Source of the DNA: Rhizobacter sp. SG703
GTDB taxonomy: Bacteria > Pseudomonadota > Gammaproteobacteria > Burkholderiales > Burkholderiaceae_C
Assembly: GCF_012275445.1 (NCBI RefSeq)
Contig: NZ_JAAZQK010000007.1
Coordinates: 248,001-312,000, forward strand
Length of the DNA: 64,000 nucleotides
Direction of reading: 5' to 3'
Part shown: one piece after another, positions 1 to 64,000 of the stretch
Numbering within the stretch: the first letter of the stretch is position 1
Layout: every line of letters starts with the position of its first letter
The notes under the pieces: generated by a model
Databases searched by the model: none
Seen by the model: only the letters and a program-made list of their open reading frames with translations
What the model was told of the DNA's origin: nothing
Made by a program: the position numbers and the translations under genes

Positions 1-703
1 CCAGCGGGTTGGCGTAGTTGACGCCGGCGGACACCGCGTCGCCCTGGCCCTGCGGATTGCCCGCCGCGTCCTTCGGGCCGCTCGGGTGGCCCCACCAGTT
101 GCCGGTGGCCTGGATCAGCGTGGCCGGCGTGCGGTTCAGGATCGCCTGCGTGGTGTTGCCGGCGAATTGCGTGCTGCCGATGACGGGCGCGCTGTTGCCG
201 TCGGCGTCCAGGCCGATCGCGTTGCGCAGGAAGCTGGACCCGGTGATGGCCGGCGAGGCGCCGTCGAGCAGGCGCAGGCCGGTCGTGCCGTCCATCACCT
301 GCAGGTACTCGAGGCCGGGGTTGAAGCCGCGCAGCGTCACCGCCGCGCCGGCCTCGCCACCGCCCGCGTAACGCAGTGTCCAGTCGCTCAGCGACAGGGC
401 ACCGAAGGCGGCCGCGGATTTCTCGATGCGCAGCCCCCGCCAGTCGCCCGCCGCCGGCACCTGCGGCGCGGCATTGGCCTGGCCGCCGTTGGCATCGTCC
501 TTCTGGCTGGTCAGCACCACCCCCTTGCCGGCGGTCAGCTTGTCGCGCAGCACCAGCTGCGCATCGCCGCCGAACTTGATGACGACACCGTCGTCGACGA
601 CCAGCTCGGCCGATCGCGTCGAGACCGCACTGACCGCCAGCGCGACGGTCGTCAGCGTGGCGAGCACACGCCGCGCGGTGGTGTTGGCCTCTGTCGTCAT
701 CAT
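1..703 (-). CDS. Exported beta-helix-type protein, 3' end beyond window
   Basis: This reading frame starts at a double ATG (703/700) and stays open to the left edge, giving about 234 residues with the C-terminus missing. Residues 1-32 form a signal peptide (TARRVLATLTTVALAVSAVSTRSA). The rest reads as short beta-strand repeats with phrases such as DWRGLRIEK, LSLSDWTLRY, ITGSSFLRNAIGL and GNWWGHPSGPKD, typical of right-handed parallel beta-helix proteins exported by Gram-negative bacteria. It is the third gene of a minus-strand operon, 55 bp after the glycine-rich gene, and shares its beta-helix style with the N-terminal part of the first gene. Enzyme activity cannot be judged without the missing end; adhesin or matrix protein is as likely as lyase. 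Confidence 0.75.
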   Translation of the reverse strand, partial: MMTTEANTTARRVLATLTTVALAVSAVSTRSAELVVDDGVVIKFGGDAQLVLRDKLTAGKGVVLTSQKDDANGGQANAAPQVPAAGDWRGLRIEKSAAAFGALSLSDWTLRYAGGGEAGAAVTLRGFNPGLEYLQVMDGTTGLRLLDGASPAITGSSFLRNAIGLDADGNSAPVIGSTQFAGNTTQAILNRTPATLIQATGNWWGHPSGPKDAAGNPQGQGDAVSAGVNYANPL

Positions 704-758
704 GGTCCTGTGGAAACCAGTGGGGGGTCGGCGATGGGTCGTGGCTGCGGGATGGACG

Positions 759-2282
759 TCAGCCGCGGAAGCCGGCGGCGCGCAGCGCGGCGTACGAGAC
801 GTCGTAGGCCTTGCCACTGGCAGTCAGCAGCCGGGCGGTCGCCTCGCCGACCATCGACACCGTGACCTCGACCTTCTCGACCTGCTCGTTGTGCGCGAAG
901 CGCGACAGGTCGAGCGTGCCGGCCACGACCACGGTGTAGGTGGTGGTCGCCTGCAGCGTGCTCGGGCCCGACGGAAGCGTCACCGACACTGACGCGTTGC
1001 CGCTCGCGCTGCTGCCGGTGATGGCCGGGCTGAGTGCCTCGGTGGCCTGGCCATAGGCCGGCACGACGCGCAGCAGCACGGTGTTGCCCACCGGTACGTT
1101 GACGGTCTGGAACACGACATCGATGGGGCCGGTGGTCGTGGCCGGCAGCGTCACGTCGGCATTGCCGGTCGGGTTGGCCGGCACTGCGGTGCCGGCGACC
1201 GACGCGATGCGCAGGCTCGGGGCTTCGGCGATGAAGACCGGACCGGGGACGTCGGCGACGAAAGCCGGGCTCGCGCTGCCCGAGTATGTGATGGCCTCGC
1301 CTTCGATGCGGATGCGGCCGGCGGAGCCGCCGAACTGGCCGCTATACCCGGTGGCCAGGCAGTTCTGCCGCGGCTGGTTGCTGTTGTTGATGCAACCGCC
1401 GTCGGCCAACAGGCTGCCGTTGCCCGACACCGTCGTGCCGACGAGACGGATCGCGCCGCCCGAACCGCCGGCACCGTTGCCCCCTGCACCGGCGCCCGCC
1501 AGCCCGCCGCCGTCGCCGCCACGGGCGTTGATGCTCCCGGTCAGCTGCAGCACCCCCGACGAGGCGATCAGGATCGCACCACCACCGCCGCCGCCGCCTG
1601 CGCCCGGGAAGGCGGTTCCCCCCCGGCCGCCGCCACCGCCCGACCCGCCCAGCAAGGGCTGCAGCAACGGCGAGCCGTAGGCCTTCGCGAACACGGTGAT
1701 CGTCGATGCCGCGCACTGGTAGCCGGCGCCACCCGCCTGGTAGGCGTTCGTCGCGTAGCCGCCGCCGGTGCCGAAGTAGTGGTAATAGCCGATGGCGTTG
1801 CAGCCATCGCCGCCCTCCAGTCCGCCCAGGCCGCCGCCCGGGCCGAGCCCGCTGCCGCCGCGGATGATGTCGACCCGCTGCTGAAGGTCGTCGCGTCCGC
1901 CGCGCCCACCGTCATAGCCGCCGGGACCGCCCGCGCCGGGGATGGCGTCGTCGCCCTGCGCGCCGTCGCCGTACGTGCCGGTCGCCGTCGCATCGCCGCC
2001 TCGGATGTCGATCGTGCCGGCGATCGTCACGTTGCCGCTGGCCAGGACGAACACCGGCGTGTTGGCGGTGTTCTTCTTGAACTTGACCGTGACGCCGGCC
2101 GGGATGTTGACCGTCGTGTAATTCAGGATGCCCGATTCGGGCAGCTGGATCTCGGTGTTGACGGTCGGGTTCAGCGCACCGTCGGCACCGGTGCTGCCGC
2201 TGTTGAAGGCCGCCTGCGCCGAGGCTGCCGCCAGCGCCGCCAGCACGAAGGCGGCCTGCGGCTTGAAGGTGGAAAGTTTCAT
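759..2282 (-). CDS. Secreted glycine-rich repeat protein
   Basis: A 507-residue protein. The start was set at 2282 because it gives a clean signal peptide (MKLSTFKPQAAFVLAALAAASAQA) with AGGAG upstream; the frame extends further up but only as shadow sequence. A short beta-rich region (NTEIQLPESGILNYTTVNIPAG, ITIAGTIDIRGGDA-like strands) precedes a long glycine-rich segment, roughly residues 95-290, with GG-rich runs, followed by beta-sandwich-like sequence to the C-terminus. Glycine-rich domains of this kind occur in large surface proteins of Myxococcota and Burkholderiales. It sits in the middle of a three-gene operon (74 bp after the Ig-like gene). Function unknown; structural surface role is inferred. 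Confidence 0.8.
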   Translation of the reverse strand: MKLSTFKPQAAFVLAALAAASAQAAFNSGSTGADGALNPTVNTEIQLPESGILNYTTVNIPAGVTVKFKKNTANTPVFVLASGNVTIAGTIDIRGGDATATGTYGDGAQGDDAIPGAGGPGGYDGGRGGRDDLQQRVDIIRGGSGLGPGGGLGGLEGGDGCNAIGYYHYFGTGGGYATNAYQAGGAGYQCAASTITVFAKAYGSPLLQPLLGGSGGGGGRGGTAFPGAGGGGGGGAILIASSGVLQLTGSINARGGDGGGLAGAGAGGNGAGGSGGAIRLVGTTVSGNGSLLADGGCINNSNQPRQNCLATGYSGQFGGSAGRIRIEGEAITYSGSASPAFVADVPGPVFIAEAPSLRIASVAGTAVPANPTGNADVTLPATTTGPIDVVFQTVNVPVGNTVLLRVVPAYGQATEALSPAITGSSASGNASVSVTLPSGPSTLQATTTYTVVVAGTLDLSRFAHNEQVEKVEVTVSMVGEATARLLTASGKAYDVSYAALRAAGFRG

Positions 2283-2356
2283 GGAGGGGCTCCTCGAAGC
2301 AGGGTGAACGACGGGACGTGAAGAAAGGAAGAAGGACATGGGTGCTCCAGGCTCGG

Positions 2357-5300
2357 TCACTGCGGGGCGACCACGTTGATGGTGTTGGCGGGGCTCGGGG
2401 CGGCCGACGTGAGGCCGCCATACACCTCGAGGCGCACGACGCTGTTGCCCAGCGGGGCGGTGGCGTCGACGGTGACGGCCACGCTGAGCAGCTCGCCCAG
2501 CGCATCCTGCGACCACGCGATGTCGCCGGCCGGGCGCAGGCCGCTGCCCGGCGCGAACACGACGCGCAGCACGTTCTTCAGGTTGCTGCCGCGGATCAGC
2601 AGCATCGCGCCCTTGCCCTGTTCGAAGACGATCGGCGACACCGAGGTCATGGTCGGCAGGCTGCCGATGCCGAAGGCCGCGAGCGCCGGGTTCGCGAAGG
2701 TGACGGTGCGGCCGGCGGCCGTGCCCAGGCTGAGCCAGCGCAGGCCGAGCGGCGCGTCCGGCGCCACCGACAGCGTCAGGCTCAGCTGGCTGCCGTCGCC
2801 GTTGACCACCGGGGCGCCGAGCAGCAGGCCGGTGGCCGGCGTCGCCGAGACCGTGGTCACCGTGTCGAGCCCACGCCCGTTGATCGTCACCGTGCCAGAC
2901 GCGCCCTGCAGCCAGCCGGTCGGGCTGATCGCCTGCGCCGCCGCGCCGACCACCACGCCGACCGCCTTGCTGGCGGCGGTCCCGTTGATGCTCTGCGGAG
3001 CGGGGGTCGCGCTGCCCACCACCACGCCGACGTGCGGCGCGCCGATCAGCCGGTTGACCGGATCCGTCGGCAGCGTGGCGCCGCTGCCGACCCGCACGCC
3101 GACCGGCAGCGACAAGATGCCGGCGTAGGTCGGTCCGACCTGCGTCGCGATGCGCACCAGGTTGCCCGGCTGCACGGTCGGCGTGGACTCGCCGGCGGCC
3201 GTGGTCACGACGACCGCGCGGCTGCCCGGCGCTGCACCGGCGGCCACCGTCGCGTTGACGGTCAGCTGCATGCCGTCGGCGTTAACTTGGAACGACTGCA
3301 CTTGCACGCCTTGCGACGGCTCGATGCGCACCGCCGACACGTTGGTGAAGTTGCGGCCGCGCACCGTCAGCGTGACGGCGGGTTGCCCGGCCAACAGCAC
3401 CTGCGGCGCGACGGCCGTCAGCTCGGGCACCGGCGCCGAGACCAGGAAGCTGCCATCGCCGGGGCGCGAGAAGGTCACCGGCTTGCCGGCGGCTGTCAGC
3501 GTCAGGCGGCGCGCGCCGAGCGCCGCACCTGCGTCGACCGTGATGTCCACGCTCAGTTGCGTGCCGTCGCCATTGACGGTCGGCGTGCCCATCGTGACAC
3601 CGGCGGCCGGCGTCACGCTGACGCCGCTGACCGCCTGCAGGCCGGCGCCGCGCACGATGACGGTGGTGGTGGTGCCGACGACGCCGGTGTTCGGGCGGAC
3701 CTCGGTGATGCCGGTGCCGAGCAGCACGCCGATCAGCGACGAAGCCGGCTGGCGCTGCACCGGCTCGGCCGGCGGCGAGGCCGTGCCGACGACGACGCCG
3801 ACCAGGCGCGAGGCCACCGGCGTCACCGTCTCGCGCACGGCCGAGGCCACCGTGAAGGTGTTGGCCGCCGACAGCACCGCGGCGGAAGCGCCGGACGGCG
3901 TGACGACCTGCACCAGCCGGTTGCCGGTGGGCGCATCGGCATCGATCTGCAGCGGAGCCGTCAGCATGCTGCCGTCAGGGCTGACGACCGGCGTGCTGTC
4001 GACATGCAGGCCGGTGTCCGGCACCAGCCGCAGCTGGCCCTGCTGCAGGTGGCGGCCACGCACGACCAGCTTCAACAGGTTGCCGCGGCTGCCGAAGATC
4101 GGCTCGATCGATTCGATGGACGGCAGCCCGGTCATCAGCTGCACCACCGACGCAGCGGGGTTGGCGAACACCAGTTCCTTGCCGGCCGCATCGCGCACCA
4201 CCAGCTTGCGGGCGCCGATCGGCGCATCGGCGGCCGTCGTCAGCGTGACGCGCAGCTCGCTGGCCTGCGCGTTGACCGTGACCGGCCCGAGCACGATGCC
4301 GGTGGCCGGCAGCACGCTGACCTGTGCGCCGGCCGGAATGGCGGCGCCGGCGATCGCGATCTCGGTGCTGCTGCCGACAGCCCATGAGCGTGGCGCCACC
4401 TGCGACAGCACGCCGCCCACCGCCACGCCGACCATCGCATTGACGGCGGTGACCTGGCGCGTTGCGGGCGGCGTGTTCGACTGCACGACCACGCCGACCG
4501 GCGACGCGTAGGCGGTGTTGGCGCCGCGGAAATCGGCGGTGATGAACAACGGCACGCTGATGCGCGCCAGCGTGGCCGAGTCGGCCGTCAGCGTGACGGT
4601 GCCGGTCAGCTTGGGCACGATGGTGATCTTCGCGCTGGTCTGGCCGGCCGGGATCACGAGGCTGGCCGGCGTGACGGTGGCCTTGCTGGTGTCCGAGACC
4701 GACAAGCTCAGCGTGTTGTCGCGGTAGTCGGCCTTGGACAGGCGGATCGTGATGTCGCGCGCCTTGCCGTCCGGCGGCAACGCGATCGGCGTCGGCTCGA
4801 TGGCCACGGTCGGCGGCACCGGCGCCTGCACCGGCAGCGCAACGGCGTTGGACAGCAGGTACTGCCCGGGGCGCGCCGCATCGGGCGTGCGCACCTGGGC
4901 CTGCAGCGTCACCGGGGCGGGCTGGCCGGGCAGCGTGCCGCGCAGCTGCGTGCTGCCGATGACGACCGTCGGCACCGCGGCGGCATTGAAGGTCAGCTCG
5001 GAGTTGGCCGCGAAGTTGCGGCCGGTGACGGTGATCTCGCTCGCGCCGGCACCGGCCAGCACCGTCGACGGATCGAGGGCCGTGATGGCCGGCATCGGCG
5101 CCGTCACGCTGATCGCATTGGGCAGCAGCAGCTCGCCCGCGTCGACCTGCAGGCGCAGCGCGGCGGTGCCGGGCACCGCGGCCGCATCCACCTTCAGCTG
5201 CAGGAAGAGCTGCGAGGACGAGCCGCCGCTGAACGGCGTCAACGTCAGGCCGGCGCGGTCGAACGATGCGCTCGCGAGGCCGGTGAGGCGCGTGCCGTTC

Positions 5301-6016
5301 ACCGTCAGCGTGACGGTCTGGCCTTGCTCGACCGTCGCCGGCGACACCCCGCCGACCGACGGGCTGGCGCCGACCGACACCGAGCCGGCGGTGATCACGT
5401 AGGGGATGCCGCGCAGGCCCCAGCGCACGCTGCCGGTGACGTCGCCGGCCGGCACCGCGATGCCGTTCAGCGCATTGCCGCTGGCACGGTTGCCGACGCC
5501 GCTGGGCGATGCGGCCAGGTCGACCGTGATGGCCGCGCCCTGCTGGTTGCGGATGTCGACGTGGTTCAGCACCGGCGCGGACCCGTGGATCGCGAGGCCC
5601 TTGCCGTGCTCGAACACCATCTGCTCGAGGCGCGTGTTGGTGGTCCCGCTGCCGAACACCCACTGGTCCCAGTCGCCGGGCGCGCCGGCCTGGCCCTGGC
5701 GGGTCTTGTCCGACAACACGCGGATCGGCAGCGCCGCGGTGCCGACGGCGCGCACCGCACCGGCCTGCACCGTGAGCCGCGCGCCGGCGGCCATGTAGAC
5801 GGTGACGCCGGGGTCGATGCTGAGCGTTGCACCGCCCTGCACCGCGACCTCGCCGCTCAGCAGGTAGGGGCTGTCGGACGCGGTCCAGCGCGTGTCGCCG
5901 CCGATCGTGCCGGACACCGCGGTCTGCGCGGACGCAAGCAACGGCAGCAGCCCGGCCACCGTGAGGACGACGGCTGAGAAGGCGAGTCTGGCGCGCAGGC
6001 AGGCAGGAAGCGTCAT
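2357..6016 (-). CDS. Large exported protein with beta-helix region and tandem Ig/IPT-like modules
   Basis: A protein of 1219 residues. The start at 6016 gives a signal peptide (ARLAFSAVVLTVAGLLPLLASAQT); an in-frame ATG at 6043 is an alternative and neither has a strong ribosome site. Residues ~30-230 contain short beta repeats (GVTVYMAAGARLTVQAG, GLAIHGSAPVLNHVDIRNQQG). After that come Ig-fold units of the IPT/TIG style. Residues ~505-1219 form three tandem modules of about 232 residues, each opening with a VGVVVG-like motif (near 505, 738 and 970) and each holding two Ig-like units with the recurring phrases GxPxVNxDGxQL and RGxNxxN. No cell-wall anchor or cysteines for a lipoprotein are seen. 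First gene of a three-gene operon; likely surface or matrix protein by inference. Confidence 0.85.
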   Translation of the reverse strand: MTLPACLRARLAFSAVVLTVAGLLPLLASAQTAVSGTIGGDTRWTASDSPYLLSGEVAVQGGATLSIDPGVTVYMAAGARLTVQAGAVRAVGTAALPIRVLSDKTRQGQAGAPGDWDQWVFGSGTTNTRLEQMVFEHGKGLAIHGSAPVLNHVDIRNQQGAAITVDLAASPSGVGNRASGNALNGIAVPAGDVTGSVRWGLRGIPYVITAGSVSVGASPSVGGVSPATVEQGQTVTLTVNGTRLTGLASASFDRAGLTLTPFSGGSSSQLFLQLKVDAAAVPGTAALRLQVDAGELLLPNAISVTAPMPAITALDPSTVLAGAGASEITVTGRNFAANSELTFNAAAVPTVVIGSTQLRGTLPGQPAPVTLQAQVRTPDAARPGQYLLSNAVALPVQAPVPPTVAIEPTPIALPPDGKARDITIRLSKADYRDNTLSLSVSDTSKATVTPASLVIPAGQTSAKITIVPKLTGTVTLTADSATLARISVPLFITADFRGANTAYASPVGVVVQSNTPPATRQVTAVNAMVGVAVGGVLSQVAPRSWAVGSSTEIAIAGAAIPAGAQVSVLPATGIVLGPVTVNAQASELRVTLTTAADAPIGARKLVVRDAAGKELVFANPAASVVQLMTGLPSIESIEPIFGSRGNLLKLVVRGRHLQQGQLRLVPDTGLHVDSTPVVSPDGSMLTAPLQIDADAPTGNRLVQVVTPSGASAAVLSAANTFTVASAVRETVTPVASRLVGVVVGTASPPAEPVQRQPASSLIGVLLGTGITEVRPNTGVVGTTTTVIVRGAGLQAVSGVSVTPAAGVTMGTPTVNGDGTQLSVDITVDAGAALGARRLTLTAAGKPVTFSRPGDGSFLVSAPVPELTAVAPQVLLAGQPAVTLTVRGRNFTNVSAVRIEPSQGVQVQSFQVNADGMQLTVNATVAAGAAPGSRAVVVTTAAGESTPTVQPGNLVRIATQVGPTYAGILSLPVGVRVGSGATLPTDPVNRLIGAPHVGVVVGSATPAPQSINGTAASKAVGVVVGAAAQAISPTGWLQGASGTVTINGRGLDTVTTVSATPATGLLLGAPVVNGDGSQLSLTLSVAPDAPLGLRWLSLGTAAGRTVTFANPALAAFGIGSLPTMTSVSPIVFEQGKGAMLLIRGSNLKNVLRVVFAPGSGLRPAGDIAWSQDALGELLSVAVTVDATAPLGNSVVRLEVYGGLTSAAPSPANTINVVAPQ

Positions 6017-6421
6017 GGGCTCGGGTCCGCGAAGGGAGGACATCGGTGGAAGCGACGACAGGAACGAACTGCGGCATCGCCATGCGCCAGGCACGGCCAA
6101 GCCGGACTCGGGCTGCGGTTCAGGCAGCGGGAGACGGGTGCGGATCGGGGACTGTCGCTAGCCGATCGACGGCGGCGATGGGCAGCGCCAACGGAACGTG
6201 GCGGCGCATGATTGACGTCGTCGAGCGACGACGGGTGAGGCCTTGGCGCTGCCGTGTTTGAACGGCAGGCGTGCTGTCAGCAACTGGACCATGTGGAACT
6301 CCTCCCAGAATTCGAAGCGCAGTCTAACGACGCAATCCGACACGCACCAGGGGGGGTCCCATCTTTATTGCTTAAGTCATCTCCCACGAACTTGGGGGGA
6401 GGGATCGTCACAATCCTGCCG
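6017..6421. other. Divergent intergenic region between surface-protein operon and HAD gene
   Basis: About 405 bp separate the divergent surface-protein operon and the HAD gene, so promoters for both should lie here. The stretch near 6310-6420 is less GC-rich than the surroundings (for example ATCTTTATTGCTTAAGTCAT). A short minus-strand reading frame at 6158-6343 has no ribosome site or recognisable features and I do not call it. No confident promoter hexamers were found. Confidence 0.5.
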
Positions 6422-7096
6422 ATGTTCACCGCCGCCATCTTCGACATGGACGGGCTGCTGCTCGATTCCGAACGCACCATCATGCAGGCGTGGCTCGATG
6501 CGGCGCGCGCGCTCGACGTGCTGCTGCACGAGGCCGATTACATCGGCGTGATCGGGCTGGCGCACGCCGAGTCGACCGCGCGGCTCACCGCGCTGCTCGG
6601 CAGCACGCAGGCCTACGAACGCGTGCAGCGCGATGCCGCGCGACGGCTCGCACCCGAGGCCGGCGTGGTGTTCGCGCTGAAGCCCGGCGCGATGCTGTTG
6701 CTGCAGGCCCTGCAGCAGCGCGGCGTGCCGTGCGCGGTGGCGTCGTCGACGCACGTGGCCGAAGTGCGGCGCCGCCTCGCGATCGCTCGCATCGACGGCT
6801 TCTTCCGCGCGGTGGCCGGCGGCGACGAGGTGCCGCGCGGCAAGCCCGATCCGGCCGTCTACCTGCTGGCGGCGCAGCGTGCCGGCATCGACCCGCTCAG
6901 CGCCCTCGCGTTCGAGGACAGCGACCATGGCAGCGCCGCCGCGCGTGCCGCCGGCCTGCAGGTCGTCACCGTGCCCGACCTGAAGACGCCGGACGCCGCC
7001 CGCTCGCTGCGGCAGCTGGTGTCGCTCACCGAAGCGCTGGCGCACCTCGACGCCTGGTTCCCGCCCGCCCCCAGGAACACCCTGCCTGGGCTTTAG
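6422..7096 (+). CDS. HAD-superfamily phosphatase (beta-phosphoglucomutase-like)
   Basis: A 224-residue HAD subfamily IA protein. Motif I is FDMDGLLLDSE near the N-terminus (nucleophile Asp in DMDG, second acid Asp), motif II is VASSTH, the motif III lysine is in PRGKPDP, and motif IV is FEDSDHG. A helical cap lies between motifs I and II. These enzymes remove phosphate from small sugar phosphates or isomerise them. The start at 6422 was chosen because motif I must lie near the N-terminus; the frame extends 168 bp upstream without similarity. A sugar-uptake operon begins 41 bp downstream, so a sugar-phosphate substrate is plausible but not shown. Confidence 0.88.
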   Translation: MFTAAIFDMDGLLLDSERTIMQAWLDAARALDVLLHEADYIGVIGLAHAESTARLTALLGSTQAYERVQRDAARRLAPEAGVVFALKPGAMLLLQALQQRGVPCAVASSTHVAEVRRRLAIARIDGFFRAVAGGDEVPRGKPDPAVYLLAAQRAGIDPLSALAFEDSDHGSAAARAAGLQVVTVPDLKTPDAARSLRQLVSLTEALAHLDAWFPPAPRNTLPGL

Positions 7097-7098
7097 AC

Positions 7099-7109
7099 GT
7101 TTACTAAAC
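7099..7109. promoter_or_regulatory. Candidate LacI-family operator
   Basis: GTTTACTAAAC is a near-perfect 11-bp palindrome located 29 bp before the epimerase-like gene. It continues as CTAAACAACG, which resembles CTAAACACCG upstream of the sugar-binding protein gene (9152-9161). The LacI-type regulator encoded in the operon is the natural candidate to bind both. This is inference from symmetry and recurrence only. Confidence 0.4.
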
Positions 7110-7137
7110 AACGACGGGTTTCTACACTGGCCCGATC

Positions 7138-8172
7138 GTGGCCCCCACCTCCTCCACCGCCTTCCCCAAAGACGATGTCCGTCGTCTGCGCTGGGCGCAT
7201 GGCGAAGCGGCGCTGCACGCCTTCGGCGGCATGCTGGCGCCGGTGCGCTTCAGCGCCGAGGGGCATGCCGACTTCTCGCCGCTGCACGTCGCGCCGTGGG
7301 CCGACGATCCGCAGGCGCACCGGCAATGGCCAGGGCTGCAGGGCCGGCTGCGCGGCGAATGGCCGTGCGTGCCGTTCGGCCGCTGCGACCGTCCCGATGC
7401 GCTGCCGGCCGGCTGGCAGGCGCGGCAGCCTGCCGACGAGTGGGCGCACGGCTACGCGTCGCACCACCGCTGGCAGTGGCTCGATGCGAACCCGCAGGAC
7501 CCGCTGACGCTCGCGCTGCACATCGAGATGCCGCCCGATCACGCACTGCAGCGCCTGACCCGCCGCGTGCGCGCGGCGGCCGATGCGCCGGCGCTCGAGC
7601 TCGAACTGCAGATCGAGGCCCGCAGGCCGTGCCGTCTGCCGGTGGCGCTGCACCCGACCCTGCGGCTCGACATCGGCCGCATCGAACTCGCGCTGCGCCA
7701 CGATGGGCCGGGCTTCACCTACCCGGTGCCGACCGAGCCCGGCCGCTCGCGGCTCGCGCCCGATGCGCGCTTCGATCGGCTCGATGCCGTGCCGCTGGCC
7801 GACGGCCGCACCGGCGATCTCAGCCGCTTCCCGCAAGCGGCCGATGGCGAAGACCTGCTGCAGCTGATGGACATCGTCGGCGCGGTCAGCGCCCGCTACC
7901 TCGACGCCGGCTGGTCGCTGACGCTCGACTGGGACCGCGCGCTGCTGCCCGACCTGGTGCTGTGGGTCAGCCAGCGCGGCCGGCTCGCGCCGCCGTGGAG
8001 CGGCCGGCACCTCGCGCTCGGTGTCGAGCCGGTGCACGGCGCGTGGGACCTGGGCCGCGTCGGCCGCCCGCCGGCCGATCACCCGCTCGCCGCGCGCGAC
8101 GGCATCGCGCTGCATCCCGACGAGCCCTGCGTGATCCGCTACCGGCTGTCGGCCGCGCCGCTGAAGCAATGA
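7138..8172 (+). CDS. Aldose 1-epimerase (mutarotase)-like protein
   Basis: 344 residues, GTG start. The sequence has the galactose-mutarotase-like beta-sandwich character: repeated beta strands, a YASHHRWQW segment in the first half, and ALGVEPVHGAWDLG near the C-terminus where aldose epimerases place their catalytic glutamate. Such proteins interconvert alpha and beta anomers of sugars. It is the first gene of the sugar-uptake operon and its stop overlaps the LacI-family gene start in an ATGA, so the two are translationally coupled. The exact sugar cannot be read from the sequence; the transporter resemblance suggests glucose or mannose or a related hexose. Confidence 0.75.
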   Translation: MAPTSSTAFPKDDVRRLRWAHGEAALHAFGGMLAPVRFSAEGHADFSPLHVAPWADDPQAHRQWPGLQGRLRGEWPCVPFGRCDRPDALPAGWQARQPADEWAHGYASHHRWQWLDANPQDPLTLALHIEMPPDHALQRLTRRVRAAADAPALELELQIEARRPCRLPVALHPTLRLDIGRIELALRHDGPGFTYPVPTEPGRSRLAPDARFDRLDAVPLADGRTGDLSRFPQAADGEDLLQLMDIVGAVSARYLDAGWSLTLDWDRALLPDLVLWVSQRGRLAPPWSGRHLALGVEPVHGAWDLGRVGRPPADHPLAARDGIALHPDEPCVIRYRLSAAPLKQ

Positions 8173-9155
8173 GTTCGGACAGCGTCACGATCCGCGACAT
8201 CGCCGAAGCCGCCGGCGTCTCGATCGGCACCGTCTCGCGCGCGCTGAAGAACCAGCGCGGTCTCTCCGACGAGACGCGCCGCCAGGTGCGCGAGGTCGCG
8301 CGCAACCTCGGCTACGACCCCGGCCGGCTGCGTTCGGCCAAGGCGCGGCGGCTGCTGTTCATGGTGCACCGCCACCACAGCAGCTTCTCGCTGAACCCGT
8401 TCTTCTCGCAGGTGATGCACGGCGTCGAAGAGGCCTGCCGCGAGTTCGGCGTGGTGCCGACGGTGCTCAGCGCCGGGCCCGCCGACCCGGTGCGCCAGCT
8501 GCTGCGCCTGCACGAACCCGATGCGCTGATGGCCGCCGGCTACTTCGAGGCCGAGGTCGTCGACCTGCTGCGCGCGATGGACCTGCCGCTCGCGCTGGTC
8601 GATTTCTGGATGCCCGGTTGCCGTGCGGTGAACCCCGACAACGCGCAAGGCGGCTACCTCGCGACGCAGCACCTGCTGGCGCAGGGCTACCGGCGCGTCG
8701 CCTACCTGGCGGGTTCGCTGGCGCACTTCAGCATCCGCGAGCGCGAGCGCGGCTACCGGCGCGCGCTGTTCGAGGCCGGCGTGCTGGCCGATCCCGACCT
8801 GGAGGTGGTCGCGCCGCCCGGGCTCGACACCTCGGCCGGCGCCGAGGCCGCGATGCGCGAGCTGCTGAAGCTGCGGCCGCGCCCGGACGCGGTGTTCGCC
8901 TACAACGACATGGCGGCGCTGGCGGCGATCCGCGTCTGCCAGGCCGCCGGCCTGCGCGTGCCGCAGGACATCGCCTTCGTCGGCTTCGACGACATCGCCG
9001 CCGCGGCCTACGGCACGATGGGGCTGACGACGATGCGCGTCGACAAGGAGGCGCTCGGCCGCACCGGCGTCGAGATGGTGATGCAGGGCGACGCGATGCC
9101 GCAGGACATCGTGCAGCCGGTCGAACTGGTGGTGCGGGAGAGCTCGGGCTGCTAA
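8169..9155 (+). CDS. LacI-family transcriptional regulator
   Basis: 328 residues. The N-terminal helix-turn-helix (TIRDIAEAAGVSIGTVSRALKN) is followed by the hinge region and a periplasmic-binding-protein-like sensor domain; the late motif IAFVGFDDIAAAAYGTMGLTT is typical of the LacI/GalR family. It starts inside the stop codon of the epimerase-like gene and precedes the transporter genes, so it most likely controls this operon in response to the imported sugar. Candidate palindromic operators lie on both sides of the first two genes (7099-7109 and 9154-9164). Confidence 0.93.
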   Translation: MSSDSVTIRDIAEAAGVSIGTVSRALKNQRGLSDETRRQVREVARNLGYDPGRLRSAKARRLLFMVHRHHSSFSLNPFFSQVMHGVEEACREFGVVPTVLSAGPADPVRQLLRLHEPDALMAAGYFEAEVVDLLRAMDLPLALVDFWMPGCRAVNPDNAQGGYLATQHLLAQGYRRVAYLAGSLAHFSIRERERGYRRALFEAGVLADPDLEVVAPPGLDTSAGAEAAMRELLKLRPRPDAVFAYNDMAALAAIRVCQAAGLRVPQDIAFVGFDDIAAAAYGTMGLTTMRVDKEALGRTGVEMVMQGDAMPQDIVQPVELVVRESSGC

Positions 9156-9164
9156 ACACCGTTT
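9154..9164. promoter_or_regulatory. Candidate LacI-family operator upstream of transporter genes
   Basis: AAACACCGTTT is an inverted repeat (AAAC/GTTT) overlapping the stop of the regulator gene, 118 bp before the sugar-binding protein gene. Its left part CTAAACACCG resembles CTAAACAACG at the upstream candidate site. A second promoter serving the ABC transporter genes could be regulated here. Confidence 0.35.
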
Positions 9165-9282
9165 GTTTCGCGAACTGCGCTGACTCTTGCGCGGGAATCC
9201 CCCGTCAGAACGTTCGGCGCTGCGGCCTATCCTGATCGGCGTGACCTCGACGTCACGCCCCTACAAAGCAGGAGACAAGCGA

Positions 9283-10533
9283 ATGACACGTCACCCACTG
9301 AAAACATTCGTCGCGGCCGCATGCGCGCTCGCGTTCTCGGGCCTGGCGGCCGCCCAGCAAAGCGTGGAGGTGCTGCACTGGTGGACCTCCGGCGGCGAGG
9401 CCGCGGCGCTGAACGTGCTGAAGGGCAACCTGGAGAAGCAGGGCGTCAAGTGGAACGACATGCCGGTGGCCGGCGGCGGCGGCGAGGCGGCGATGACCGC
9501 GGTGCGCGCCCGCGTGACCGCCGGCAACCCGCCGACCGCGGTGCAGCTGCTCGGCTTCGACATCCAGGACTGGGCGAAGCAAGGCGTGCTGGCCGACCTG
9601 AACGCGGTCGCCGCGAAGGAAGGTTGGGACAAGGTCGTGCCGGGCGCGCTGCAGGCGTTCTCGAAGTACGACGGCAAGTGGATCGCCGCGCCGGTCAACG
9701 TGCACTCCACCAACTGGGTCTGGGCCAACAAGTCGGTGCTGGACAAGGCCGGCGTCACCGCGATGCCGACCAGCTTCGACGAGTTCATCGCCGCCGCCGA
9801 GAAGGTGCAGAAGGCCGGCTTCGTCGCGCTCGCGCATGGCGGCCAGCCGTGGCAGGACGCGACGCTGTTCGACAGCGTGGTGCTGAGCACCGGCGGCATC
9901 GACTTCTACAAGAAGGTCTTCATCCAGAAGGACAAGGCCGCGCTCGGCTCGCCGACGATGCTGAAGGCCTTCGACCGCATGGGCCAGCTGCGCAAGCTGG
10001 TCGACAAGGACTTCTCCAACCGCGACTGGAACCTCGCGTCGGCGATGGTCATCAGCGGCAAGGCCGGCTTCCAGATGATGGGCGACTGGGCCAAGGGCGA
10101 GTTCGTCGCGGCGAAGAAGAAGCCGGGCGTCGATTTCATCTGCATGCGCTTCCCCGGCACGCAGGGCATGGTGTCGTTCAACTCCGACCAGTTCGCGATG
10201 TTCAAGGTCGGCGGCGACAAGGCGGCCGCGCAGGCCAAGATGGCCAGCGCGGTGATGGACCCGGCGTTCCAGTCGGCCTTCAACGTCGTCAAGGGCTCGG
10301 TGCCGGCACGCACCGACGTCTCCGACGCGGCGTTCGACGACTGCGGCAAGAAGGGCATCAAGGACCTGGCCGAAGCCAGCGGCAAGGGCGCGCTGGTCGG
10401 CTCGATGGCGCACGGCCATGCGGTGCCGGCCGGCATCAAGAACGCGTTCTACGACGTGATCACGCGTCACTTCAACGGCCAGATCGACAGCAAGGCCGCC
10501 GTCAAGGAGATGGTCGCCGCGGTCGACAACTGA
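9283..10533 (+). CDS. gtsA: Sugar ABC transporter substrate-binding protein (GtsA-like)
   Basis: 416 residues with a Sec signal peptide ([19 protein letters not shown]). The mature start [12 protein letters not shown] and the following [10 protein letters not shown] are characteristic of the CUT1 glucose/mannose-binding proteins such as GtsA of Pseudomonas. It captures sugar in the periplasm and delivers it to the two permeases encoded next. The ATG at 9283 follows AGGAGA at 9270-9275; the frame extends upstream but without similarity. First gene after the regulator, 127 bp away. The glucose/mannose assignment rests on recognised motifs, not on an alignment. Confidence 0.88.
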
Positions 10534-10554
10534 TCCACCGGGCACCGACCGCCG

Positions 10555-11424
10555 ATGAAGGCTCCCCTGATCGCGAAGGCGGTGCTGTCGCCGAGCGTGC
10601 TGCTGATCGGCGTCTGCGTCTACGGCTACATCGCGTTCACCGCGTGGCTGTCGTTCACCGCCTCGACGATGGTGCCGGTGACGACGCTGTCCGGCCCCGA
10701 GGCGTACGTGCGCCTCGTCGGGCTGAACAACTGGGTGCTGTCGGTGAAGAACCTCGGCATCTTCGCGACGCTGTACATCCTCGGCTGCGGCGTGCTCGGG
10801 CTGCTGCTGGCGGTGCTGATCGACCAGAAGGTGCGCGCGGAAGCCGGCTTCCGGTCGGTCTTCCTCTACCCGATGGCGCTGTCGTTCATCGTCACCGGCA
10901 CCGCCTGGAAGTGGCTGATGGACCCGGGCATCGGGCTGGAGCGCTCGATGCACGCGATCGGCTGGACCGGCTTCGCGTTCGGCTGGGTGAAGGACAGCGA
11001 CCTCGCGATCTACTGCATCGTGATCGCCGCGGTGTGGCAGACCTCGGGCTTCGTGATGGCGCTGTTCCTGGCCGGGCTGCGCGGCGTCGACACCGAGGTG
11101 GTCAACGCCGCCCGGCTCGACGGCGCGCGCGCCTGGCGCATCTACCAGCGCGTGATCCTGCCGCAGCTCGGCGCGAGCTTCATCTCGGCCTTCGTGATCC
11201 TCGCGCACATGGCGATCAAGTCCTACGACCTGGTGATCGCGCTGACCAATGGCGGACCGGGGCGCGCGAGCTGGCTGCCGTCGCTGTTCATGTACCAATA
11301 CACCTTCACCCGCAACGAGATGGCGGTCGGCGCGGCCAGTGCGGTGCTGATGCTGGTCGCGATCGCGATCGTCGTGGTGCCGTACATCCTGCGCGAGACG
11401 CGCGGCGAGGATGCGCATGGCTGA
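10555..11424 (+). CDS. gtsB: Sugar ABC transporter permease, MalF/GtsB type
   Basis: 289 residues with about six membrane segments. The conserved cytoplasmic loop of CUT1 permeases that contacts the ATPase is present as NAARLDGARAWRIYQRVILPQLG. It lies 21 bp after the binding-protein gene and overlaps the next permease gene by 14 bp. Together with the second permease it forms the inner-membrane channel for the imported sugar. Confidence 0.92.
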   Translation: MKAPLIAKAVLSPSVLLIGVCVYGYIAFTAWLSFTASTMVPVTTLSGPEAYVRLVGLNNWVLSVKNLGIFATLYILGCGVLGLLLAVLIDQKVRAEAGFRSVFLYPMALSFIVTGTAWKWLMDPGIGLERSMHAIGWTGFAFGWVKDSDLAIYCIVIAAVWQTSGFVMALFLAGLRGVDTEVVNAARLDGARAWRIYQRVILPQLGASFISAFVILAHMAIKSYDLVIALTNGGPGRASWLPSLFMYQYTFTRNEMAVGAASAVLMLVAIAIVVVPYILRETRGEDAHG

Positions 11425-12295
11425 GCGCAGGTTGAAGGCCGTCGTGTCACGGGTCCTGCCTCGCGTGCTGCTCTACGGCGTGCTCGGCTATGCGGCCCTG
11501 CTGTTCCTGATGCCGCTGTACGTGATGCTGGTCAACTCGGTGAAGCCGCTCGACGAGATCCGCGGCGGCGACCTGATGGCCTGGCCCGACGCGTTCACGC
11601 TGCAGCCGTGGCACGACGCCTGGAGCCTGGCGCAGATCGGCGTGCAGGCCACCGGGCTGAAGCCCTACTTCGTCAACAGCTTCCTGATGACGCTGCCGGC
11701 GGTGCTGATCTCGACCGGCATCGGCGCCTTCAACGGCTACGTGCTGACGCAGTTCCGGTTCCGCGGCGCACACCTGGTGTTCGCGATGCTGATGTTCTCG
11801 GTGTTCATCCCGTTCCAGATCGTGCTGATCCCGATGGCGCGCACGCTCGGCATCCTGCACCTGGCCGGCACGGTGCCCGGGCTGGTGCTGGTGCACGTGG
11901 TGTACGGCATCGGCTTCACCACCCTCTTCTTCCGCAACTACTACGCGGCCTTCCCGCCCGAGCTGGTGCGTTCGGCGCGCATGGACGGCGCGCGCTTCTT
12001 CCGCCTGTTCTTCCGGCTGCTGCTGCCCAACAGCGTGCCGATCATCGTGGTCTCGGTGATCTGGCAGTTCACCAACGTCTGGAACGACTTCCTGTTCGGC
12101 GCGTCGTTCAGCGACTACAGCAGCTTCCCGATCACCGTGGCGCTGAACAACCTGGTGAATTCGAGCACCGGCGTCAAGGAATACAACGTGCACTTCGCGG
12201 CGGCGTTCATCGCCGGCGCGCCGACGCTGCTGGTCTACATCCTGTCCGGCAAGTACTTCGTGCGCGGCCTGATGGCCGGCTCGGTCAAGGGCTGA
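11411..12295 (+). CDS. gtsC: Sugar ABC transporter permease, MalG/GtsC type
   Basis: 294 residues with six predicted membrane segments. The ATPase-contact loop is SARMDGARFFRLFFRLLLP, as in MalG-type permeases. The start ATG at 11411 overlaps the previous gene; an in-frame ATG at 11417 is equally possible. It pairs with the preceding permease and is energised by the ATPase encoded 24 bp downstream. Confidence 0.92.
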   Translation: MRMAERRLKAVVSRVLPRVLLYGVLGYAALLFLMPLYVMLVNSVKPLDEIRGGDLMAWPDAFTLQPWHDAWSLAQIGVQATGLKPYFVNSFLMTLPAVLISTGIGAFNGYVLTQFRFRGAHLVFAMLMFSVFIPFQIVLIPMARTLGILHLAGTVPGLVLVHVVYGIGFTTLFFRNYYAAFPPELVRSARMDGARFFRLFFRLLLPNSVPIIVVSVIWQFTNVWNDFLFGASFSDYSSFPITVALNNLVNSSTGVKEYNVHFAAAFIAGAPTLLVYILSGKYFVRGLMAGSVKG

Positions 12296-12319
12296 TTCCC
12301 GCAGTTTCCGACACACACC

Positions 12320-13372
<1,053 letters not shown>

Positions 13373-13389
13373 GCCAGGAGGTGAACGCG

Positions 13390-14640
13390 ATGGAAGCCTG
13401 GATGAACGACGTGCCCGCCGCCGTGCGGGATTCGCAGCGGCAACTGCGCCGCGACGTGCGCGACCTGCCCGGCCGCTTCGCGCGGTTGAGCGATGCGCTG
13501 GAGGCCGAGGTGGCCGCGATCCGCAGCGAGCAGGCGCACGGCGGCGCGGTGCCCGAACTGCCGTTCCAGGACGTGGCCGCCGGCCGCGTCACTGCGGCAC
13601 AGCGGGCCCACATCAAGCGGCGCGGCTGCGTGGTGGTGCGCGGCGTGTTCGACCCCGACCAGGTCGGTGCGTGGAACGAGGCCATCGTGCGCTACATCGA
13701 CGACGTGCAGTACCTGCAGCGCATGCCGCAGAAGGCGGGGCTGGACAAGTACTTCAGCGCGCTCGGTTCGAGCCGGCCGCAGATCTACAGCCTGTACTGG
13801 TCGCTGCCGCAGATGCAGGCGCGCCAGCATGCCGACATGGCGACGCTGCGCAGCTGGCTGAACCGGCTGTGGACCTTCGAGAAGAACGGCACGCGGTATT
13901 TCGACCCGGACCGGCAGTTCAACTACGCCGACCGGATCCGCCGCCGCGAGCCGGGCGATTCGACGCTCGGGCTGTCGCCGCACTCTGACGGCGGCTCGGT
14001 CGAGCGCTGGTGCGAGCCGAGCTTCCGCCACGTCTACCGCGAGGTGTTCGACGGCGACCCGCTGGCCTTCGACCCGTTCGATGCCGAAGGCCGCACCGCG
14101 ACGCGCGAGATCCCGTCGCCGGCCGTCTGCTCGGCCTTCCGCACCTTCCAGGGCTGGACCGCACTGACCCGCCAGGGCCCCGGCGACGGCACGCTGAAGC
14201 TGGTGCCGATCGCGAAGACGACGCCATGGATGCTGCTGCGCGCGCTGCAGCCCGACGTGCCCGACGGCGACCTGTGCGGCGCGCAGCCGGGGCGCGCGCT
14301 GGGCGCGTCGCCGCAATGGCATGCGCCGCTGCTGGCCGGGCTGGTGTCGATCCCGCAAGTGGAACCGGGCGACACGGTGTGGTGGCACTCCGACGTGATC
14401 CATGCGGTGGAAGACCAGCACACCGGCAGCGGCTACAGCAACGTGATCTACATCGGCGCGGCGCCGTGGTGCGCGAAGAACGCCGCGTTCGCGCAGCGCC
14501 AGGCGCCGGCCTTCCTCGAAGGGCGCAGCAGCCCGGATTTCGCGCCGGAAGACTACGAACTCGGCTTCGCGGGCCGCGCGCGAGAGGAGAATCTGAGCCC
14601 GCTCGGCCTCATGCAGATGGGGCTGACGGACTGGACTTGA
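13390..14640 (+). CDS. DUF1479 (YbiU-like) Fe(II)/2-oxoglutarate-type dioxygenase
   Basis: 416 residues. The protein matches the DUF1479/YbiU family, which is related to phytanoyl-CoA-type non-heme iron dioxygenases. A probable iron-binding H-x-D lies in SPHSDGGSVERW and a late histidine in WWHSDVIHAVEDQH. The start at 13390 follows AGGAG at 13376-13380 with a normal spacing. It sits inside a sugar-uptake operon, 17 bp after the ATPase gene and 37 bp before an AGE-family epimerase, which is unusual and suggests oxidation of a sugar or sugar derivative. The reaction is unknown. Confidence 0.85.
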   Translation: MEAWMNDVPAAVRDSQRQLRRDVRDLPGRFARLSDALEAEVAAIRSEQAHGGAVPELPFQDVAAGRVTAAQRAHIKRRGCVVVRGVFDPDQVGAWNEAIVRYIDDVQYLQRMPQKAGLDKYFSALGSSRPQIYSLYWSLPQMQARQHADMATLRSWLNRLWTFEKNGTRYFDPDRQFNYADRIRRREPGDSTLGLSPHSDGGSVERWCEPSFRHVYREVFDGDPLAFDPFDAEGRTATREIPSPAVCSAFRTFQGWTALTRQGPGDGTLKLVPIAKTTPWMLLRALQPDVPDGDLCGAQPGRALGASPQWHAPLLAGLVSIPQVEPGDTVWWHSDVIHAVEDQHTGSGYSNVIYIGAAPWCAKNAAFAQRQAPAFLEGRSSPDFAPEDYELGFAGRAREENLSPLGLMQMGLTDWT

Positions 14641-14677
14641 CCCGCTGGACCTGAACGACTTTCCCTGAACGATTCCC

Positions 14678-15904
14678 ATGACAACGACGCCGCCCGTGCC
14701 CGACTTCCGCCGCCCCGAGCCCCTGCTCGCCCACATCCGCCACACGCTGGCCTTCTACGACGGCCGCTGCCGCGACGACAGCGGCGGCTTCTTCCACTTC
14801 TTCAAGGACGACGGCACCGTCTACGACCGGCGCACGCGCCACCTGGTCAGCAGCACGCGCTTCGTGTTCACGCACGCGATGGCGTTCCGGCGCTTCGGCG
14901 ATGCGCGCTGGCAGGACGGCGCGCGGCATGGCCTGCGCTTCCTGCAGCAGGCGCACCGGCAGCCGAACGGCGGCTATGCGTGGCAGCTCGACTGGGACGG
15001 CACGAAGGCCACCGTGCAGGACGACACCAACCACTGCTACGGCCTGGCGTTCGTGGTGCTCGCGCATGCGCACGCGCTGATGGCCGGCGTGGAAGAGGCG
15101 CGCGCCGGGCTGGACGAGAGCGTCGCGCTGATGGAGCGGCGCTTCTGGGAACCGGCGCGCGGGCTGTATGCCGACGAGGCGGATGCCGCGTGGACCGTCG
15201 GCAGCTACCGCGGCCAGAACGCCAACATGCACAGCTGCGAGGCGATGATCGCCGCGTACGACGCGACGAAGGACCCGAAGTACCTGCAGCGCGCGCTGAC
15301 GCTGGCCGAATCGATCACGCAGCGCCAGGCGGCGCTGGCCGACACGCAGGACGGCCCGCTGGTGTGGGAGCACTACCGGGCCGACTGGTCGGTCGACTGG
15401 GACTACAACCGCGACGACAAGACGAACATCTTTCGGCCGTGGGGCTTCCAGACCGGGCACCTGACCGAGTGGACCAAGCTGCTGCTGCAGCTGGAGACCC
15501 ACCTGCCGGCCGACCAGCGCCCGGCCTGGCTGCTGCCGACCGCGCGCCGCTTCTTCGACACCGCGATGCGCCGCGGCTGGGATGCAACGCACGGCGGGCT
15601 GGTCTACGGCTTCGCGCCCGATGGCAGCGTGTGCGACGGCGACAAGTATTTCTGGGTGCAGGCCGAGAGCCTGGCCGCCGCCGCGCTGCTCGCGCTGCGC
15701 ACCGGCGACGACGCGTATTGGGGCTGGTACGACAAGCTGTGGGGCTACAGCTGGGCGCACATGATCGACCACCGGCACGGCGCGTGGTACCGCATCCTGA
15801 CGCCGGACAACCGCAAGATCTCGGACGAGAAGAGCCCGGCCGGGAAGGTGGACTACCACACGATGGGGGCTTGCTATGACGTGCTGAGGGGGATGGGGGC
15901 ATGA
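14678..15904 (+). CDS. AGE-family sugar epimerase/isomerase
   Basis: 408 residues with the alpha/alpha-barrel sequence pattern of the N-acylglucosamine 2-epimerase (AGE) superfamily, which includes mannose isomerase and cellobiose 2-epimerase. Conserved histidine regions are visible: DDTNHCYGLAF, NANMHSCEAM, QTGHLTEW and the aromatic KYFWVQAES. It interconverts a free sugar after uptake. Last gene of the sugar operon, after the DUF1479 gene. With a GtsA-like transporter, a mannose-to-fructose or glucose/mannose conversion is the simplest guess. Confidence 0.88.
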   Translation: MTTTPPVPDFRRPEPLLAHIRHTLAFYDGRCRDDSGGFFHFFKDDGTVYDRRTRHLVSSTRFVFTHAMAFRRFGDARWQDGARHGLRFLQQAHRQPNGGYAWQLDWDGTKATVQDDTNHCYGLAFVVLAHAHALMAGVEEARAGLDESVALMERRFWEPARGLYADEADAAWTVGSYRGQNANMHSCEAMIAAYDATKDPKYLQRALTLAESITQRQAALADTQDGPLVWEHYRADWSVDWDYNRDDKTNIFRPWGFQTGHLTEWTKLLLQLETHLPADQRPAWLLPTARRFFDTAMRRGWDATHGGLVYGFAPDGSVCDGDKYFWVQAESLAAAALLALRTGDDAYWGWYDKLWGYSWAHMIDHRHGAWYRILTPDNRKISDEKSPAGKVDYHTMGACYDVLRGMGA

Positions 15905-16493
15905 ACGCCTGAAGGGCGCGGGCGATGAGCTCCATGCCGTACCGGATCTCACCGAACGCTGCCCCTTTGTCGCGGCCGCGACGAGCCAGAACTGTGCGCC
16001 GCTACCGGCTATCTGCACATGACGCGCAGCGCGGTGGAACGGCAGATCTCGATATCACGTCTTCGTCTTGGCAGTGTGTGTAGCGCGGCACCCCATTTGG
16101 CCGACGAATTCCTTGAGCTGATCGTCTGCGACATCGGCGTAGCGCCCCGCAGAGACATCCACCCAGCCTCGGCGAGCCGCCTGCTTGAGGGCCTCGCGCT
16201 TGACGTCCTCGACTCGCTCATGCTCCTCGAACGACGTCGACTCTTCGTGACGCTGGAGGGCCCCTGCTCCGCCCCGCTTGCGCAACACCAACTTGCCGGC
16301 GTCGATGTCGGCCTGACGCAACCGCTCGTTCGCAAACGGATCAAGCAAGGTCTTGTTGGTGATGGCTCGCTCATGTGTGTTCGAAATCAAAGCTTTGGCA
16401 CGCGGCGAAGCATGTGCATTGATGTGCTAACAGTCAAGATGGCCGGCAACAGTCCATCGATATACTCGCCCGACAACCTACTTTCGCCCACCC
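15905..16493. other. Border region between sugar operon and defence locus
   Basis: This 589-bp stretch marks the change from very GC-rich to more mixed base composition. It holds one possible small minus-strand gene (listed separately) and, near 16461-16466, TATACT, a plausible -10 element 27 bp before the AAA ATPase gene, though no matching -35 is obvious. No integrase, transposase or repeat of the tRNA 3' end was found here. Confidence 0.45.
16055..16390 (-). CDS. Possible small hypothetical protein
   Basis: A reading frame of 111 residues. The only visible start is TTG at 16390, so the true N-terminus is uncertain. The sequence is charged and soluble, with the C-terminal phrase KQAARRGWVDVSAGRYADVADDQLKEF (shortened here: AARRGWVDVSAGRYADVADD), reminiscent of the C-terminal helix of small ParD-like antitoxins, but no toxin gene is adjacent and the similarity is weak. 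It diverges from the AAA ATPase/protease pair and has a composition similar to it, so it may belong to the same acquired segment. Confidence 0.35.
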   Translation of the reverse strand: MISNTHERAITNKTLLDPFANERLRQADIDAGKLVLRKRGGAGALQRHEESTSFEEHERVEDVKREALKQAARRGWVDVSAGRYADVADDQLKEFVGQMGCRATHTAKTKT

Positions 16494-17483
16494 ATGCCCC
16501 GAGCAGATCTCCTTGTAAACCTCGTGCGCGCTGGCACCCAGGGCGATCAACGAACGTTCCGCTCGACCGTAGAGGCCATGGCGGCCGAGGAACGCGCCAA
16601 GCGGCACGGCCAACTCGCCGACAGGTTGGAGGAGAACCTGCGTCATCAGCCGGCGCAAGGCGCCAAGACTCCCGAGGTGGTGCGTAGTTTCGACGGCGGC
16701 CACGGAGGTCTGCTCTACGAGATCGAACCGCGCCGAGGATTGGAGAGCATTTTTCTCGACGATTCGGTACTGGCCCCGGTGCGCGAACTGGTCGAAGAGC
16801 AGCAGCGTGTTGATCTTCTGCGGTCGTACGGCATCGAGCCGCGCCATCGCGTGCTGTTGGCTGGACCTCCCGGCAACGGCAAAACGACGCTTGCAGAGGG
16901 CATCGCGTTTGAGTTGATGGCTCCTCTCTTCGTGGTGCGCTACGAAGCCGTCGTTGGAAGTTTTCTTGGCGAGACGAGCGGTCGGTTGAAGCGGCTTTTT
17001 GATTTCGCTCGTACCCACCATTGCGTTCTTTTCTTCGACGAGTTCGACACGTTGGGCAAGGAGCGAGGGGATACCCATGAGACGGGCGAGATCAAGCGCG
17101 TCGTGAGTTCGCTGCTCCTTCAGATTGATTCGTTGCCAAGCCATGTGGTTGTGGTGACGGCCACCAACCACGCGGAGCTTCTTGACCGGGCCGTGTGGCG
17201 ACGGTTCCAGCTTCGGTTGGACCTGCCTGCGCCGACGTTCGCGCAGCGGGTTGCGTGGTTCGATCGCTTTGAAGGCGAGGTCGGAATGCCGCTCGGCATG
17301 TCTACCAAGACCCTTGCCGGGCGTTTCCCAGCCCAAAATTTTTCAGACCTTGAGCAGTTCTGCCTGGACGTGCGACGACGCTACGTGCTGGCGCTGCCGG
17401 GGGCAGATATCAAGCGCATCGTGGCCGATCGCTTGACGCAGTGGAAAGGTCGAGTAGGGCCAGAAACCGCAGCCAAGGACTAA
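16494..17483 (+). CDS. ietA: AAA ATPase of an IetAS-type defence pair
   Basis: 329 residues. Single AAA domain: Walker A GPPGNGKT at residues 124-131 (Lys130), Walker B VLFFDEFD, sensor 1 in VTATNHAELLDRAVWRRF with candidate arginine fingers. The N-terminal ~95 residues are helical and unrecognised. The next gene, 3 bp downstream, encodes a subtilisin-like protease; this ATPase-protease pair is the architecture of the IetAS anti-phage system. The ATPase presumably senses infection or remodels and delivers a substrate to the protease. Base composition is clearly less GC-rich than the flanks, suggesting horizontal transfer. Assignment rests on domain pairing and order, not on alignment to characterised members. 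Confidence 0.8.
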   Translation: MPRADLLVNLVRAGTQGDQRTFRSTVEAMAAEERAKRHGQLADRLEENLRHQPAQGAKTPEVVRSFDGGHGGLLYEIEPRRGLESIFLDDSVLAPVRELVEEQQRVDLLRSYGIEPRHRVLLAGPPGNGKTTLAEGIAFELMAPLFVVRYEAVVGSFLGETSGRLKRLFDFARTHHCVLFFDEFDTLGKERGDTHETGEIKRVVSSLLLQIDSLPSHVVVVTATNHAELLDRAVWRRFQLRLDLPAPTFAQRVAWFDRFEGEVGMPLGMSTKTLAGRFPAQNFSDLEQFCLDVRRRYVLALPGADIKRIVADRLTQWKGRVGPETAAKD

Positions 17484-17486
17484 GCA

Positions 17487-20039
17487 GTGGCTACGGGCAC
17501 CCCCGAGGCGCTTCCTCTGCTTATCTTCCCGGCACCGACCGCTGTTCAACGCGAGGACGGTCAGGGATTCCCGTCTTCGGTCCACTTGCCGAACCATGCT
17601 CGGCAAGGCATTCGCCTGGGTACGCAGTTTGCGCGTTTGAAACATGCATTCGATGCTCGTCGCCTTGAGCTTCGTGCCCACGCACAGAACGACGATCCAG
17701 ACTTGGTGCTCGTTCTTGAGACTGTTGGGGCGGTGAGCGACTTCATCACCGCGGCGCGGCGCGTCCCGGGATTGGAATGGCTTGCCGGCATGGACGACAA
17801 GGTCGAGCCGGACGAGGACTTCTACGACACGGATGACGGCGACAAGCGTTTGGGCGGAAAGGTATTTCTTGTCGGCAGCAACCGCGCCGCGTTGGATGAG
17901 GTTGTGCGTCTATGGGAAAGATTCAATGCCGACCCAAACGTGAAGCTGGGTAGCAAGCTCGAAGCGTGGAAGCAGGTTTTCAAGCATCTCAAGGACGCAA
18001 GGTTCTGGGGGCCGGCAGATCGACTAGAGCCGAGTTTGCGCGACTCGTGGCGATTCAGGATCGAGCATGGTGATGCAGTACTGAGGTTTGAGATTGAGGC
18101 TTGGCATTTCGAGTCACCGGCAAGAAATGCCGCCGCGACACGTGAGATTCGTGCGTTGGTCGCCCACCTTCGCGGAACCGTGCTGTCGGAAAGTCTTATC
18201 GACGAGATCGCGTATCACGCCTTTTTGGTAGCGGTTCCGGCTGCGGGTGTCGCCGAGTTCTTTGCCGGCGATATGCCACCACTACTGAAATCCGATCGCG
18301 TGATGTTCTTTCGTGCTCACGGGCAGGCTACGGTACCTCTTGAGCCAGGGAATGAACGTGCGCCTGCACAGCCGTTGGTGCAACGCACCGATGGCACGCC
18401 CATCGTTGCATTGCTTGACGGCCTGCCCTTGGCGAATCACCCGCTCCTGCAAGGCCGCGTCTTGATCGACGATCCAGACTCGTGGTCAGAAGACTACCCC
18501 GCCCCTGAGCGCTTTCATGGAACAGCGATGGCGTCGCTGATTGCGTTGGGCGATCTCGGCGCGCCAGGGGCTCCACTATCTCGCCCCATTTATGCGCGAC
18601 CCATCATGCGGCCAGCGGGAGAAGGCGGACAGCGTGAAGAGCGTACGCCCGACGACCGCTTGCTCATCGATCTGGTCCATGTAGCTGTGCGGCGAATGTT
18701 CGAGAGCGAGCCCGGGCGGCCAGCAGCGGCACCGGGCGTGAGGGTGATCAACTTGTCAGTAGGCGATCCGTATCGCTTCTTCACGGGGGAGCTGTCCCCA
18801 TGGGCACGGCTGATCGACTGGCTCCAGCATAAGTACAACGTGCTGTTCATCGTGAGCGCGGGCAATCAGATGGACGATTTGCTGCTCGATACCGCCTCAG
18901 GAACCTTACAGAAGATGACGCTGCCGCAGCGGTCGGAGTTGGCGACGAGAGCTATCTGCAGCGATGACATGCATCGACGCGTTCTGGCCCCTGCGGAATC
19001 CGTAAACGCGCTCACGGTGGGAGCAAGCCACGCGGACGCATCAACGCCGCCCGCTGTGGGCGGCCGGTTCCTGATATTTGCGGAGAGTGGTTTGGCTCCG
19101 TACTCAGGCATTGGTCCGGGGTTCCGGCGTGCAGTGAAACCTGACATCCTGCTGCCGGGTGGGCGTGTCCTGTATCGAGAGGCGGCAATTTCGCCTACTG
19201 GTCAGACGCGGGTGCACCCGATTCATTCGTTGCAGCCCCCTGGTCAGCTTGTCGCGGCACCTCCCACGCCGCAGGGTATAGCGGTTCACACTCGCGGAAC
19301 AAGCAATGCGTGCGCAATAGCTACGCGATGGTCAGCGCGTACGCATGCGATGCTGGAGATCTTGCGTGCAGGCAACCCCACACTGGAAGCTCGGTACGAC
19401 ACGGTGCTGATCAAGGCTCTGTTGGCGCACGGCGCGGGCCTTGGTGACATTCAAGCGCAAGTTCTTGCTGCGAGGCCCGATGTCGATGAATGGCAGGCGC
19501 AGCGCCGTCTTGTCAGCCGGTATGCAGGCTTGGGTGTCGCAGATGTCGAGCGAGCCCTGACTTGCTCAGCCCAGCGTGCCACCCTCCTCGGCGTAGGTAC
19601 GCTGCGTAACGAGAAGGCGCTGGAGTTTCGTGTGCCCATTCCACGCGCCCTTCATGCAACGGTCCTTGGTCGCCGAGTCACTGCGACGCTGGCATGGATG
19701 ACGCCCGTCAACCCACGCCATTCCAAGTACCGCGTTGCCCGACTGTGGGTTGATCTGCCAGACGGCGCATTGCGGGGTGAACGTGCTGAAGGCGAGTGGC
19801 GGCAGCTTCGCTTGGGAACGGTCCACCATGAGGTGTTCGATGGGGCTCGTGCGGTTCCTGTCGATGACGAAACGTACCTGAGCGTTCGCGTGAACTGCCT
19901 TGCCGATGCTGGCCGCATCGTTGACCCGGTGAAGTTTGCGCTGTGCGTATCTCTTGAAGTTGCCGAGGGTGTGGCAATTCCCATCTATGAACAAATGCGG
20001 GAACGTGTGGCACCGCGTGTGGACATCCGTGGTGGTTAG
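17487..20039 (+). CDS. ietS: Subtilisin-like (S8) serine protease of an IetAS-type defence pair
   Basis: 850 residues, GTG start 3 bp after the ATPase stop. The S8 catalytic triad is visible: Asp311 in IVALLDGLPLANHP, His344 in RFHGTAMAS, and Ser606 in RGTSNACA; the oxyanion Asn lies in IVSAGNQ. No signal peptide is present, so it acts in the cytoplasm, unlike most subtilases. About 300 residues precede the protease domain and ~240 beta-rich residues follow it; both flanking parts are unrecognised and may bind targets. As the partner of the upstream AAA ATPase it fits IetS, a cytoplasmic protease thought to be unleashed during phage infection. Confidence 0.8.
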   Translation: MATGTPEALPLLIFPAPTAVQREDGQGFPSSVHLPNHARQGIRLGTQFARLKHAFDARRLELRAHAQNDDPDLVLVLETVGAVSDFITAARRVPGLEWLAGMDDKVEPDEDFYDTDDGDKRLGGKVFLVGSNRAALDEVVRLWERFNADPNVKLGSKLEAWKQVFKHLKDARFWGPADRLEPSLRDSWRFRIEHGDAVLRFEIEAWHFESPARNAAATREIRALVAHLRGTVLSESLIDEIAYHAFLVAVPAAGVAEFFAGDMPPLLKSDRVMFFRAHGQATVPLEPGNERAPAQPLVQRTDGTPIVALLDGLPLANHPLLQGRVLIDDPDSWSEDYPAPERFHGTAMASLIALGDLGAPGAPLSRPIYARPIMRPAGEGGQREERTPDDRLLIDLVHVAVRRMFESEPGRPAAAPGVRVINLSVGDPYRFFTGELSPWARLIDWLQHKYNVLFIVSAGNQMDDLLLDTASGTLQKMTLPQRSELATRAICSDDMHRRVLAPAESVNALTVGASHADASTPPAVGGRFLIFAESGLAPYSGIGPGFRRAVKPDILLPGGRVLYREAAISPTGQTRVHPIHSLQPPGQLVAAPPTPQGIAVHTRGTSNACAIATRWSARTHAMLEILRAGNPTLEARYDTVLIKALLAHGAGLGDIQAQVLAARPDVDEWQAQRRLVSRYAGLGVADVERALTCSAQRATLLGVGTLRNEKALEFRVPIPRALHATVLGRRVTATLAWMTPVNPRHSKYRVARLWVDLPDGALRGERAEGEWRQLRLGTVHHEVFDGARAVPVDDETYLSVRVNCLADAGRIVDPVKFALCVSLEVAEGVAIPIYEQMRERVAPRVDIRGG

Positions 20040-20103
20040 CGCCGTACAACACATGGCGGGTCACGACATTGCTGCGGAGTAGCCAGCAGCCCTCGGAAAT
20101 GAA

Positions 20104-20131
20104 GAAGCCCGTTGGACATCCAACGGGCTTC
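20104..20131 (-). terminator. Hairpin downstream of tRNA-Ala
   Basis: A perfect 13-bp inverted repeat (GAAGCCCGTTGGA and its complement) with a 2-nt loop, 10 bp beyond the tRNA 3' end. On the minus strand it is followed by TTCATTTCC, a modest T-rich tail. It probably terminates the tRNA transcript, and may also stop reading-through from the protease gene on the other side. Confidence 0.7.
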
Positions 20132-20141
20132 AAGGGTTTGT

Positions 20142-20217
<76 letters not shown>

Positions 20218-20297
20218 AACAAGGGCGCCAGTCTATCAAAAAAAACGGCGGGCCGGCCCGCCCGGATCGGGGTGCCGGAGCGCTTAAGCTGCGCGCC

Positions 20298-20759
20298 ATG
20301 CCCGCCGCCGTCGAGATCCGCCTCGCCCTGCCCGAAGACGCGCACGCCATCGCCGCACTGTCGCGCGAGGCCATCGAGCACGGCCTGCCCTGGCGCTGGA
20401 CGCCGCAGCGCGTGCGCCGCAGCCTGCGCGACCGCAGCACCAACGTGATCGTCTGCCACGAACAGGGCGCGCTGCACGGCTTCGCGATCATGAAATACGA
20501 CGACGAGGAAGCCCACCTGCTGCTGCTCGCCGTCGCCGCGGCGCAGCGCCACCGCCACATCGGCTCGGGCCTGATGGCCTGGCTCGATGCCACCACCCGC
20601 GCCGCCGGGATCGCGGTGATCCGCGTCGAGGCGCGCGCCAGCAACACGCAGGCCCGCTCGTTCTACCGCCACCACGGCTTCCGCGAGACCGGCATCGTCT
20701 CCGGCTACTACGAAGACGTCGAGGACGCGGTGCGCATGCGGCGCGACCTGCGCGGCTGA
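20298..20759 (+). CDS. GNAT-family N-acetyltransferase (RimI-like)
   Basis: 153 residues. GNAT fold features are visible: [19 protein letters not shown] provides the acetyl-CoA-binding Q/R-x-x-G-x-G/A-like loop ([10 protein letters not shown]), followed by [20 protein letters not shown], the typical N-x-x-A-x-x-F-Y-x-x-x-G-F ending. It transfers acetyl from acetyl-CoA to an amine, possibly on a protein N-terminus or small molecule. The frame is open upstream through the tRNA; the ATG at 20298 is the first that fits the domain. Substrate unknown. Confidence 0.85.
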
Positions 20760-20834
20760 CCCATCTCCCCGCCGGATTCCACGGGAGCTCCGGCCGGACT
20801 ACAGTGTCGGCCGGCACCAATTCCCGGAGGCAGC

Positions 20835-21833
20835 ATGAAGAAGGTCGTGTGGGGTGTTCTCAGCACCGCGAAGATCGGCATCGAGAAGGTCATTCCCGGC
20901 ATGCAGAAGAGCGCCTTCTGCGAGGTGCGCGGCATCGCGTCGCGCTCGCTCGGGCCAGCCCGCGAGGCGGCCGACAAGCTCGGGCTGGCCAAGGCTTACG
21001 GTTCGTACGAAGAAATGCTCGCCGACCCCGAGATCGAGGCCGTCTACAACCCACTGCCCAACCATCTGCACATCCCGCTGACGCTGCAGGCCGCGCGGGC
21101 CGGCAAGCACGTGCTGTGCGAGAAGCCGGTGTCCATCACCGCGCAAGAAGCGGCCGAGCTGCGCACCGTCGCCGACAAGGTCCTCGTCAGCGAGGCCTTC
21201 ATGGTGCGCTACCACCCACAGTGGCTGCGCGTGCGCGAGCTGCTGCGCGCCGGCCGCATCGGCACCGTGCGCTCGGTGCAGGTCTTCTTCTCGTACTTCA
21301 ACGACGATCCGGCCAACATCCGCAACATGCCCGGCATCGGCGGCGGCGCGCTGTACGACATCGGCTGCTACGCGATCGTCGCCGGCCGCTTCCTGTTCGA
21401 GGCCGATCCGAAACGCGTGATCGCGCTGATCGACCGCGACCCGAACTTCCGCACCGACCGCAGCTGCAGCGCGCTCGCCGACTTCGGCGCCGGCCGCCAC
21501 CTCGACTTCACGGTGTCGACGCAAAGCGTGCCGTACCAGCGCGTGCAGGTGGTCGGCACCACCGGCCGCATCGAGATCCAGATCCCGTTCAATGCGCCGC
21601 TCGGCGGCCGCACGAAGATCTTCATCGACGCCGGCCGCGCGCTCGACGGCTCGGCCATCGAGACCGAGACGCTGCCCGAGGCCGACCAGTACACGCTGCA
21701 GGGCGATGCGTTCTCGCGCGCGGTGCGCGGCGAGATCGCGCTGCCCTACGGCGTCGACGATGCGATCACCAACATGCGGGTGATCGACGCGCTGTTCCGC
21801 TCCGAACGCAGCGAGCGCTGGGAAGCGGTCTGA
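20835..21833 (+). CDS. Gfo/Idh/MocA-family NAD(P)-dependent oxidoreductase
   Basis: 332 residues, preceded by GGAGG at 20826-20830. The N-terminal Rossmann fold starts with WGVLSTAKIG, and the catalytic EKP motif is in VLCEKPVSITAQEA; the C-terminal beta-sheet domain carries GGGALYDIGCYAI, typical for this family. These enzymes oxidise or reduce sugars, inositols or related polyols. The stop shares one base with the start of the potassium-channel gene. Substrate is not evident. Confidence 0.92.
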   Translation: MKKVVWGVLSTAKIGIEKVIPGMQKSAFCEVRGIASRSLGPAREAADKLGLAKAYGSYEEMLADPEIEAVYNPLPNHLHIPLTLQAARAGKHVLCEKPVSITAQEAAELRTVADKVLVSEAFMVRYHPQWLRVRELLRAGRIGTVRSVQVFFSYFNDDPANIRNMPGIGGGALYDIGCYAIVAGRFLFEADPKRVIALIDRDPNFRTDRSCSALADFGAGRHLDFTVSTQSVPYQRVQVVGTTGRIEIQIPFNAPLGGRTKIFIDAGRALDGSAIETETLPEADQYTLQGDAFSRAVRGEIALPYGVDDAITNMRVIDALFRSERSERWEAV

Positions 21834-22711
21834 TGCCGGTGCCGCCCGCCGCGCCGGCCGAGCCCGCCGACCGCTTCGGCCGCCCGCCCACCGGCTGGCG
21901 CTTGCGGCTGTTCACGGTGATCTTCGAAGCCGACACGCGCAGCGGCCGGCTGTTCGACCTGGTGCTGGTGTGGCTGATCCTCGCGAGCGTCGCCGTCGTG
22001 ATGCTCGACAGCTTCGCGTCGGTGCACGCGCGCTGGGGCGGCGTCTTCTCGGTGCTCGAATGGGTGTTCACCGTGCTGTTCAGCCTCGAGTACCTGGCGC
22101 GGCTCGCCTGCGTGCAGCGGCCCGGCCGCTACGCCGGCAGCGTGTTCGGCGTGATCGACCTGCTGGCGGTGCTGCCGACCTGGGCCGCGCTGGTGGTGCC
22201 GGGCCTGCATGCGCTGATCGACGTGCGGGCGCTGCGCCTGCTGCGGCTGTTCCGCATCCTGAAGCTGGCCGCCTACATCGCCGAATACCGCGCGCTCGGC
22301 GAGGCGCTGATGGCCAGCCGCCGCAAGATCCTGGTGTTCCTGAGCTTCGTGCTGCTGGTCACCATCGTGATGGGCAGCCTGATGTATGCGGTCGAGGGGC
22401 CGCGCAACGGCTTCGACAACATCCCGGTGTCGGTCTACTGGGCGATCTCGACGATGACCACCGTCGGCTTCGGCGACATCACGCCGAAGACCGGGCTCGG
22501 CCGCTTCATCGCGTCGTTCATGATGCTGGTCGGCTGGGGCACGCTCGCGGTGCCCACCGGCATCGTCAGTGCCGAATTCACCGCGCTGCGCTTTCGCGGC
22601 CAGCCGGCGCCCACCACCCGCACCTGCCCGGCCTGCCTGAGCGAGGGGCATGCCGCCAGCGCGCGCTATTGCAGCGATTGCGGTGCGCCGCTGCCCGGCA
22701 CCCGTGACTGA
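21833..22711 (+). CDS. Voltage-gated potassium channel with C-terminal zinc ribbon
   Basis: 292 residues. Six membrane segments can be traced: S1 VLVWLILASVAVVML, an S4 with regularly spaced basic residues (RALRLLRLFRILKLA), S5 KILVFLSFVLLVTIVMG, the selectivity filter TTVGFGD, and S6 SFMMLVGWGTLAVPTGI. The C-terminus carries a four-cysteine zinc ribbon (CPAC...CSDCG), an uncommon addition for a prokaryotic Kv channel and a possible metal or redox sensor. It overlaps the oxidoreductase gene by one base and ends 3 bp from the convergent lipase gene. Confidence 0.92.
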   Translation: MPVPPAAPAEPADRFGRPPTGWRLRLFTVIFEADTRSGRLFDLVLVWLILASVAVVMLDSFASVHARWGGVFSVLEWVFTVLFSLEYLARLACVQRPGRYAGSVFGVIDLLAVLPTWAALVVPGLHALIDVRALRLLRLFRILKLAAYIAEYRALGEALMASRRKILVFLSFVLLVTIVMGSLMYAVEGPRNGFDNIPVSVYWAISTMTTVGFGDITPKTGLGRFIASFMMLVGWGTLAVPTGIVSAEFTALRFRGQPAPTTRTCPACLSEGHAASARYCSDCGAPLPGTRD

Positions 22712-22714
22712 GGC

Positions 22715-23560
22715 TCAGAAAAACGCCCGCGCATAGTTGATCGGCGCATGGTCCGCCAGGTCGCGCAGCAGCACGGCGCCGGGCTTGCCGGCATGCTCGC
22801 CGAAGTAGGCGGTGCGGGCGCGCATTCGGTCGTCGTCGACCTGGACCGCATCGGGCCGCTCGACCAGTTCGCCGCCGCTCGTGATGTAGCTGGCCGGCGT
22901 CACGTGCGCATACGCGCTCAGGCTCGGCGGCAGGTCGGTGACCAGGTCGCAGCAGTTGACGAGCCGGATGCGCTGCGGATTGCGCAGCCCGGCGGCAAAG
23001 GCCGCGTCGCCGACCCGCGGCGAGCCGAGCGTCACCAGCCGGCCTTCGGGCCACACCGAGGCCGCGAGGGTCGCCAGCGCCGCGCCCAGGCTGTGGCCGG
23101 TCAGCAGCAGCCCGTTGCGCGGCTTTGCATCGCCATCCAGCCAATGGCCGATGCGCGGCAGCAGCGTGCGCGCCGCGCCGGCAAAGCCGACGTGCACCCG
23201 GCCGGCGGCTTCGGGCCACGGTGTCGTCAGCGCGTTCAGGTCGGTCGCCAGGTCGGCGAGTTCGTCGGGCTGCGTGCCGCGGAAGGCCACCAGCACCAGC
23301 CCGTCGGCCGGGCGCAGCGCACCGAAGGCCTGCGAGCCGCTGGCCGTGTCGACGAACAGCCGCGGCGCCTCGAAGCCGGCCCGCGCCAGCGCGGCGGCCA
23401 GCCGGTCGGCCTCGGCCTTCGAGCCCTCGGCCCGCACATAGGCCAGGCGCGACGCCTCGGTGGCCAGTTGCAGCAACGTCGGCGGCGCCTGGGGCGCGAA
23501 CAACGTGGGCGCCCGTTCGGGCGCGTACAAGGCGGTGCGGCTGGGGTCGTAGGGGATCAC
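22715..23560 (-). CDS. Lipase class 3 family protein
   Basis: 281 residues from a GTG at 23560, chosen because the domain begins soon after (YDPSRTALYAPER). The frame is open far upstream into non-coding sequence. Class 3 lipase features: the nucleophile elbow GHSLGAALATLAA, an upstream LVAFRGTQPDELADLATDL (oxyanion region), an aspartate in LVTLGSPRVGDAAFAAG with NCCDLVTDLPP, and a late histidine near the C-terminus. No clear signal peptide. It hydrolyses ester bonds, natural substrate unknown. It is convergent with the channel gene. Confidence 0.85.
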   Translation of the reverse strand: MIPYDPSRTALYAPERAPTLFAPQAPPTLLQLATEASRLAYVRAEGSKAEADRLAAALARAGFEAPRLFVDTASGSQAFGALRPADGLVLVAFRGTQPDELADLATDLNALTTPWPEAAGRVHVGFAGAARTLLPRIGHWLDGDAKPRNGLLLTGHSLGAALATLAASVWPEGRLVTLGSPRVGDAAFAAGLRNPQRIRLVNCCDLVTDLPPSLSAYAHVTPASYITSGGELVERPDAVQVDDDRMRARTAYFGEHAGKPGAVLLRDLADHAPINYARAFF

Positions 23561-23756
23561 GGGGCATGGCGGCAGCGGGGATCGCGCATTCTGCGGGCCG
23601 CGCAGGCAGGTGTGCGTTTCAGGCGTGCGGTCAGCGCCCAAAACCTGAGTTCTGTACGTTGGCAATCGCCGGGCAGGTGACAGGCCTGCCGTTTGCCGCT
23701 CAACTGCGCGGCTCAGTCCCCGCCCTGTTCCGATCCACCACCAGAGAGGTTCCCCG

Positions 23757-24665
23757 ATGGCCAACGACAAGCCCCGCCAGACCGCGAACGACTTCGACCC
23801 CGAGGTGCTGCGCCTGTTCGACAAGTACGTGCATGGCCAGATCGACCGCCGCGGCTTCCTCGACGGCGCCCGCAAGTACGCCGTCGGCGGCCTGACGGCC
23901 GTCGGCCTGCTCGAGGCGCTGAGCCCGAAATTCGCCGCCGCCGAACAGGTGCCGAAGACCGACCCGCGCATCTCGGCCGAATCGGTCGAGATCCCGTCGC
24001 CGCTCGGCTACGGCAAGGTGCGCGGCTACCTCGTCAAGCCGGCACGCGTCGCCGGCAAGCTGCCGCTGGTGCTGGTGGTGCACGAGAACCGCGGCCTGAA
24101 CCCGCACATCGAGGACATCGCCCGCCGCCTCGCGCTCGAGAACTTCATCGCGTTCGCGCCCGACGCGCTGTTCCCGCTCGGCGGCTACCCCGGCGACGAG
24201 GACAAGGCACGCGAGCTGTTCGCCAAGCTCGACCAAGCCAAGACGCTGGAGGACTTCGTCGCCGCCGCCAACTACCTGCGCGCGCACCCGCTGGGCAACG
24301 GCAAGCTCGGCGCGGTCGGCTTCTGCTACGGCGGCGGCGTCGTCAACACGCTGGCCACGCGCGTGCCCGAGCTGGCGGCCGGCGTGCCGTTCTACGGCAA
24401 CGCGCCGGCGCTCGACAAGGTGGCCGGCATCAAGGCACCGCTGCTGCTGTTCTTCGCCGACAACGACGAGCGCATCAACGCCGCCTGGCCGCCGTACGAG
24501 GCGGCGCTGAAGGCCGCGAAGGTGAAGTTCGACGCCTACAAGTACCCCGGCACGCAGCACGGCTTCAACAACGACACCACGCCGCGCTACGACGAGGCGG
24601 CCGCGAAGCAGGCCTGGACGCGCACGATCGCGTTCTTCAACACCCAGCTGCGCACTGCGGGATGA
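23757..24665 (+). CDS. Dienelactone hydrolase family protein, twin-arginine-like N-terminus
   Basis: 302 residues. Alpha/beta hydrolase of the dienelactone hydrolase family with the cysteine nucleophile in VGFCYGGG, an acid in LFFADNDERI and the histidine in GTQHGFNND. The N-terminal region has DRRGFLDGARKYAVGGLTAVGL, resembling a Tat signal, so it may be exported folded. Preceded by AGAGAGG. The ester or lactone substrate is unknown. Confidence 0.88.
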   Translation: MANDKPRQTANDFDPEVLRLFDKYVHGQIDRRGFLDGARKYAVGGLTAVGLLEALSPKFAAAEQVPKTDPRISAESVEIPSPLGYGKVRGYLVKPARVAGKLPLVLVVHENRGLNPHIEDIARRLALENFIAFAPDALFPLGGYPGDEDKARELFAKLDQAKTLEDFVAAANYLRAHPLGNGKLGAVGFCYGGGVVNTLATRVPELAAGVPFYGNAPALDKVAGIKAPLLLFFADNDERINAAWPPYEAALKAAKVKFDAYKYPGTQHGFNNDTTPRYDEAAAKQAWTRTIAFFNTQLRTAG

Positions 24666-24732
24666 TCCCCGGGGGACGCGCGCGGCGGCATCGCTACACT
24701 GCGCAGCTTCGCCAGCCTCGTGCCCCCCAATC

Positions 24733-25581
24733 GTGTCGGATCGCTTCTCTGTCCTGCCGCAGTACTTTCTTCCCAAGCAAGCGCTGACGCTGTTGGCCGG
24801 GCGCATCGCGTCGGCCAGCGCCGGCCCGTCGACGACGCGGCTGATCCGCTGGTTCGTCAAGCGCTACGGCGTGGACATGAGCGAGGCGGCGCGGCCCGAG
24901 ATCGAGAGCTACGCCACCTTCAACGAGTTCTTCACGCGGGCGCTGAAGCCGGGCGCGCGGCCGATCGCGAAGGCCGACCTGGTCTGCCCGGTGGACGGCG
25001 CGATCAGCCAGTTCGGCCGCATCGAGCACGACCAGATCTTCCAGGCCAAGGGACACCACTACACCACGACCGCGCTGGTCGGCGGCGACGCGGCGCTGGC
25101 CAAACGCTTCGACAACGGCCACTTCGCGACGCTGTACCTCAGCCCGCGCGACTACCACCGCATCCACATGCCGCGCGACGGCCACATCGTGCGCATGATC
25201 CACGTGCCCGGCGCGCTGTTCTCGGTCAACCCGACGACCGCGCGCGGGGTGCCGGGGCTGTTCGCGCGCAACGAGCGCGTCGTCTGCGTGTTCGAATCGG
25301 CCGCCGGCCCGTTCGTGCTGGTGCTGGTGGGCGCCACCATCGTCGGCAGCATGGCGACGGTCTGGCACGGCGTCGTGAACCCGACGCGCACCGGCCGGGT
25401 TCGCGACTGGCGCTACGAGATCGAGCCGCAGGAGCTGAAGCAAGGCGCCGAAATGGGCCGCTTCCTGCTCGGCTCCACCGTGGTGATGCTGTTTCCCGCC
25501 GGGCCGCTGGCCTTCAATCCGGCGTGGGCGCCGGGCGGCGCGATCCGCCTCGGCGAGGCGATGGCGGACACCGGCGGCTGA
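24733..25581 (+). CDS. psd: Phosphatidylserine decarboxylase proenzyme
   Basis: 282 residues, GTG start. The self-cleavage motif LGST is present in RFLLGSTVVMLFP near the C-terminus: cleavage between Gly and Ser creates the pyruvoyl group of the alpha chain. Upstream catalytic regions VCPVDGAIS and DYHRIHMP fit bacterial Psd. The enzyme makes phosphatidylethanolamine at the inner membrane. It lies 67 bp after the dienelactone hydrolase gene and is convergent with the amino-acid transporter operon. Confidence 0.96.
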   Translation: MSDRFSVLPQYFLPKQALTLLAGRIASASAGPSTTRLIRWFVKRYGVDMSEAARPEIESYATFNEFFTRALKPGARPIAKADLVCPVDGAISQFGRIEHDQIFQAKGHHYTTTALVGGDAALAKRFDNGHFATLYLSPRDYHRIHMPRDGHIVRMIHVPGALFSVNPTTARGVPGLFARNERVVCVFESAAGPFVLVLVGATIVGSMATVWHGVVNPTRTGRVRDWRYEIEPQELKQGAEMGRFLLGSTVVMLFPAGPLAFNPAWAPGGAIRLGEAMADTGG

Positions 25582-25598
25582 CGGGCCACGTCACGCGA

Positions 25599-26378
25599 TC
25601 ACTTCAGGCTGCCGGCCAGGAAGCGCCGCAGCCGCTCGCTGCGCGGGCGCACCAGCACCTCGCGCGGGTCGCCCTCTTCCTCGACCACGCCTTGGTGCAG
25701 GAACATCACGTGGCGCGACACCTCGGCCGCGAACGCCATCTCATGGGTGACGACGATCATCGTGCGCCCCTCGGCCGCCAGTCCGCGCATCACCTTCAGC
25801 ACCTCGCCGACCAGCTCGGGGTCGAGCGCCGAGGTCGGCTCGTCGAACAGCATCACCTGCGGCTCCATCGCGAGCGCCCGCGCGATCGCGACGCGCTGCT
25901 GCTCGCCGCCCGACAGCTGCGACGGGTAGAGGCCCTGGCGGTGCAGCACGCCGACGCGCGCGAGCAGCGCCTCGGCGCGCTCCACCGCCTGCGCCCTCGG
26001 CACGCCGAGCACATGGACCGGCGCCTCGATCACGTTCTCGAGCGCGGTCATGTGCGCCCACAGGTTGAAGTGCTGGAACACCATCGCGAGCCGGCTGCGC
26101 AGGCGCTGCAGCTGCTTCGCATCGACGGCCCGCAATCGGCCGTCGCGCCCCGGCTTCAGCGCGATCGTCTCGCCGGACAGCGTGATGCGGCCGGCATCGG
26201 GCGGCTCGAGCAGGTTGATGCAGCGCAGCAGCGTGCTCTTGCCCGAGCCCGACGAGCCGACGATGCTGATCACGTCGCCCTGGCCCGCGGCCAGCGAGAC
26301 GCCCTTCAGCACCTCGGTGTCGCCGAACTTCTTGTGCAGGTCCTCGACCCGGAGCTGCTCCGCCCGAACGGCCGTCAT
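25599..26378 (-). CDS. Polar/basic amino acid ABC transporter ATPase (AotP/HisP-like)
   Basis: 259 residues. Walker [10 protein letters not shown], signature LSGGEQQR, Walker [14 protein letters not shown], and H-loop VVTHEM match the HisP/AotP class; the insert [18 protein letters not shown] is typical of basic amino-acid transporter ATPases. Last gene of a five-gene minus-strand operon; its ATG overlaps the stop of the AotO-like gene by one base. It supplies energy to the two permeases encoded upstream. Confidence 0.93.
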
Positions 26379-27496
26379 CAATCGCTCGACAGCTTGCCGC
26401 TGCGCACCGGCGTCGCGCCCGCGACCTTGAACAGCGGGCGGCCCGCCACCGCGTAGCGCACGCGGTCGCGCGCGAAGAACAGGCCGTCGACGCGGGTGTG
26501 CAGCGGGTGCACCTCGCCGCTGATCGGGTCGATCACGTCGGCGATCAGGTCGCCGGCGCGCACCACGTCGCCCGGCTCGCGGTGGTAGGCGACCACACCG
26601 CTCGCCGGCGCCGACACCACCTCGGTGCCCGACAAGGGCGTGGCCGGGAACGGCAGCGGCGGCAAGGCCGGGGCCGGGCCGTCGACCAGGCCGCGCAGCG
26701 TCAGGAAGTCGAGCAGCGCCGCCGCATCGGCCGCGGCCTGCGGGTGCGTGACGCTGGATTCGCCGCGCAGCTCCACCGTGACCGACAGGCAGCCGAGCGG
26801 CACCGGACGCTGCGTCCCGAAGTGCGCGGCCAGCTGCCACCAGGTCTGCGAGCAGGCCTCGTCGAACGGGTTGTCGCCCGACTCCAGCGCCAGCAGCGAG
26901 GCCTGCGCGCCCAGGCAACGGGCCAGCGGCTCGACCTCGGGCCACAGCGGCGTCGCGGTGTAGAGGTGCGCCACCGCCTCGCTGTCGCAATGCAGGTCCA
27001 GCACCACCTCGGCATCGCAGGCCAGCGCCATCAGCGTCTTGCGCTGGCTCATCAGCTCGTGGATCTCGGGCAGCGCGCGCACCGCGTCGCGCAGCGCCTC
27101 GCGCACCAGTCGCGCGTTGGCGGCCGGGTCGGCGCCGAGCGTCGCATCGATGCGCGCGCGCACCGGCTCGAACAAGGCCGGGTAGTGCCGGTTGAAGTTC
27201 TCGCCGCTGCCGAGCTCGAAGCGCCCGATCGGCATGCGCAGCAGCGACTGGCCGAGCCCGATCGGATTGGCCACCGGCACGACGACGACCTCGGCGCGCA
27301 GCCTGCCCTCGCTCTCCAGTTGCGCCAGCCGCAGGCGCAGGTGGTGCGCGACCAGCATGCCGGGCAGCTCGTCGGCATGCAGCGAGGCCTGGACGTAGAC
27401 CTTGCGGCCGCTGTCCTGCGGGCCGTAGTGGAAGCTGACGATCTCGCGTCGGGTCAGCAGCGAAGCGCCGCTCAGCGGGTGGTGTCGGGTTTGCAT
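26378..27496 (-). CDS. Succinylglutamate desuccinylase/aspartoacylase family protein (AotO-like)
   Basis: 372 residues. Zinc-carboxypeptidase-like features: the metal-binding pair in [10 protein letters not shown] and a later histidine in [11 protein letters not shown], with [12 protein letters not shown] following. The C-terminal ~80 residues resemble a biotinyl/lipoyl-like beta domain ([22 protein letters not shown]). It lies between the second permease and the ATPase genes, exactly as aotO does in the Pseudomonas aotJQMOP arginine/ornithine operon. Its substrate is unknown; an N-acylated or conjugated basic amino acid is an attractive inference. Confidence 0.82.
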
Positions 27497-27516
27497 CGGG
27501 AGTCGGGGCAGGAGGG

Positions 27517-28206
27517 TCAGGAGCGGGGTCGCAGGTGGCGGGTCCAGCGCGCTTCGGCGCGCCGGAACAGCGCCACCAGCACGAAGGTGATGGCGAGGTA
27601 GAACAGCGCCGCGGTGACGAAAGCCGGGAACGGCAGGAAGAAGCGCGAGTTGACGTCGCGCGCCGCGCCGGTCAGGTCGAGCAGCGTGACGATGCTGGCC
27701 AGCGAGGTGGCGTGCAGCATCAGCACCACCTCGTTGCCGTAGGCCGGCAGCGCGCGCCGCAGCGCCGACGGCAGCAGGATGCGCCGCACCATCAGTGTCC
27801 ACGGCATGCCGACGCTGCGCGCCGCGTCGACCTCGCCCGCCGGCGTCGCGCGGATCGCGCCGGCGACGATCTCGGTGGTGTACGCGCAGGTGTTGACCGC
27901 GAACGCCGCCACCGCGCAGAACCAGGCGCTCGACAGCAGCGGCCACAGCACGCCGGCCCGCACCGCCTCGAACTGCGCGAGCCCGTAGTACAGCAGGAAC
28001 AGCTGCACCAGCAGCGGCGTGCCGCGGACCACGAAGGTGAAGCACGCCACCGGCAGCCACCAGCGGCGTCGGCTCGACGCGCGCATCACGCCGAGCGGGA
28101 TCGCGGCCAGCAGGCCGAGCGCCAGCGACATCGCCAGCAGCCGCAGCGTCGTCCATGCGCCCGACAGGTACAGCGGCAGGTTGTCGGCGATCGCGTCGAA
28201 GCTCAT
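27517..28206 (-). CDS. Amino acid ABC transporter permease (AotM/HisM-like)
   Basis: 229 residues with membrane segments throughout and the ATPase-contact loop [22 protein letters not shown], typical for polar amino-acid permeases. It forms a heterodimer with the permease encoded 22 bp upstream in the operon and lies 20 bp before the AotO-like gene. Confidence 0.93.
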
Positions 28207-28228
28207 CGCGCCGGCCTCGTCGACCGCG

Positions 28229-28918
28229 TCACAGCGAGATCGCCTGCACGCCCGCCGACCAGCGCTTCTCCAGCGCGCGCAGCACGACGACCGACACCGT
28301 CGTGATCAGCAGGTACAGCGCGGCCGCGGCCAGGTAGAAGGTGAACGGCTCGCGCGTCGCGCCGGCGGCCTGGCCGGCCTTCTGCATCATGTCGGTCAGC
28401 CCGATCACCGACACCAGCGCGGTCGACTTCACCAGCACCAGCCAGTTGTTCGCGAAGCCGGGCAGCGCGAGCCGCAGCATCTGCGGCAGCAGGATGCGCC
28501 GGAACACCTGCGCCGGCGTCATGCCGAAGGCCCGCCCCGCCTCCGCCTGCCCGTGCGGGATCGCGAGGATCGCGCCGCGGAAGGTCTCGGTCAGGTAGGC
28601 GCCGAAGATGAAGCCGAGCGTCGCCACGCCGGCGGCGAACGGGTCGATGTCGATGTAGTCGTCGATGCCCAGGTGCGGTGCGATCTCGTTCACCGCGAGC
28701 TGCCCGCCGTAGAAGATCAGCAGCATCAGCACCAGGTCGGGCACGCCGCGGATCAGCGTGGTGTAGACGGTTGCGCTGCGCCGCCAGAACGCCGAATGCG
28801 ACAGCTTGGCCGCGGCACCCGCCAAGCCGAGCAGCACCGCGACGGCCAGCGATGCGAGCGCGACGCCCAGCGTCAGCCGCAGGCCCTCGAGCAGGCTCGG
28901 CAGGTAGCCGTGCAGCAT
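28229..28918 (-). CDS. Amino acid ABC transporter permease (AotQ/HisQ-like)
   Basis: 229 residues, multiple membrane segments and contact loop QAEAGRAFGMTPAQVFRRILLP. The ATG at 28918 overlaps the stop codon of the binding-protein gene, so the two are translationally coupled. It is the first of the two permeases of the transporter. Confidence 0.93.
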   Translation of the reverse strand: MLHGYLPSLLEGLRLTLGVALASLAVAVLLGLAGAAAKLSHSAFWRRSATVYTTLIRGVPDLVLMLLIFYGGQLAVNEIAPHLGIDDYIDIDPFAAGVATLGFIFGAYLTETFRGAILAIPHGQAEAGRAFGMTPAQVFRRILLPQMLRLALPGFANNWLVLVKSTALVSVIGLTDMMQKAGQAAGATREPFTFYLAAAALYLLITTVSVVVLRALEKRWSAGVQAISL

Positions 28919-29691
28919 CACTGGCCGTAGATGTCGTAGTTGAAGTACTTCGACGCGAGCTTCTGGTAGGTGCCGTTGGCGCGGATCGCCTTGATCGCGG
29001 CGTTCAGCCGGTCGCGCAGCTCGGTGTCGCCCTTGCGCAGCGCAATGCCGGCACCGGCGCCGAAGTACTCCGGGTCGCGGTAGTCGGGACCGACGAAGCC
29101 GAAGCCCTTGCCGGCCGGCGTCTTCAGGAAGCCGACGTCGCCGGCGATGCCGTCGACCATCGTCGCGTCGATGCGGCCGGCCGCGAGGTCGAGGTAGACC
29201 TCGTCCTGGCTCGCATAGCGCACGATGGTCGCGGTGGTGAACTTGGCGCTGACGTAGCGGTCGTTGATGGTGGTGCGCTGCACGCCGATGCGCAGGCCCT
29301 TGAAGCGCTCGGGCGTGCCGTCGATCGGCGAGCCGATCTTCGCGATCAGCTTGTTCGCGCTGTTGTAGTACTTGTCGGTGAACGCGACCACCTTCAGGCG
29401 CTCGGGCGTGATCGCCATCGACGCGACGATCAGGTCGAACTTGCGCGACTGCAGCGACGGGATCAGCCCGTCGAACTCCTGCTGCACCAAGGTGCAGCGG
29501 GCCTTCATCTCGGTGCACAACGCGTTGGCGATGTCGATGTCGAAGCCCTGCAGCGTGCCGTCGGGGGCGATGGTGCTGAACGGCGGGTAGGCGCCTTCGA
29601 CGCCAACACGCAGCTTCGGCAGCTTCGACAGGTCCAGCGCCTGCGCACCGAGCGCGGCGAAGCACAGCAGCAGCGGGAGGATTCGTTTCAT
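28918..29691 (-). CDS. Basic amino acid ABC transporter substrate-binding protein (AotJ/HisJ-like)
   Basis: 257 residues with a Sec signal peptide (RILPLLLCFAALGAQA). The mature domain has the family phrases LRVGVEGAYPPFS, GFDIDIANALCTEM, DLIVASMAITPER and VDGIAG. It binds an amino acid, probably arginine, ornithine, lysine or histidine, in the periplasm. The start at 29691 was chosen for the signal peptide. First gene of the J-Q-M-O-P operon; no argR-type gene follows the operon here, unlike in Pseudomonas. Confidence 0.92.
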   Translation of the reverse strand: MKRILPLLLCFAALGAQALDLSKLPKLRVGVEGAYPPFSTIAPDGTLQGFDIDIANALCTEMKARCTLVQQEFDGLIPSLQSRKFDLIVASMAITPERLKVVAFTDKYYNSANKLIAKIGSPIDGTPERFKGLRIGVQRTTINDRYVSAKFTTATIVRYASQDEVYLDLAAGRIDATMVDGIAGDVGFLKTPAGKGFGFVGPDYRDPEYFGAGAGIALRKGDTELRDRLNAAIKAIRANGTYQKLASKYFNYDIYGQ

Positions 29692-29786
29692 CGGGGGGGC
29701 TCCGGTAGGGGACGGGACCGCGTTGCAAGTCCCGAACCATACCGCGCCCCGGGCCGGTTCCGCTGCCGGGTTTCCCGGCCCCACCG

Positions 29787-30140
29787 TCACTGCGACCAGG
29801 GGCTGCGGCCGATCAGTTTCATCCGTTCGTCGAAGCTCGGTGCCGCGGCCAGCATCGGGTGGCCGGGCGCCGTCGCGGCGGCCACCTCGGCCGGACCGGG
29901 CGTGCGGCCGATCAGCGCCATGCGCTCCACATAGTCCTGCCGGCGCTCGGCGGCGCTCTGCGCCAGCGTGTCGGACGGCAGCGGCACGGCGCGCTCGCCG
30001 GGCTCAGGCGTGCGGCCGATCAGCCGCATGCGCTCGGCCCAGGCGGCGTCGGGGGCGGTCTCGCGGCCGGTGGCGGCCGCGGCAAAGGCGGCACCCTGCG
30101 TGGCGAGGGTGGCGACGGCGAGGATCAGCAGGGGTCTCAT
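29787..30140 (-). CDS. Small exported protein with three RM-LIGR-P repeats
   Basis: 117 residues with a signal peptide (LLILAVATLATQGAAFAAAATG); the start at 30140 follows AAAGGA. The mature part of about 95 residues holds three copies of one short motif: ERMRLIGRTPEPGE, ERMALIGRTPGPAE and ERMKLIGRSP at the C-terminus, spaced about 35-40 residues apart. No family is recognised. The repeat spacing suggests a small structural or binding protein of the periplasm. A GCCGGG-TTT-CCCGGC hairpin at 29765-29779 separates it from the transporter operon, so it is probably a separate transcript. Confidence 0.75.
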   Translation of the reverse strand: MRPLLILAVATLATQGAAFAAAATGRETAPDAAWAERMRLIGRTPEPGERAVPLPSDTLAQSAAERRQDYVERMALIGRTPGPAEVAAATAPGHPMLAAAPSFDERMKLIGRSPWSQ

Positions 30141-30333
30141 GGAACATCCTTTCGCGAAGCGTGAGGGGTGCGGGTTGGGTCGCCCCTCGCCGCCTGCCGT
30201 TCCCCCGTCCGCGGCGCCTTTACCCGGTGAAACCCTGATGCCACACCGTGCGACGTGCACGACATCTGCCGTCGCAATCGATCTCATGCCGAGCGCCGGC
30301 AAACCGCGCGAAAGCCGGCGCTAGACTGCGCCG

Positions 30334-31149
30334 ATGACCTCGCCCGACGACGCCTCCCCCGCTGTCCCGCCCGCCGACAAACCCCGCCCCGGCGACACCT
30401 ACGTGCAGTCGTTCGCACGCGGCCTGAGCGTCATTCGCTCGTTCAGCGCGAAGGCGCCGCAACAGACGCTCAGCGAGGTCGCGCAGCGCACCGGCCTGAC
30501 GCGCGCCGGCGCGCGCCGCATCCTGCTGACGCTGGAAGGCCTGGGCTATGTCGAGAGCCAGGGCCGGCAGTTCCGGCTGACGCCGAAGATCCTCGACCTC
30601 GGCTTCGCCTACCTGTCGTCGCTGCCGCTGTGGAACCTGGCCGAGCCGGTGATGGAGGCGCTGGTCGAGCAGGTGAAGGAATCGAGCTCGGCGGCGGTGC
30701 TCGAAGGCGCCGACATCGTCTACGTGCTGCGCGTGCCGACGCACAAGATCATGAGCATCAACCTGGGCATCGGCAGCCGGCTGCCGGCCTACTGCACGTC
30801 GATGGGCCGCACGCTGCTGGCCGGGCTGCCGCCGGATGAGCTCGACCAGCGCATCGCGTCGATGGCACTGACCGCCCGCACACCGCACACCGAGACCGAC
30901 CCGCAGCGCCTGAAGGGGCTGATCGCCCAGGTGCGGCGCCAGGGCTGGAGCCTCGTCAGCCAGGAGCTGGAGGAAGGGCTGGTGTCGATGTCGGCACCGA
31001 TCCGCGATCGCTCCGGCCGTTCGATCGCCGCGTTGAACATCAGCGGGCAGGTCAACCGCACGCCGCCGGGGCACATGCTGGAGGCCTTCCTGCCGAAGCT
31101 GCTGGAGGCGGCGGACACGATCTCGCGGCTGCTGCAAATGAAAACGTGA
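30334..31149 (+). CDS. IclR-family transcriptional regulator (PcaR/PobR-like)
   Basis: 271 residues. An N-terminal winged helix (TYVQSFARGLSVIRSF, then LSEVAQRTGLTRAGARRILLTLEGLGYV) is followed by the IclR effector domain (RLPAYCTSMGRTLLAGLP, SLVSQELEEGLVSMSAPIRD). The opening phrase is typical of the PcaR/PobR branch that controls aromatic acid degradation, but no such catabolic genes are in the window. It is divergent from the small repeat protein gene and convergent with the peptide-binding protein gene. Confidence 0.92.
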   Translation: MTSPDDASPAVPPADKPRPGDTYVQSFARGLSVIRSFSAKAPQQTLSEVAQRTGLTRAGARRILLTLEGLGYVESQGRQFRLTPKILDLGFAYLSSLPLWNLAEPVMEALVEQVKESSSAAVLEGADIVYVLRVPTHKIMSINLGIGSRLPAYCTSMGRTLLAGLPPDELDQRIASMALTARTPHTETDPQRLKGLIAQVRRQGWSLVSQELEEGLVSMSAPIRDRSGRSIAALNISGQVNRTPPGHMLEAFLPKLLEAADTISRLLQMKT

Positions 31150-31174
31150 CCGAGCAGGCCGACAGGCCGTGAAA

Positions 31175-31257
31175 GATCAAGCAACGCCCGCGGAGCCGGC
31201 TTTGCCGGGCCGCCAGGTGGCGCCCCTCGGGGGCAGGAGCGATAGCGACTGGGGGGC
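31175..31257 (+). repeat. Dispersed GC-rich palindromic element, copy 1
   Basis: 83 bp, starting GATCAAGCAACGCCCGCGG and ending ACTGGGGGGC. It is nearly identical to 62959-63040 (a few substitutions and a one-base length difference). It contains two hairpins, CCGGC-TTT-GCCGG and a C-rich/G-rich palindrome around CCCCTCGGGGG. In both copies the right end touches a TAG stop codon of a minus-strand gene, so it probably acts as a terminator-like or REP-type intergenic element. Confidence 0.85.
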
Positions 31258-32850
31258 TACACCTTCACCCAGCGCAGCGCCACGATGTCGTCCGGCCACT
31301 GCACTGCCTTCACCTTCTTCTGCATCGCCCAGCTCAGCGTACGCCGGTACAGCGGCACATAGGGCAGGTCGTCGCCGATCAGCCGCAGCGCGACGCCGAC
31401 CATCGCGCGCCGGCGCATCAGGTCGGGCTCGACGCGAATGCCGTCGATCAACGTGTCCAGCGCCGGATTGGCGTAGCGCCCGACGTTGAAGGTGCCCGCC
31501 CCGCCCTGGCCGAAACTGTGGAACAGCGCGTTCAGCGTCGCCCAGGCGTCGGTGGTCGGCGTCCAGCCGAACTCGACGAAAGTGCCGGTTGCCTGGCTCA
31601 GCTTCGGGAAGAACTGGTTGGTCGCCGACGAGCGCAGCGTCGTGCGGATGCCCACCTGCGCCAGCATCGCGGTCGCGGCCTGGCAGACGTTCTCGCGCCA
31701 CGCGATGTTCACGCAATCCAGCGTCACCGCGAAGCCGTCCGGGTAGCCGGCCTGCGCGAGCAGCTTCTTCGCGGCCACCGGGTCGTAGGGCAGGCGCCTG
31801 TCCAGCTCGGCCAGCGAGCCGTCGACCAGCGGCGACAGGAAGGCCCCGGTCGGCGTCGCCTGGCCGCGCAGCACCTTGCCGACGATCAGGTCGACGTTGA
31901 TCGCCTGGTAGACCGCCTGGCGCACCCGCCGGTCCTTGAACGGGTTGCGGCCCTTCACGTCGGCATCGAGCAACTGCTCGCGCGACTGGTCGAACGCGAG
32001 GTACTGCTGGCCCAGGTCGGCGACCTGCATCACCGTCAGGCCCGGGTCGGCCTTCAGGCGTGCCACGTCCTGGAACGGCGGGTCGAGCACCAGGTCGACC
32101 TCACCGGAGCTCAGCGCCGCCAGCCGCGTCGCCTCCTGGCGGATCGGCAGGAAGCTCACCTCGTCGAGGTTGCCGTTGCGCTTGTCGCCGCGGCCCCACC
32201 AGCGCTCGTTGGCCTTCAGCACGACACGCACATCCGGCTCGTAACGCTCCAGCCGGAACGGTCCGGTGCCATTGGCGTTGCGCACCGCGAAGGTCTCCTG
32301 CTTGCCATTGAAGTCCTGCGCGCGCTCGACGCCATGGCGGCTGGCCCAGGCCTTGCTCATGACGCCGATGAACGGCAGTTTCTCGGGGAACACCGCGTCG
32401 GGCGAGCCCAGCACGAAGTCGACCGTCAACGCGTCGACCTTGCGGACCTCGGCCACGGCGCCGAGCTGGAACGCGCGCTGCGATGGCGGCTGGCGCGCAC
32501 GATCGACCGAGAAGACCACATCGTCGGCGCTCATCGGGCTGCCGTCGTGGAAGACCACGCCGGGTCGCAGCTTGAAGCGCCAGGTCCGCTCGTCCATCGC
32601 CTGCCACGACAACGCAAGCGCGGGTTCCAGCCTGAACTGCTCGTCGCGCCCCACCAGCGACTCGTACACCTGCGTGCTGACCCGCGAGTGGTACAGCAGC
32701 GCGAGCGCATGCGGGTCCATCGTCTGCGGGTCGAAGCCGCTGGCCACCCGCAGGCTGGCCCCGCAGGCGCCCCCCCGCCACGCAACCGAGCCAGAGCCCG
32801 ACCATCGCCACCAGCCACCGCTTCCCGTGCCACCTCGTCTGCCGCGCCAT
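31257..32850 (-). pseudogene. Peptide ABC transporter substrate-binding protein, frameshifted in signal peptide
   Basis: The mature part (family SBP_bac_5, peptide-binding) reads from SLRVASGFDPQTMDPHA to the C-terminus in one frame, about 505 residues. The signal peptide (MARQTRWHGKRWLVAMVGLW...) starts at ATG 32850 in a different frame. The two frames meet at a run of seven C on the plus strand (32770-32776, G7 on the coding strand); removing one base joins them as GCVAGGACGASLRVA, a normal signal-peptide junction. Either a sequencing error, a phase-variable switch, or an early pseudogene. A start at 32879 in the mature frame gives no signal peptide. No permease or ATPase genes are adjacent. 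Confidence 0.75.
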
Positions 32851-32921
32851 GGACCTTCCCCCGCAGTTGGAGCCCGCATGATCGCAAAGCCCGGCCCGAA
32901 ATTGGGTTACAACCTCACCAC

Positions 32922-34589
32922 ATGCAACACCTGCTGAACCTGCTCGCCGCCATCTCCTTGCTCGTCTGGGGCACGCACATCGTGCGGGTCGGCATGCTGC
33001 GGGTGTTCGGCGAGAACCTGCGGGCCGTGATCTCGCGCAGCGTACGCAGCCGCATCGTCGCGCTGCTGGCCGGCGTCGGCGTCACCGCGCTGGTGCAGTC
33101 GAGCACCGCCACCAGCCTGATCGTCACCTCGTTCGTCGGCAAGGGCCTGATGGACACCGGCGCCGCGCTGGCCGTGATGCTGGGCGCCGACGTCGGCACC
33201 GCGCTGATGTCGGTGCTGCTGTCGTTCGACCTGTCGTGGGTGTCGCCGCTGCTGATCTTCGCCGGCGTCGTGATGTTCCTGTCGCAGGAAGACCGCGGCA
33301 TCGGTCGCGTCGGGCGCGTCGTCATCGGCCTCGGACTGATCACGCTCGCGCTGCAGCTGATCGTCGCCGCCACCGAGCCGCTGACGCGCTCGCCGGCGGT
33401 GCGCGCGATGCTGGTCAGCCTGCCCAATGACGTGATGCTCGAGATCACGATCGGCGCGGTGCTGGCCGTCGTCTCGTACTCCAGCCTCGCCACCGTGCTG
33501 CTGGTCGCGATGCTGGCCAATGCCGGCCTGCTGCCGGCGCCGGTCGCGCTCGGCCTGGTGCTTGGCGCCAACCTCGGCACCGGTGCGTTGCCGCTGCTGG
33601 CGACCGCGCGCGGGTCGGTGCAGGCGCGCCGCATGCCGCTCGGCAACTTCCTGTTCAAGCTGGTCGGCTGCCTCGCGATGATCCCGCTGCTGCCGCAGGC
33701 CCACGTGCTGCTGCAGGACTATGTGCCGACCGTGCTGCAGCAGGTGGTGGTGTTCCACCTGGCGTTCAACATCGCGCGCTCGGTGCTCTTCATTCCGTTC
33801 ACGCCGCTGGTCGGCCGCCTGCTCGACAACTACCTGCCGCAGCCGCGCGCGCTCGGCACCGACCGCCCGCGCCACCTCGACCCGCTGGCGCTGAGCTCGC
33901 CGTCGGTCGCGATCGCCTGCGCCGCGCGCGAGGCGCTGCACCAGGCCGACGTGGTCGAGACGATGCTGCGCGGCATCCTGCCGGTGATCCGCTACAACGA
34001 CCTGGCGCTGGCCGAGCAGCTGCGCAAGATGGACGACGTGGTCGACGAGCTGTACTCGGCGATCAAGTTCTACCTGACGCAGATCTCGCGCAAGGCGCTG
34101 TCCGAGCGCGAGAGCCGGCGCTGGACCGACATCGTCTCGTTCACGATCAACATGGAGCAGATCGGCGACATCATCGAGCGCGTGCTGCAGGACATCGAGG
34201 ACAAGAAGGTGCGCAAGAACCGCAGCTTCTCCGATGCCGGCATGGCCGAGATCGTGCACCTGCACGAGCGGCTGATGGCCAACCTGCGGCTTGGCATGAG
34301 CGTGTTCCTCGACGGCCACGTGCGCGACGCGAAGCGGCTGCTGGAAGAAAAGGCGCGCTTCCGCGACCTGGAGCACGAGTACGCCGCAAGCCACATCGTG
34401 CGGCTGCAGGAGAACACCGCGCAGAGCATCGAGACCAGTTCGCTGCACATCGACCTGATCAGCGACCTGAAACGCATCAATTCGCACATCTGCTCGATCG
34501 CGTACCCGATCCTCGAATCGGCCGGCGCGCTGTCGCAGACGCGGATCCGGCATTCGCAGCTGTCGGCGCTCTCTTCCGACGAATCCTAG
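32922..34589 (+). CDS. Na/Pi cotransporter with C-terminal PhoU-like domain
   Basis: 555 residues. The first ~310 residues have two related Na_Pi_cotrans repeats, each with a QSS-type signature (TALVQSSTATSLIV and the related SYSSLATVLLVA), plus several membrane segments. The last ~220 residues form helical PhoU-like repeats (DDVVDELYSAIKFYLTQI, VSFTINMEQIGDIIERV). The protein imports phosphate with sodium at the inner membrane (NptA/YjbB-like), or exports it. Divergent from the peptide-binding protein gene. Its presence 6 kb from the polyphosphate operon fits a phosphate-handling theme but no Pho box was seen here. Confidence 0.9.
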   Translation: MQHLLNLLAAISLLVWGTHIVRVGMLRVFGENLRAVISRSVRSRIVALLAGVGVTALVQSSTATSLIVTSFVGKGLMDTGAALAVMLGADVGTALMSVLLSFDLSWVSPLLIFAGVVMFLSQEDRGIGRVGRVVIGLGLITLALQLIVAATEPLTRSPAVRAMLVSLPNDVMLEITIGAVLAVVSYSSLATVLLVAMLANAGLLPAPVALGLVLGANLGTGALPLLATARGSVQARRMPLGNFLFKLVGCLAMIPLLPQAHVLLQDYVPTVLQQVVVFHLAFNIARSVLFIPFTPLVGRLLDNYLPQPRALGTDRPRHLDPLALSSPSVAIACAAREALHQADVVETMLRGILPVIRYNDLALAEQLRKMDDVVDELYSAIKFYLTQISRKALSERESRRWTDIVSFTINMEQIGDIIERVLQDIEDKKVRKNRSFSDAGMAEIVHLHERLMANLRLGMSVFLDGHVRDAKRLLEEKARFRDLEHEYAASHIVRLQENTAQSIETSSLHIDLISDLKRINSHICSIAYPILESAGALSQTRIRHSQLSALSSDES

Positions 34590-34742
34590 AGGGCCGAGCG
34601 CCGGGCCGCCCCAAGCCGGCCCCCGCAAGCCGCGAGACGCGGCTCGCACTCTGGCCGTCCAAGCCCGCGCAGGCGGGCTTGGAGCCGCGGCCATCGTTCC
34701 CCTCGGGGGATCGGGCGACGTACCCGTCGACCGAGGGGCCAA
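34590..34742. repeat. GC-rich palindromic intergenic element
   Basis: This 153-bp gap between convergent genes is packed with palindromes. The strongest is a perfect 10-bp stem with a 4-nt loop at 34659-34682 (CCAAGCCCGC). Others are GCCGCGAGACGCGGC and a CCCCTCGGGGG type sequence near 34700-34711. Like the 83-bp dispersed element, it directly abuts a TAG stop (34743-34745) of a minus-strand gene. Probably a bidirectional terminator for the symporter and Nudix genes. Confidence 0.65.
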
Positions 34743-35531
34743 CTACAAGTAGCCGTGCCGTTTCAGCCAGTGCGCATGCACCAGCGCGGCCTCGAGCGTG
34801 AAGACGCCGGCCTTCAGGCTCTCGAGCAGTTGTCCGGCCGGCACGCAATCGAAGCCCTCGACCTCGCCATCCTGGTTGTCGGGATCGATGCCGGGCAGCA
34901 CCTCGCCCTCGAACATCTCGATGCGCTCGACCATGTACCCGTTGCCGTCGACCGGGCGGCGCACCCGCTGGTGGCCGAGCGCGCGCACGTTGCGCATCGT
35001 CGCCACTTCGAGCCCGGCTTCCTCCCAGGTCTCGCGGTGCAGCGCGGACGCCACCGTCTCGCTCGCCGACAGCATGCCGCCGGACAGCGTGTCCCACTGG
35101 CCGGGGTCGGTCGCCTTGTCGAACGCTCGTTGCTGCACCCACACGCGGCCGTCGCCGGTGTGACCCACCAAATGCACCGCGACGGTCGCGATGCCCAGCG
35201 GGCGCACCGCCGCACGCTCGATCAGCGCCTGCCGCTCGTCGTGCTCGTTCGTCACCGCCAGCAGCTCGTCGCGCCAGGCGCCGCCCAGGCCGTGCTCGTG
35301 CAGCCAGCGGGCGATCACCGCCAGCGCCGCGTCCGGCGGGCCTTCGACCTGCCAGCCGCCGGCACGCGGGCGCACTGGCAGGTCGGCTTGTTCCATGTGG
35401 CGGGCGAGCAGCGGCTCGATCGAGCCGATCACCGCGTCGGTGGCCTGCAGCCAAAGCCGCTCGCGCAGCGTCTGCGGGGGCTGGTCGGCCAGGGTGTGGA
35501 GGTGGTGCAGCCAGTCGGGTGTGTCGTCCAT
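34743..35531 (-). CDS. NUDIX hydrolase with N-terminal DUF4743-type domain
   Basis: 262 residues. A complete Nudix box is present (GGMLSASETVASALHRETWEEAGL pattern; key residues G, E, RE, EE, G). The N-terminal ~110 residues match the extra domain found in Nudix enzymes related to thiamine-diphosphate pyrophosphatases. It hydrolyses a nucleoside-diphosphate-linked compound; the family likeness points to thiamine diphosphate or a similar pyrophosphate. Single gene, convergent with the symporter gene. Confidence 0.88.
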   Translation of the reverse strand: MDDTPDWLHHLHTLADQPPQTLRERLWLQATDAVIGSIEPLLARHMEQADLPVRPRAGGWQVEGPPDAALAVIARWLHEHGLGGAWRDELLAVTNEHDERQALIERAAVRPLGIATVAVHLVGHTGDGRVWVQQRAFDKATDPGQWDTLSGGMLSASETVASALHRETWEEAGLEVATMRNVRALGHQRVRRPVDGNGYMVERIEMFEGEVLPGIDPDNQDGEVEGFDCVPAGQLLESLKAGVFTLEAALVHAHWLKRHGYL

Positions 35532-35568
35532 CGTGGCTGCGATGGTATCGGCTCCGGCACCGCCCCGT

Positions 35569-36510
35569 TCAGGCCGAGAACAGCCGCCAGCGCGCGGTCA
35601 TCGCCTTCAGCCCCTGCAGGATGCCGCTCGGCACCGGCGCGTCGAGCCCGGCAACGCGCACCGTGCGGTGCAGCGCGACGTGGCGGGCGTCTCCCAGGCA
35701 GCGCAGGTGCTCCTTCATCGCTGCCGACACCGCGAGGCTCAGCACCGCCGGACGGATCGGCTTGCTGGCGAAGCGGTAGATGCGGGCCTGGTTGATCAGC
35801 CGCACGACCTCGTCCGCATCGGTGTGGTCCGTCAGCATCACGGTGATCAGCGCCGGGAAATGGGTCTTCAACGCGTGCAGCAGCTGGCCGGTGTCGGCGC
35901 CGCCGACGCGCGCTTCGCACACCATTACGCCGATCGCGTGGCGCGCCAGCAGTTGCAACGCGCCGGCGACGCTGTCGGCCCGGTACACCGTGAGCTCCGC
36001 GCCGAGCGCCTGCCGGACCAGCGCGCAGTCGTCCTCGCTGTCATCGAGCAGCAGCACGCCGGCCACCGGCGCCGCCGCGGCGCGGCCCGCCGAACCCGGC
36101 GGCGTGACGATCGGGGCCGGGCGCGACTGCATCTGGCCGACCTCGGCCGCGTCGGCCAGCGTCGTGCGGATCGCGTCCTGGTCCCAGGGTTTGGTCAGGT
36201 AGCGAAAGATCTGGCCGTCGTTGACCGAACCGAGGATGGCCTCCTGGTCGGCATAGCCGGTCAACAGCACGCGCACCGTGTGCGGCCAATGCTGGCACAC
36301 CTTGGCCAGCAGCTGCACACCGGTCATGCCGGGCATGCGCTGGTCGCTGACGATCACGTCGATGGGCTCGTGGCGCAGGATCTCCAGCGCCTGCGCGCCG
36401 CTCGACGCGGTGAACACCTCGTAGGTGTTGCGAAACATCACGCGCAGCAGGTTGATGATGCGTTCTTCGTCGTCGACGAACAGGATGCGGGCTTTCTGCG
36501 GGGCTGTCAC
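35569..36510 (-). CDS. Response regulator with two receiver domains, second lacking the phospho-Asp
   Basis: 313 residues from GTG 36510. Receiver 1 (residues ~8-125) is complete: DDE acidic pocket (13-15), phospho-acceptor Asp56 in IVSDQRMPG, Thr84 and Lys107. Receiver 2 (~150-270) keeps the acidic pocket (DDSEDD) and Lys in FASKPI, but the phospho-acceptor position holds Glu199 (VMVCEARVG). There is no DNA-binding or enzymatic output domain, so signalling must be by protein contact. Third gene of an operon with a histidine kinase and a cytochrome c peroxidase. Confidence 0.88.
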   Translation of the reverse strand: MTAPQKARILFVDDEERIINLLRVMFRNTYEVFTASSGAQALEILRHEPIDVIVSDQRMPGMTGVQLLAKVCQHWPHTVRVLLTGYADQEAILGSVNDGQIFRYLTKPWDQDAIRTTLADAAEVGQMQSRPAPIVTPPGSAGRAAAAPVAGVLLLDDSEDDCALVRQALGAELTVYRADSVAGALQLLARHAIGVMVCEARVGGADTGQLLHALKTHFPALITVMLTDHTDADEVVRLINQARIYRFASKPIRPAVLSLAVSAAMKEHLRCLGDARHVALHRTVRVAGLDAPVPSGILQGLKAMTARWRLFSA

Positions 36511-36557
36511 GTGGCGGGCTCCGTCGGTGGGTTGGCGGGTGGGGGCGGTCGCGGGGA

Positions 36558-38372
36558 TCAGGCGGCCAGCAGGACCGGCTTGTCCGCTTTGGCGGCCTTG
36601 TCGGATTTTTCCGGCTCGCGCGGGCCCAGCGGCAGCAGGATCGAGAACACGGTGCCGACACCGGGCTCGGTGTCGACGAGGATCTTGCCGCCGTGCTCCT
36701 GGATGATCTTGAACGAGATCGACAGGCCCATGCCGGTGCCTTTTCCGATCGGCTTGGTGGTGTAGAACGGGTCGAAGATCTTCGGCAGCACGTTCGCCGG
36801 AATCCCGCTGCCGTTGTCCTGGATCTCGATGCGCACCATGTCGTCGCCCTCGCGCGCGGTGCGCAGCGTGATCACGCCGGGTTCGGCGCGCTCCGCCGGC
36901 ATCGCATGCACCGCGTTCGTGATGATGTTCAGGAACACCTGGTTGATCTGCGACGGCGAGCACTGGATCTTCGGCAGGTCGAAGGCCAGCTCGCGACGGA
37001 TCTCGACCGTGTTCTTCAGCAGGTTGCGCGCGAGCAGCAGCGTGCTCTCCAGGCCCTCGTGCACCGCGAACTCGCTGACCTTCGCGCGGTCGAGCCGGCT
37101 GAAGTTCTTCAGGTTCGTGACGATCTCCGAGATCTGCTCGATGCCGTGGATGCCGTCGGCCAGCAGCTGCCCCATCTCGTCCATCACGCGGCTGCCGGAG
37201 ACCTCCCGCGTGGACTTGTCGAACCGGTTCGCCACCGTCTGCAACTGCGCGCGGTCGCGCTGCTCGTTCGGCAGGTGCAGCATCTGCGCGAACTGCACGC
37301 TGTTGGCCGCCAGCTGCGCCACCGGCACGACCTGCTCGCGCAGCACCTCGAACGTGCCCTTGACGTACGCGAGCGGCGTGTTGATCTCGTGGGCGATGCC
37401 GGCCACCATCTGCCCGAGGGCCGACATCTTCTCGGACTGCACCAGGTGGACCTGCGACTCCTTCAGCTCGTCGTGGCTGCGCGTCAGCTCCAGGTTGACG
37501 CGCGCCAGCAGGCGGTAGCTGGCGACGAGGCGCCACGCGAACCAGCCGAGTGCGACCAGCAGCGCGGCCGAATAGGCCACCAGCACCCAGCGCCAGGTCT
37601 GCTGCGAGACCAGCAGCTTCTCGTGCTCCAGCGCATTCATGTCGGCCAGCTCGTCCAGCGCGCGCGCCGTCGGCAGCACCGCCAGCTGCTTCAGCAGCCT
37701 GTCGCCCAGCTGCTGCTGGCGCACCACCGTCTCGGCATGGGCCGCGTAACCCGCAATGCGCTCGGCCGTGGCGTCCGGCAGCGCCTTGGCGAGCTTGCGC
37801 AGGTGGGCGATGCTGTCGTCGACACGGGCGACCAGGCCGGCGTCGGGCGTGTCGGTGTAGACAAGCGTGTCGACCAGAACGCGGTCGACCGCCTGGATCA
37901 GCCCGTCGCGTTCGGCGGCCGGCCCCGCGGCCAGCACTTCCGCGGCCGCCGACGGCAGGTAGCGGGTGGAGTTGCGCAGGATCGAATGTTGCGACTTGAA
38001 GCGGTCGATCAGCTCGACCTTGGACGCCATCAGCTGCCGGTAGTTGTCGAGCAGCGGCACGATGCGCGCGCCGCTGTCGCCGCGACCGCTCCAGAACAGG
38101 TTGGTCTTGCTGCGCAGCAGGTCGTCGAGCGATTCGATCACCGGCAACGGGCTCGCAACCGGGTCGTAGCTCGCGTTCAGGCCGGTCTTCGAGCGCAGCA
38201 CGTCGACGTTCCATTCGGCATCGATCTGCTTGAGCTGGCGCAGCAGCGAGCTGATCTCGCCGTATTCGGCGTGGTTTACATCCGAGGTCTTGTCCACCAG
38301 CAGCGCCAGCACCAGGGCCAGCCCGGCGCCGACCAGCAGGTTCACCCAGGTTCTCTTGTTCATCGTGATCAT
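36558..38372 (-). CDS. Membrane sensor histidine kinase
   Basis: 604 residues. TM1 lies at ~9-27, a helical periplasmic domain of ~245 residues follows, and TM2 (LVAYSAALLVALGWFAW) precedes a coiled coil. The H-box is GIAHEINTP with the phospho-His at 328, then the ATPase domain with NIITNAVHAMP, DNGSGIP and GKGTGMGLSIS. A second ATG at 38363 is an alternative start. The kinase likely phosphorylates the receiver encoded 47 bp downstream. Its gene follows a cytochrome c peroxidase gene by 14 bp, suggesting a peroxide or redox signal, which is inference. Confidence 0.93.
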   Translation of the reverse strand: MITMNKRTWVNLLVGAGLALVLALLVDKTSDVNHAEYGEISSLLRQLKQIDAEWNVDVLRSKTGLNASYDPVASPLPVIESLDDLLRSKTNLFWSGRGDSGARIVPLLDNYRQLMASKVELIDRFKSQHSILRNSTRYLPSAAAEVLAAGPAAERDGLIQAVDRVLVDTLVYTDTPDAGLVARVDDSIAHLRKLAKALPDATAERIAGYAAHAETVVRQQQLGDRLLKQLAVLPTARALDELADMNALEHEKLLVSQQTWRWVLVAYSAALLVALGWFAWRLVASYRLLARVNLELTRSHDELKESQVHLVQSEKMSALGQMVAGIAHEINTPLAYVKGTFEVLREQVVPVAQLAANSVQFAQMLHLPNEQRDRAQLQTVANRFDKSTREVSGSRVMDEMGQLLADGIHGIEQISEIVTNLKNFSRLDRAKVSEFAVHEGLESTLLLARNLLKNTVEIRRELAFDLPKIQCSPSQINQVFLNIITNAVHAMPAERAEPGVITLRTAREGDDMVRIEIQDNGSGIPANVLPKIFDPFYTTKPIGKGTGMGLSISFKIIQEHGGKILVDTEPGVGTVFSILLPLGPREPEKSDKAAKADKPVLLAA

Positions 38373-38386
38373 GGGAGCTCGCTCGT

Positions 38387-39379
38387 TCAAGGTTGGGTGC
38401 GGGGCTCGAGCGAGCGGCCGCGAAGCTCGCCGGTGAGCGTGTACAGGAACTTCACGATCAGTGCCTTGTCCTGCTGCGGAGCGGGTCGCCCAAGCTGGTA
38501 GCGGAACATCGTGTCCACCGCATCGTCGAGCGTGCGGGCCGAGCCGTCGTGGAAGTACGGCGCCGTGAGCGCGACGTTGCGCAGGCTGGGCACCTTGAAC
38601 ATGTGCCGGTCCGCCTCGTTGTGCGTCACGTTGTAGCGACCCATGTCGGCGCCGGTCGGCTCGCCGCGGCCGGCGAAGTAGTCGCCCATCACGCCGAACA
38701 CCTGGAACATGTTGCCGCCGACGTTCACGCCCTGGTGGCAGGCCACGCAACCGTAGCTCTTGAACAGCCGGTAGCCTTGCAGTTCGTCGCGGTGCAGCGC
38801 CGTCATGTCGCCGCGCAGGTACTTGTCGAAGCGCGCATTCGGCGTCGTCAGCGAGCGCTCGAACACCGCGATCGCATCCTGGATGTTGCGCGGCTTCAGC
38901 CCGTCGCGGTACGACTCGCCGAAGGCCGACACCAGGCTCTTGTCGCGCGACAGCTTCTCGATCACCTGCGACCAGTTGCTGCCCATTTCCTTCGGGTTGT
39001 GGACCGGGCCGGCCGCCTGTTCTTCCAGCGACGCCGCGCGGCCGTCCCAGAACTGGCGGAAGTTGAAGCCGCTGTTCAACACCGTGGGCACGTTGATCGG
39101 ACCCACCGCGCCCCCGATGCCGATGGCGCTGACGCGGCCATCGACGCCGCCGCGCTCCAGCGAATGGCAGCTGGCGCAGGCGATGGTGTCGTCGCCGGAC
39201 AGGCGCTTGTCGTGGAACAGGCGGTCGCCGAGCGCCACCTTGCGCGCATCGAGCCGGACATCGAGCGGGATCGGCCGGATCGGCTCGTCGACCTGCGCCC
39301 ACGCTTGTCCTGCAGCGAAGCCGCCGAGCGCGGCGGCGAGAACAACAGCGGCAATTTTTTCGGCATCCAACCAGGGCAT
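38387..39379 (-). CDS. Di-haem cytochrome c peroxidase
   Basis: 330 residues with a signal peptide (AAVVLAAALGGFAAGQAWA). Two haem attachment motifs are visible: CASCH at 68-72 and CVACH in the middle of the protein. The domain pattern (LFHDKRLSGD, FWDGRA, YFHDGSARTLDDAV) is that of periplasmic CcpA/MauG family di-haem peroxidases, which reduce hydrogen peroxide using cytochrome c electrons. First gene of an operon with a histidine kinase and a double-receiver regulator. Confidence 0.93.
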   Translation of the reverse strand: MPWLDAEKIAAVVLAAALGGFAAGQAWAQVDEPIRPIPLDVRLDARKVALGDRLFHDKRLSGDDTIACASCHSLERGGVDGRVSAIGIGGAVGPINVPTVLNSGFNFRQFWDGRAASLEEQAAGPVHNPKEMGSNWSQVIEKLSRDKSLVSAFGESYRDGLKPRNIQDAIAVFERSLTTPNARFDKYLRGDMTALHRDELQGYRLFKSYGCVACHQGVNVGGNMFQVFGVMGDYFAGRGEPTGADMGRYNVTHNEADRHMFKVPSLRNVALTAPYFHDGSARTLDDAVDTMFRYQLGRPAPQQDKALIVKFLYTLTGELRGRSLEPRTQP

Positions 39380-39613
39380 GAGGACCTCATCAATCGTTGT
39401 GTGCGTGATGCGTCACTGCACCCGACGACTATCGGCTCAGGTTGTCACGTGACGTAAGGAATTGCCGCACAGGTCGCCCACTCGAAAAGTCAACAACTGC
39501 CAACTGCGTTGACACACCCATCACGGGTACGAATGTCTGGCGCCGGGACCGGAACCGGCGGCGGCGTCAGGCCACTCAGTCCGCACCGAATCCCTCGGCA
39601 TGAACATCGATCC

Positions 39614-40111
39614 ATGAGCAACATCCTGAAGAACCTGGTGGACGGCTTCGCGCGTCGCGTCGGCGGCACGCACTTCGAGTTCGACGGCGAAGGCCACCTG
39701 CAGCTGGTGGTCGACGGCAAGTACGTCGTGAGCCTGCTGCACGAGCCCGACGAATCCCGCATCCACCTGTTCGCCGAAGCCGGCACGATGCCCTTCGGCC
39801 TCGATCATCTGCGCGATCGGCACGGCGAAGACCGCTGGCAGGCCAGCACCGACCGCACCGATGCCGAAGGCTTCACGTCGGCGCTGCGCTGGCATGAATC
39901 GACCGGCAGCGTGCTGCAACTGGCCAGCGCACCGGTCGCGCAACTCGACGATGTGAAGTTCGCGAACTGGCTCAAGCTGTTCCTCGACAACCTGACCCGG
40001 CTCGACGCGATGATCGCGGCCGGGCCCGATGTCGAGAACGCCGAAGTGATCGAGGTCAGCGAGTTCCCGCCGATGGATCCGCTGGAACTGGAACTGCAGT
40101 TGATGATGTGA
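39614..40111 (+). CDS. CesT/Tir-chaperone-like small protein
   Basis: 165 residues, acidic, no signal peptide. The start SNILKNLVDGFARRV, followed by an alpha-beta-beta-beta pattern (HFEFDGEGHLQLVVDGKYVVSL) and a later helix, resembles class I type III secretion chaperones of the CesT family. No secretion apparatus gene is present in the window, so the role is uncertain. The C-terminus (VIEVSEFPPMDPLELELQL) is an acidic extension. A TTGACA hexamer at 39509-39514 could be part of its promoter but no convincing -10 follows. Confidence 0.6.
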   Translation: MSNILKNLVDGFARRVGGTHFEFDGEGHLQLVVDGKYVVSLLHEPDESRIHLFAEAGTMPFGLDHLRDRHGEDRWQASTDRTDAEGFTSALRWHESTGSVLQLASAPVAQLDDVKFANWLKLFLDNLTRLDAMIAAGPDVENAEVIEVSEFPPMDPLELELQLMM

Positions 40112-40173
40112 GGCGGCGGCGGCCGGTTGGCGCTCCGCACAGCCGCCATCCGATCAAGGTCGGGGACCACACG

Positions 40174-40332
40174 GTGAGCCAGGAGCGGCTTCCCACAACC
40201 GCGCTTCTGCCGGAGTTTCAGCTGCAGCACGTGATGCTCGGTGCGCCACCCTCGGATGTCGGCGGCCCAGCTTCCGAGCGTCTCAACGGGATGCTGTCCG
40301 CACTGGAAGAGTTGCCCGCCTTCCCGGTCTGA
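40174..40332 (+). CDS. Possible small hypothetical protein
   Basis: 52 residues from a GTG at 40174 (an upstream in-frame GTG at 40108 overlaps the previous gene). Sequence is polar with TTALLPEFQLQHVMLGAPPSD and a C-terminal helix ERLNGMLSALEEL. It lies 62 bp after the CesT-like gene and converges with sixA. No homology is recognised and the ribosome site is weak; it may be a partner of the chaperone-like protein or simply non-coding. Confidence 0.3.
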   Translation: MSQERLPTTALLPEFQLQHVMLGAPPSDVGGPASERLNGMLSALEELPAFPV

Positions 40333-40353
40333 CCACGGCCCTGACCGCCGACG

Positions 40354-40815
40354 TTACAAGCAGTCCGGCGCCTGCACCGCCTGCAGCACGGTGTCGACGA
40401 CACCTTCGCGGTCGCGCCGTCGGAACCACCACACCGCGCCCTTCTTGATCGACCAGGCCTGCGGCTGGCCGCTCAGCAGCAGCGCCGCCACCTGGCCCAG
40501 CGTCGGCTGGTGGCCGATCACCAGCACCGGTTCGGTCGCATCGGGCCAGCGCGCGACCTTCAGCACCGCCTCTGCCGTGGCCTCGGGCGCCAGCACCGGC
40601 ACGGTCTTGAACGATTTGTCGAGCGCCTTCGCGGTCTGCTGCGTGCGCACCGCGGGGCTGACCAGGATGCGCGTCGAATGCGCGAGCCGCTGGTTCAGCC
40701 ACTCGGCCATGCGCTGCGCCTGGCGCTCGCCCTTTGGCGTCAACGCGCGCTCGAGGTCGCCTTGGCCCTCGCGCAACACGTGCGCTTCCGCATGGCGCCA
40801 CAGGATCAGGTCCAT
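40354..40815 (-). CDS. sixA: Phosphohistidine phosphatase SixA
   Basis: 153 residues of the histidine phosphatase superfamily. The catalytic LWRHAEA motif is at the N-terminus, with the second arginine and ILVSPAVRTQQTA, and the second histidine in VIGHQPTLG. SixA removes phosphate from histidine residues of phosphorelay or PTS proteins. Last gene of the four-gene operon that starts with the PlcP-like gene; it follows ppk by 5 bp. Confidence 0.93.
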   Translation of the reverse strand: MDLILWRHAEAHVLREGQGDLERALTPKGERQAQRMAEWLNQRLAHSTRILVSPAVRTQQTAKALDKSFKTVPVLAPEATAEAVLKVARWPDATEPVLVIGHQPTLGQVAALLLSGQPQAWSIKKGAVWWFRRRDREGVVDTVLQAVQAPDCL

Positions 40816-40820
40816 GTCGA

Positions 40821-42902
40821 TCACCCCGCTCCGGATGGCTTCGCCGTCATCAACCGCATCAGTGCCTGCTGCGCGCTCGGACCTTCGGTGCCGATGCGCT
40901 GGTAGCTGCCGTCCGACTGCAGGGACCACGCGTCCTGGCCGTCGTGCAGGTAGGGCACCAGGCATTCGTCGATGACGCGCTGGCGCAGCGCGGCGCTGCG
41001 CACCGGCCAGGCCACCTCGATGCGGCGGAACATGTTGCGCCCCATCCAGTCGGCGCTCGACAAGAACAAGGCCTCGTCCGCCTCGCCCTCGCCCCAGCGG
41101 AAGTACAGCACCCGCGAATGCTCCAGCAGCCGGCCGACCACCGAGCGCACGCGGATGCGGTCGGTGCGGCCCGGGATGCCCGGCGGCAGCATGCAGGCGC
41201 CGCGCACGATCAGGTCGATGTCGGCGCCGGCCTGGCCGGCAGCGACCAGCGCCTCGATCAGCGGCACATCGGTCAGCGCATTGATCTTCACGACGATGCG
41301 CGCCGGCCGCCCCGCTCGCGCCGCATCGGCCACCTGGTGGATGTGCGCGAGCATCTGCTTGTGCAGCGTGAACGGCGCCTGCAGCAGCTGGCGCAGCGGC
41401 CGCATCTTGCCCAGGCTCGCGAGCTGCTGGAACACCGTGTCGATGTCGGCGGTCATCTCGGCATCGGCCGTCAGGCAGCCGACGTCGGTGTACAGCCGCG
41501 CGGTCTTCGGGTTGTAGTTGCCGGTCGACAGGTGGCCGTAGCGCCGCAGCCTGCCCTCTTCGCGCCGGGTCACCAGCAGCAGCTTCGCGTGCGTCTTCAA
41601 CCCGACGATGCCGTACACCACCTGCGCGCCCACCGCCTCCAGCCGCTCGGCCCAATTGATGTTCGCCTCTTCGTCGAAGCGCGCCTTCAGCTCGACGACG
41701 GCCATCACCTCCTTGCCGCGCCGCGCCGCGTCGATCAGCAGGTCCATCAGCGGCGACTCGCTGCCGGTGCGGTAGATCGTCTGCTTGATCGCGAGAACGT
41801 CGGGGTCTTCGACCGCCTCGCGCAGGAACTGCACCACCGGCTCGAACGATTCGAACGGGTGGTGCATCAGCACATCGCCATGGCGCAGCCGCTCGAAGAT
41901 CGAATGGTCGCGCGACAGCCCGGCCGGCCACGGCGCGTCGTGCTGCGCGAAGCGCAGCGCCGGCGCATCGGCGGCGTCGATCAGCGCGTTCAGCCGCACC
42001 AGGTTGACCGGCCCGTTCACGTGGTACAGCGCCGCCTGCGGCAACGCGAACTGCAACAGCAAGAACTCCGACAGCTCCGGCGGGCAGGTGTTCACCACCT
42101 CCAGCCGCACCGCCTGGCCGAAGTGGCGCGTCGTCAGCCCCGAGCGCAGCGCCTGCCGCAGGTTGGCGACGTCTTCTTCGTCGATCGCCAGGTCCGAGTC
42201 GCGCGTCAGCCGGAACTGCGAGAACGCCTCGACCTCGCGGCCAGGGAACAGCTCGGCCAGGTGGGCGCGGATCACGCTGGTCAGCAGCACGAAGGCCTGG
42301 CCGCCGCCGGCGATGTCGTCCGGCAGCCGGATCACGCGCGGCAGCACGCGCGGGACCTTGACGATCGCGATCGTGTTCTCGCGCCCGAACGCGTCCTTGC
42401 CGCCCAGCCGCACGATGAAGTTCAGCGATTTGTTCGCGACCTGCGGGAACGGGTGCGACGGGTCCAGCCCCACCGGCACCAGCAACGGGCGCACCTGGCG
42501 CTGGAAGAAGGCGTCGACCCAGCGCCGCTGGGCCTCGTTGCGGTCGCTGTGGTTCAGGATCTGGATGCCCTGCTGCTTCAGCGCCGGCATCACCTCGTCG
42601 TTGAAGCAGCGGTACTGGTCGTCGATCAGCAGGTGGGCCTCGGCGGCCACCGTCGCCAGGTCGCGCGCCGAGACGCCGGCGCCGGGCTGGCGCACCGCCT
42701 CGATGTAGTCGGCGAAGCGCACCTCGAAGAACTCGTCCATGTTGGACGACACGATGCAGATGTAGCGCAGCCGCTCCAGCAGCGGCACGTCGTCGCGCCG
42801 GGCCTGGGCCAGCACGCGGCGGTTGAACTCCAGGATGGCGCTTTCACGGTTCAGCAGCGCCGGCATCAGCGGTGCCGGCGAAGCGGCGGTCGGCGGGGTC
42901 AT
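40821..42902 (-). CDS. ppk: Polyphosphate kinase 1
   Basis: 693 residues, normal for Ppk1. The N-terminal domain (LNRESAILEFNRRVL, SSNMDEFFEVR), the head domain and the two catalytic PLD-like domains can be followed; catalytic histidine regions are in LKTHAKLLLVTRREEG and LYFRWGEG, and the ATP-contacting GHLSTGNYN is present. It makes polyphosphate from ATP. Its start overlaps the stop of the glycosyltransferase gene by 4 bp, and sixA follows 5 bp after it. Confidence 0.97.
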   Translation of the reverse strand: MTPPTAASPAPLMPALLNRESAILEFNRRVLAQARRDDVPLLERLRYICIVSSNMDEFFEVRFADYIEAVRQPGAGVSARDLATVAAEAHLLIDDQYRCFNDEVMPALKQQGIQILNHSDRNEAQRRWVDAFFQRQVRPLLVPVGLDPSHPFPQVANKSLNFIVRLGGKDAFGRENTIAIVKVPRVLPRVIRLPDDIAGGGQAFVLLTSVIRAHLAELFPGREVEAFSQFRLTRDSDLAIDEEDVANLRQALRSGLTTRHFGQAVRLEVVNTCPPELSEFLLLQFALPQAALYHVNGPVNLVRLNALIDAADAPALRFAQHDAPWPAGLSRDHSIFERLRHGDVLMHHPFESFEPVVQFLREAVEDPDVLAIKQTIYRTGSESPLMDLLIDAARRGKEVMAVVELKARFDEEANINWAERLEAVGAQVVYGIVGLKTHAKLLLVTRREEGRLRRYGHLSTGNYNPKTARLYTDVGCLTADAEMTADIDTVFQQLASLGKMRPLRQLLQAPFTLHKQMLAHIHQVADAARAGRPARIVVKINALTDVPLIEALVAAGQAGADIDLIVRGACMLPPGIPGRTDRIRVRSVVGRLLEHSRVLYFRWGEGEADEALFLSSADWMGRNMFRRIEVAWPVRSAALRQRVIDECLVPYLHDGQDAWSLQSDGSYQRIGTEGPSAQQALMRLMTAKPSGAG

Positions 42903-43981
42903 CCGACGAGTTTATGAAGGTTTTGCGTCGGTTTCGTGACAGCCAGGTCAGCGCCCGGCGCGGCCGGCACCAGGTGGCCGAGGAACTCGCGGCACACCGG
43001 CTCCCAGCCGAACTGCAGCGCGCGCTCGCGGGCCCGATCGCGCGGGATCTCCAGCGCCTGCAGTGCCGCCGTGCGCAGATCGTCGTGCAACACGCCGCCA
43101 TCGCGCCCGTCGCGCTGCGGCGCGACCACGTCCAGCGGCCCGGCCACCGGGTAGGCGGCGACCGGCGTGCCGCAGGCCAGCGCCTCCAGCATCACCAGCC
43201 CGAAGGTTTCGGAGCGGCCGGGGAACACGAACACGTCGGCGGCGCTGTAGATGCGCGCCAGCTCGCTGCGGTCGACCACGCCGCGCCAGTGCACCTGCGG
43301 GTACTCGCGCTGCAGCCGCTCCTGCAGCGGCCCGACGCCGTAGACGATCTTCGAGCCCGGCAGGTCGAGGTCGAGGAAGGCCTCCAGGTTCTTCTCGTAG
43401 CTGAGCCGGCCGACATGCAGGAACACCGGCCGCGGCAACCCGAGGTCGGCGCCCGGCACCGGCTCGAACAGTCCCAGGTCGACGCCATGCGACCAGCGCC
43501 GCAGCGGCGTGAATCCATAGCCCTGCAGGATGTCGAACATGCCGGCGGTCGGCACCATGATGCCGCTCGACTTCGCATGGAAGCGGCGGAACCAGGCATA
43601 GCCCCAGCGCTCCGGCAGGTGCAGCGCCCGCGCCAGGATCTCGGGGAAGCGGGTGTGGAACGCCGTCGTGAACGCGAGCCCGCGCCGGATGCAGTGCGCA
43701 CGCGCGGCGCCGCCGAGCGGTCCTTCGGTCGCGATGTGGATCGCATCGATGCCACCATCGTGAAGCGCGGCATCGTCGATGCGCCGCGCCACCTCGCGCC
43801 CCGGCCTCCACGCGAGTTCGATCTCGCGGTAGCCCGGGCAGGCGAAGCGCCTGAAGCCCGACGGCTCGATCATCAGCACCTGGTGGCCGAGCGCGGTCAG
43901 CCCCTGCTGCAGCTCGACCAGCGTCGTGACGACGCCGTTGACCTGCGGCTTCCATGCATCGGTGACCAGCAGGATCCTCAT
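42899..43981 (-). CDS. GT4-family glycosyltransferase (Agt-like, glycolipid synthesis)
   Basis: 360 residues with two Rossmann domains of GT-B fold. N-terminal LLVTDAWKPQVNGVVTTL, the acceptor-side histidine in AFHTRFPEIL, and donor-site FLHVGRLSYEKNLEAFL plus PGRSETFGLVMLEALACG match the family that glycosylates diacylglycerol or mannosides. It overlaps the PlcP-like gene by 4 bp and ppk by 4 bp. The PlcP-Agt pair in marine bacteria replaces phospholipids with glycolipids under phosphate starvation; this is the proposed role here, though a lipid A or polysaccharide sugar transferase remains possible. Confidence 0.8.
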   Translation of the reverse strand: MRILLVTDAWKPQVNGVVTTLVELQQGLTALGHQVLMIEPSGFRRFACPGYREIELAWRPGREVARRIDDAALHDGGIDAIHIATEGPLGGAARAHCIRRGLAFTTAFHTRFPEILARALHLPERWGYAWFRRFHAKSSGIMVPTAGMFDILQGYGFTPLRRWSHGVDLGLFEPVPGADLGLPRPVFLHVGRLSYEKNLEAFLDLDLPGSKIVYGVGPLQERLQREYPQVHWRGVVDRSELARIYSAADVFVFPGRSETFGLVMLEALACGTPVAAYPVAGPLDVVAPQRDGRDGGVLHDDLRTAALQALEIPRDRARERALQFGWEPVCREFLGHLVPAAPGADLAVTKPTQNLHKLVG

Positions 43982-44850
43982 GCGGCCTCCGCGACGGCGG
44001 GCGCGGTCGCCGTCGCCTGCGGCTCGCGATCGCGCAGCTGCTGCGCCCAGTCGATGATCTCGAGCCGCCCGTCCGCATGCTCGACCAGCGCGGTCAGGCT
44101 CTCGACCCAGTCGCCGTCGTTCGCATAGGTGATGCCGTCGATCTCGCGCAGCTCGGCATGGTGGATGTGCCCGCAGACGACGCCGTGCATGCCGCGGCGG
44201 CGCGCCTCGCGGGCCACCGCGTTCTCGAAGTCGCCGATGAAGCTGACGGCCCGCTTGACCTTCAGCTTCAGGTATTTCGACAGGCTCCAGTACGGCAGGC
44301 CCATGCGCGCGCGCAGCGAGTTCAGGTGACGGTTCAGCTTCAGCGTGAACTCGTAGAGCGTGTCGCCGACGTGGGCGAGCCACTTGGCGCACTGGATGAC
44401 GCCGTCGAACAGGTCGCCGTGCAGGATCCACAGCCGCCGGCCGTCGGCGGTCTCGTGCACCCACTCCTCGGCGACCTCGATGCCGCCGAACTCGTGTCCG
44501 ACGTATCGGCGCGCGAACTCGTCGTGGTTGCCCGGGACGAAGACGACGCGCGTGCCCTTGCGCGCCTTGCGCAGCAGCTTCTGCACCACGTCGTTGTGCG
44601 ACTGCGGCCAGTACCAGTGGCGCCGCAATTGCCAGCCGTCGACGATGTCGCCGACCAGGAACAGCGTGTCGCTCTCGACGTGGCGCAGGAAGTCGAGCAG
44701 CGCATCGGCACGGCAGCCGGGCGTGCCCAGGTGCAGGTCCGAGATCCACACGCTGCGGTAGCGCAGGCGGTGCGCGGTCGGTTCGTCCTCGGCGCCGGGC
44801 GGCGGCTCCTGCGGGACGGTCCAGGCACGAAGAAAGGCGTCTCGTTGCAT
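43978..44850 (-). CDS. Metallophosphoesterase (PlcP-like; annotated in relatives as UDP-2,3-diacylglucosamine diphosphatase)
   Basis: 290 residues from ATG 44850; starts at 44898 and 44922 are possible but would place a candidate Pho box inside the gene. Calcineurin-like metal motifs are complete: SDLHLGTPG, GDIVDGW, GNHDE, LHGD and GHIHHAE. Relatives are LpxH-like pyrophosphatases and the PlcP phospholipase C of Rhizobiales and marine bacteria. It overlaps the Agt-like glycosyltransferase gene by 4 bp, the arrangement of the PlcP-Agt lipid-remodelling pair. No signal peptide; cytoplasmic face of the inner membrane. Confidence 0.82.
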   Translation of the reverse strand: MQRDAFLRAWTVPQEPPPGAEDEPTAHRLRYRSVWISDLHLGTPGCRADALLDFLRHVESDTLFLVGDIVDGWQLRRHWYWPQSHNDVVQKLLRKARKGTRVVFVPGNHDEFARRYVGHEFGGIEVAEEWVHETADGRRLWILHGDLFDGVIQCAKWLAHVGDTLYEFTLKLNRHLNSLRARMGLPYWSLSKYLKLKVKRAVSFIGDFENAVAREARRRGMHGVVCGHIHHAELREIDGITYANDGDWVESLTALVEHADGRLEIIDWAQQLRDREPQATATAPAVAEAA

Positions 44851-44896
44851 GGACGCCCAGCTTCGCAGCCGGGCGTGACGTGGCAGTGGCAAGGGC

Positions 44897-44914
44897 ATGA
44901 CGGGCCGGTGACGC
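44897..44914 (-). promoter_or_regulatory. Candidate Pho box
   Basis: On the minus strand this reads GCGTCAC-CGGC-CCGTCAT, two 7-bp direct repeats spaced 4 bp, matching the PhoB-box layout CTGTCAT-N4-CTGTCAC at most positions (second half 6 of 7). It lies 46 bp before the PlcP-like start, a suitable distance for a PhoB-activated promoter, and within the divergent gap to the RpfE-like gene. Spotted by eye; not scored with a matrix. Confidence 0.45.
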
Positions 44915-44936
44915 CGCGCCATCCGATAATCGCCCG

Positions 44937-45869
44937 ATGCACTTGTTGATCCCCTACGCCAGCACGCTCTCGGAGGCTGGCCTGCCGGCCCAGCGCGGCC
45001 TGGCCCTCCCCCACCTGCAGCGCCTGCTGCCGCGCATGGTGCCCACCGAGAAACTGGGCAGCGACGAGTATTCGCTGAGCACGCCGGCCGAGCAGGCGCA
45101 GGCGCAACTGCTGGGCTGGCACGGTGCCGACGGCTGCCTGCCGTGGGCCGCGCAGGCCGCCGCGGCCGACGGCGTGCCGGTCGGCGACGCGCCCTGGGGC
45201 CTGTTGACGCCGGTGCACTGGCATGTGGGTGCCGAGCACGTCAGCGTCGGCTACCCGGAGCTGCTGCGGCTCAGCGCACGGGAATCGCACGCGCTGTTCG
45301 AAGCGGTGCGGCCGCTGTTCGAGAGCGAAGGCTGGCAGCTGACCTGGGGCTCGCCGCTGCGCTGGTATGCATCGCACGCATCGCTCGACGGCCTGCCGAC
45401 CGCATCGCTCGAACGGGTGATCGGCCGCAACCTCGACCTGTGGATGCCCGACCATCCGCAGGCCAAGGCGATCCGCCGGCTGCAGAACGAGGTGCAGATG
45501 ATGCTGTACCAGCAGCCGGAGAACGACCACCGGGCCGAGATGAGCATGATGCCGGTCAACTCGTTCTGGCTCAGCGGCTGCGGGCGCCGCCAGCAAGCCG
45601 CGGCCACGCCCGATCTCGTCATCGACCACCGCCTGCGCGCGCCGCTGCTGGGCGAGAACTGGGGCGACTGGGCCGAGGCCTGGCGCGCGCTCGATGCCGG
45701 CCCGGTGCGCGAGTTGCTGGCCCGCCACGACGCCGGCGAGGCGGTGTCGCTGACGCTGTGCGGCGAGCGCTTCGCGCAGCGGCTGCAGGCGCAGTCGCAG
45801 GGCTGGCTCGCCCGGATGGCACGTCGCTTCGGCGGCGCGTCGCCGCTGGCGCTGCTGGAGGCGCTGTGA
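44937..45869 (+). CDS. RpfE-like conserved protein upstream of recJ
   Basis: 310 residues, no membrane segments or signal. Features visible are an N-terminal LLIPYASTLSE, a tryptophan-rich centre (PWGLLTPVHWHVGAEHV, GWQLTWGSPLRWYASH), and MPVNSFWLSGCGR. Such proteins are found next to recJ in Burkholderiales and Xanthomonas, where they are called RpfE; the name comes from the rpf locus but the biochemical function is unknown. Its stop overlaps the recJ start by one base, so the two are coupled. Confidence 0.75.
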   Translation: MHLLIPYASTLSEAGLPAQRGLALPHLQRLLPRMVPTEKLGSDEYSLSTPAEQAQAQLLGWHGADGCLPWAAQAAAADGVPVGDAPWGLLTPVHWHVGAEHVSVGYPELLRLSARESHALFEAVRPLFESEGWQLTWGSPLRWYASHASLDGLPTASLERVIGRNLDLWMPDHPQAKAIRRLQNEVQMMLYQQPENDHRAEMSMMPVNSFWLSGCGRRQQAAATPDLVIDHRLRAPLLGENWGDWAEAWRALDAGPVRELLARHDAGEAVSLTLCGERFAQRLQAQSQGWLARMARRFGGASPLALLEAL

Positions 45870-47602
45870 TGGCCGACCTGCGGATCTCGCGCCGCGACGC
45901 GCCGCCGCGCAGCGTGTGGGCGCTGGAGCAGGCCGGCGTGCACCCGCTGCTGGCCCAGCTGTTCGCGGCGCGCGGCGTGCGCAGCAACGACGAACTCGAT
46001 GACGGCCTGGCCCGCCTGATCCCGCCGACCGAGCTGCTCGGCGCGCCAGCCGCCGCGGTGCTGCTGGCCGATGCCATCGCGGCGCGCAAGCGCATCTGCG
46101 TGGTGGCCGACTACGACTGCGACGGCGCCACCGCCTGCGCGGTGGCATTGCGCGGGCTCGCGCTGCTCGGCGCGGCGCCCGGCACGCTGCAGCACGTGGT
46201 GCCCGACCGCGCGGTGCACGGCTACGGGCTGACGCCGACCATCGTCGACCTGGCGCTCGGCCAAGGGCCCGACCGCCGGCCCGACCTGCTGCTCACCGTC
46301 GACAACGGCATCGCGAGCCTCGCCGGCGTCGCGCACGCCCGCGCGCTCGGCCTCGACGTGCTGGTCACCGACCACCACCTGCCGGCGAAGGAAGGCGAGC
46401 AGATCGTGCTGCCGGACGCGAGCGTGATCGTCAACCCGAACCAGCCCGGCTGCGGCTTCCCGAGCAAGAACCTGGCGGGCGTCGGCGTGATGTTCTACGT
46501 GCTGCTCGCGCTGCGCAGCGAGCTGCGCGTGCGCGGGGCCTTCAGCGCCGAACAGCAGCCGCGGCTCGACGCGCTGCTCGACCTGGTGGCGCTCGGCACC
46601 GTGGCCGACGTGGTGCGGCTCGATGCGAACAACCGCCGGCTGGTCGCCCAGGGCCTGCGGCGCATCCGCAGCGGCCGCATGCATGCGGGCATCGCCGCGC
46701 TGTTCAGCGCTGCCGGGCGCGATGCATCGCGTGCCAGCGGCTTCGACTTCGGCTTCGCGCTCGGCCCGCGCATCAATGCGGCCGGCCGGCTGTCGGACAT
46801 GTCGCTCGGCATCGAATGCCTGCTGACCGACGACCCGGCGCGCGCCGCGCAGCTCGCGCAGACGCTGGACACCATCAACCGCGAACGCCGCGAGGTCGAG
46901 GCCGGCATGCGCGAGCAGGCCGAGGCCATGCTCGAGACGCTGATGCCCGAAGGCGATGCGCCGCCCGCGCTGGCCCTCTACGACCCGGAGTTCCACGAAG
47001 GCGTGGTCGGCATCGTCGCCGGTCGGCTGAAGGACCGGCTGCACCGGCCGACCTTCGTGTTCGCGCTCGGCCAGGACGGGCTGCTGAAGGGCTCGGGCCG
47101 CTCGATCCCCGGCTTCCACCTGCGCGACGCGCTCGACCTCGTCACCAAGCGCCACCCCGGCGTGCTCAAGCGCTTCGGCGGGCATGCGATGGCGGCCGGC
47201 TGCACGCTGGCCGAGGAGGATTTCGACACCTTCGACGGCGCGCTGCAGCAGGTCGCGCACGAATGGCTCGATGCGGCGACGCTGTCGCGCACGCTGCTGA
47301 CCGACGGGCCGCTGCCGGCCGAGTACTTCAATGCCGAGACGGTGCGCTCGCTCGATGCGCAGGTCTGGGGCCAGGCCTTCGAGCCACCGCTGTTCTGCGA
47401 CGAGGTCGAGGTGGTGTCGCAGCGGCTCGTCGCAGAAAAGCACCTGAAGCTGTCGGTGCGGCATGCCGGCGCGCTGCGCGACGCGATCTGGTTCGGCCAC
47501 ACCGAGCCCGTCGGCGCGCGGGTGCGGCTGGCGTACCAGCTGCGCGTCGACGAGTACAACGGCCAGCAGCGGGTGCAGATGGTCGTGGAAGGGGCGGGAT
47601 GA
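45869..47602 (+). CDS. recJ: Single-stranded-DNA-specific exonuclease RecJ
   Basis: 577 residues. DHH-family motifs are present: [28 protein letters not shown], and the DHHA1 part with [15 protein letters not shown] and [14 protein letters not shown]. The OB-fold C-terminal part follows. RecJ degrades ssDNA 5' to 3' in recombination and mismatch repair. Start overlaps the upstream RpfE-like gene; its end overlaps the sugar dehydrogenase gene by 4 bp (ATGA). Confidence 0.97.
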
Positions 47603-48714
47603 ACGCGATGAGGCGGGCGGCGCTGGTCGTCGCGATGTCGGTGGCGATGAGCATGGCGGCCAGCGCCGCGCACGCGATCGAGGTCGTGCCGGTCGCCACC
47701 GGGCTGGAGAACCCGTGGGGCCTGGCCTTCCTGCCGGATGGCCGCATGCTGGTCACCGAGCGGCCGGGCCGCCTGCGCATCGTCGCCGCCGACGGCCGGC
47801 TCGGCGAGCCGCTGCAAGGCCTGCCGGCGGTCGATGCGCGCAGCCAGGGCGGGTTGCTCGATGTCGCGCTCGACCCGAAGTTCGCGAGCAACGGGCTCGT
47901 CTACTGGAGCTATGCCGAAGCCGGCAGCCGCAGCGAGGCCGACAAGAACGGCACCGCGGTCGCGCGCGGCCGGCTGCAGGGCGAGCGGCTGACCGAGGTC
48001 AGCGTGATCTTCCGGCAGCTGCCGAAGGTGAAAAGCACCGCGCATTTCGGCTCGCGGCTGGTGTTCGACCGCAGCGGCCGGCTGTTCGTCACGCTCGGCG
48101 ACCGCTACCTGCGACGCGACGATGCGCAGAACCTCGGCAACCACCTCGGCAAGGTGGTGCGCATCGACGCCGACGGCGGCGTGCCGGCCGACAACCCGTT
48201 CGCCAGGGCGGCCGGCGCGCGGCCCGAACTGTGGAGCATCGGCCACCGCAACATGCAAGGGGCCGCGCTGAACCCGTGGACCGGTGCGCTGTGGACGCAC
48301 GAGCACGGGCCGCAGGGCGGCGACGAGGTCAACCTCGACATGGCCGGCAAGAACTACGGCTGGCCGGTGATCACCTACGGCTGCGAGTACGGCAGCTGCG
48401 CTGCGATCGGCGAAGGCAAGGCCAAGGCCGGGATGGAGCAGCCGCTGACGTACTGGGTGCCGTCGATCGCGCCGAGCGGCATGGCCTTCCTGACCAGCGA
48501 TCGCTACGCCGGCTGGAAGGGCAGCCTGTTCGTCGGCGCGCTGGCCGGCCAGATGCTGGTGCGGCTGCAGCTCGACGGCGACAAGGTCGTCAAGGAAGAG
48601 CGGCTGCTGACCGACTTGCACGAGCGCATCCGCGACGTGCGCCAGGGGCCGGACGGCTTGCTTTATCTGCTGACCGACAACAACCCCGGCCGCGTGCTGC
48701 GCGTCGTGCCGTAA
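47599..48714 (+). CDS. PQQ-dependent aldose sugar dehydrogenase-like protein (YliI type)
   Basis: 371 residues with a signal peptide ([18 protein letters not shown]). The six-bladed propeller phrases [46 protein letters not shown] and [12 protein letters not shown] match soluble aldose dehydrogenases/sorbosone dehydrogenases that bind PQQ in the periplasm and oxidise sugars. It is translationally coupled to recJ, an unrelated function, so the linkage is likely positional. Confidence 0.9.
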
Positions 48715-48757
48715 CCCCTTCAACGCCGCTGCCGGGGCTGATCCTTACAATCGGCGG

Positions 48758-49630
48758 GTGAGCCAACCTGCTGTCTGGACCAACGCCGACCTGCACTGCC
48801 ATTCCGTCGTGTCGGACGGCACGCTGCAGCCCGAGGAGCTCGCGGCGCGTGCGAAGGCCAACGGCGTCGAGCTGTGGGCGCTGACCGACCACGACGAGAT
48901 CGGCGGCCTGCAGCGCGCCCGGGCGGCGGCGCTGGCGCTGGGCCTGCCCTACCTGACCGGCGCCGAGATCTCGGTGACCTTTGCCGGCCTGACAGTGCAC
49001 ATCGTCGGGCTCGGCTTCGATGCCGGCGATGCGCAGCTCGCCGCCGGCCTGGCCGCAACCCGCGGCGGCCGCGAGGAACGCGCCCGCGAGATGGCGGCCG
49101 GCCTGGCGCAGGTCGGCATCGCCGGGGCCTACGAAGGCGCGCTGAAATACGTCGGCAACCCGGAGCTGATCTCGCGCACCCACTTCGCTCGGCACCTGGT
49201 CGAGAGCGGCGTCTGCCAGGACACGCACGAGGTGTTCCGCAAGTTCCTCGTCGAAGGCAAGCCGGGCTTCGTGCCGCACCGCTGGGCGAAGCTCGGCGAC
49301 GCGGTGCGCTGGATCCGCGAGGCACAGGGCATTGCGGTGATCGCGCACCCCGGGCGCTACAAGTTCACTGCGAACGAGGAGTACGCGCTCTTCACCGAAT
49401 TCAAGGCGCACGGCGGTCGCGCGGTCGAGGTCATCACCGGCAGCCACTCGGGCGCCGACTTCATCAAGTACGCCGACATGGCGCTCGAGTTCGAGCTGCT
49501 GGCGTCTCGCGGCTCCGATTTCCACAGTCCGGACGAGAGCCACGTCGACCTGGGCACGCTGCCGCCGTTGCCGGGGCAGCTGTCGCCGGTGTGGGAAGCG
49601 CTGGCCGAGCGGGTGCTGTTGCCGTCGTGA
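48758..49630 (+). CDS. PHP-domain nucleoside bisphosphate phosphatase (RnaAM/YciV-like)
   Basis: 290 residues, GTG start. PHP metal-binding motifs are complete: DLHCHSVVSDG, LTDHDEIGG, the glutamate in GAEIS, AHPGRYKF, and SDFHSPDE. YciV/RnaAM relatives dephosphorylate 3',5'-nucleoside bisphosphates and trim 5' ends of rRNA. First gene of a plus-strand trio with an EamA transporter and a YciO-like protein, an arrangement common in Burkholderiales to my recollection. Confidence 0.9.
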   Translation: MSQPAVWTNADLHCHSVVSDGTLQPEELAARAKANGVELWALTDHDEIGGLQRARAAALALGLPYLTGAEISVTFAGLTVHIVGLGFDAGDAQLAAGLAATRGGREERAREMAAGLAQVGIAGAYEGALKYVGNPELISRTHFARHLVESGVCQDTHEVFRKFLVEGKPGFVPHRWAKLGDAVRWIREAQGIAVIAHPGRYKFTANEEYALFTEFKAHGGRAVEVITGSHSGADFIKYADMALEFELLASRGSDFHSPDESHVDLGTLPPLPGQLSPVWEALAERVLLPS

Positions 49631-49640
49631 GCCTGCTGTC

Positions 49641-50648
49641 GTGAAGGGACACCGCCCTGCCCGGGGCATCGCGCTGATCGCGCTGGCCGCGCTGTGCTTC
49701 GCGACGATGGACACCACGATCAAGTACCTCGGCGCCTTCCTGCCGGTGCTGCTGATCCTGTGGGCACGCTACGCGTTCCAGGCGGTGTCGATGGGCCTGT
49801 GGCTGATGTTGACCCCCGAATCTGCCGCTTCGCGTCAGGCCCCCCGAGGGGGACAAGGAAACTTGGGAACGGCCCTGCGTTTCCTTGTGCGCTCGAAGAC
49901 CGCGGGTTTCCGCACCGAGCACCCGCGCTTCCAGCTGGCGCGCGGCGCGCTGCTGCTGGCCACCAGCGCGCTGAGCTTCTTCGGCGTGCAGCGCATGCCG
50001 GTTGCCGAGTTCACCGCGATCAACATGCTGACGCCGGTGGTGGTGACGCTGCTGGCCGCCTGGGTGCTGCACGAGCGCGTGTCGGCGCCGCGCTGGGCGC
50101 TGGTGTGCGCCGCGTTCGCCGGCGCCGTCATCGTGATCCGCCCCGGCAGCGGCCTGTTCGGCTGGGCGGTGCTGTTCCCGCTGGCCGGCGCGCTGACCTA
50201 CGCCAGCTTCCAGGTGCTGACGAGCAAACTGTCGGCGCTGGAGAGCCCGTACACCACGCACTTCTACACCGGCCTGACCGGCGCGCTGGTGCTGACGCCG
50301 CTGCTGTTCTTCAGTGCGATCGACACCGACGGCACGCTGCTGGCCGCGCCGCCGCGGCAGCTCGCGCTGCTGCTGGCGATCGGCGCGCTCGGCACCGTCG
50401 GCCACCTGTTCCTGATCCTCGCGCTGGGCCTCGCGCCGACGGCCACGCTGATGCCGTTCATCTACCTGCAGATCGGCGTCGCGGCGGCGGTCAGCTGGGT
50501 GGTGTTCCGCTACGTGCCCGACGGCTGGGCCTGGGTCGGCATGGGCGTGATCGCGGTGTGCGGTGCCGCGAGCGCGTGGCTGAACATGCGAAAGACCGCG
50601 TCGCACCCCGCGACATCGACAGTGGCGGCCGACACGATCGCGGATTAG
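49641..50648 (+). CDS. EamA-family membrane transporter with an inserted loop
   Basis: 335 residues, GTG start 10 bp after the PHP gene. Ten membrane segments in two EamA repeats can be traced (ALIALAALCFATMDTTIKYL to GVIAVCGAASAWL). Between TM2 and TM3, residues ~57-88 form a loop (PESAASRQAPRGGQGNLG...) that looks foreign to this family; it is encoded by palindromic GC-rich sequence similar in style to the dispersed intergenic repeats. The transported metabolite is unknown. Confidence 0.9.
   Translation: MKGHRPARGIALIALAALCFATMDTTIKYLGAFLPVLLILWARYAFQAVSMGLWLMLTPESAASRQAPRGGQGNLGTALRFLVRSKTAGFRTEHPRFQLARGALLLATSALSFFGVQRMPVAEFTAINMLTPVVVTLLAAWVLHERVSAPRWALVCAAFAGAVIVIRPGSGLFGWAVLFPLAGALTYASFQVLTSKLSALESPYTTHFYTGLTGALVLTPLLFFSAIDTDGTLLAAPPRQLALLLAIGALGTVGHLFLILALGLAPTATLMPFIYLQIGVAAAVSWVVFRYVPDGWAWVGMGVIAVCGAASAWLNMRKTASHPATSTVAADTIAD
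49838..49887 (+). repeat. Palindromic repeat-like segment inside the EamA gene
   Basis: Two hairpins in tandem: CCCCC-GA-GGGGG at 49841-49852 and a 9-bp stem CAAGGAAAC/GTTTCCTTG at 49854-49862 and 49879-49887. The C-rich/G-rich palindrome is the same kind as in the dispersed intergenic elements. It is translated in frame as part of the extra loop between TM2 and TM3. Confidence 0.6.
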
Positions 50649-50659
50649 CATCGCGGCCC

Positions 50660-51292
50660 ATGCCGCAACTCTTCGAAGTCCATCCCGACAACCCGCAGCA
50701 GCGCCTGCTGAAGCAGGCCGCGCAGATCCTGCACGGCGGAGGCATCGCCGCGGTGCCCACCGATTCGAGCTATGCGCTGGTGTGCCACCTCGACGACAAG
50801 AACGCGGCCGAGAACCTGCGGCGCATCCGCGGCGTCGACGACAAGCACCACCTGACGCTGCTGTGCCGCGACCTGTCGGAACTGGCCAGCTACGCCCGTG
50901 TCGACAACCGGCAGTACCGGCTGATGAAGCACGCGACGCCGGGCCCGTTCACCTTCATCCTCGAAGCGACCAAGGAAGTGCCGCGGCGCGTCTCGCACCC
51001 GTCGCGCCGCACCATCGGCCTGCGCGTGCCCGACCACAAGATGCTGCAGCAGCTGCTCGACATCTTCGGCGAGCCGCTGCTGTCGACGACGCTGATCGCA
51101 CCGGGCGAGACCGAACCGCTGAACGACCCCGACGAGATCCGCGAGCGTTTCGCCGGCCGGGTGCAGGCGGTGGTCGATGCCGGCGCCTGCCCGCGCGAGC
51201 CGACCACGGTGGTCGACCTGACGACGGACGAGCCGGTGCTGTTCCGCCTGGGCCGAGGCGACCCCGCGTTGCTCGGCCTTCCGGTGGCCTGA
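50660..51292 (+). CDS. L-threonylcarbamoyladenylate synthase-type protein (YciO/Sua5 family)
   Basis: 210 residues of the YrdC-like fold: GGGIAAVPTDSSYALVC, IRGVDDKHHLTLLC, TPGPFTFIL, RRTIGLRVPDH and the late STTVVDLT-like PTTVVDLTTDEP. TsaC proteins make threonylcarbamoyl-AMP for tRNA t6A; the YciO branch (to which this length and DSSY motif fit) may have a different role. Last gene of the PHP-EamA-YciO trio. Confidence 0.9.
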   Translation: MPQLFEVHPDNPQQRLLKQAAQILHGGGIAAVPTDSSYALVCHLDDKNAAENLRRIRGVDDKHHLTLLCRDLSELASYARVDNRQYRLMKHATPGPFTFILEATKEVPRRVSHPSRRTIGLRVPDHKMLQQLLDIFGEPLLSTTLIAPGETEPLNDPDEIRERFAGRVQAVVDAGACPREPTTVVDLTTDEPVLFRLGRGDPALLGLPVA

Positions 51293-51404
51293 CGGCCACC
51301 GGCACTCAAACCACCCACCCCATCAACAACAAGCGGTTGCCGCCGCGAACACACGCGGTTCGCGCGCGGTGCGGGGTGGCGGCGGGCGCGCGAGGCACAA
51401 GACC

Positions 51405-52988
51405 TCAGGCAGCAACCGCACCCACCAGCAACCCGTCGTCTTTCAGCTTGAACTGCCGCACCGCGTCGACCAGCCGCGCCGCCTGCTGCTGCAGGCTGTC
51501 CGCTGCCGCGGCCGACTGCTCGACCAGCGCCGCGTTCTGCTGCGTCACCTGCTCGATCTGCATCACCGAATCGCTGACCAGCCCGATGCCGGCCGTCTGT
51601 TCGCCGGTCGCGTTGCTGATCTCGTCGATCAGCTCGGCCACCCGCTTCACCTGCGCGACCACGTCCGTCATCGTCACGCCGGCGTTGCCCACCAGCTGCG
51701 TGCCGGCCGCCACCTTCTCGACGCTCGCACCGATCAGCGCCTTGATCTCCTTGGCCGCCTGGGCCGAGCGCTGCGCCAGCGAGCGCACCTCGGCCGCCAC
51801 CACCGCGAAGCCGCGCCCCTGCTCGCCGGCGCGCGCCGCTTCCACGGCGGCGTTCAGCGCCAGGATGTTGGTCTGGAACGCGATGCCGTCGATCACGCCG
51901 ATGATGTCGCTGATCTTGCGCGAGCTCGCGCTGATCTCTTCCATCGTCGTCACCACCCGGCCGACCACGTCGCCGCCCTGCACCGCCACCTGGCGGGCCG
52001 AGCTCGCGAGCTGCGTGGCCTGGCGCGCGGTGTCGGCATTCGCCCGCACCGTCGCGGTGATCTGCTCCATCGACGCGGCCGTGCGCTGCAGGTTCGAGGC
52101 CTGCTCCTCGGTGCGCTGCGACAGGTCGGCATTGCCGCCGGCGATCTCGCTCGAACCGGTCGCGATGCTGTCCGAGCCGGCGCGCACCGCGCCCACCACC
52201 CGCACCAGGCTGTCGTTCATCACCTGCAGCGCGCCCAGCAGCTGGCTGGTCTCGTCGGTGCCGTGCACCTCGATGCGCGAGGTCAGGTCGCCGGCCGCCA
52301 CCGTCTCGGCCACCTGCACCGCGCGCCGCAGCGCGCCGGTGATCGAGCGGCTGATGACCAGGCTGATCGCGACGGCGCACAACGCGGCCACGCCGGCCAG
52401 CACCAGCGTCGTGACGATCCCGGCGCGGCCGGAAGCCTGTGCCTGCTGCGCGTCCGCCTGCATCTGCGATTCCTGGAAGCGCACCATGTCGAGCGACGCG
52501 GCAAGGTAGGCGTCCTGCAGCGGCCGCACTTCCTTCAACAGGAAGTTGCGCGCGGCATCGGGCAGGTTGGCCTGCAGCAGCGTGACGACCTTCTGGCGCT
52601 TCTTGACGTAGGCGTCGCCGCTTTCCTGCAAGGTCTTCAGCAGCTCGTCGCCCTTCGGCGAGGCCCCGGTCGCAGCCAGCTTCTCGCGCAGCTGCGAGAT
52701 CTCGCGCGTGGCTTCGCTGACCTTCGTGATGTAGCCCTTGACCTCGGCCTCGTCGCCGACGGCCAGCACCGCGCTGCGCAGGTGGTTGGCCTGCTTGTTG
52801 ACGGCACGGTCGATCTCGTTGGCCAGCGCGATCTGACCGTAGCCCTCGGTGACGATCTCGGCCGTGGCCGCATTGATGGCGCGAATGCGCCACACCGACA
52901 CGCCGGTGATCAGCACCAGCAACAGGATCACGACGCCGAAACCCAGGCCCAGCCGCGTCCCGATCTTCATCCGGTTGACGAAATTCAT
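51405..52988 (-). CDS. Methyl-accepting chemotaxis protein
   Basis: 527 residues. TM1 ([21 protein letters not shown]), a four-helix-bundle periplasmic sensor (4HB_MCP type, ~30-190), TM2 ([22 protein letters not shown]), HAMP, and a signalling hairpin with the highly conserved [20 protein letters not shown] and [18 protein letters not shown] tip. No C-terminal CheR-binding pentapeptide. The ligand is unknown. A candidate sigma-28 promoter lies upstream at 53047-53075. Confidence 0.96.
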
Positions 52989-53046
52989 GTTGGTTGTCTC
53001 CTGAGTCGCCCGCGCAGCCCGGACGGCCGCAACGGGATCAGGAGGC

Positions 53047-53075
53047 TATCGGCGCCCGGTCGCACCGACTTGAGG
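53047..53075 (-). promoter_or_regulatory. Candidate sigma-28 (FliA) promoter for the chemoreceptor gene
   Basis: On the minus strand GCCGATAG (53054-53047) matches the sigma-28 -10 GCCGATAA at 7 of 8 positions; a weak -35 TCAAG (around 53074-53070) lies upstream with near-normal spacing. It is about 59 bp before the chemoreceptor start. Chemoreceptor genes are commonly FliA-dependent. Confidence 0.4.
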
Positions 53076-53086
53076 ACGAACGACCC

Positions 53087-53308
53087 CTATTTCGTCAGGA
53101 TCAGCTTGCCGAGCGAGGTTTGTCGCAGGCGGTAGCGCATGCCGTCGTGTTCGATCTCGACGACCGTCTCGCCGTCGAGGATCTGCGCGCTGCTGATGCA
53201 GCGGACCGGCCCCGCAGCGCTGCCGCCAGCCGGCTGCGCACGAAGGGAACGGGCGGGCGCCGCGGGCAAGGCCTGCGCGGCGGAGGACATGAGGGTGGAG
53301 GTGTGCAT
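53087..53308 (-). CDS. hemP: Hemin uptake protein HemP
   Basis: 73 residues. The C-terminal half, ILDGETVVEIEHDGMRYRLRQT followed by GKLILTK, is the HemP family signature. HemP proteins are small iron-regulated factors that support expression of the outer-membrane haem receptor. The N-terminal ~35 residues are low complexity. A perfect 17-bp palindrome resembling a Fur box lies 13 bp before the start. No haem receptor or transport genes are adjacent, so it must act on a distant locus. Confidence 0.9.
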   Translation of the reverse strand: MHTSTLMSSAAQALPAAPARSLRAQPAGGSAAGPVRCISSAQILDGETVVEIEHDGMRYRLRQTSLGKLILTK

Positions 53309-53321
53309 GGGCTCAGTTTAA

Positions 53322-53338
53322 ATGCGAACTGTTCGCAT
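53322..53338. promoter_or_regulatory. Candidate Fur-type operator upstream of hemP
   Basis: ATGCGAAC-T-GTTCGCAT is a perfect 8+8 palindrome around one base, just upstream of hemP. Its ATGCGAA/TTCGCAT arms resemble betaproteobacterial Fur sites, and hemP genes are classically Fur-repressed. Similarity to the Escherichia coli Fur consensus is only partial. Confidence 0.55.
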
Positions 53339-53401
53339 CTACAAGCCCCCGGGCCGACAAACCCCTGCGCCGGTCCGGCTTTCGCCCGGCAGCGCGGGGA
53401 A

Positions 53402-53761
53402 TCAGGCCTTCAGCGCCGCGGTGACGACGATCTCGATGCGGTAGGCCGGGTTCGCGAGCTTCGCCTGCACGGTCGCGCGCGGCGGCGCGTCGCCGGGGGC
53501 GACCCAGTCGTCCCAGACCTCGTTCATGCCGGCGAAATCGGCCATGTCGGCCAGGAAGATCTGCGCCATCAGGATGTGCGCGTTGTCGGTGTGCGCCTCG
53601 GCCAGCAGCCGGTCGACCATCGCGAGCACCTGCCGGGTCTGGCCGCGGATGTCCTGCGTGGTGTCGTCGGGCACCTGGCCGGCAAGGTAGACCGTGCCAT
53701 GGTGGATGGCCATGTCGGAATAGCGGTCCTCGACGTGGAAACGCCGCACGGCGTGGGTCAT
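53402..53761 (-). CDS. RidA-family deaminase
   Basis: 119 residues of the YjgF/RidA fold: [21 protein letters not shown], the central [21 protein letters not shown] and the end [13 protein letters not shown] with the substrate-binding arginine. RidA proteins hydrolyse reactive enamine/imine intermediates. Its ATG overlaps the plsY stop by 4 bp, so it is coupled to plsY. Confidence 0.92.
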
Positions 53762-54471
53762 GACTTGGCTCCGTGGTCGGAATGCTTGTGGGAGTGCTTG
53801 TGGGCGTGTTTCGCGGCCTGCCGGGCCGCGTGGTCGGCGGGCGCGGCCCTGCCCGGCGCCTTCTTCTTGCTGCCGAGCTTGCTCTCGGTGCCGGCGATCA
53901 GCTTCTGGATGTTGGGCAGGTGGCGCCAGACCAGCAGCAGGCTCATCGCGACGATCGCGCCGGCCAGCGGGCCGCCATCCCAGATCAGCAGCTGGTAGAA
54001 CGGCGCGAACACCGCGGCCACCAGCGCCGCGAGCGACGAGTAGCGAAAGAAGCCCGCGATGATGATCCAGGTCAGCAGCGTCGCCGCGCCCAGCCACGGG
54101 TTGAACGCCAGCAGCACGCCGGCCGCGGTGGCCACGCCCTTGCCCCCCCGGAAACGGAAGAACACCGGCCACAGGTGGCCGACGAAGGCCGCGAGGCCGA
54201 CCAGCGCGACGGTGCCCTCGCGCAACCCGAAGCGCGCGCCGAACAGCACCACCAGCAGCACCGGCACGTAGCCCTTCAGCGCGTCGAGCAGCAGCGTCAG
54301 GATCGCGGCGGTCTTGTTGCCCGAGCGCAGCACGTTGGTCGCCCCCGGGTTGCCCGAGCCGTAGCTGCGCGGATCGTTCAGGCCCATGGCCCGGCTGACG
54401 ATCACGGCGAACGACAGCGAGCCGATCAGGTAGGCCGCGATCACGGCGGCAACGGTGTAGAGAGTCTCCAT
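53758..54471 (-). CDS. plsY: Glycerol-3-phosphate acyltransferase PlsY with His-rich tail
   Basis: 237 residues from ATG 54471 (a further upstream ATG exists at 54525). Five membrane segments; active-site motifs SGNPGATN and [11 protein letters not shown] are conserved. It acylates glycerol-3-phosphate from acyl-phosphate, the first step of phospholipid synthesis. The C-terminal tail of ~40 residues is longer than usual and His/Lys-rich ([18 protein letters not shown]). Confidence 0.95.
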
Positions 54472-54514
54472 GGGGTCCTGGCGTGCGGTGGCAGTGGCGA
54501 TTGCGGCTGGGCGC

Positions 54515-55006
54515 TCATTCTGCACCCGCGCACTGCACCGGCTTCGCGCCGAGCAGGCCGGTCAGCACCGAGGGCGCGATGCCGACCAGGTAGCCGCGGC
54601 GCCCGCCGTTGATGTACAGGCCGGGCAGCTCGAGGATGCTGGCCTCCACATACACCGGCATCGCCTTGCGGGTGCCGAACGGCGAGGTGCCGCCGACCAG
54701 GAAGCCGCTGTGGCGCTGCGCCACCTCGGGCTTGCACGGCGTGACCTTCTTCGCGCCGATCTGCCGCGCGAGGTTCTTCGTGCTGACCTGCCGGTCGCCG
54801 TGCATCAGCACGATCAGCGGCGCGGCGGTCTCGTCCTCCATCACCAGCGTCTTGACGACCTGGTGCTCGTCGACGCCGAGCTGGCGGGCCGATTCGGTGG
54901 TGCCGCCGTGCTCGACGTAGTCGTACAGGTGCTCGGTGAACGCGATGCCGTGCTTGCGCAGCAGCTGCGTCGCGGGGGTTTCGGAAGCGTGGTCCTTGCG
55001 TGCCAT
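54515..55006 (-). CDS. ybaK: Cys-tRNA(Pro)/Cys-tRNA deacylase YbaK-like
   Basis: 163 residues of the YbaK/EbsC fold. Family features include [19 protein letters not shown], the conserved lysine in QVVKTLVME, and [17 protein letters not shown]. It hydrolyses cysteine mischarged on tRNA-Pro as a trans-editing factor. First gene upstream of plsY with a 43-bp gap, same strand. Confidence 0.93.
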
Positions 55007-55165
55007 GGCCGCGAGTGTAGGGAATCCGGTTTGTATCGCTCTTTGTCCGGAGCGGGCGACGACACGGCGCGGGACAAAACGGCCGCGTTCATGACACACC
55101 GCGGATACGTCGGGCCGGCTCAATGAGGCCTGTCCTTGACCCGTCATCAACACAAGAGGTTCGCC

Positions 55166-56191
55166 ATGTCCGAGAAGATCGATCTCCAACGCCGCCACCT
55201 GTTCGGCGCCGCCGCGGCCACCTTCGGCGCCGCGCAACTGGGCCTGATCGCGCCGGCCTCCGCCGCGCAGGCGGCGCCCGGCAGCGCCACCTCGTTCGGC
55301 CCGCTGAAGCAGGTCGACGCCGGCGTGCTGAGCGTCGGCTATGCGGAAGCCGGCCCGGCCAATGGCCCGGTGGTCATGCTGTTCCACGGCTGGCCCTACG
55401 ACATCCACACCTATGTCGACGTGGCGCCGCTGCTGGCCGCGGCCGGCTGGCGCGTGATCGTGCCGTTCCTGCGCGGCTATGGCACGACGCGCTTCCTGTC
55501 GGCCGACACGCCGCGCAACGGCCAGCAGGGCGCGATCGCGCAGGACGTGATCGCCTTGATGGATGCGCTGAAGATCGACAAGGCGGTGATGGCCGGCTGC
55601 GACTGGGGCGCGCGCACCGCCTGCATCGTCGCGGCGCTGTGGCCGCAGCGCACGAAGGCGCTGGTGTCGGTCAGCGGCTACCTGGTGAGCAACGTGCAGG
55701 CCGGCCAGCAGCCGCTGCCGCCGGCCGCCGAGCTGCAGTGGTGGTACCAGTTCTACCTGACGACCGAGCGCGGCCGTCGCGGCTACGACGCGAACCGCCA
55801 TGCGTTCGCGAAGCTGATCTGGCAGACGGCGTCGCCGCAATGGCATTTCGACGACGCGACCTTCGACCGCTCGGCGAAGGCGCTGGACAACCCCGACCAC
55901 GTCGCGATCGCGGTGCACAACTACCGCTGGCGCCTCGGCCTCGCGGCCGGCGAATCGAAGTACGACGAGATCGAGGCAAAGCTGGCCGGCGCGCCGCGCA
56001 TCGCGGTGCCGGCGATCACGCTGGAAGGCGATGCCAACGGCGCGCCGCACCCGGAGCCGTCGGCGTACGCCAGCAAGTTCAGCGGCCCGTACGAACACCG
56101 CAACGTCACTGGCGGCATCGGCCACAACCTGCCGCAGGAAGCGCCGCATGCGTTCGCGCAGGCGGTGATCGATGTCGCCGCGAAGGCTTGA
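55166..56191 (+). CDS. Tat-exported alpha/beta hydrolase with Asp nucleophile
   Basis: 341 residues, start at 55166 after AAGAGGT. N-terminal QRRHLFGAAAATFGAAQLGL is a probable twin-arginine signal. The oxyanion motif LFHGWPYD, nucleophile elbow GCDWGAR (Asp in place of Ser) and late histidine IGHNLPQE place it among epoxide hydrolases and haloalkane dehalogenases rather than esterases. Substrate unknown. It heads a group of three exported proteins on this strand. Confidence 0.87.
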   Translation: MSEKIDLQRRHLFGAAAATFGAAQLGLIAPASAAQAAPGSATSFGPLKQVDAGVLSVGYAEAGPANGPVVMLFHGWPYDIHTYVDVAPLLAAAGWRVIVPFLRGYGTTRFLSADTPRNGQQGAIAQDVIALMDALKIDKAVMAGCDWGARTACIVAALWPQRTKALVSVSGYLVSNVQAGQQPLPPAAELQWWYQFYLTTERGRRGYDANRHAFAKLIWQTASPQWHFDDATFDRSAKALDNPDHVAIAVHNYRWRLGLAAGESKYDEIEAKLAGAPRIAVPAITLEGDANGAPHPEPSAYASKFSGPYEHRNVTGGIGHNLPQEAPHAFAQAVIDVAAKA

Positions 56192-56236
56192 TCCGATTTC
56201 GCTCTCCCCCTCTTTTCAACCCCAGGTGACATCCCC

Positions 56237-57013
56237 ATGAAGAAACTCCGCTCCCTCACCGCCATCGTCGGCGCCACGCTGCTGGTCGGGCTGACCGCCG
56301 GCGCACAGGCCGCCGATGCGAAGGACGCCTCGAAGCCGTCCGTCGTCATCGTCCACGGCGCCTTCGCCGACGGCTCCGACTGGGCCAAGGTCATCCCGCT
56401 GCTGCAGGCCAAGGGCATCAGCGTCACCGCGGTGCAGAACCCGCTGAGCTCGCTGGAAGACGACGTGGCGGCCGCGAAGCGCGCCATCGACGCCCAGCCC
56501 GGCAAGGTCGTGCTGGTCGGCCATTCGTGGGGCGGCACGGTGATCACCGAAGCCGGCAACGACGGCAAGGTGGCCGCGCTGGTCTACGTCAGCGCGTTCG
56601 CACCGGACGCCGGCCAGTCGACCGCCGACGTCGGCAAGGGCTACGCGCCGGCACCGGGCCTGGCGCACCTCGTCAGCGACGCGTCGGGCTTCCTGCGCCT
56701 CAGCGAGGAAGGCATGGCGAAGCACTTCGCGCCGGACCTGCCGGCGAAGCAGACCTCGGTGATGTTCGCGACGCAGGGGCCGATCCTCGGCAAGGCGTTC
56801 GGGCAGGCCGTGACGGCCGCCGCGTGGAAGACCCGGCCGAGCTGGTTCGTCGTCTCGCTGGACGACCACATGATCCAGCCGCAGCAGCAGCTGGACATGG
56901 CGAAGAAGATCGGCGCCACCGTGACCCCGCTGAAGACGAGCCACGTGCCGCAGCAGGTGCAGCCCGACAAGGTCGCGGCCGTGATACTCGACGCCGTGCA
57001 CGCCGTCCGCTGA
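56237..57013 (+). CDS. Exported alpha/beta hydrolase
   Basis: 258 residues with a Sec signal peptide (LTAIVGATLLVGLTAGAQA). The motif VIVHGAFADGSDWAKVIPLL, the nucleophile elbow VGHSWGGTVI and the late KTSHVPQQ give a Ser-Asp-His type esterase of the AB_hydrolase_6 family. It lies 45 bp after the Tat hydrolase gene and 8 bp before the thioredoxin-like gene. Substrate unknown. Confidence 0.88.
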   Translation: MKKLRSLTAIVGATLLVGLTAGAQAADAKDASKPSVVIVHGAFADGSDWAKVIPLLQAKGISVTAVQNPLSSLEDDVAAAKRAIDAQPGKVVLVGHSWGGTVITEAGNDGKVAALVYVSAFAPDAGQSTADVGKGYAPAPGLAHLVSDASGFLRLSEEGMAKHFAPDLPAKQTSVMFATQGPILGKAFGQAVTAAAWKTRPSWFVVSLDDHMIQPQQQLDMAKKIGATVTPLKTSHVPQQVQPDKVAAVILDAVHAVR

Positions 57014-57021
57014 GGCCCGCC

Positions 57022-58080
57022 ATGTCCATCCTCCACCGCATCGCCTCGCTGTGCCGAACGCTGACCCGTCTGGCCGTGCTGGCCGCCAGCCTGGCCACGC
57101 CGGCCGTCCACGCTGCCGAGCCACCGATGCCGCGCCTCGACGGCGCGGTCGGCTGGCTCAATTCGCCGCCGCTGACGCTCGAGTCGCTGCGCGGCAAGGT
57201 CGTGCTGGTGGATTTCTGGACGTACTCGTGCATCAACTGCCTGCGCACGCTGCCCCACGTGCGGGCCTGGGCGCAGCGTTACGCCGGCCAGGGGCTGGTC
57301 GTGGTCGGCGTGCACACGCCGGAGTTCGCATTCGAGAAGAACCTCGCGAACGTCCAGCGGGCCACCACGGACCTGAAGATCGGCTTCCCGGTCGCGATCG
57401 ACAGCAACTTCGCGATCTGGCGTTCGTTCCAGAACCGGGCCTGGCCGGCGTTCTACCTCGTCGATGCGCAGGGCCGCGTGCGCCACCAGCAGTACGGCGA
57501 AGGCGACTTCGACGCGACCGAGACGATGATCCAGTCGCTGCTGAAGGAGGCCGGCCCCGCGGCGGCGCCGAAGCCGGTGCCGCCGGTCGCGCTCGACACC
57601 AGCGGCGTCGGCCTGCCGCCCGACATGCGCAACGCGAAGTCGTCGGAAACCTACGTCGGCTACCAGCAGGCCGAAGGCTTCGCGTCGCCGGGCGGCGTCT
57701 TCCCCGACAGCGCCCATGCCTATGCGCCAGGGATGCCGCGGCTGAACGAATGGGGCTTGTCGGGCGAGTGGACCGTGCGGCCCGAGTTCGCCGAGCTGAA
57801 CCGCGCCGGCGGCAGCGTGGTGTACCGCTTCCATGCGCGCGACCTGCACCTGGTGCTCGGCCGCGGATCGGCCGGCAAGCCGCTGCGCTTCCAGCTGACG
57901 CTGGACGGCAAGCCGCCGGGTGCCGACCACGGCGTCGACACCGATGCCGCCGGCAACGGCGTGATCGACGGCGAGCGCCTGTACCAGCTGGTGCGCCAGC
58001 AGGGCCGCATCGGCGACCGCACGATCGAGATCCGCTTCCTCGATGCCGGCGTGCGCGCGTTCGCGTTCACCTTCGGCTGA
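57022..58080 (+). CDS. Exported thioredoxin-like protein (DipZ C-terminal type)
   Basis: 352 residues with a signal peptide (LTRLAVLAASLATPAVHA). The thioredoxin/TlpA domain (~45-180) has the redox motif CINC in WTYSCINCLRTLPHVR. The C-terminal ~160 residues are a beta-rich galactose-binding-like domain as in the periplasmic part of DipZ proteins. It likely handles disulphides in the periplasm. Third in a row with two exported hydrolases, 8 bp behind the second. Confidence 0.9.
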   Translation: MSILHRIASLCRTLTRLAVLAASLATPAVHAAEPPMPRLDGAVGWLNSPPLTLESLRGKVVLVDFWTYSCINCLRTLPHVRAWAQRYAGQGLVVVGVHTPEFAFEKNLANVQRATTDLKIGFPVAIDSNFAIWRSFQNRAWPAFYLVDAQGRVRHQQYGEGDFDATETMIQSLLKEAGPAAAPKPVPPVALDTSGVGLPPDMRNAKSSETYVGYQQAEGFASPGGVFPDSAHAYAPGMPRLNEWGLSGEWTVRPEFAELNRAGGSVVYRFHARDLHLVLGRGSAGKPLRFQLTLDGKPPGADHGVDTDAAGNGVIDGERLYQLVRQQGRIGDRTIEIRFLDAGVRAFAFTFG

Positions 58081-58098
58081 GACGCTCCCGGCCTGCGA

Positions 58099-59166
58099 TC
58101 ACTGGGCCGGATCGCGGTGCGTCCAGCGGATCGCGTCGATCTCGGCCAGCAGCTCGGGCGACAGCGTCGTGTCCCACGCGGCCAGGTTCTCGTCCAGCTG
58201 CGCGAGCGACGTGACGCCGATGATGGTGCTCGCGACGCGCCGGCTGCGGTAGACGAAGGCCAGCGCCAGCTGCGTCGGCGTCAGCCCGTGGCGGCGCGCC
58301 AGCGCGTTGTACAGGCGCGCTGCGGCCAGCGCTTCGGGCCGGCCCCAGCGGCCTTTCTTCATGCCATCGAAGATCGCGAGCCGCCCGGGCTTGTCGGCGG
58401 CGTCGAAGCCGACCGCGTCGTACTTGCCGGTCAGCGCGCCGAACGCCAGCGGCGAGTAGGCGAGCAGCGAGACCTGCTCGCGGTACAGCGTCTCGTCGAG
58501 CCCGTTGTCGAGCGCGCGGCTGGTCAGCGCATACGGGTTCTGCACGGTGGCCACGCGCGGCAGGCCGTGCTGGTCGGCCAGCTTGACGAATTCGCCGACG
58601 CCCCACGGCGTCTCGTTCGACAGTCCGATGTGCCGCACCTTGCCGGCCTTCACCAGCCCGGCCAGCGCCTGCAGCTGCTCGTGGATGCTGCTGAATTCGG
58701 CGTCCTTCGCCGGGTCGAAGTACAGCGCGCCGAAGGTCGGCACGTTGCGGTTCGGCCAGTGGATCTGGTAGAGGTCGATCACGTCGGTGCGCAGCCGCTT
58801 CAGGCTGTCGTCGCAGGCTTGCACGATCTCGGACGGCAGCAGGTTCGGGCTGCCGCCGCGCACCCAGTCCATGTTGCGGCCGGGGCCGGCCACCTTGGTC
58901 GCGAGCACCACCTTGCCGCGCACGCCGGGACGGGCCGCGAACCAGTTGCCGATGATGCGTTCGGTCGCGCCGTAGGTCTCGCGGCGCGTCGGCACCGCGT
59001 ACATCTCGGCGGTGTCGATGAAATTGATGCCGCGTTCGATGGCCTGGTCGAGGATCGCATGCGCCGCGGCCTCATCGACCTGTTCGCCGAAGGTCATCGT
59101 GCCGAGGCAGATGGGGGTGACGCGCAGGTCGCTGCGGCCTAGCGGGAGGGTGGTGAAGGTGGTCAT
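58099..59166 (-). CDS. Aldo/keto reductase (Tas-like)
   Basis: 355 residues with the AKR catalytic tetrad visible: Asp and Tyr in NFIDTAEMYAVP, Lys in LATKVAG, His in YQIHWPNR. NADPH-binding elements GLSNETPWGV and IIGVTSLAQL fit the Tas/YakC group. It reduces carbonyl compounds using NADPH. Convergent with the thioredoxin-like gene; the start at 59166 was accepted because it precedes the domain directly. Confidence 0.94.
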   Translation of the reverse strand: MTTFTTLPLGRSDLRVTPICLGTMTFGEQVDEAAAHAILDQAIERGINFIDTAEMYAVPTRRETYGATERIIGNWFAARPGVRGKVVLATKVAGPGRNMDWVRGGSPNLLPSEIVQACDDSLKRLRTDVIDLYQIHWPNRNVPTFGALYFDPAKDAEFSSIHEQLQALAGLVKAGKVRHIGLSNETPWGVGEFVKLADQHGLPRVATVQNPYALTSRALDNGLDETLYREQVSLLAYSPLAFGALTGKYDAVGFDAADKPGRLAIFDGMKKGRWGRPEALAAARLYNALARRHGLTPTQLALAFVYRSRRVASTIIGVTSLAQLDENLAAWDTTLSPELLAEIDAIRWTHRDPAQ

Positions 59167-59249
59167 CGCGCGAGTTTATGAACAAACGCGCCCGCCTGCC
59201 TGCACTGGGCATCATCAGTCGTCCATGACCACTCGGGGAACATGCGCCG

Positions 59250-59909
59250 TCACGACAGTCGATAGGCCTTCGTCTCGGCGGCTCGAATGATCTCCGAACT
59301 GAGACGATCCAGGAGATCGAGCATCCGGCCGGACCGTTCCAGGAACTGCTCTTTCGACACAGGAAAACCGTCCCCGTGGGCAACCTTGTGACGATCTGCC
59401 ACGACCTGCTCATCGATGAACACTCTTGTCGTGGACCAGCCAGCCGCGTCGAGCCCGATCTCTGCATCGATTCCCACCGAGCCGAGAAGCCTTGCCACCA
59501 GCGTGCTGCCGGGATTCCCCTCGGTTTTTGCGACCCACTCCGAACGAGAGCACACCACATCAAGCCCCTGCTGAATTCGCTTTGCCAGCCGAACGTGTGT
59601 TTCGCTGCCAGGAAACTCAGCCTCGCTGGCTCGCCGGACATCCGAGAAGAGGGCCTGCGCAACAAACACGGGCGCCAAGTCATGCAACCGCAGCCCCTGT
59701 GCGAACACATGCGCCACATACTTCTCGACGGCCTTCTTCAAGAAGCCCTCCCAGTGGGCGCAGATGAGAACGAGGCCGGCCCGAAAGAGATAGTTCCTTT
59801 CTGTCGCTGATCTCATGGCGGAAATGCGCAAGCCACTGAGCTCCTTCTTGCGCCAAGAGAGATCCCTCTCCAGCGCAGCCTGCAGGCCTTCCAGAGACTG
59901 AACGCTCAC
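59250..59909 (-). CDS. HEPN-domain protein (MAE_28990/MAE_18760-like), candidate RNase
   Basis: 219 residues, all-helical. The active HEPN motif R-x4-H is intact at Arg173-His178 (RHKVAHGDGF) and the N-terminal phrase CAHWEGFLKKAVEKYVAHV is typical of MAE_28990-type HEPN proteins. HEPN proteins of this sort are metal-independent RNases in toxin-antitoxin and defence loci. It follows the DUF262 gene by 8 bp, a pairing suggestive of a two-component module. Base composition is less GC-rich than the flanks. Toxic activity is inferred, not shown. Confidence 0.78.
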   Translation of the reverse strand: MSVQSLEGLQAALERDLSWRKKELSGLRISAMRSATERNYLFRAGLVLICAHWEGFLKKAVEKYVAHVFAQGLRLHDLAPVFVAQALFSDVRRASEAEFPGSETHVRLAKRIQQGLDVVCSRSEWVAKTEGNPGSTLVARLLGSVGIDAEIGLDAAGWSTTRVFIDEQVVADRHKVAHGDGFPVSKEQFLERSGRMLDLLDRLSSEIIRAAETKAYRLS

Positions 59910-59917
59910 GGCGGCTC

Positions 59918-61132
59918 CTAAGGTCGACGCGGCACAGCCACCCGCTTGGCTGCGGCCTTGCTCGTCGGTACAACCTTGGCAGCAGCCTGTGCCATCGGAG
60001 CGCTGCGTCGGCGGGGCGCACAGCGAGCGAGTTCATCAGCAATCAGCGCATCGGCGGCAGGGCGCACGCGGGCCATCCGCTCCCGCGCCCGCAAACCGGA
60101 GAAGCTCTCCTGGTACGCCTTCGTGGACCAGAGGGACTTGACGACCGTGCGAATGTCGAACGTGTCGTGATGAGCTCTGACCTCTTGCCAGCGCCGCCCG
60201 AGGGAGAGCGCCAAGCCTTCGTATGCCCCCAGCGAAAATCCGCCACTGAAGGAGTCGCGGCCTTCATTCCAACGTCTGAATGCATCGCCATCCAGCGTCG
60301 CGTCAAGGAAAGCAAACACCTCCTGGAACACTTCGCGCTCGGATTCGGTATCGAACTCCGGATCGGTAGCGATCTGCTCCATCCGATCTCTCAAGAACTC
60401 ATGCACGTCTCCGATCGAGGTCGGATCAACGTCGCGCAGCGTGACGAAGCGCAACGCAAGGTCCATATCGTATTGCTCAAGGACTTGCGCTTCGCTCAGC
60501 AGCACACTGGCACGGAAGTGAGCATCGGAAGCCAGCTCCTTCAACCATCTGAAGAGGCCGGGATTCAGGCTGACCAGCACACAATTCCTCAGTTCTTGCG
60601 GAGACAGCGGCTCACCATACGTGTTCAGTCGCTCGAAGAGATCGAACTTCCCTGTGGCTTTGCCTTGCTGCTCTCTTGCCAGAACTTTGATGTCCAGGCG
60701 CGTCCGCTTGAACTCCAGGCGCAGCGCATGATCCATGGTCTCGAACGTCGCTCCTTCCAGACTCGGCAAGTGCTTGGTCCCTTCCAGCACAAGAGCCGGC
60801 TTGCACTGCAGTTCAAGCTTGGCGTCGTCATTCGGACCCAGCAGTTCTCCCATGAACTCGAAGATCGTGGAGAGACGCTGTACGCCATCGATAACTTCCC
60901 ACACTCCGGCGTCACTTGTCGCGACGTAGATCGACGGAAGTGGAATCCCTAGCAGCAGCGATTCGATCAGCCGCGACTTCTGCTGACTCTCCCAGCGAAA
61001 GACACGCTGGAACTCAGGGTGGATATCGAGTTCCTTGTCCTTGTACAGATTGAGCAACTCGCCGATCGACATCGAAAGATTGTCCGAAGAAATCTCGCGA
61101 CGCTTCGCATCTACATCTGATTTGAGCGACAT
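59918..61132 (-). CDS. DUF262-domain protein (GmrSD/ParB-like fold)
   Basis: 404 residues from ATG 61132; the frame continues upstream as noise. DUF262 signatures are clear: IHPEFQRVFRW at ~37-47 and VIDGVQRLSTI at ~80-90, with FDLFERLNTYGEPLSPQELRN following. This fold is shared with the N-terminal domain of GmrS/GmrD-type restriction enzymes and ParB-like nucleotidases; here no C-terminal DUF1524 HNH domain is seen. The last ~60 residues are Ala/Lys/Arg-rich and disordered. It is the first gene of a two-gene unit with the HEPN protein. Confidence 0.85.
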   Translation of the reverse strand: MSLKSDVDAKRREISSDNLSMSIGELLNLYKDKELDIHPEFQRVFRWESQQKSRLIESLLLGIPLPSIYVATSDAGVWEVIDGVQRLSTIFEFMGELLGPNDDAKLELQCKPALVLEGTKHLPSLEGATFETMDHALRLEFKRTRLDIKVLAREQQGKATGKFDLFERLNTYGEPLSPQELRNCVLVSLNPGLFRWLKELASDAHFRASVLLSEAQVLEQYDMDLALRFVTLRDVDPTSIGDVHEFLRDRMEQIATDPEFDTESEREVFQEVFAFLDATLDGDAFRRWNEGRDSFSGGFSLGAYEGLALSLGRRWQEVRAHHDTFDIRTVVKSLWSTKAYQESFSGLRARERMARVRPAADALIADELARCAPRRRSAPMAQAAAKVVPTSKAAAKRVAVPRRP

Positions 61133-61224
61133 GCGCCCTCCTTGTCCGTGCCTTGCTGGCAGTCTACGTCGTGACAGTCGCAAGGGCGGGCGCCAGACCA
61201 CGCCGCAGCACACGACAACGATTT

Positions 61225-62925
61225 CTATCGTTGTTTCGCTCGTTCCTCCTCCTGTAGCCGCAGCACCCGCCGCTGCACTTTTCCGGTGGTCGTCATCGGC
61301 AGCGCGTCGATGAACTCGATCTCCTTCGGGTATTCGTACGGCGCGAGCCGACCCTTCACATGCGCCTGCAGCTGCCCGACCAACGCGGCATCGCCGACCA
61401 CGCCGTCGGCCAGCACCACGTAGGCCTTGACCAGCGCGCCGCGCGCCGGGTCGGGCTTCGGCACCACCGCGGCGTTCACCACCGACGGGTGCTTGACCAG
61501 GCAGTTCTCGATCTCGCCCGGCCCGATGCGGTAGCCCGCCACCTTGAACACGTCGTCGCTGCGCCCCTGGTACCAGAGGTAGCCGTCGTCGTCCATCAAC
61601 GCGGTGTCGCCGGTGCGGCACCAACTGTCGTCCGGATCACCGGTGAACTTGGCGCGCGTCGCGCCGTCGTTGCGCCAGTAGCCGGCGAAGAACACCGGGT
61701 CGAGGTCGCCGTGCACGTCGCGGCGGTGCACCGCGACGTCGCCGGGCGTGCCGCGTGGGCATTCGTGGCCGGCATCGTCGAGCACCGCGACGCGGTGGCC
61801 CGGGTAGGCCCGGCCCATGCTGCCGGGCCGCGCCGGCCAGCCGGGCTGCACGCGGCCGTCGGCATCGAGGTATTCGGTGCAGTTGCCGACCACGTAGTTG
61901 ATCTCGGTCTGGCCGAACATCTCGTTGACGGTGATGCCGAGCTGCTCGCGGCACCAGGCGAACACCGCGTCGCCGACCGCCTCGCCGGCGCTCATCACCG
62001 CACGCAGGCGCAGCGCGTAGCGCCCGCGCGGGGCCGGCACGGCCTTCATCATCGCCTTCAGCGCGGTCGGGAACAGGAAGGCGTTGGTGACGCCGTAGCG
62101 CGCCATCAGTTCGAAGGCCTTCTCCGGGCCGAAGCGGCCCTGATACGCGACGATCTCGCGGCCGAAGCACAGCGTCGGCAGCAACGCATCCATCAGCCCG
62201 CCGGTCCAGGCCCAGTCGGCCGGACTCCAGAACACCTCGTCGCGGCGCGGAAACCAGTTCTGGCTCGCGACGAAGCCGCTCAGGTTGCCGACCAGCGCCC
62301 GCTGCGGCAGCAGCGCGCCCTTCGGCGGGCCGGTGGTGCCGCTGGTGTAGATCAGGATCGCCGGGTCGGCGGCACGCGTCGCGACCGGCACGAAGCCGGC
62401 TTCGTCCTGCTGCAGCAGCGCGTCCCAGGCGACCTCGCCGGGGCTGGCCGCCGCGGCGCCGACGACCACCAGCGACGCGAGCGACGGGCACCGCGGGTGC
62501 ACCGCGCGCAACGCGCCGATCGACGCTTCATCGCCGATCGCGATGCAGGCCTCGCTGTCCTGCAGCCGGAACTCCAGCGCCTCGGGACCGAACAGCACCG
62601 ACAGCGGCATCGCGACCGCACCCAGCTGGTGCAGCGCGATGTGCGCGACCGCGGTCTCGATGCGCTGCGCCATCACGATGGCGACACGGTCGCCGCGTCG
62701 CACGCCGAGCCGTTGCAGGGCTGCCGCCAGCCGCCGCGAGCGGGCTTGCAATTGGCGGTAGCTGCAGGTGCGGCGGGTGCCGTCTTCGCGTTCATGCCGG
62801 ATCGCGATCGCATCCGGCGTCTCTCGCGCCCAGCGCCCGCAGCAGGCCTCGCCGATGTTGAAGTCGGCCGGCACCTGCCAGCGGAAGCTTGAGTACAGAC
62901 TGTGATAGTGGTCAACGTCAGGCAT
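61225..62925 (-). CDS. Acyl-CoA synthetase (AMP-forming)
   Basis: 566 residues from ATG 62925. AMP-binding motifs: YTSGTTGPPKG, MFGQTEINYVVG, TGDTALMDDDGYLWYQGRSDDVFKVAGYRIGP (shortened: GYLWYQGRSDDVFKVAGYR) and the catalytic lysine in TTGKVQRR. It activates an acyl chain as CoA thioester, resembling acetyl/propionyl or medium-chain synthetases. The frame extends upstream through the dispersed repeat without a plausible start. Confidence 0.93.
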   Translation of the reverse strand: MPDVDHYHSLYSSFRWQVPADFNIGEACCGRWARETPDAIAIRHEREDGTRRTCSYRQLQARSRRLAAALQRLGVRRGDRVAIVMAQRIETAVAHIALHQLGAVAMPLSVLFGPEALEFRLQDSEACIAIGDEASIGALRAVHPRCPSLASLVVVGAAAASPGEVAWDALLQQDEAGFVPVATRAADPAILIYTSGTTGPPKGALLPQRALVGNLSGFVASQNWFPRRDEVFWSPADWAWTGGLMDALLPTLCFGREIVAYQGRFGPEKAFELMARYGVTNAFLFPTALKAMMKAVPAPRGRYALRLRAVMSAGEAVGDAVFAWCREQLGITVNEMFGQTEINYVVGNCTEYLDADGRVQPGWPARPGSMGRAYPGHRVAVLDDAGHECPRGTPGDVAVHRRDVHGDLDPVFFAGYWRNDGATRAKFTGDPDDSWCRTGDTALMDDDGYLWYQGRSDDVFKVAGYRIGPGEIENCLVKHPSVVNAAVVPKPDPARGALVKAYVVLADGVVGDAALVGQLQAHVKGRLAPYEYPKEIEFIDALPMTTTGKVQRRVLRLQEEERAKQR

Positions 62926-62958
62926 GACCACAAGCTTAATGCGCGTTGCTGCGCAGCC

Positions 62959-63040
62959 GATCAAGCAACGCCCGCGGAACCGGCTTTGCCGGGCCGCCGG
63001 GTGGCGCCCCTCGGGGGCAGGAGCGAAGCGACTGGGGGGC
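62959..63040 (+). repeat. Dispersed GC-rich palindromic element, copy 2
   Basis: 82 bp, nearly identical to 31175-31257 in the same orientation, differing by a few substitutions (for example GAACCGG vs GAGCCGG) and one base in length. The right end lies one base from the TAG stop (63042-63044) of the minus-strand acetyltransferase gene, as copy 1 touches the TAG stop of the peptide-binding protein gene. Confidence 0.85.
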
Positions 63041-63041
63041 C

Positions 63042-63551
63042 CTATCCAGAGAAGCGCGCCAGCGCTTCCCCGGTGATGCGGCAGATGCGCCAGTCGGGCA
63101 TCACCGTCGCGCCCATGCGCTCGTAGAAGCGGATCGCGTTCTCGTTCCAGTCGAGCACGCTCCATTCGAAGCGGCCGTAGCCGCGGTCGACCGCCAGCCG
63201 GGCCAGCCGCGTCAGCATGGCCTCGCCGACGCCTGCGCCGCGGTGCGCGGGCTGCACGTACAGGTCTTCGAGGTAGAGCCCGGGCTGGGCCAGGAAGGTC
63301 GAGAAGTTGGTGAAGAACAGCGCGAAGGCGATCACCTCGCCGTCGGCCTCGGCGACCATCGCCTCGGCCACGGCCTTCTCGCCGAACAGGTTAGGCCGCA
63401 GCTTCTCGGGCGTGACTTGCAGCAGGTGGGTCAGCTTCTCGAACTCGGCGAGTTCGCGGATCAGGCCGACGATCGGCACGACGTCGCGCAGTTCGGCGGG
63501 TCGCAGCGCGTAGGCGGGGTTGCCGTCGAGCGGCATCGAAGAGGTGGGCAT
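63042..63551 (-). CDS. GNAT-family acetyltransferase, spermidine/diamine acetyltransferase (SSAT)-like
   Basis: 169 residues. The GNAT core with LEDLYVQPAHRGAGVGEAMLTRLA (Q/R-x-x-G-x-G/A loop, PAHRGAGVG) and the ending DWNENAIRFYERMGA is typical of the SSAT branch, which acetylates polyamines and related amines. An in-frame ATG five codons downstream is an alternative start. Its TAG stop is next to the dispersed repeat. Confidence 0.9.
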   Translation of the reverse strand: MPTSSMPLDGNPAYALRPAELRDVVPIVGLIRELAEFEKLTHLLQVTPEKLRPNLFGEKAVAEAMVAEADGEVIAFALFFTNFSTFLAQPGLYLEDLYVQPAHRGAGVGEAMLTRLARLAVDRGYGRFEWSVLDWNENAIRFYERMGATVMPDWRICRITGEALARFSG

Positions 63552-63604
63552 GCGCCGATTGTCTCAGGCCGGCGACCCGTCGCACCCCGAAGGCCCTCCC
63601 CCGT

Positions 63605-64000
63605 TCAGGCGGCCAGCCGCTCCCAGGCCACGGCCGGGGCGGCACGGGCCGGCTCGGGCCAGATCACGCAGACGGTGCGCGGGGTCATCAGCTGCTGGCA
63701 GAAGAAGGCGGCGACGCGCGCCGTGTACGCCGCCGTCGCGCCGGCGGCGGCCCGCCCGGACTCCAGCTGCAGCGCCCGGCCGCGCAGCGCGCCGATGCGC
63801 CGGCGCAGCCAGTCGTCGTCCATGGCGGCACTGCCCAGCCACCAGGCAGCTGCCAGCACGCCCGGCGCCAGAGCGCCGGCAATCCACGGCAGCGCCTGCC
63901 ACCGGCGGCGCAGTGCGCGATCGAGGGTCGCGCCGGTGCCTTCGGCCAGCACCGCGCGGATCGCGGGCTCGTCGGCCGCGGCCCCCAGCACCGCATTCGC
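63605..64000 (-). CDS. Membrane-associated hypothetical protein, 5' end beyond window
   Basis: The frame is open to the right edge; the visible 131 codons give the C-terminal part only. It contains one hydrophobic segment (LPWIAGALAPGVLAAAWWLG) followed by an arginine-rich helical stretch and a C-terminus ending AVAWERLAA. A GTG at 63991 is not necessarily the start. No family recognised. Same strand as the acetyltransferase gene, 53 bp upstream of it. Confidence 0.55.
   Translation of the reverse strand, partial: ANAVLGAAADEPAIRAVLAEGTGATLDRALRRRWQALPWIAGALAPGVLAAAWWLGSAAMDDDWLRRRIGALRGRALQLESGRAAAGATAAYTARVAAFFCQQLMTPRTVCVIWPEPARAAPAVAWERLAA

What the first reader, a model, noticed from the sequence alone, without database searches (positions are those of the whole stretch)
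16494..20039. IetAS-type AAA ATPase plus cytoplasmic subtilase defence pair beside a tRNA gene
Two coupled genes (3-bp gap) encode an AAA ATPase with intact Walker motifs and an 850-residue subtilisin-like protease with intact Asp311/His344/Ser606 but no signal peptide. This matches the IetAS anti-phage architecture. The DNA is visibly less GC-rich than its flanks and lies on the 3' side of tRNA-Ala. The long N- and C-terminal extensions of the protease (about 300 and 240 residues) are unrecognised and may hold the sensing or target-binding function.
Basis: partly seen in the sequence, partly recalled or inferred. Interest (0 to 1): 0.8.

Follow-up and report, generated by a model that had tools for sequence, protein, structure and literature searches.

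The report
IetAS protease toxin-antitoxin defence pair
Two neighbouring bacterial genes encode an ATP-driven controller and a protein-cutting enzyme of a known kind that works as a toxin-antitoxin pair and is listed among anti-virus defences; this copy looks horizontally acquired, but the kind is already catalogued.

Summary
16494-17483 encodes a 329-aa AAA+ ATPase and 17487-20039 an 850-aa subtilase. Both match PADLOC IetA and IetS models full length (E 3e-147, 4e-302) but fall far below NCBIfam's equivalog cut-offs for the narrower IteA/IteS group (216/510 and 87/900 bits). They belong to a long-IetS subfamily that PADLOC already models. Homologues (SGI1 SgiAT, Mycoplasma A132/T133) are experimentally shown toxin-antitoxin pairs with the protease as toxin (passages).

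The pair is accessory: two same-genus genomes have the site without it. It is a cassette of about 3.66 kb (16440-20096). No integrase was recognised and no tRNA-end duplication found, so tRNA-directed integration is not shown. The 'unrecognised' extensions appear in the predicted model as two ferredoxin-like units resembling subtilase prodomains and a C-terminal beta domain; best PDB match is pro-Tk-subtilisin. Most likely mechanism: ATP-dependent restraint of IetS by IetA, released on infection or cassette loss. Anti-phage action of this copy is untested. An intact, ordinary member of a known kind.

The parts
16494..17483 (+). ietA: AAA+ ATPase, 329 aa; classic AAA domain (residues about 80-320) behind three short helices (3-50) and a low-confidence linker (53-71)
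   Evidence: PADLOC IetA PDLC04232 E 3.1e-147, residues 1-325; Pfam AAA E 4.1e-29; model pLDDT 80, pTM 0.68; motifs in 19 sequences
17487..20039 (+). ietS: subtilisin-like protease, 850 aa, Asp311/His344/Ser606; N-terminal units 73-173 and 198-277, low-confidence linker 281-298, catalytic 305-627, helices 635-691, beta-rich domain 697-825
   Evidence: PADLOC IetS PDLC04233 E 4.2e-302, residues 9-847; Pfam Peptidase_S8 305-624 E 4.5e-18; model pLDDT 84, pTM 0.88
16440..20096 (.). imported cassette, about 3.66 kb: homology to the same-genus G008 chromosome stops at 16439, homology to another IetAS locus (L002) starts at 16444, the same-genus G002 chromosome resumes at 20097 (blastn edges)
   Evidence: blastn of window 8001-28000 against L034, L035, L002
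16461..16466 (+). TATACT, -10-like box 27 nt before the ietA start, present in 7 of 7 aligned upstream regions (read by eye); the consensus scan found no sigma-70 site here
   Evidence: alignment A5; scan with 0 promoter-like sites
20142..20217 (-). tRNA-Ala (CGC), conserved neighbour; cassette lies on its 3' side; terminator-like hairpin at 20104-20131
   Evidence: ARAGORN; terminator scan

Best explanation
This is a horizontally acquired IetAS-family operon of the long-IetS subfamily. SHOWN HERE: two-gene architecture, intact catalytic motifs in both proteins, full-length family match, accessory presence, purifying selection. REPORTED FOR HOMOLOGUES: the subtilase is toxic and the co-encoded AAA+ ATPase neutralises it. 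INFERRED: IetS is made in the cytoplasm with its own prodomain-like N-terminal units. An IetA ring, sensing ATP state and gripping IetS through its pore or N-terminal helices, keeps IetS inactive. When phage infection or loss of the cassette disturbs IetA (ATP, IetA level, or a phage component), IetS is released, cleaves cytoplasmic proteins and stops the cell, so that the phage fails or cells without the cassette die. Estimated likelihoods: IetAS family member in the broad sense 0.97; restraint of IetS by IetA 0.75; anti-phage benefit in this host 0.5; the trigger is unknown.
For: Full-length PADLOC matches. Profile-profile homology to seven other-clade IetS over residues 127-850 (E 8e-42) and to two other-clade IetA over the AAA domain (E 7e-49). 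IetA directly upstream of IetS in 24 of 32 other loci; the other 8 hold under 400 nt upstream and cannot be judged; loci are related to each other. IetA and IetS distances correlate, r 0.90 over 153 pairs of 18 loci, which are not independent. Two same-genus sites without the pair. Relatives on plasmids (100 of 72,556 records), beside the portal gene of a viral contig (L062), and in three loci with an integrase within the fetched flank (L008, L063, L064). Toxin and antitoxin roles of homologues in SGI1 and Mycoplasma (passages). In one Pseudomonas survey IetAS on a Pf phage went with resistance, a correlation only, as the test lysogen was not obtained (PMC11878078, passages). IetA is p97/FtsH/PAN/Vps4-like with a conserved pore-loop region around 155-161.
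Against: Scores are far below NCBIfam's equivalog cut-offs, so function is transferred across a deep split. Which profile the tested homologues (SgiT, T133, pTiC58 IetS) match was not determined, and no experiment on this subfamily turned up in five searches that did not name it. The prodomain reading rests on predicted topology and whole-chain Foldseek matches (TM-score by query length 0.38; aligned ranges not given); Pfam finds no I9 domain in the fragments or in 19 members. No complex was modelled.
Confidence: 0.75

Rival explanations
1. Addiction module only: the pair stabilises the mobile DNA that brought it (post-segregational killing), and phage protection, if any, is a by-product.
For: SGI1 sgiAT and, as cited there, pTiC58 ietAS act in maintenance of mobile elements (passages; the pTiC58 paper itself is not held). 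Relatives on 100 of 72,556 plasmid records.
Against: Here the cassette sits on the chromosome without a recognised mobile element to stabilise, yet both genes are intact with low dN/dS against L002. NCBIfam calls its IteA/IteS models 'anti-phage', though this copy is below their cut-offs.
Confidence: 0.3
2. ATP-dependent degradation machine: IetA unfolds selected (phage) proteins and feeds them to IetS, like FtsH or PAN with their proteases, rather than restraining IetS.
For: IetA resembles p97, FtsH, PAN and Vps4 motors; pore-loop residues are conserved.
Against: In homologues the protease is toxic without the ATPase and the ATPase neutralises it (passages), which an obligate unfoldase-protease pair does not predict. 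Whether IetS forms a chamber cannot be seen from a monomer model.
Confidence: 0.15
3. Housekeeping protease and chaperone of the genus, unrelated to conflict.
For: None found beyond the intact reading frames.
Against: Only 4 of 99 other relatives match, 2 of 10 in the genus, one of them (G004) matching another IetS profile and one (G009) split between two frames at a different locus; sites without the pair in G002 and G008.
Confidence: 0.02

Closest known systems
IetAS, PADLOC subfamily of models PDLC04232 / PDLC04231 (IetA) and PDLC04233 / PDLC04234 (IetS)
   Same: Gene order, lengths, full-length profile match, catalytic residues
   Different: Nothing found that sets this copy apart; nearest relatives found (L002, L062) are about 82% (IetS) and 92% (IetA) identical
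NCBIfam IteA NF042959 / IteS NF042956 (equivalog models named anti-phage)
   Same: Same two protein families; IetS matches at 415-765, IetA at 74-300
   Different: Scores 87/900 and 216/510 bits, far under the cut-offs; IetS is about 100 residues longer than the 747-position model
SgiAT of Salmonella genomic island 1
   Same: AAA-ATPase antitoxin and subtilisin-like toxin encoded side by side (PMC5006074, passages; PMC10954446, passages)
   Different: Sits on an integrative mobilizable island; no direct sequence comparison made here
Mycoplasma mycoides subsp. capri A132/T133
   Same: AAA-ATPase of 353 aa and S8 protease toxin of 757 aa as a pair (PMC8562856, passages)
   Different: Distant host; shorter protease; no sequence comparison made here
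pTiC58 ietA/ietS (Yamamoto 2009)
   Same: Cited as an AAA-ATPase/serine protease toxin-antitoxin pair for plasmid stability (seen only in citing passages)
   Different: Paper not held; plasmid not fetched; no comparison made

Membership tests
IetAS (broad, PADLOC) | IetA and IetS profiles matched over their whole length | tested here: met
   E 3.1e-147 (1-325) and 4.2e-302 (9-847); PADLOC's own score thresholds are not shown by the tool
IetAS (broad, PADLOC) | AAA gene directly followed by the S8 protease gene | tested here: met
   3-nt gap; same order in 24 of 32 other loci, 8 not judgeable
IetAS (broad, PADLOC) | Intact Walker A/B and Asp-His-Ser triad | tested here: met
   Alignments A3 and A4; that these define the family is recalled
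IetAS (broad, PADLOC) | Phage protection in a host | not testable with these tools
   Needs a plating assay
NCBIfam IteA/IteS equivalogs | Score above the curated cut-off | tested here: not met
   216 of 510 and 87 of 900 bits; so not filed in this narrower group
AAA-ATPase/subtilase toxin-antitoxin systems (SgiAT type) | Protease toxic alone, ATPase neutralises | not testable with these tools
   Reported for homologues only (passages)
tRNA-integrated genomic island | Duplicated tRNA 3' end flanking the insert | tested here: not met
   21-nt tRNA 3'-end sequence occurs once in the window with up to 3 mismatches. A 14-of-16-nt repeat, 16346-16361 and 20131-20146, is one of ten weak two-copy repeats in the tract
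tRNA-integrated genomic island | Integrase gene in the insert | tested here: not met
   Four ORFs of 16019-20039 scanned against Pfam, none an integrase; shorter and antisense ORFs were not scanned
Subtilase with I9-type prodomain | Pfam Inhibitor_I9 match | tested here: not met
   No match in the fragments or in 19 members; predicted topology only suggests a prodomain

The most novel reading that the evidence does not exclude
IetS is a cytoplasmic zymogen with two tandem prodomain-like units, and IetA is not a passive antitoxin but an ATP-driven gatekeeper that docks on or threads these units; infection tips the ring to pull them off the active site. This would be a bacterial AAA+-gated protease switch; the second unit lies in the part of IetS (residue 127 on) that aligns with the seven other-clade IetS compared.
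Probability: 0.25. Interest if true: 0.6.

Novelty: new member of a known kind. Interest (0 to 1): 0.27.

Why it matters
IetAS is listed in many defence surveys, but two papers say its mechanism is unknown (PMC9958689, PMC11878078; passages). This locus adds an intact member of the long-IetS branch with same-genus sites that lack it, and a domain model that turns 'unknown extensions' into testable prodomain-like and beta-domain roles. It also ties the defence label to the older toxin-antitoxin literature.

Tried and rejected
tRNA-directed integration: looked for a second tRNA end and for repeats; nothing beyond a weak 14-of-16 match. Housekeeping role: rejected by presence/absence. I9 prodomain by sequence: no Pfam support. 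Sequence search of solved structures: no match for the IetS profile at 0.01, three non-significant ones for the single protein. Phages: only two records of one Enterobacter phage, 25% identity over 39% of the query. Viral fold library: weak matches, the best to giant-virus subtilases. Consensus promoter scan: none found. The 111-aa ORF at 16058-16390 minus: no Pfam or NCBIfam family, weak PADLOC match E 0.004; it has a homologue at the G008 site that lacks ietAS, so I do not count it as part of the cassette. Literature: five searches listed no paper on an IetAS structure or mechanism that I recognised from titles and abstract starts; only the held open-licence library was searched.

Full report
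OBSERVATION. IetA is 329 aa, IetS 850 aa, 3 nt apart. The pair is 61.0% G+C against 70.1% for the rest of the window; the tRNA-Ala lies next to it on the other strand.

FAMILY. PADLOC places the ATPase in IetA and the protease in IetS over their whole length. NCBIfam sees the same families but at scores far under its equivalog cut-offs. So this is IetAS in the broad sense, in a long-IetS subfamily, and not in the narrow NCBIfam group. Profile-profile comparison joins this subfamily (19 sequences) to seven IetS of other clades across residues 127-850, E 8e-42, and its IetA to two other-clade IetA over the AAA domain, E 7e-49 (these two lie at the ends of their loci, so their N-termini could not be compared). 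Which of these clades the experimentally tested homologues fall in was not determined.

WHAT HOMOLOGUES DO. The SGI1 paper reports S025 (subtilase) as toxin and S026 (AAA-ATPase) as antitoxin, named sgiT and sgiA, and says that every SgiT homologue it found lay next to an SgiA homologue (PMC5006074, passages). The Mycoplasma paper reports the same roles for T133 and A132 (PMC8562856, passages). Both cite the pTiC58 ietA/ietS work of Yamamoto 2009, which is not held. Surveys list ietAS as anti-phage with mechanism unknown (PMC9958689 and PMC11878078, passages); a review table lists ietAS among systems in a row on functional phage proteins (PMC10286901, passage). The first demonstration of phage defence (Gao and colleagues, 2020) is recalled and was not seen in a call.

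LOCUS. Of 100 genomes searched (own included), 5 match IetS at E 0.001 or better: the own genome, G004, G009, G053 and G054; so 4 of 99 others and 2 of 10 in the genus. G004's protein best matches another IetS profile. G009 has ietA intact and ietS in two frames, at a different locus. In G002 (flanks 94-96% identical) and G008 (about 93%) the pair is absent: 377 bp in G002 and 930 bp in G008 lie between the two aligned flanks. In six other same-genus genomes fetched around this tRNA (G001, G003, G004, G006, G009, G010), only the tRNA and up to about 50 bp beside it align, and no ietAS lies in the 11.7-14 kb taken; G005 and G007 were not fetched. The window's homology to G008 stops at 16439 and its homology to the IetAS locus L002 begins at 16444; the G002 chromosome resumes at 20097. 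The cassette is thus about 16440-20096 and includes an upstream box TATACT, seen in 7 of 7 upstream regions. How it got in is not visible: no integrase was recognised in the four ORFs scanned, and no tRNA-end repeat was found.

WIDER CONTEXT. IetS relatives of any clade occur in 19 of 399 genomes drawn from the order, own included, in 100 of 72,556 plasmid records, in 2 of 50,697 phage records weakly and at three places in viral contigs. One of these, L062, is about 82% identical over its 648 residues (cut at the end of the held DNA) and lies next to a portal gene, with terminase, scaffold and major head genes beyond. That this is a P2-like arrangement, and that P2 carries accessory genes beside its portal gene, is recalled. 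L008 has a tRNA-Phe and an integrase upstream, L064 integrases and a tRNA-Ser, L063 an integrase downstream, L004 an IS21 pair downstream. Of the ten neighbours scanned, the other five were an OLD-like nuclease next to ietS in L064, a helicase (L003), an rve-domain protein (L007), and two without a family (L002, L036).

STRUCTURE. AlphaFold2 with 19 sequences gives IetS pTM 0.88, mean pLDDT 84. Secondary structure shows two beta-alpha-beta-beta-alpha-beta units at 73-173 and 198-277, a low-confidence linker at 281-298, the catalytic domain, a helical stretch and a beta-rich domain at 697-825. The top PDB matches are pro-Tk-subtilisin 3afg (E 8e-17, TM-score 0.59 by target and 0.38 by query length), SubHal 5fax and PCSK9, with Kex2 and kumamolisin further down. 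That 3afg is a pro-form is in its title; that it and SubHal carry a C-terminal jelly-roll is recalled. Foldseek gives no aligned ranges, so I cannot say which extension is covered. The prodomain reading is therefore an inference from topology and position. IetA gives pLDDT 80, pTM 0.68, three short helices at 3-50, a low-confidence linker and a classic AAA domain close to p97, FtsH, PAN and Vps4.

MECHANISM. I take IetS as a toxin restrained by IetA, because that is what homologues are reported to do and because the genes are coupled wherever it can be judged (24 of 32 other loci, 8 not judgeable). How restraint works, what releases it and what IetS cuts are inferred or unknown. The main rival is an addiction module without a defence role.

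VERDICT. A real, intact, horizontally acquired IetAS operon; a new member of a known kind. The most useful additions are the cassette edges, the link to toxin-antitoxin work, and the domain model of IetS.

Noticed in passing
window 59250-61624, minus strand: Second low-G+C patch (59-62% at 59001-61000) with a HEPN gene (Pfam RiboL-PSP-HEPN E 2e-21) next to a DUF262/GmrSD_N gene (Pfam E 2e-26; PADLOC NsnA E 4e-59): a likely second conflict-system pair.
   Followed up: partly
window 16058-16390, minus strand; L035 10317-10640: Small orphan ORF (about 106-111 aa) shared by the window and G008 at this site, with a shorter, differently continued relative in G002; antitoxin-like by eye only, no Pfam or NCBIfam family for the window copy.
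   Followed up: partly
L062 5349-9946: IetAS directly downstream of a phage portal gene in a viral contig; with L002 the closest IetS relative found.
   Followed up: yes
L064 7992-12446: IetS directly followed by an OLD-like AAA/TOPRIM nuclease gene, with integrases and a tRNA-Ser further off.
   Followed up: no
L036 8000-10566 (G009): ietS split between two frames while ietA is intact, at a locus other than the tRNA-Ala; real decay or assembly error not decided.
   Followed up: no
window 17481-17487 and relatives: IetA and IetS share one reading frame in 12 of 18 loci compared, with gaps of 3, 9, 21 or 27 nt; probably shared descent.
   Followed up: no
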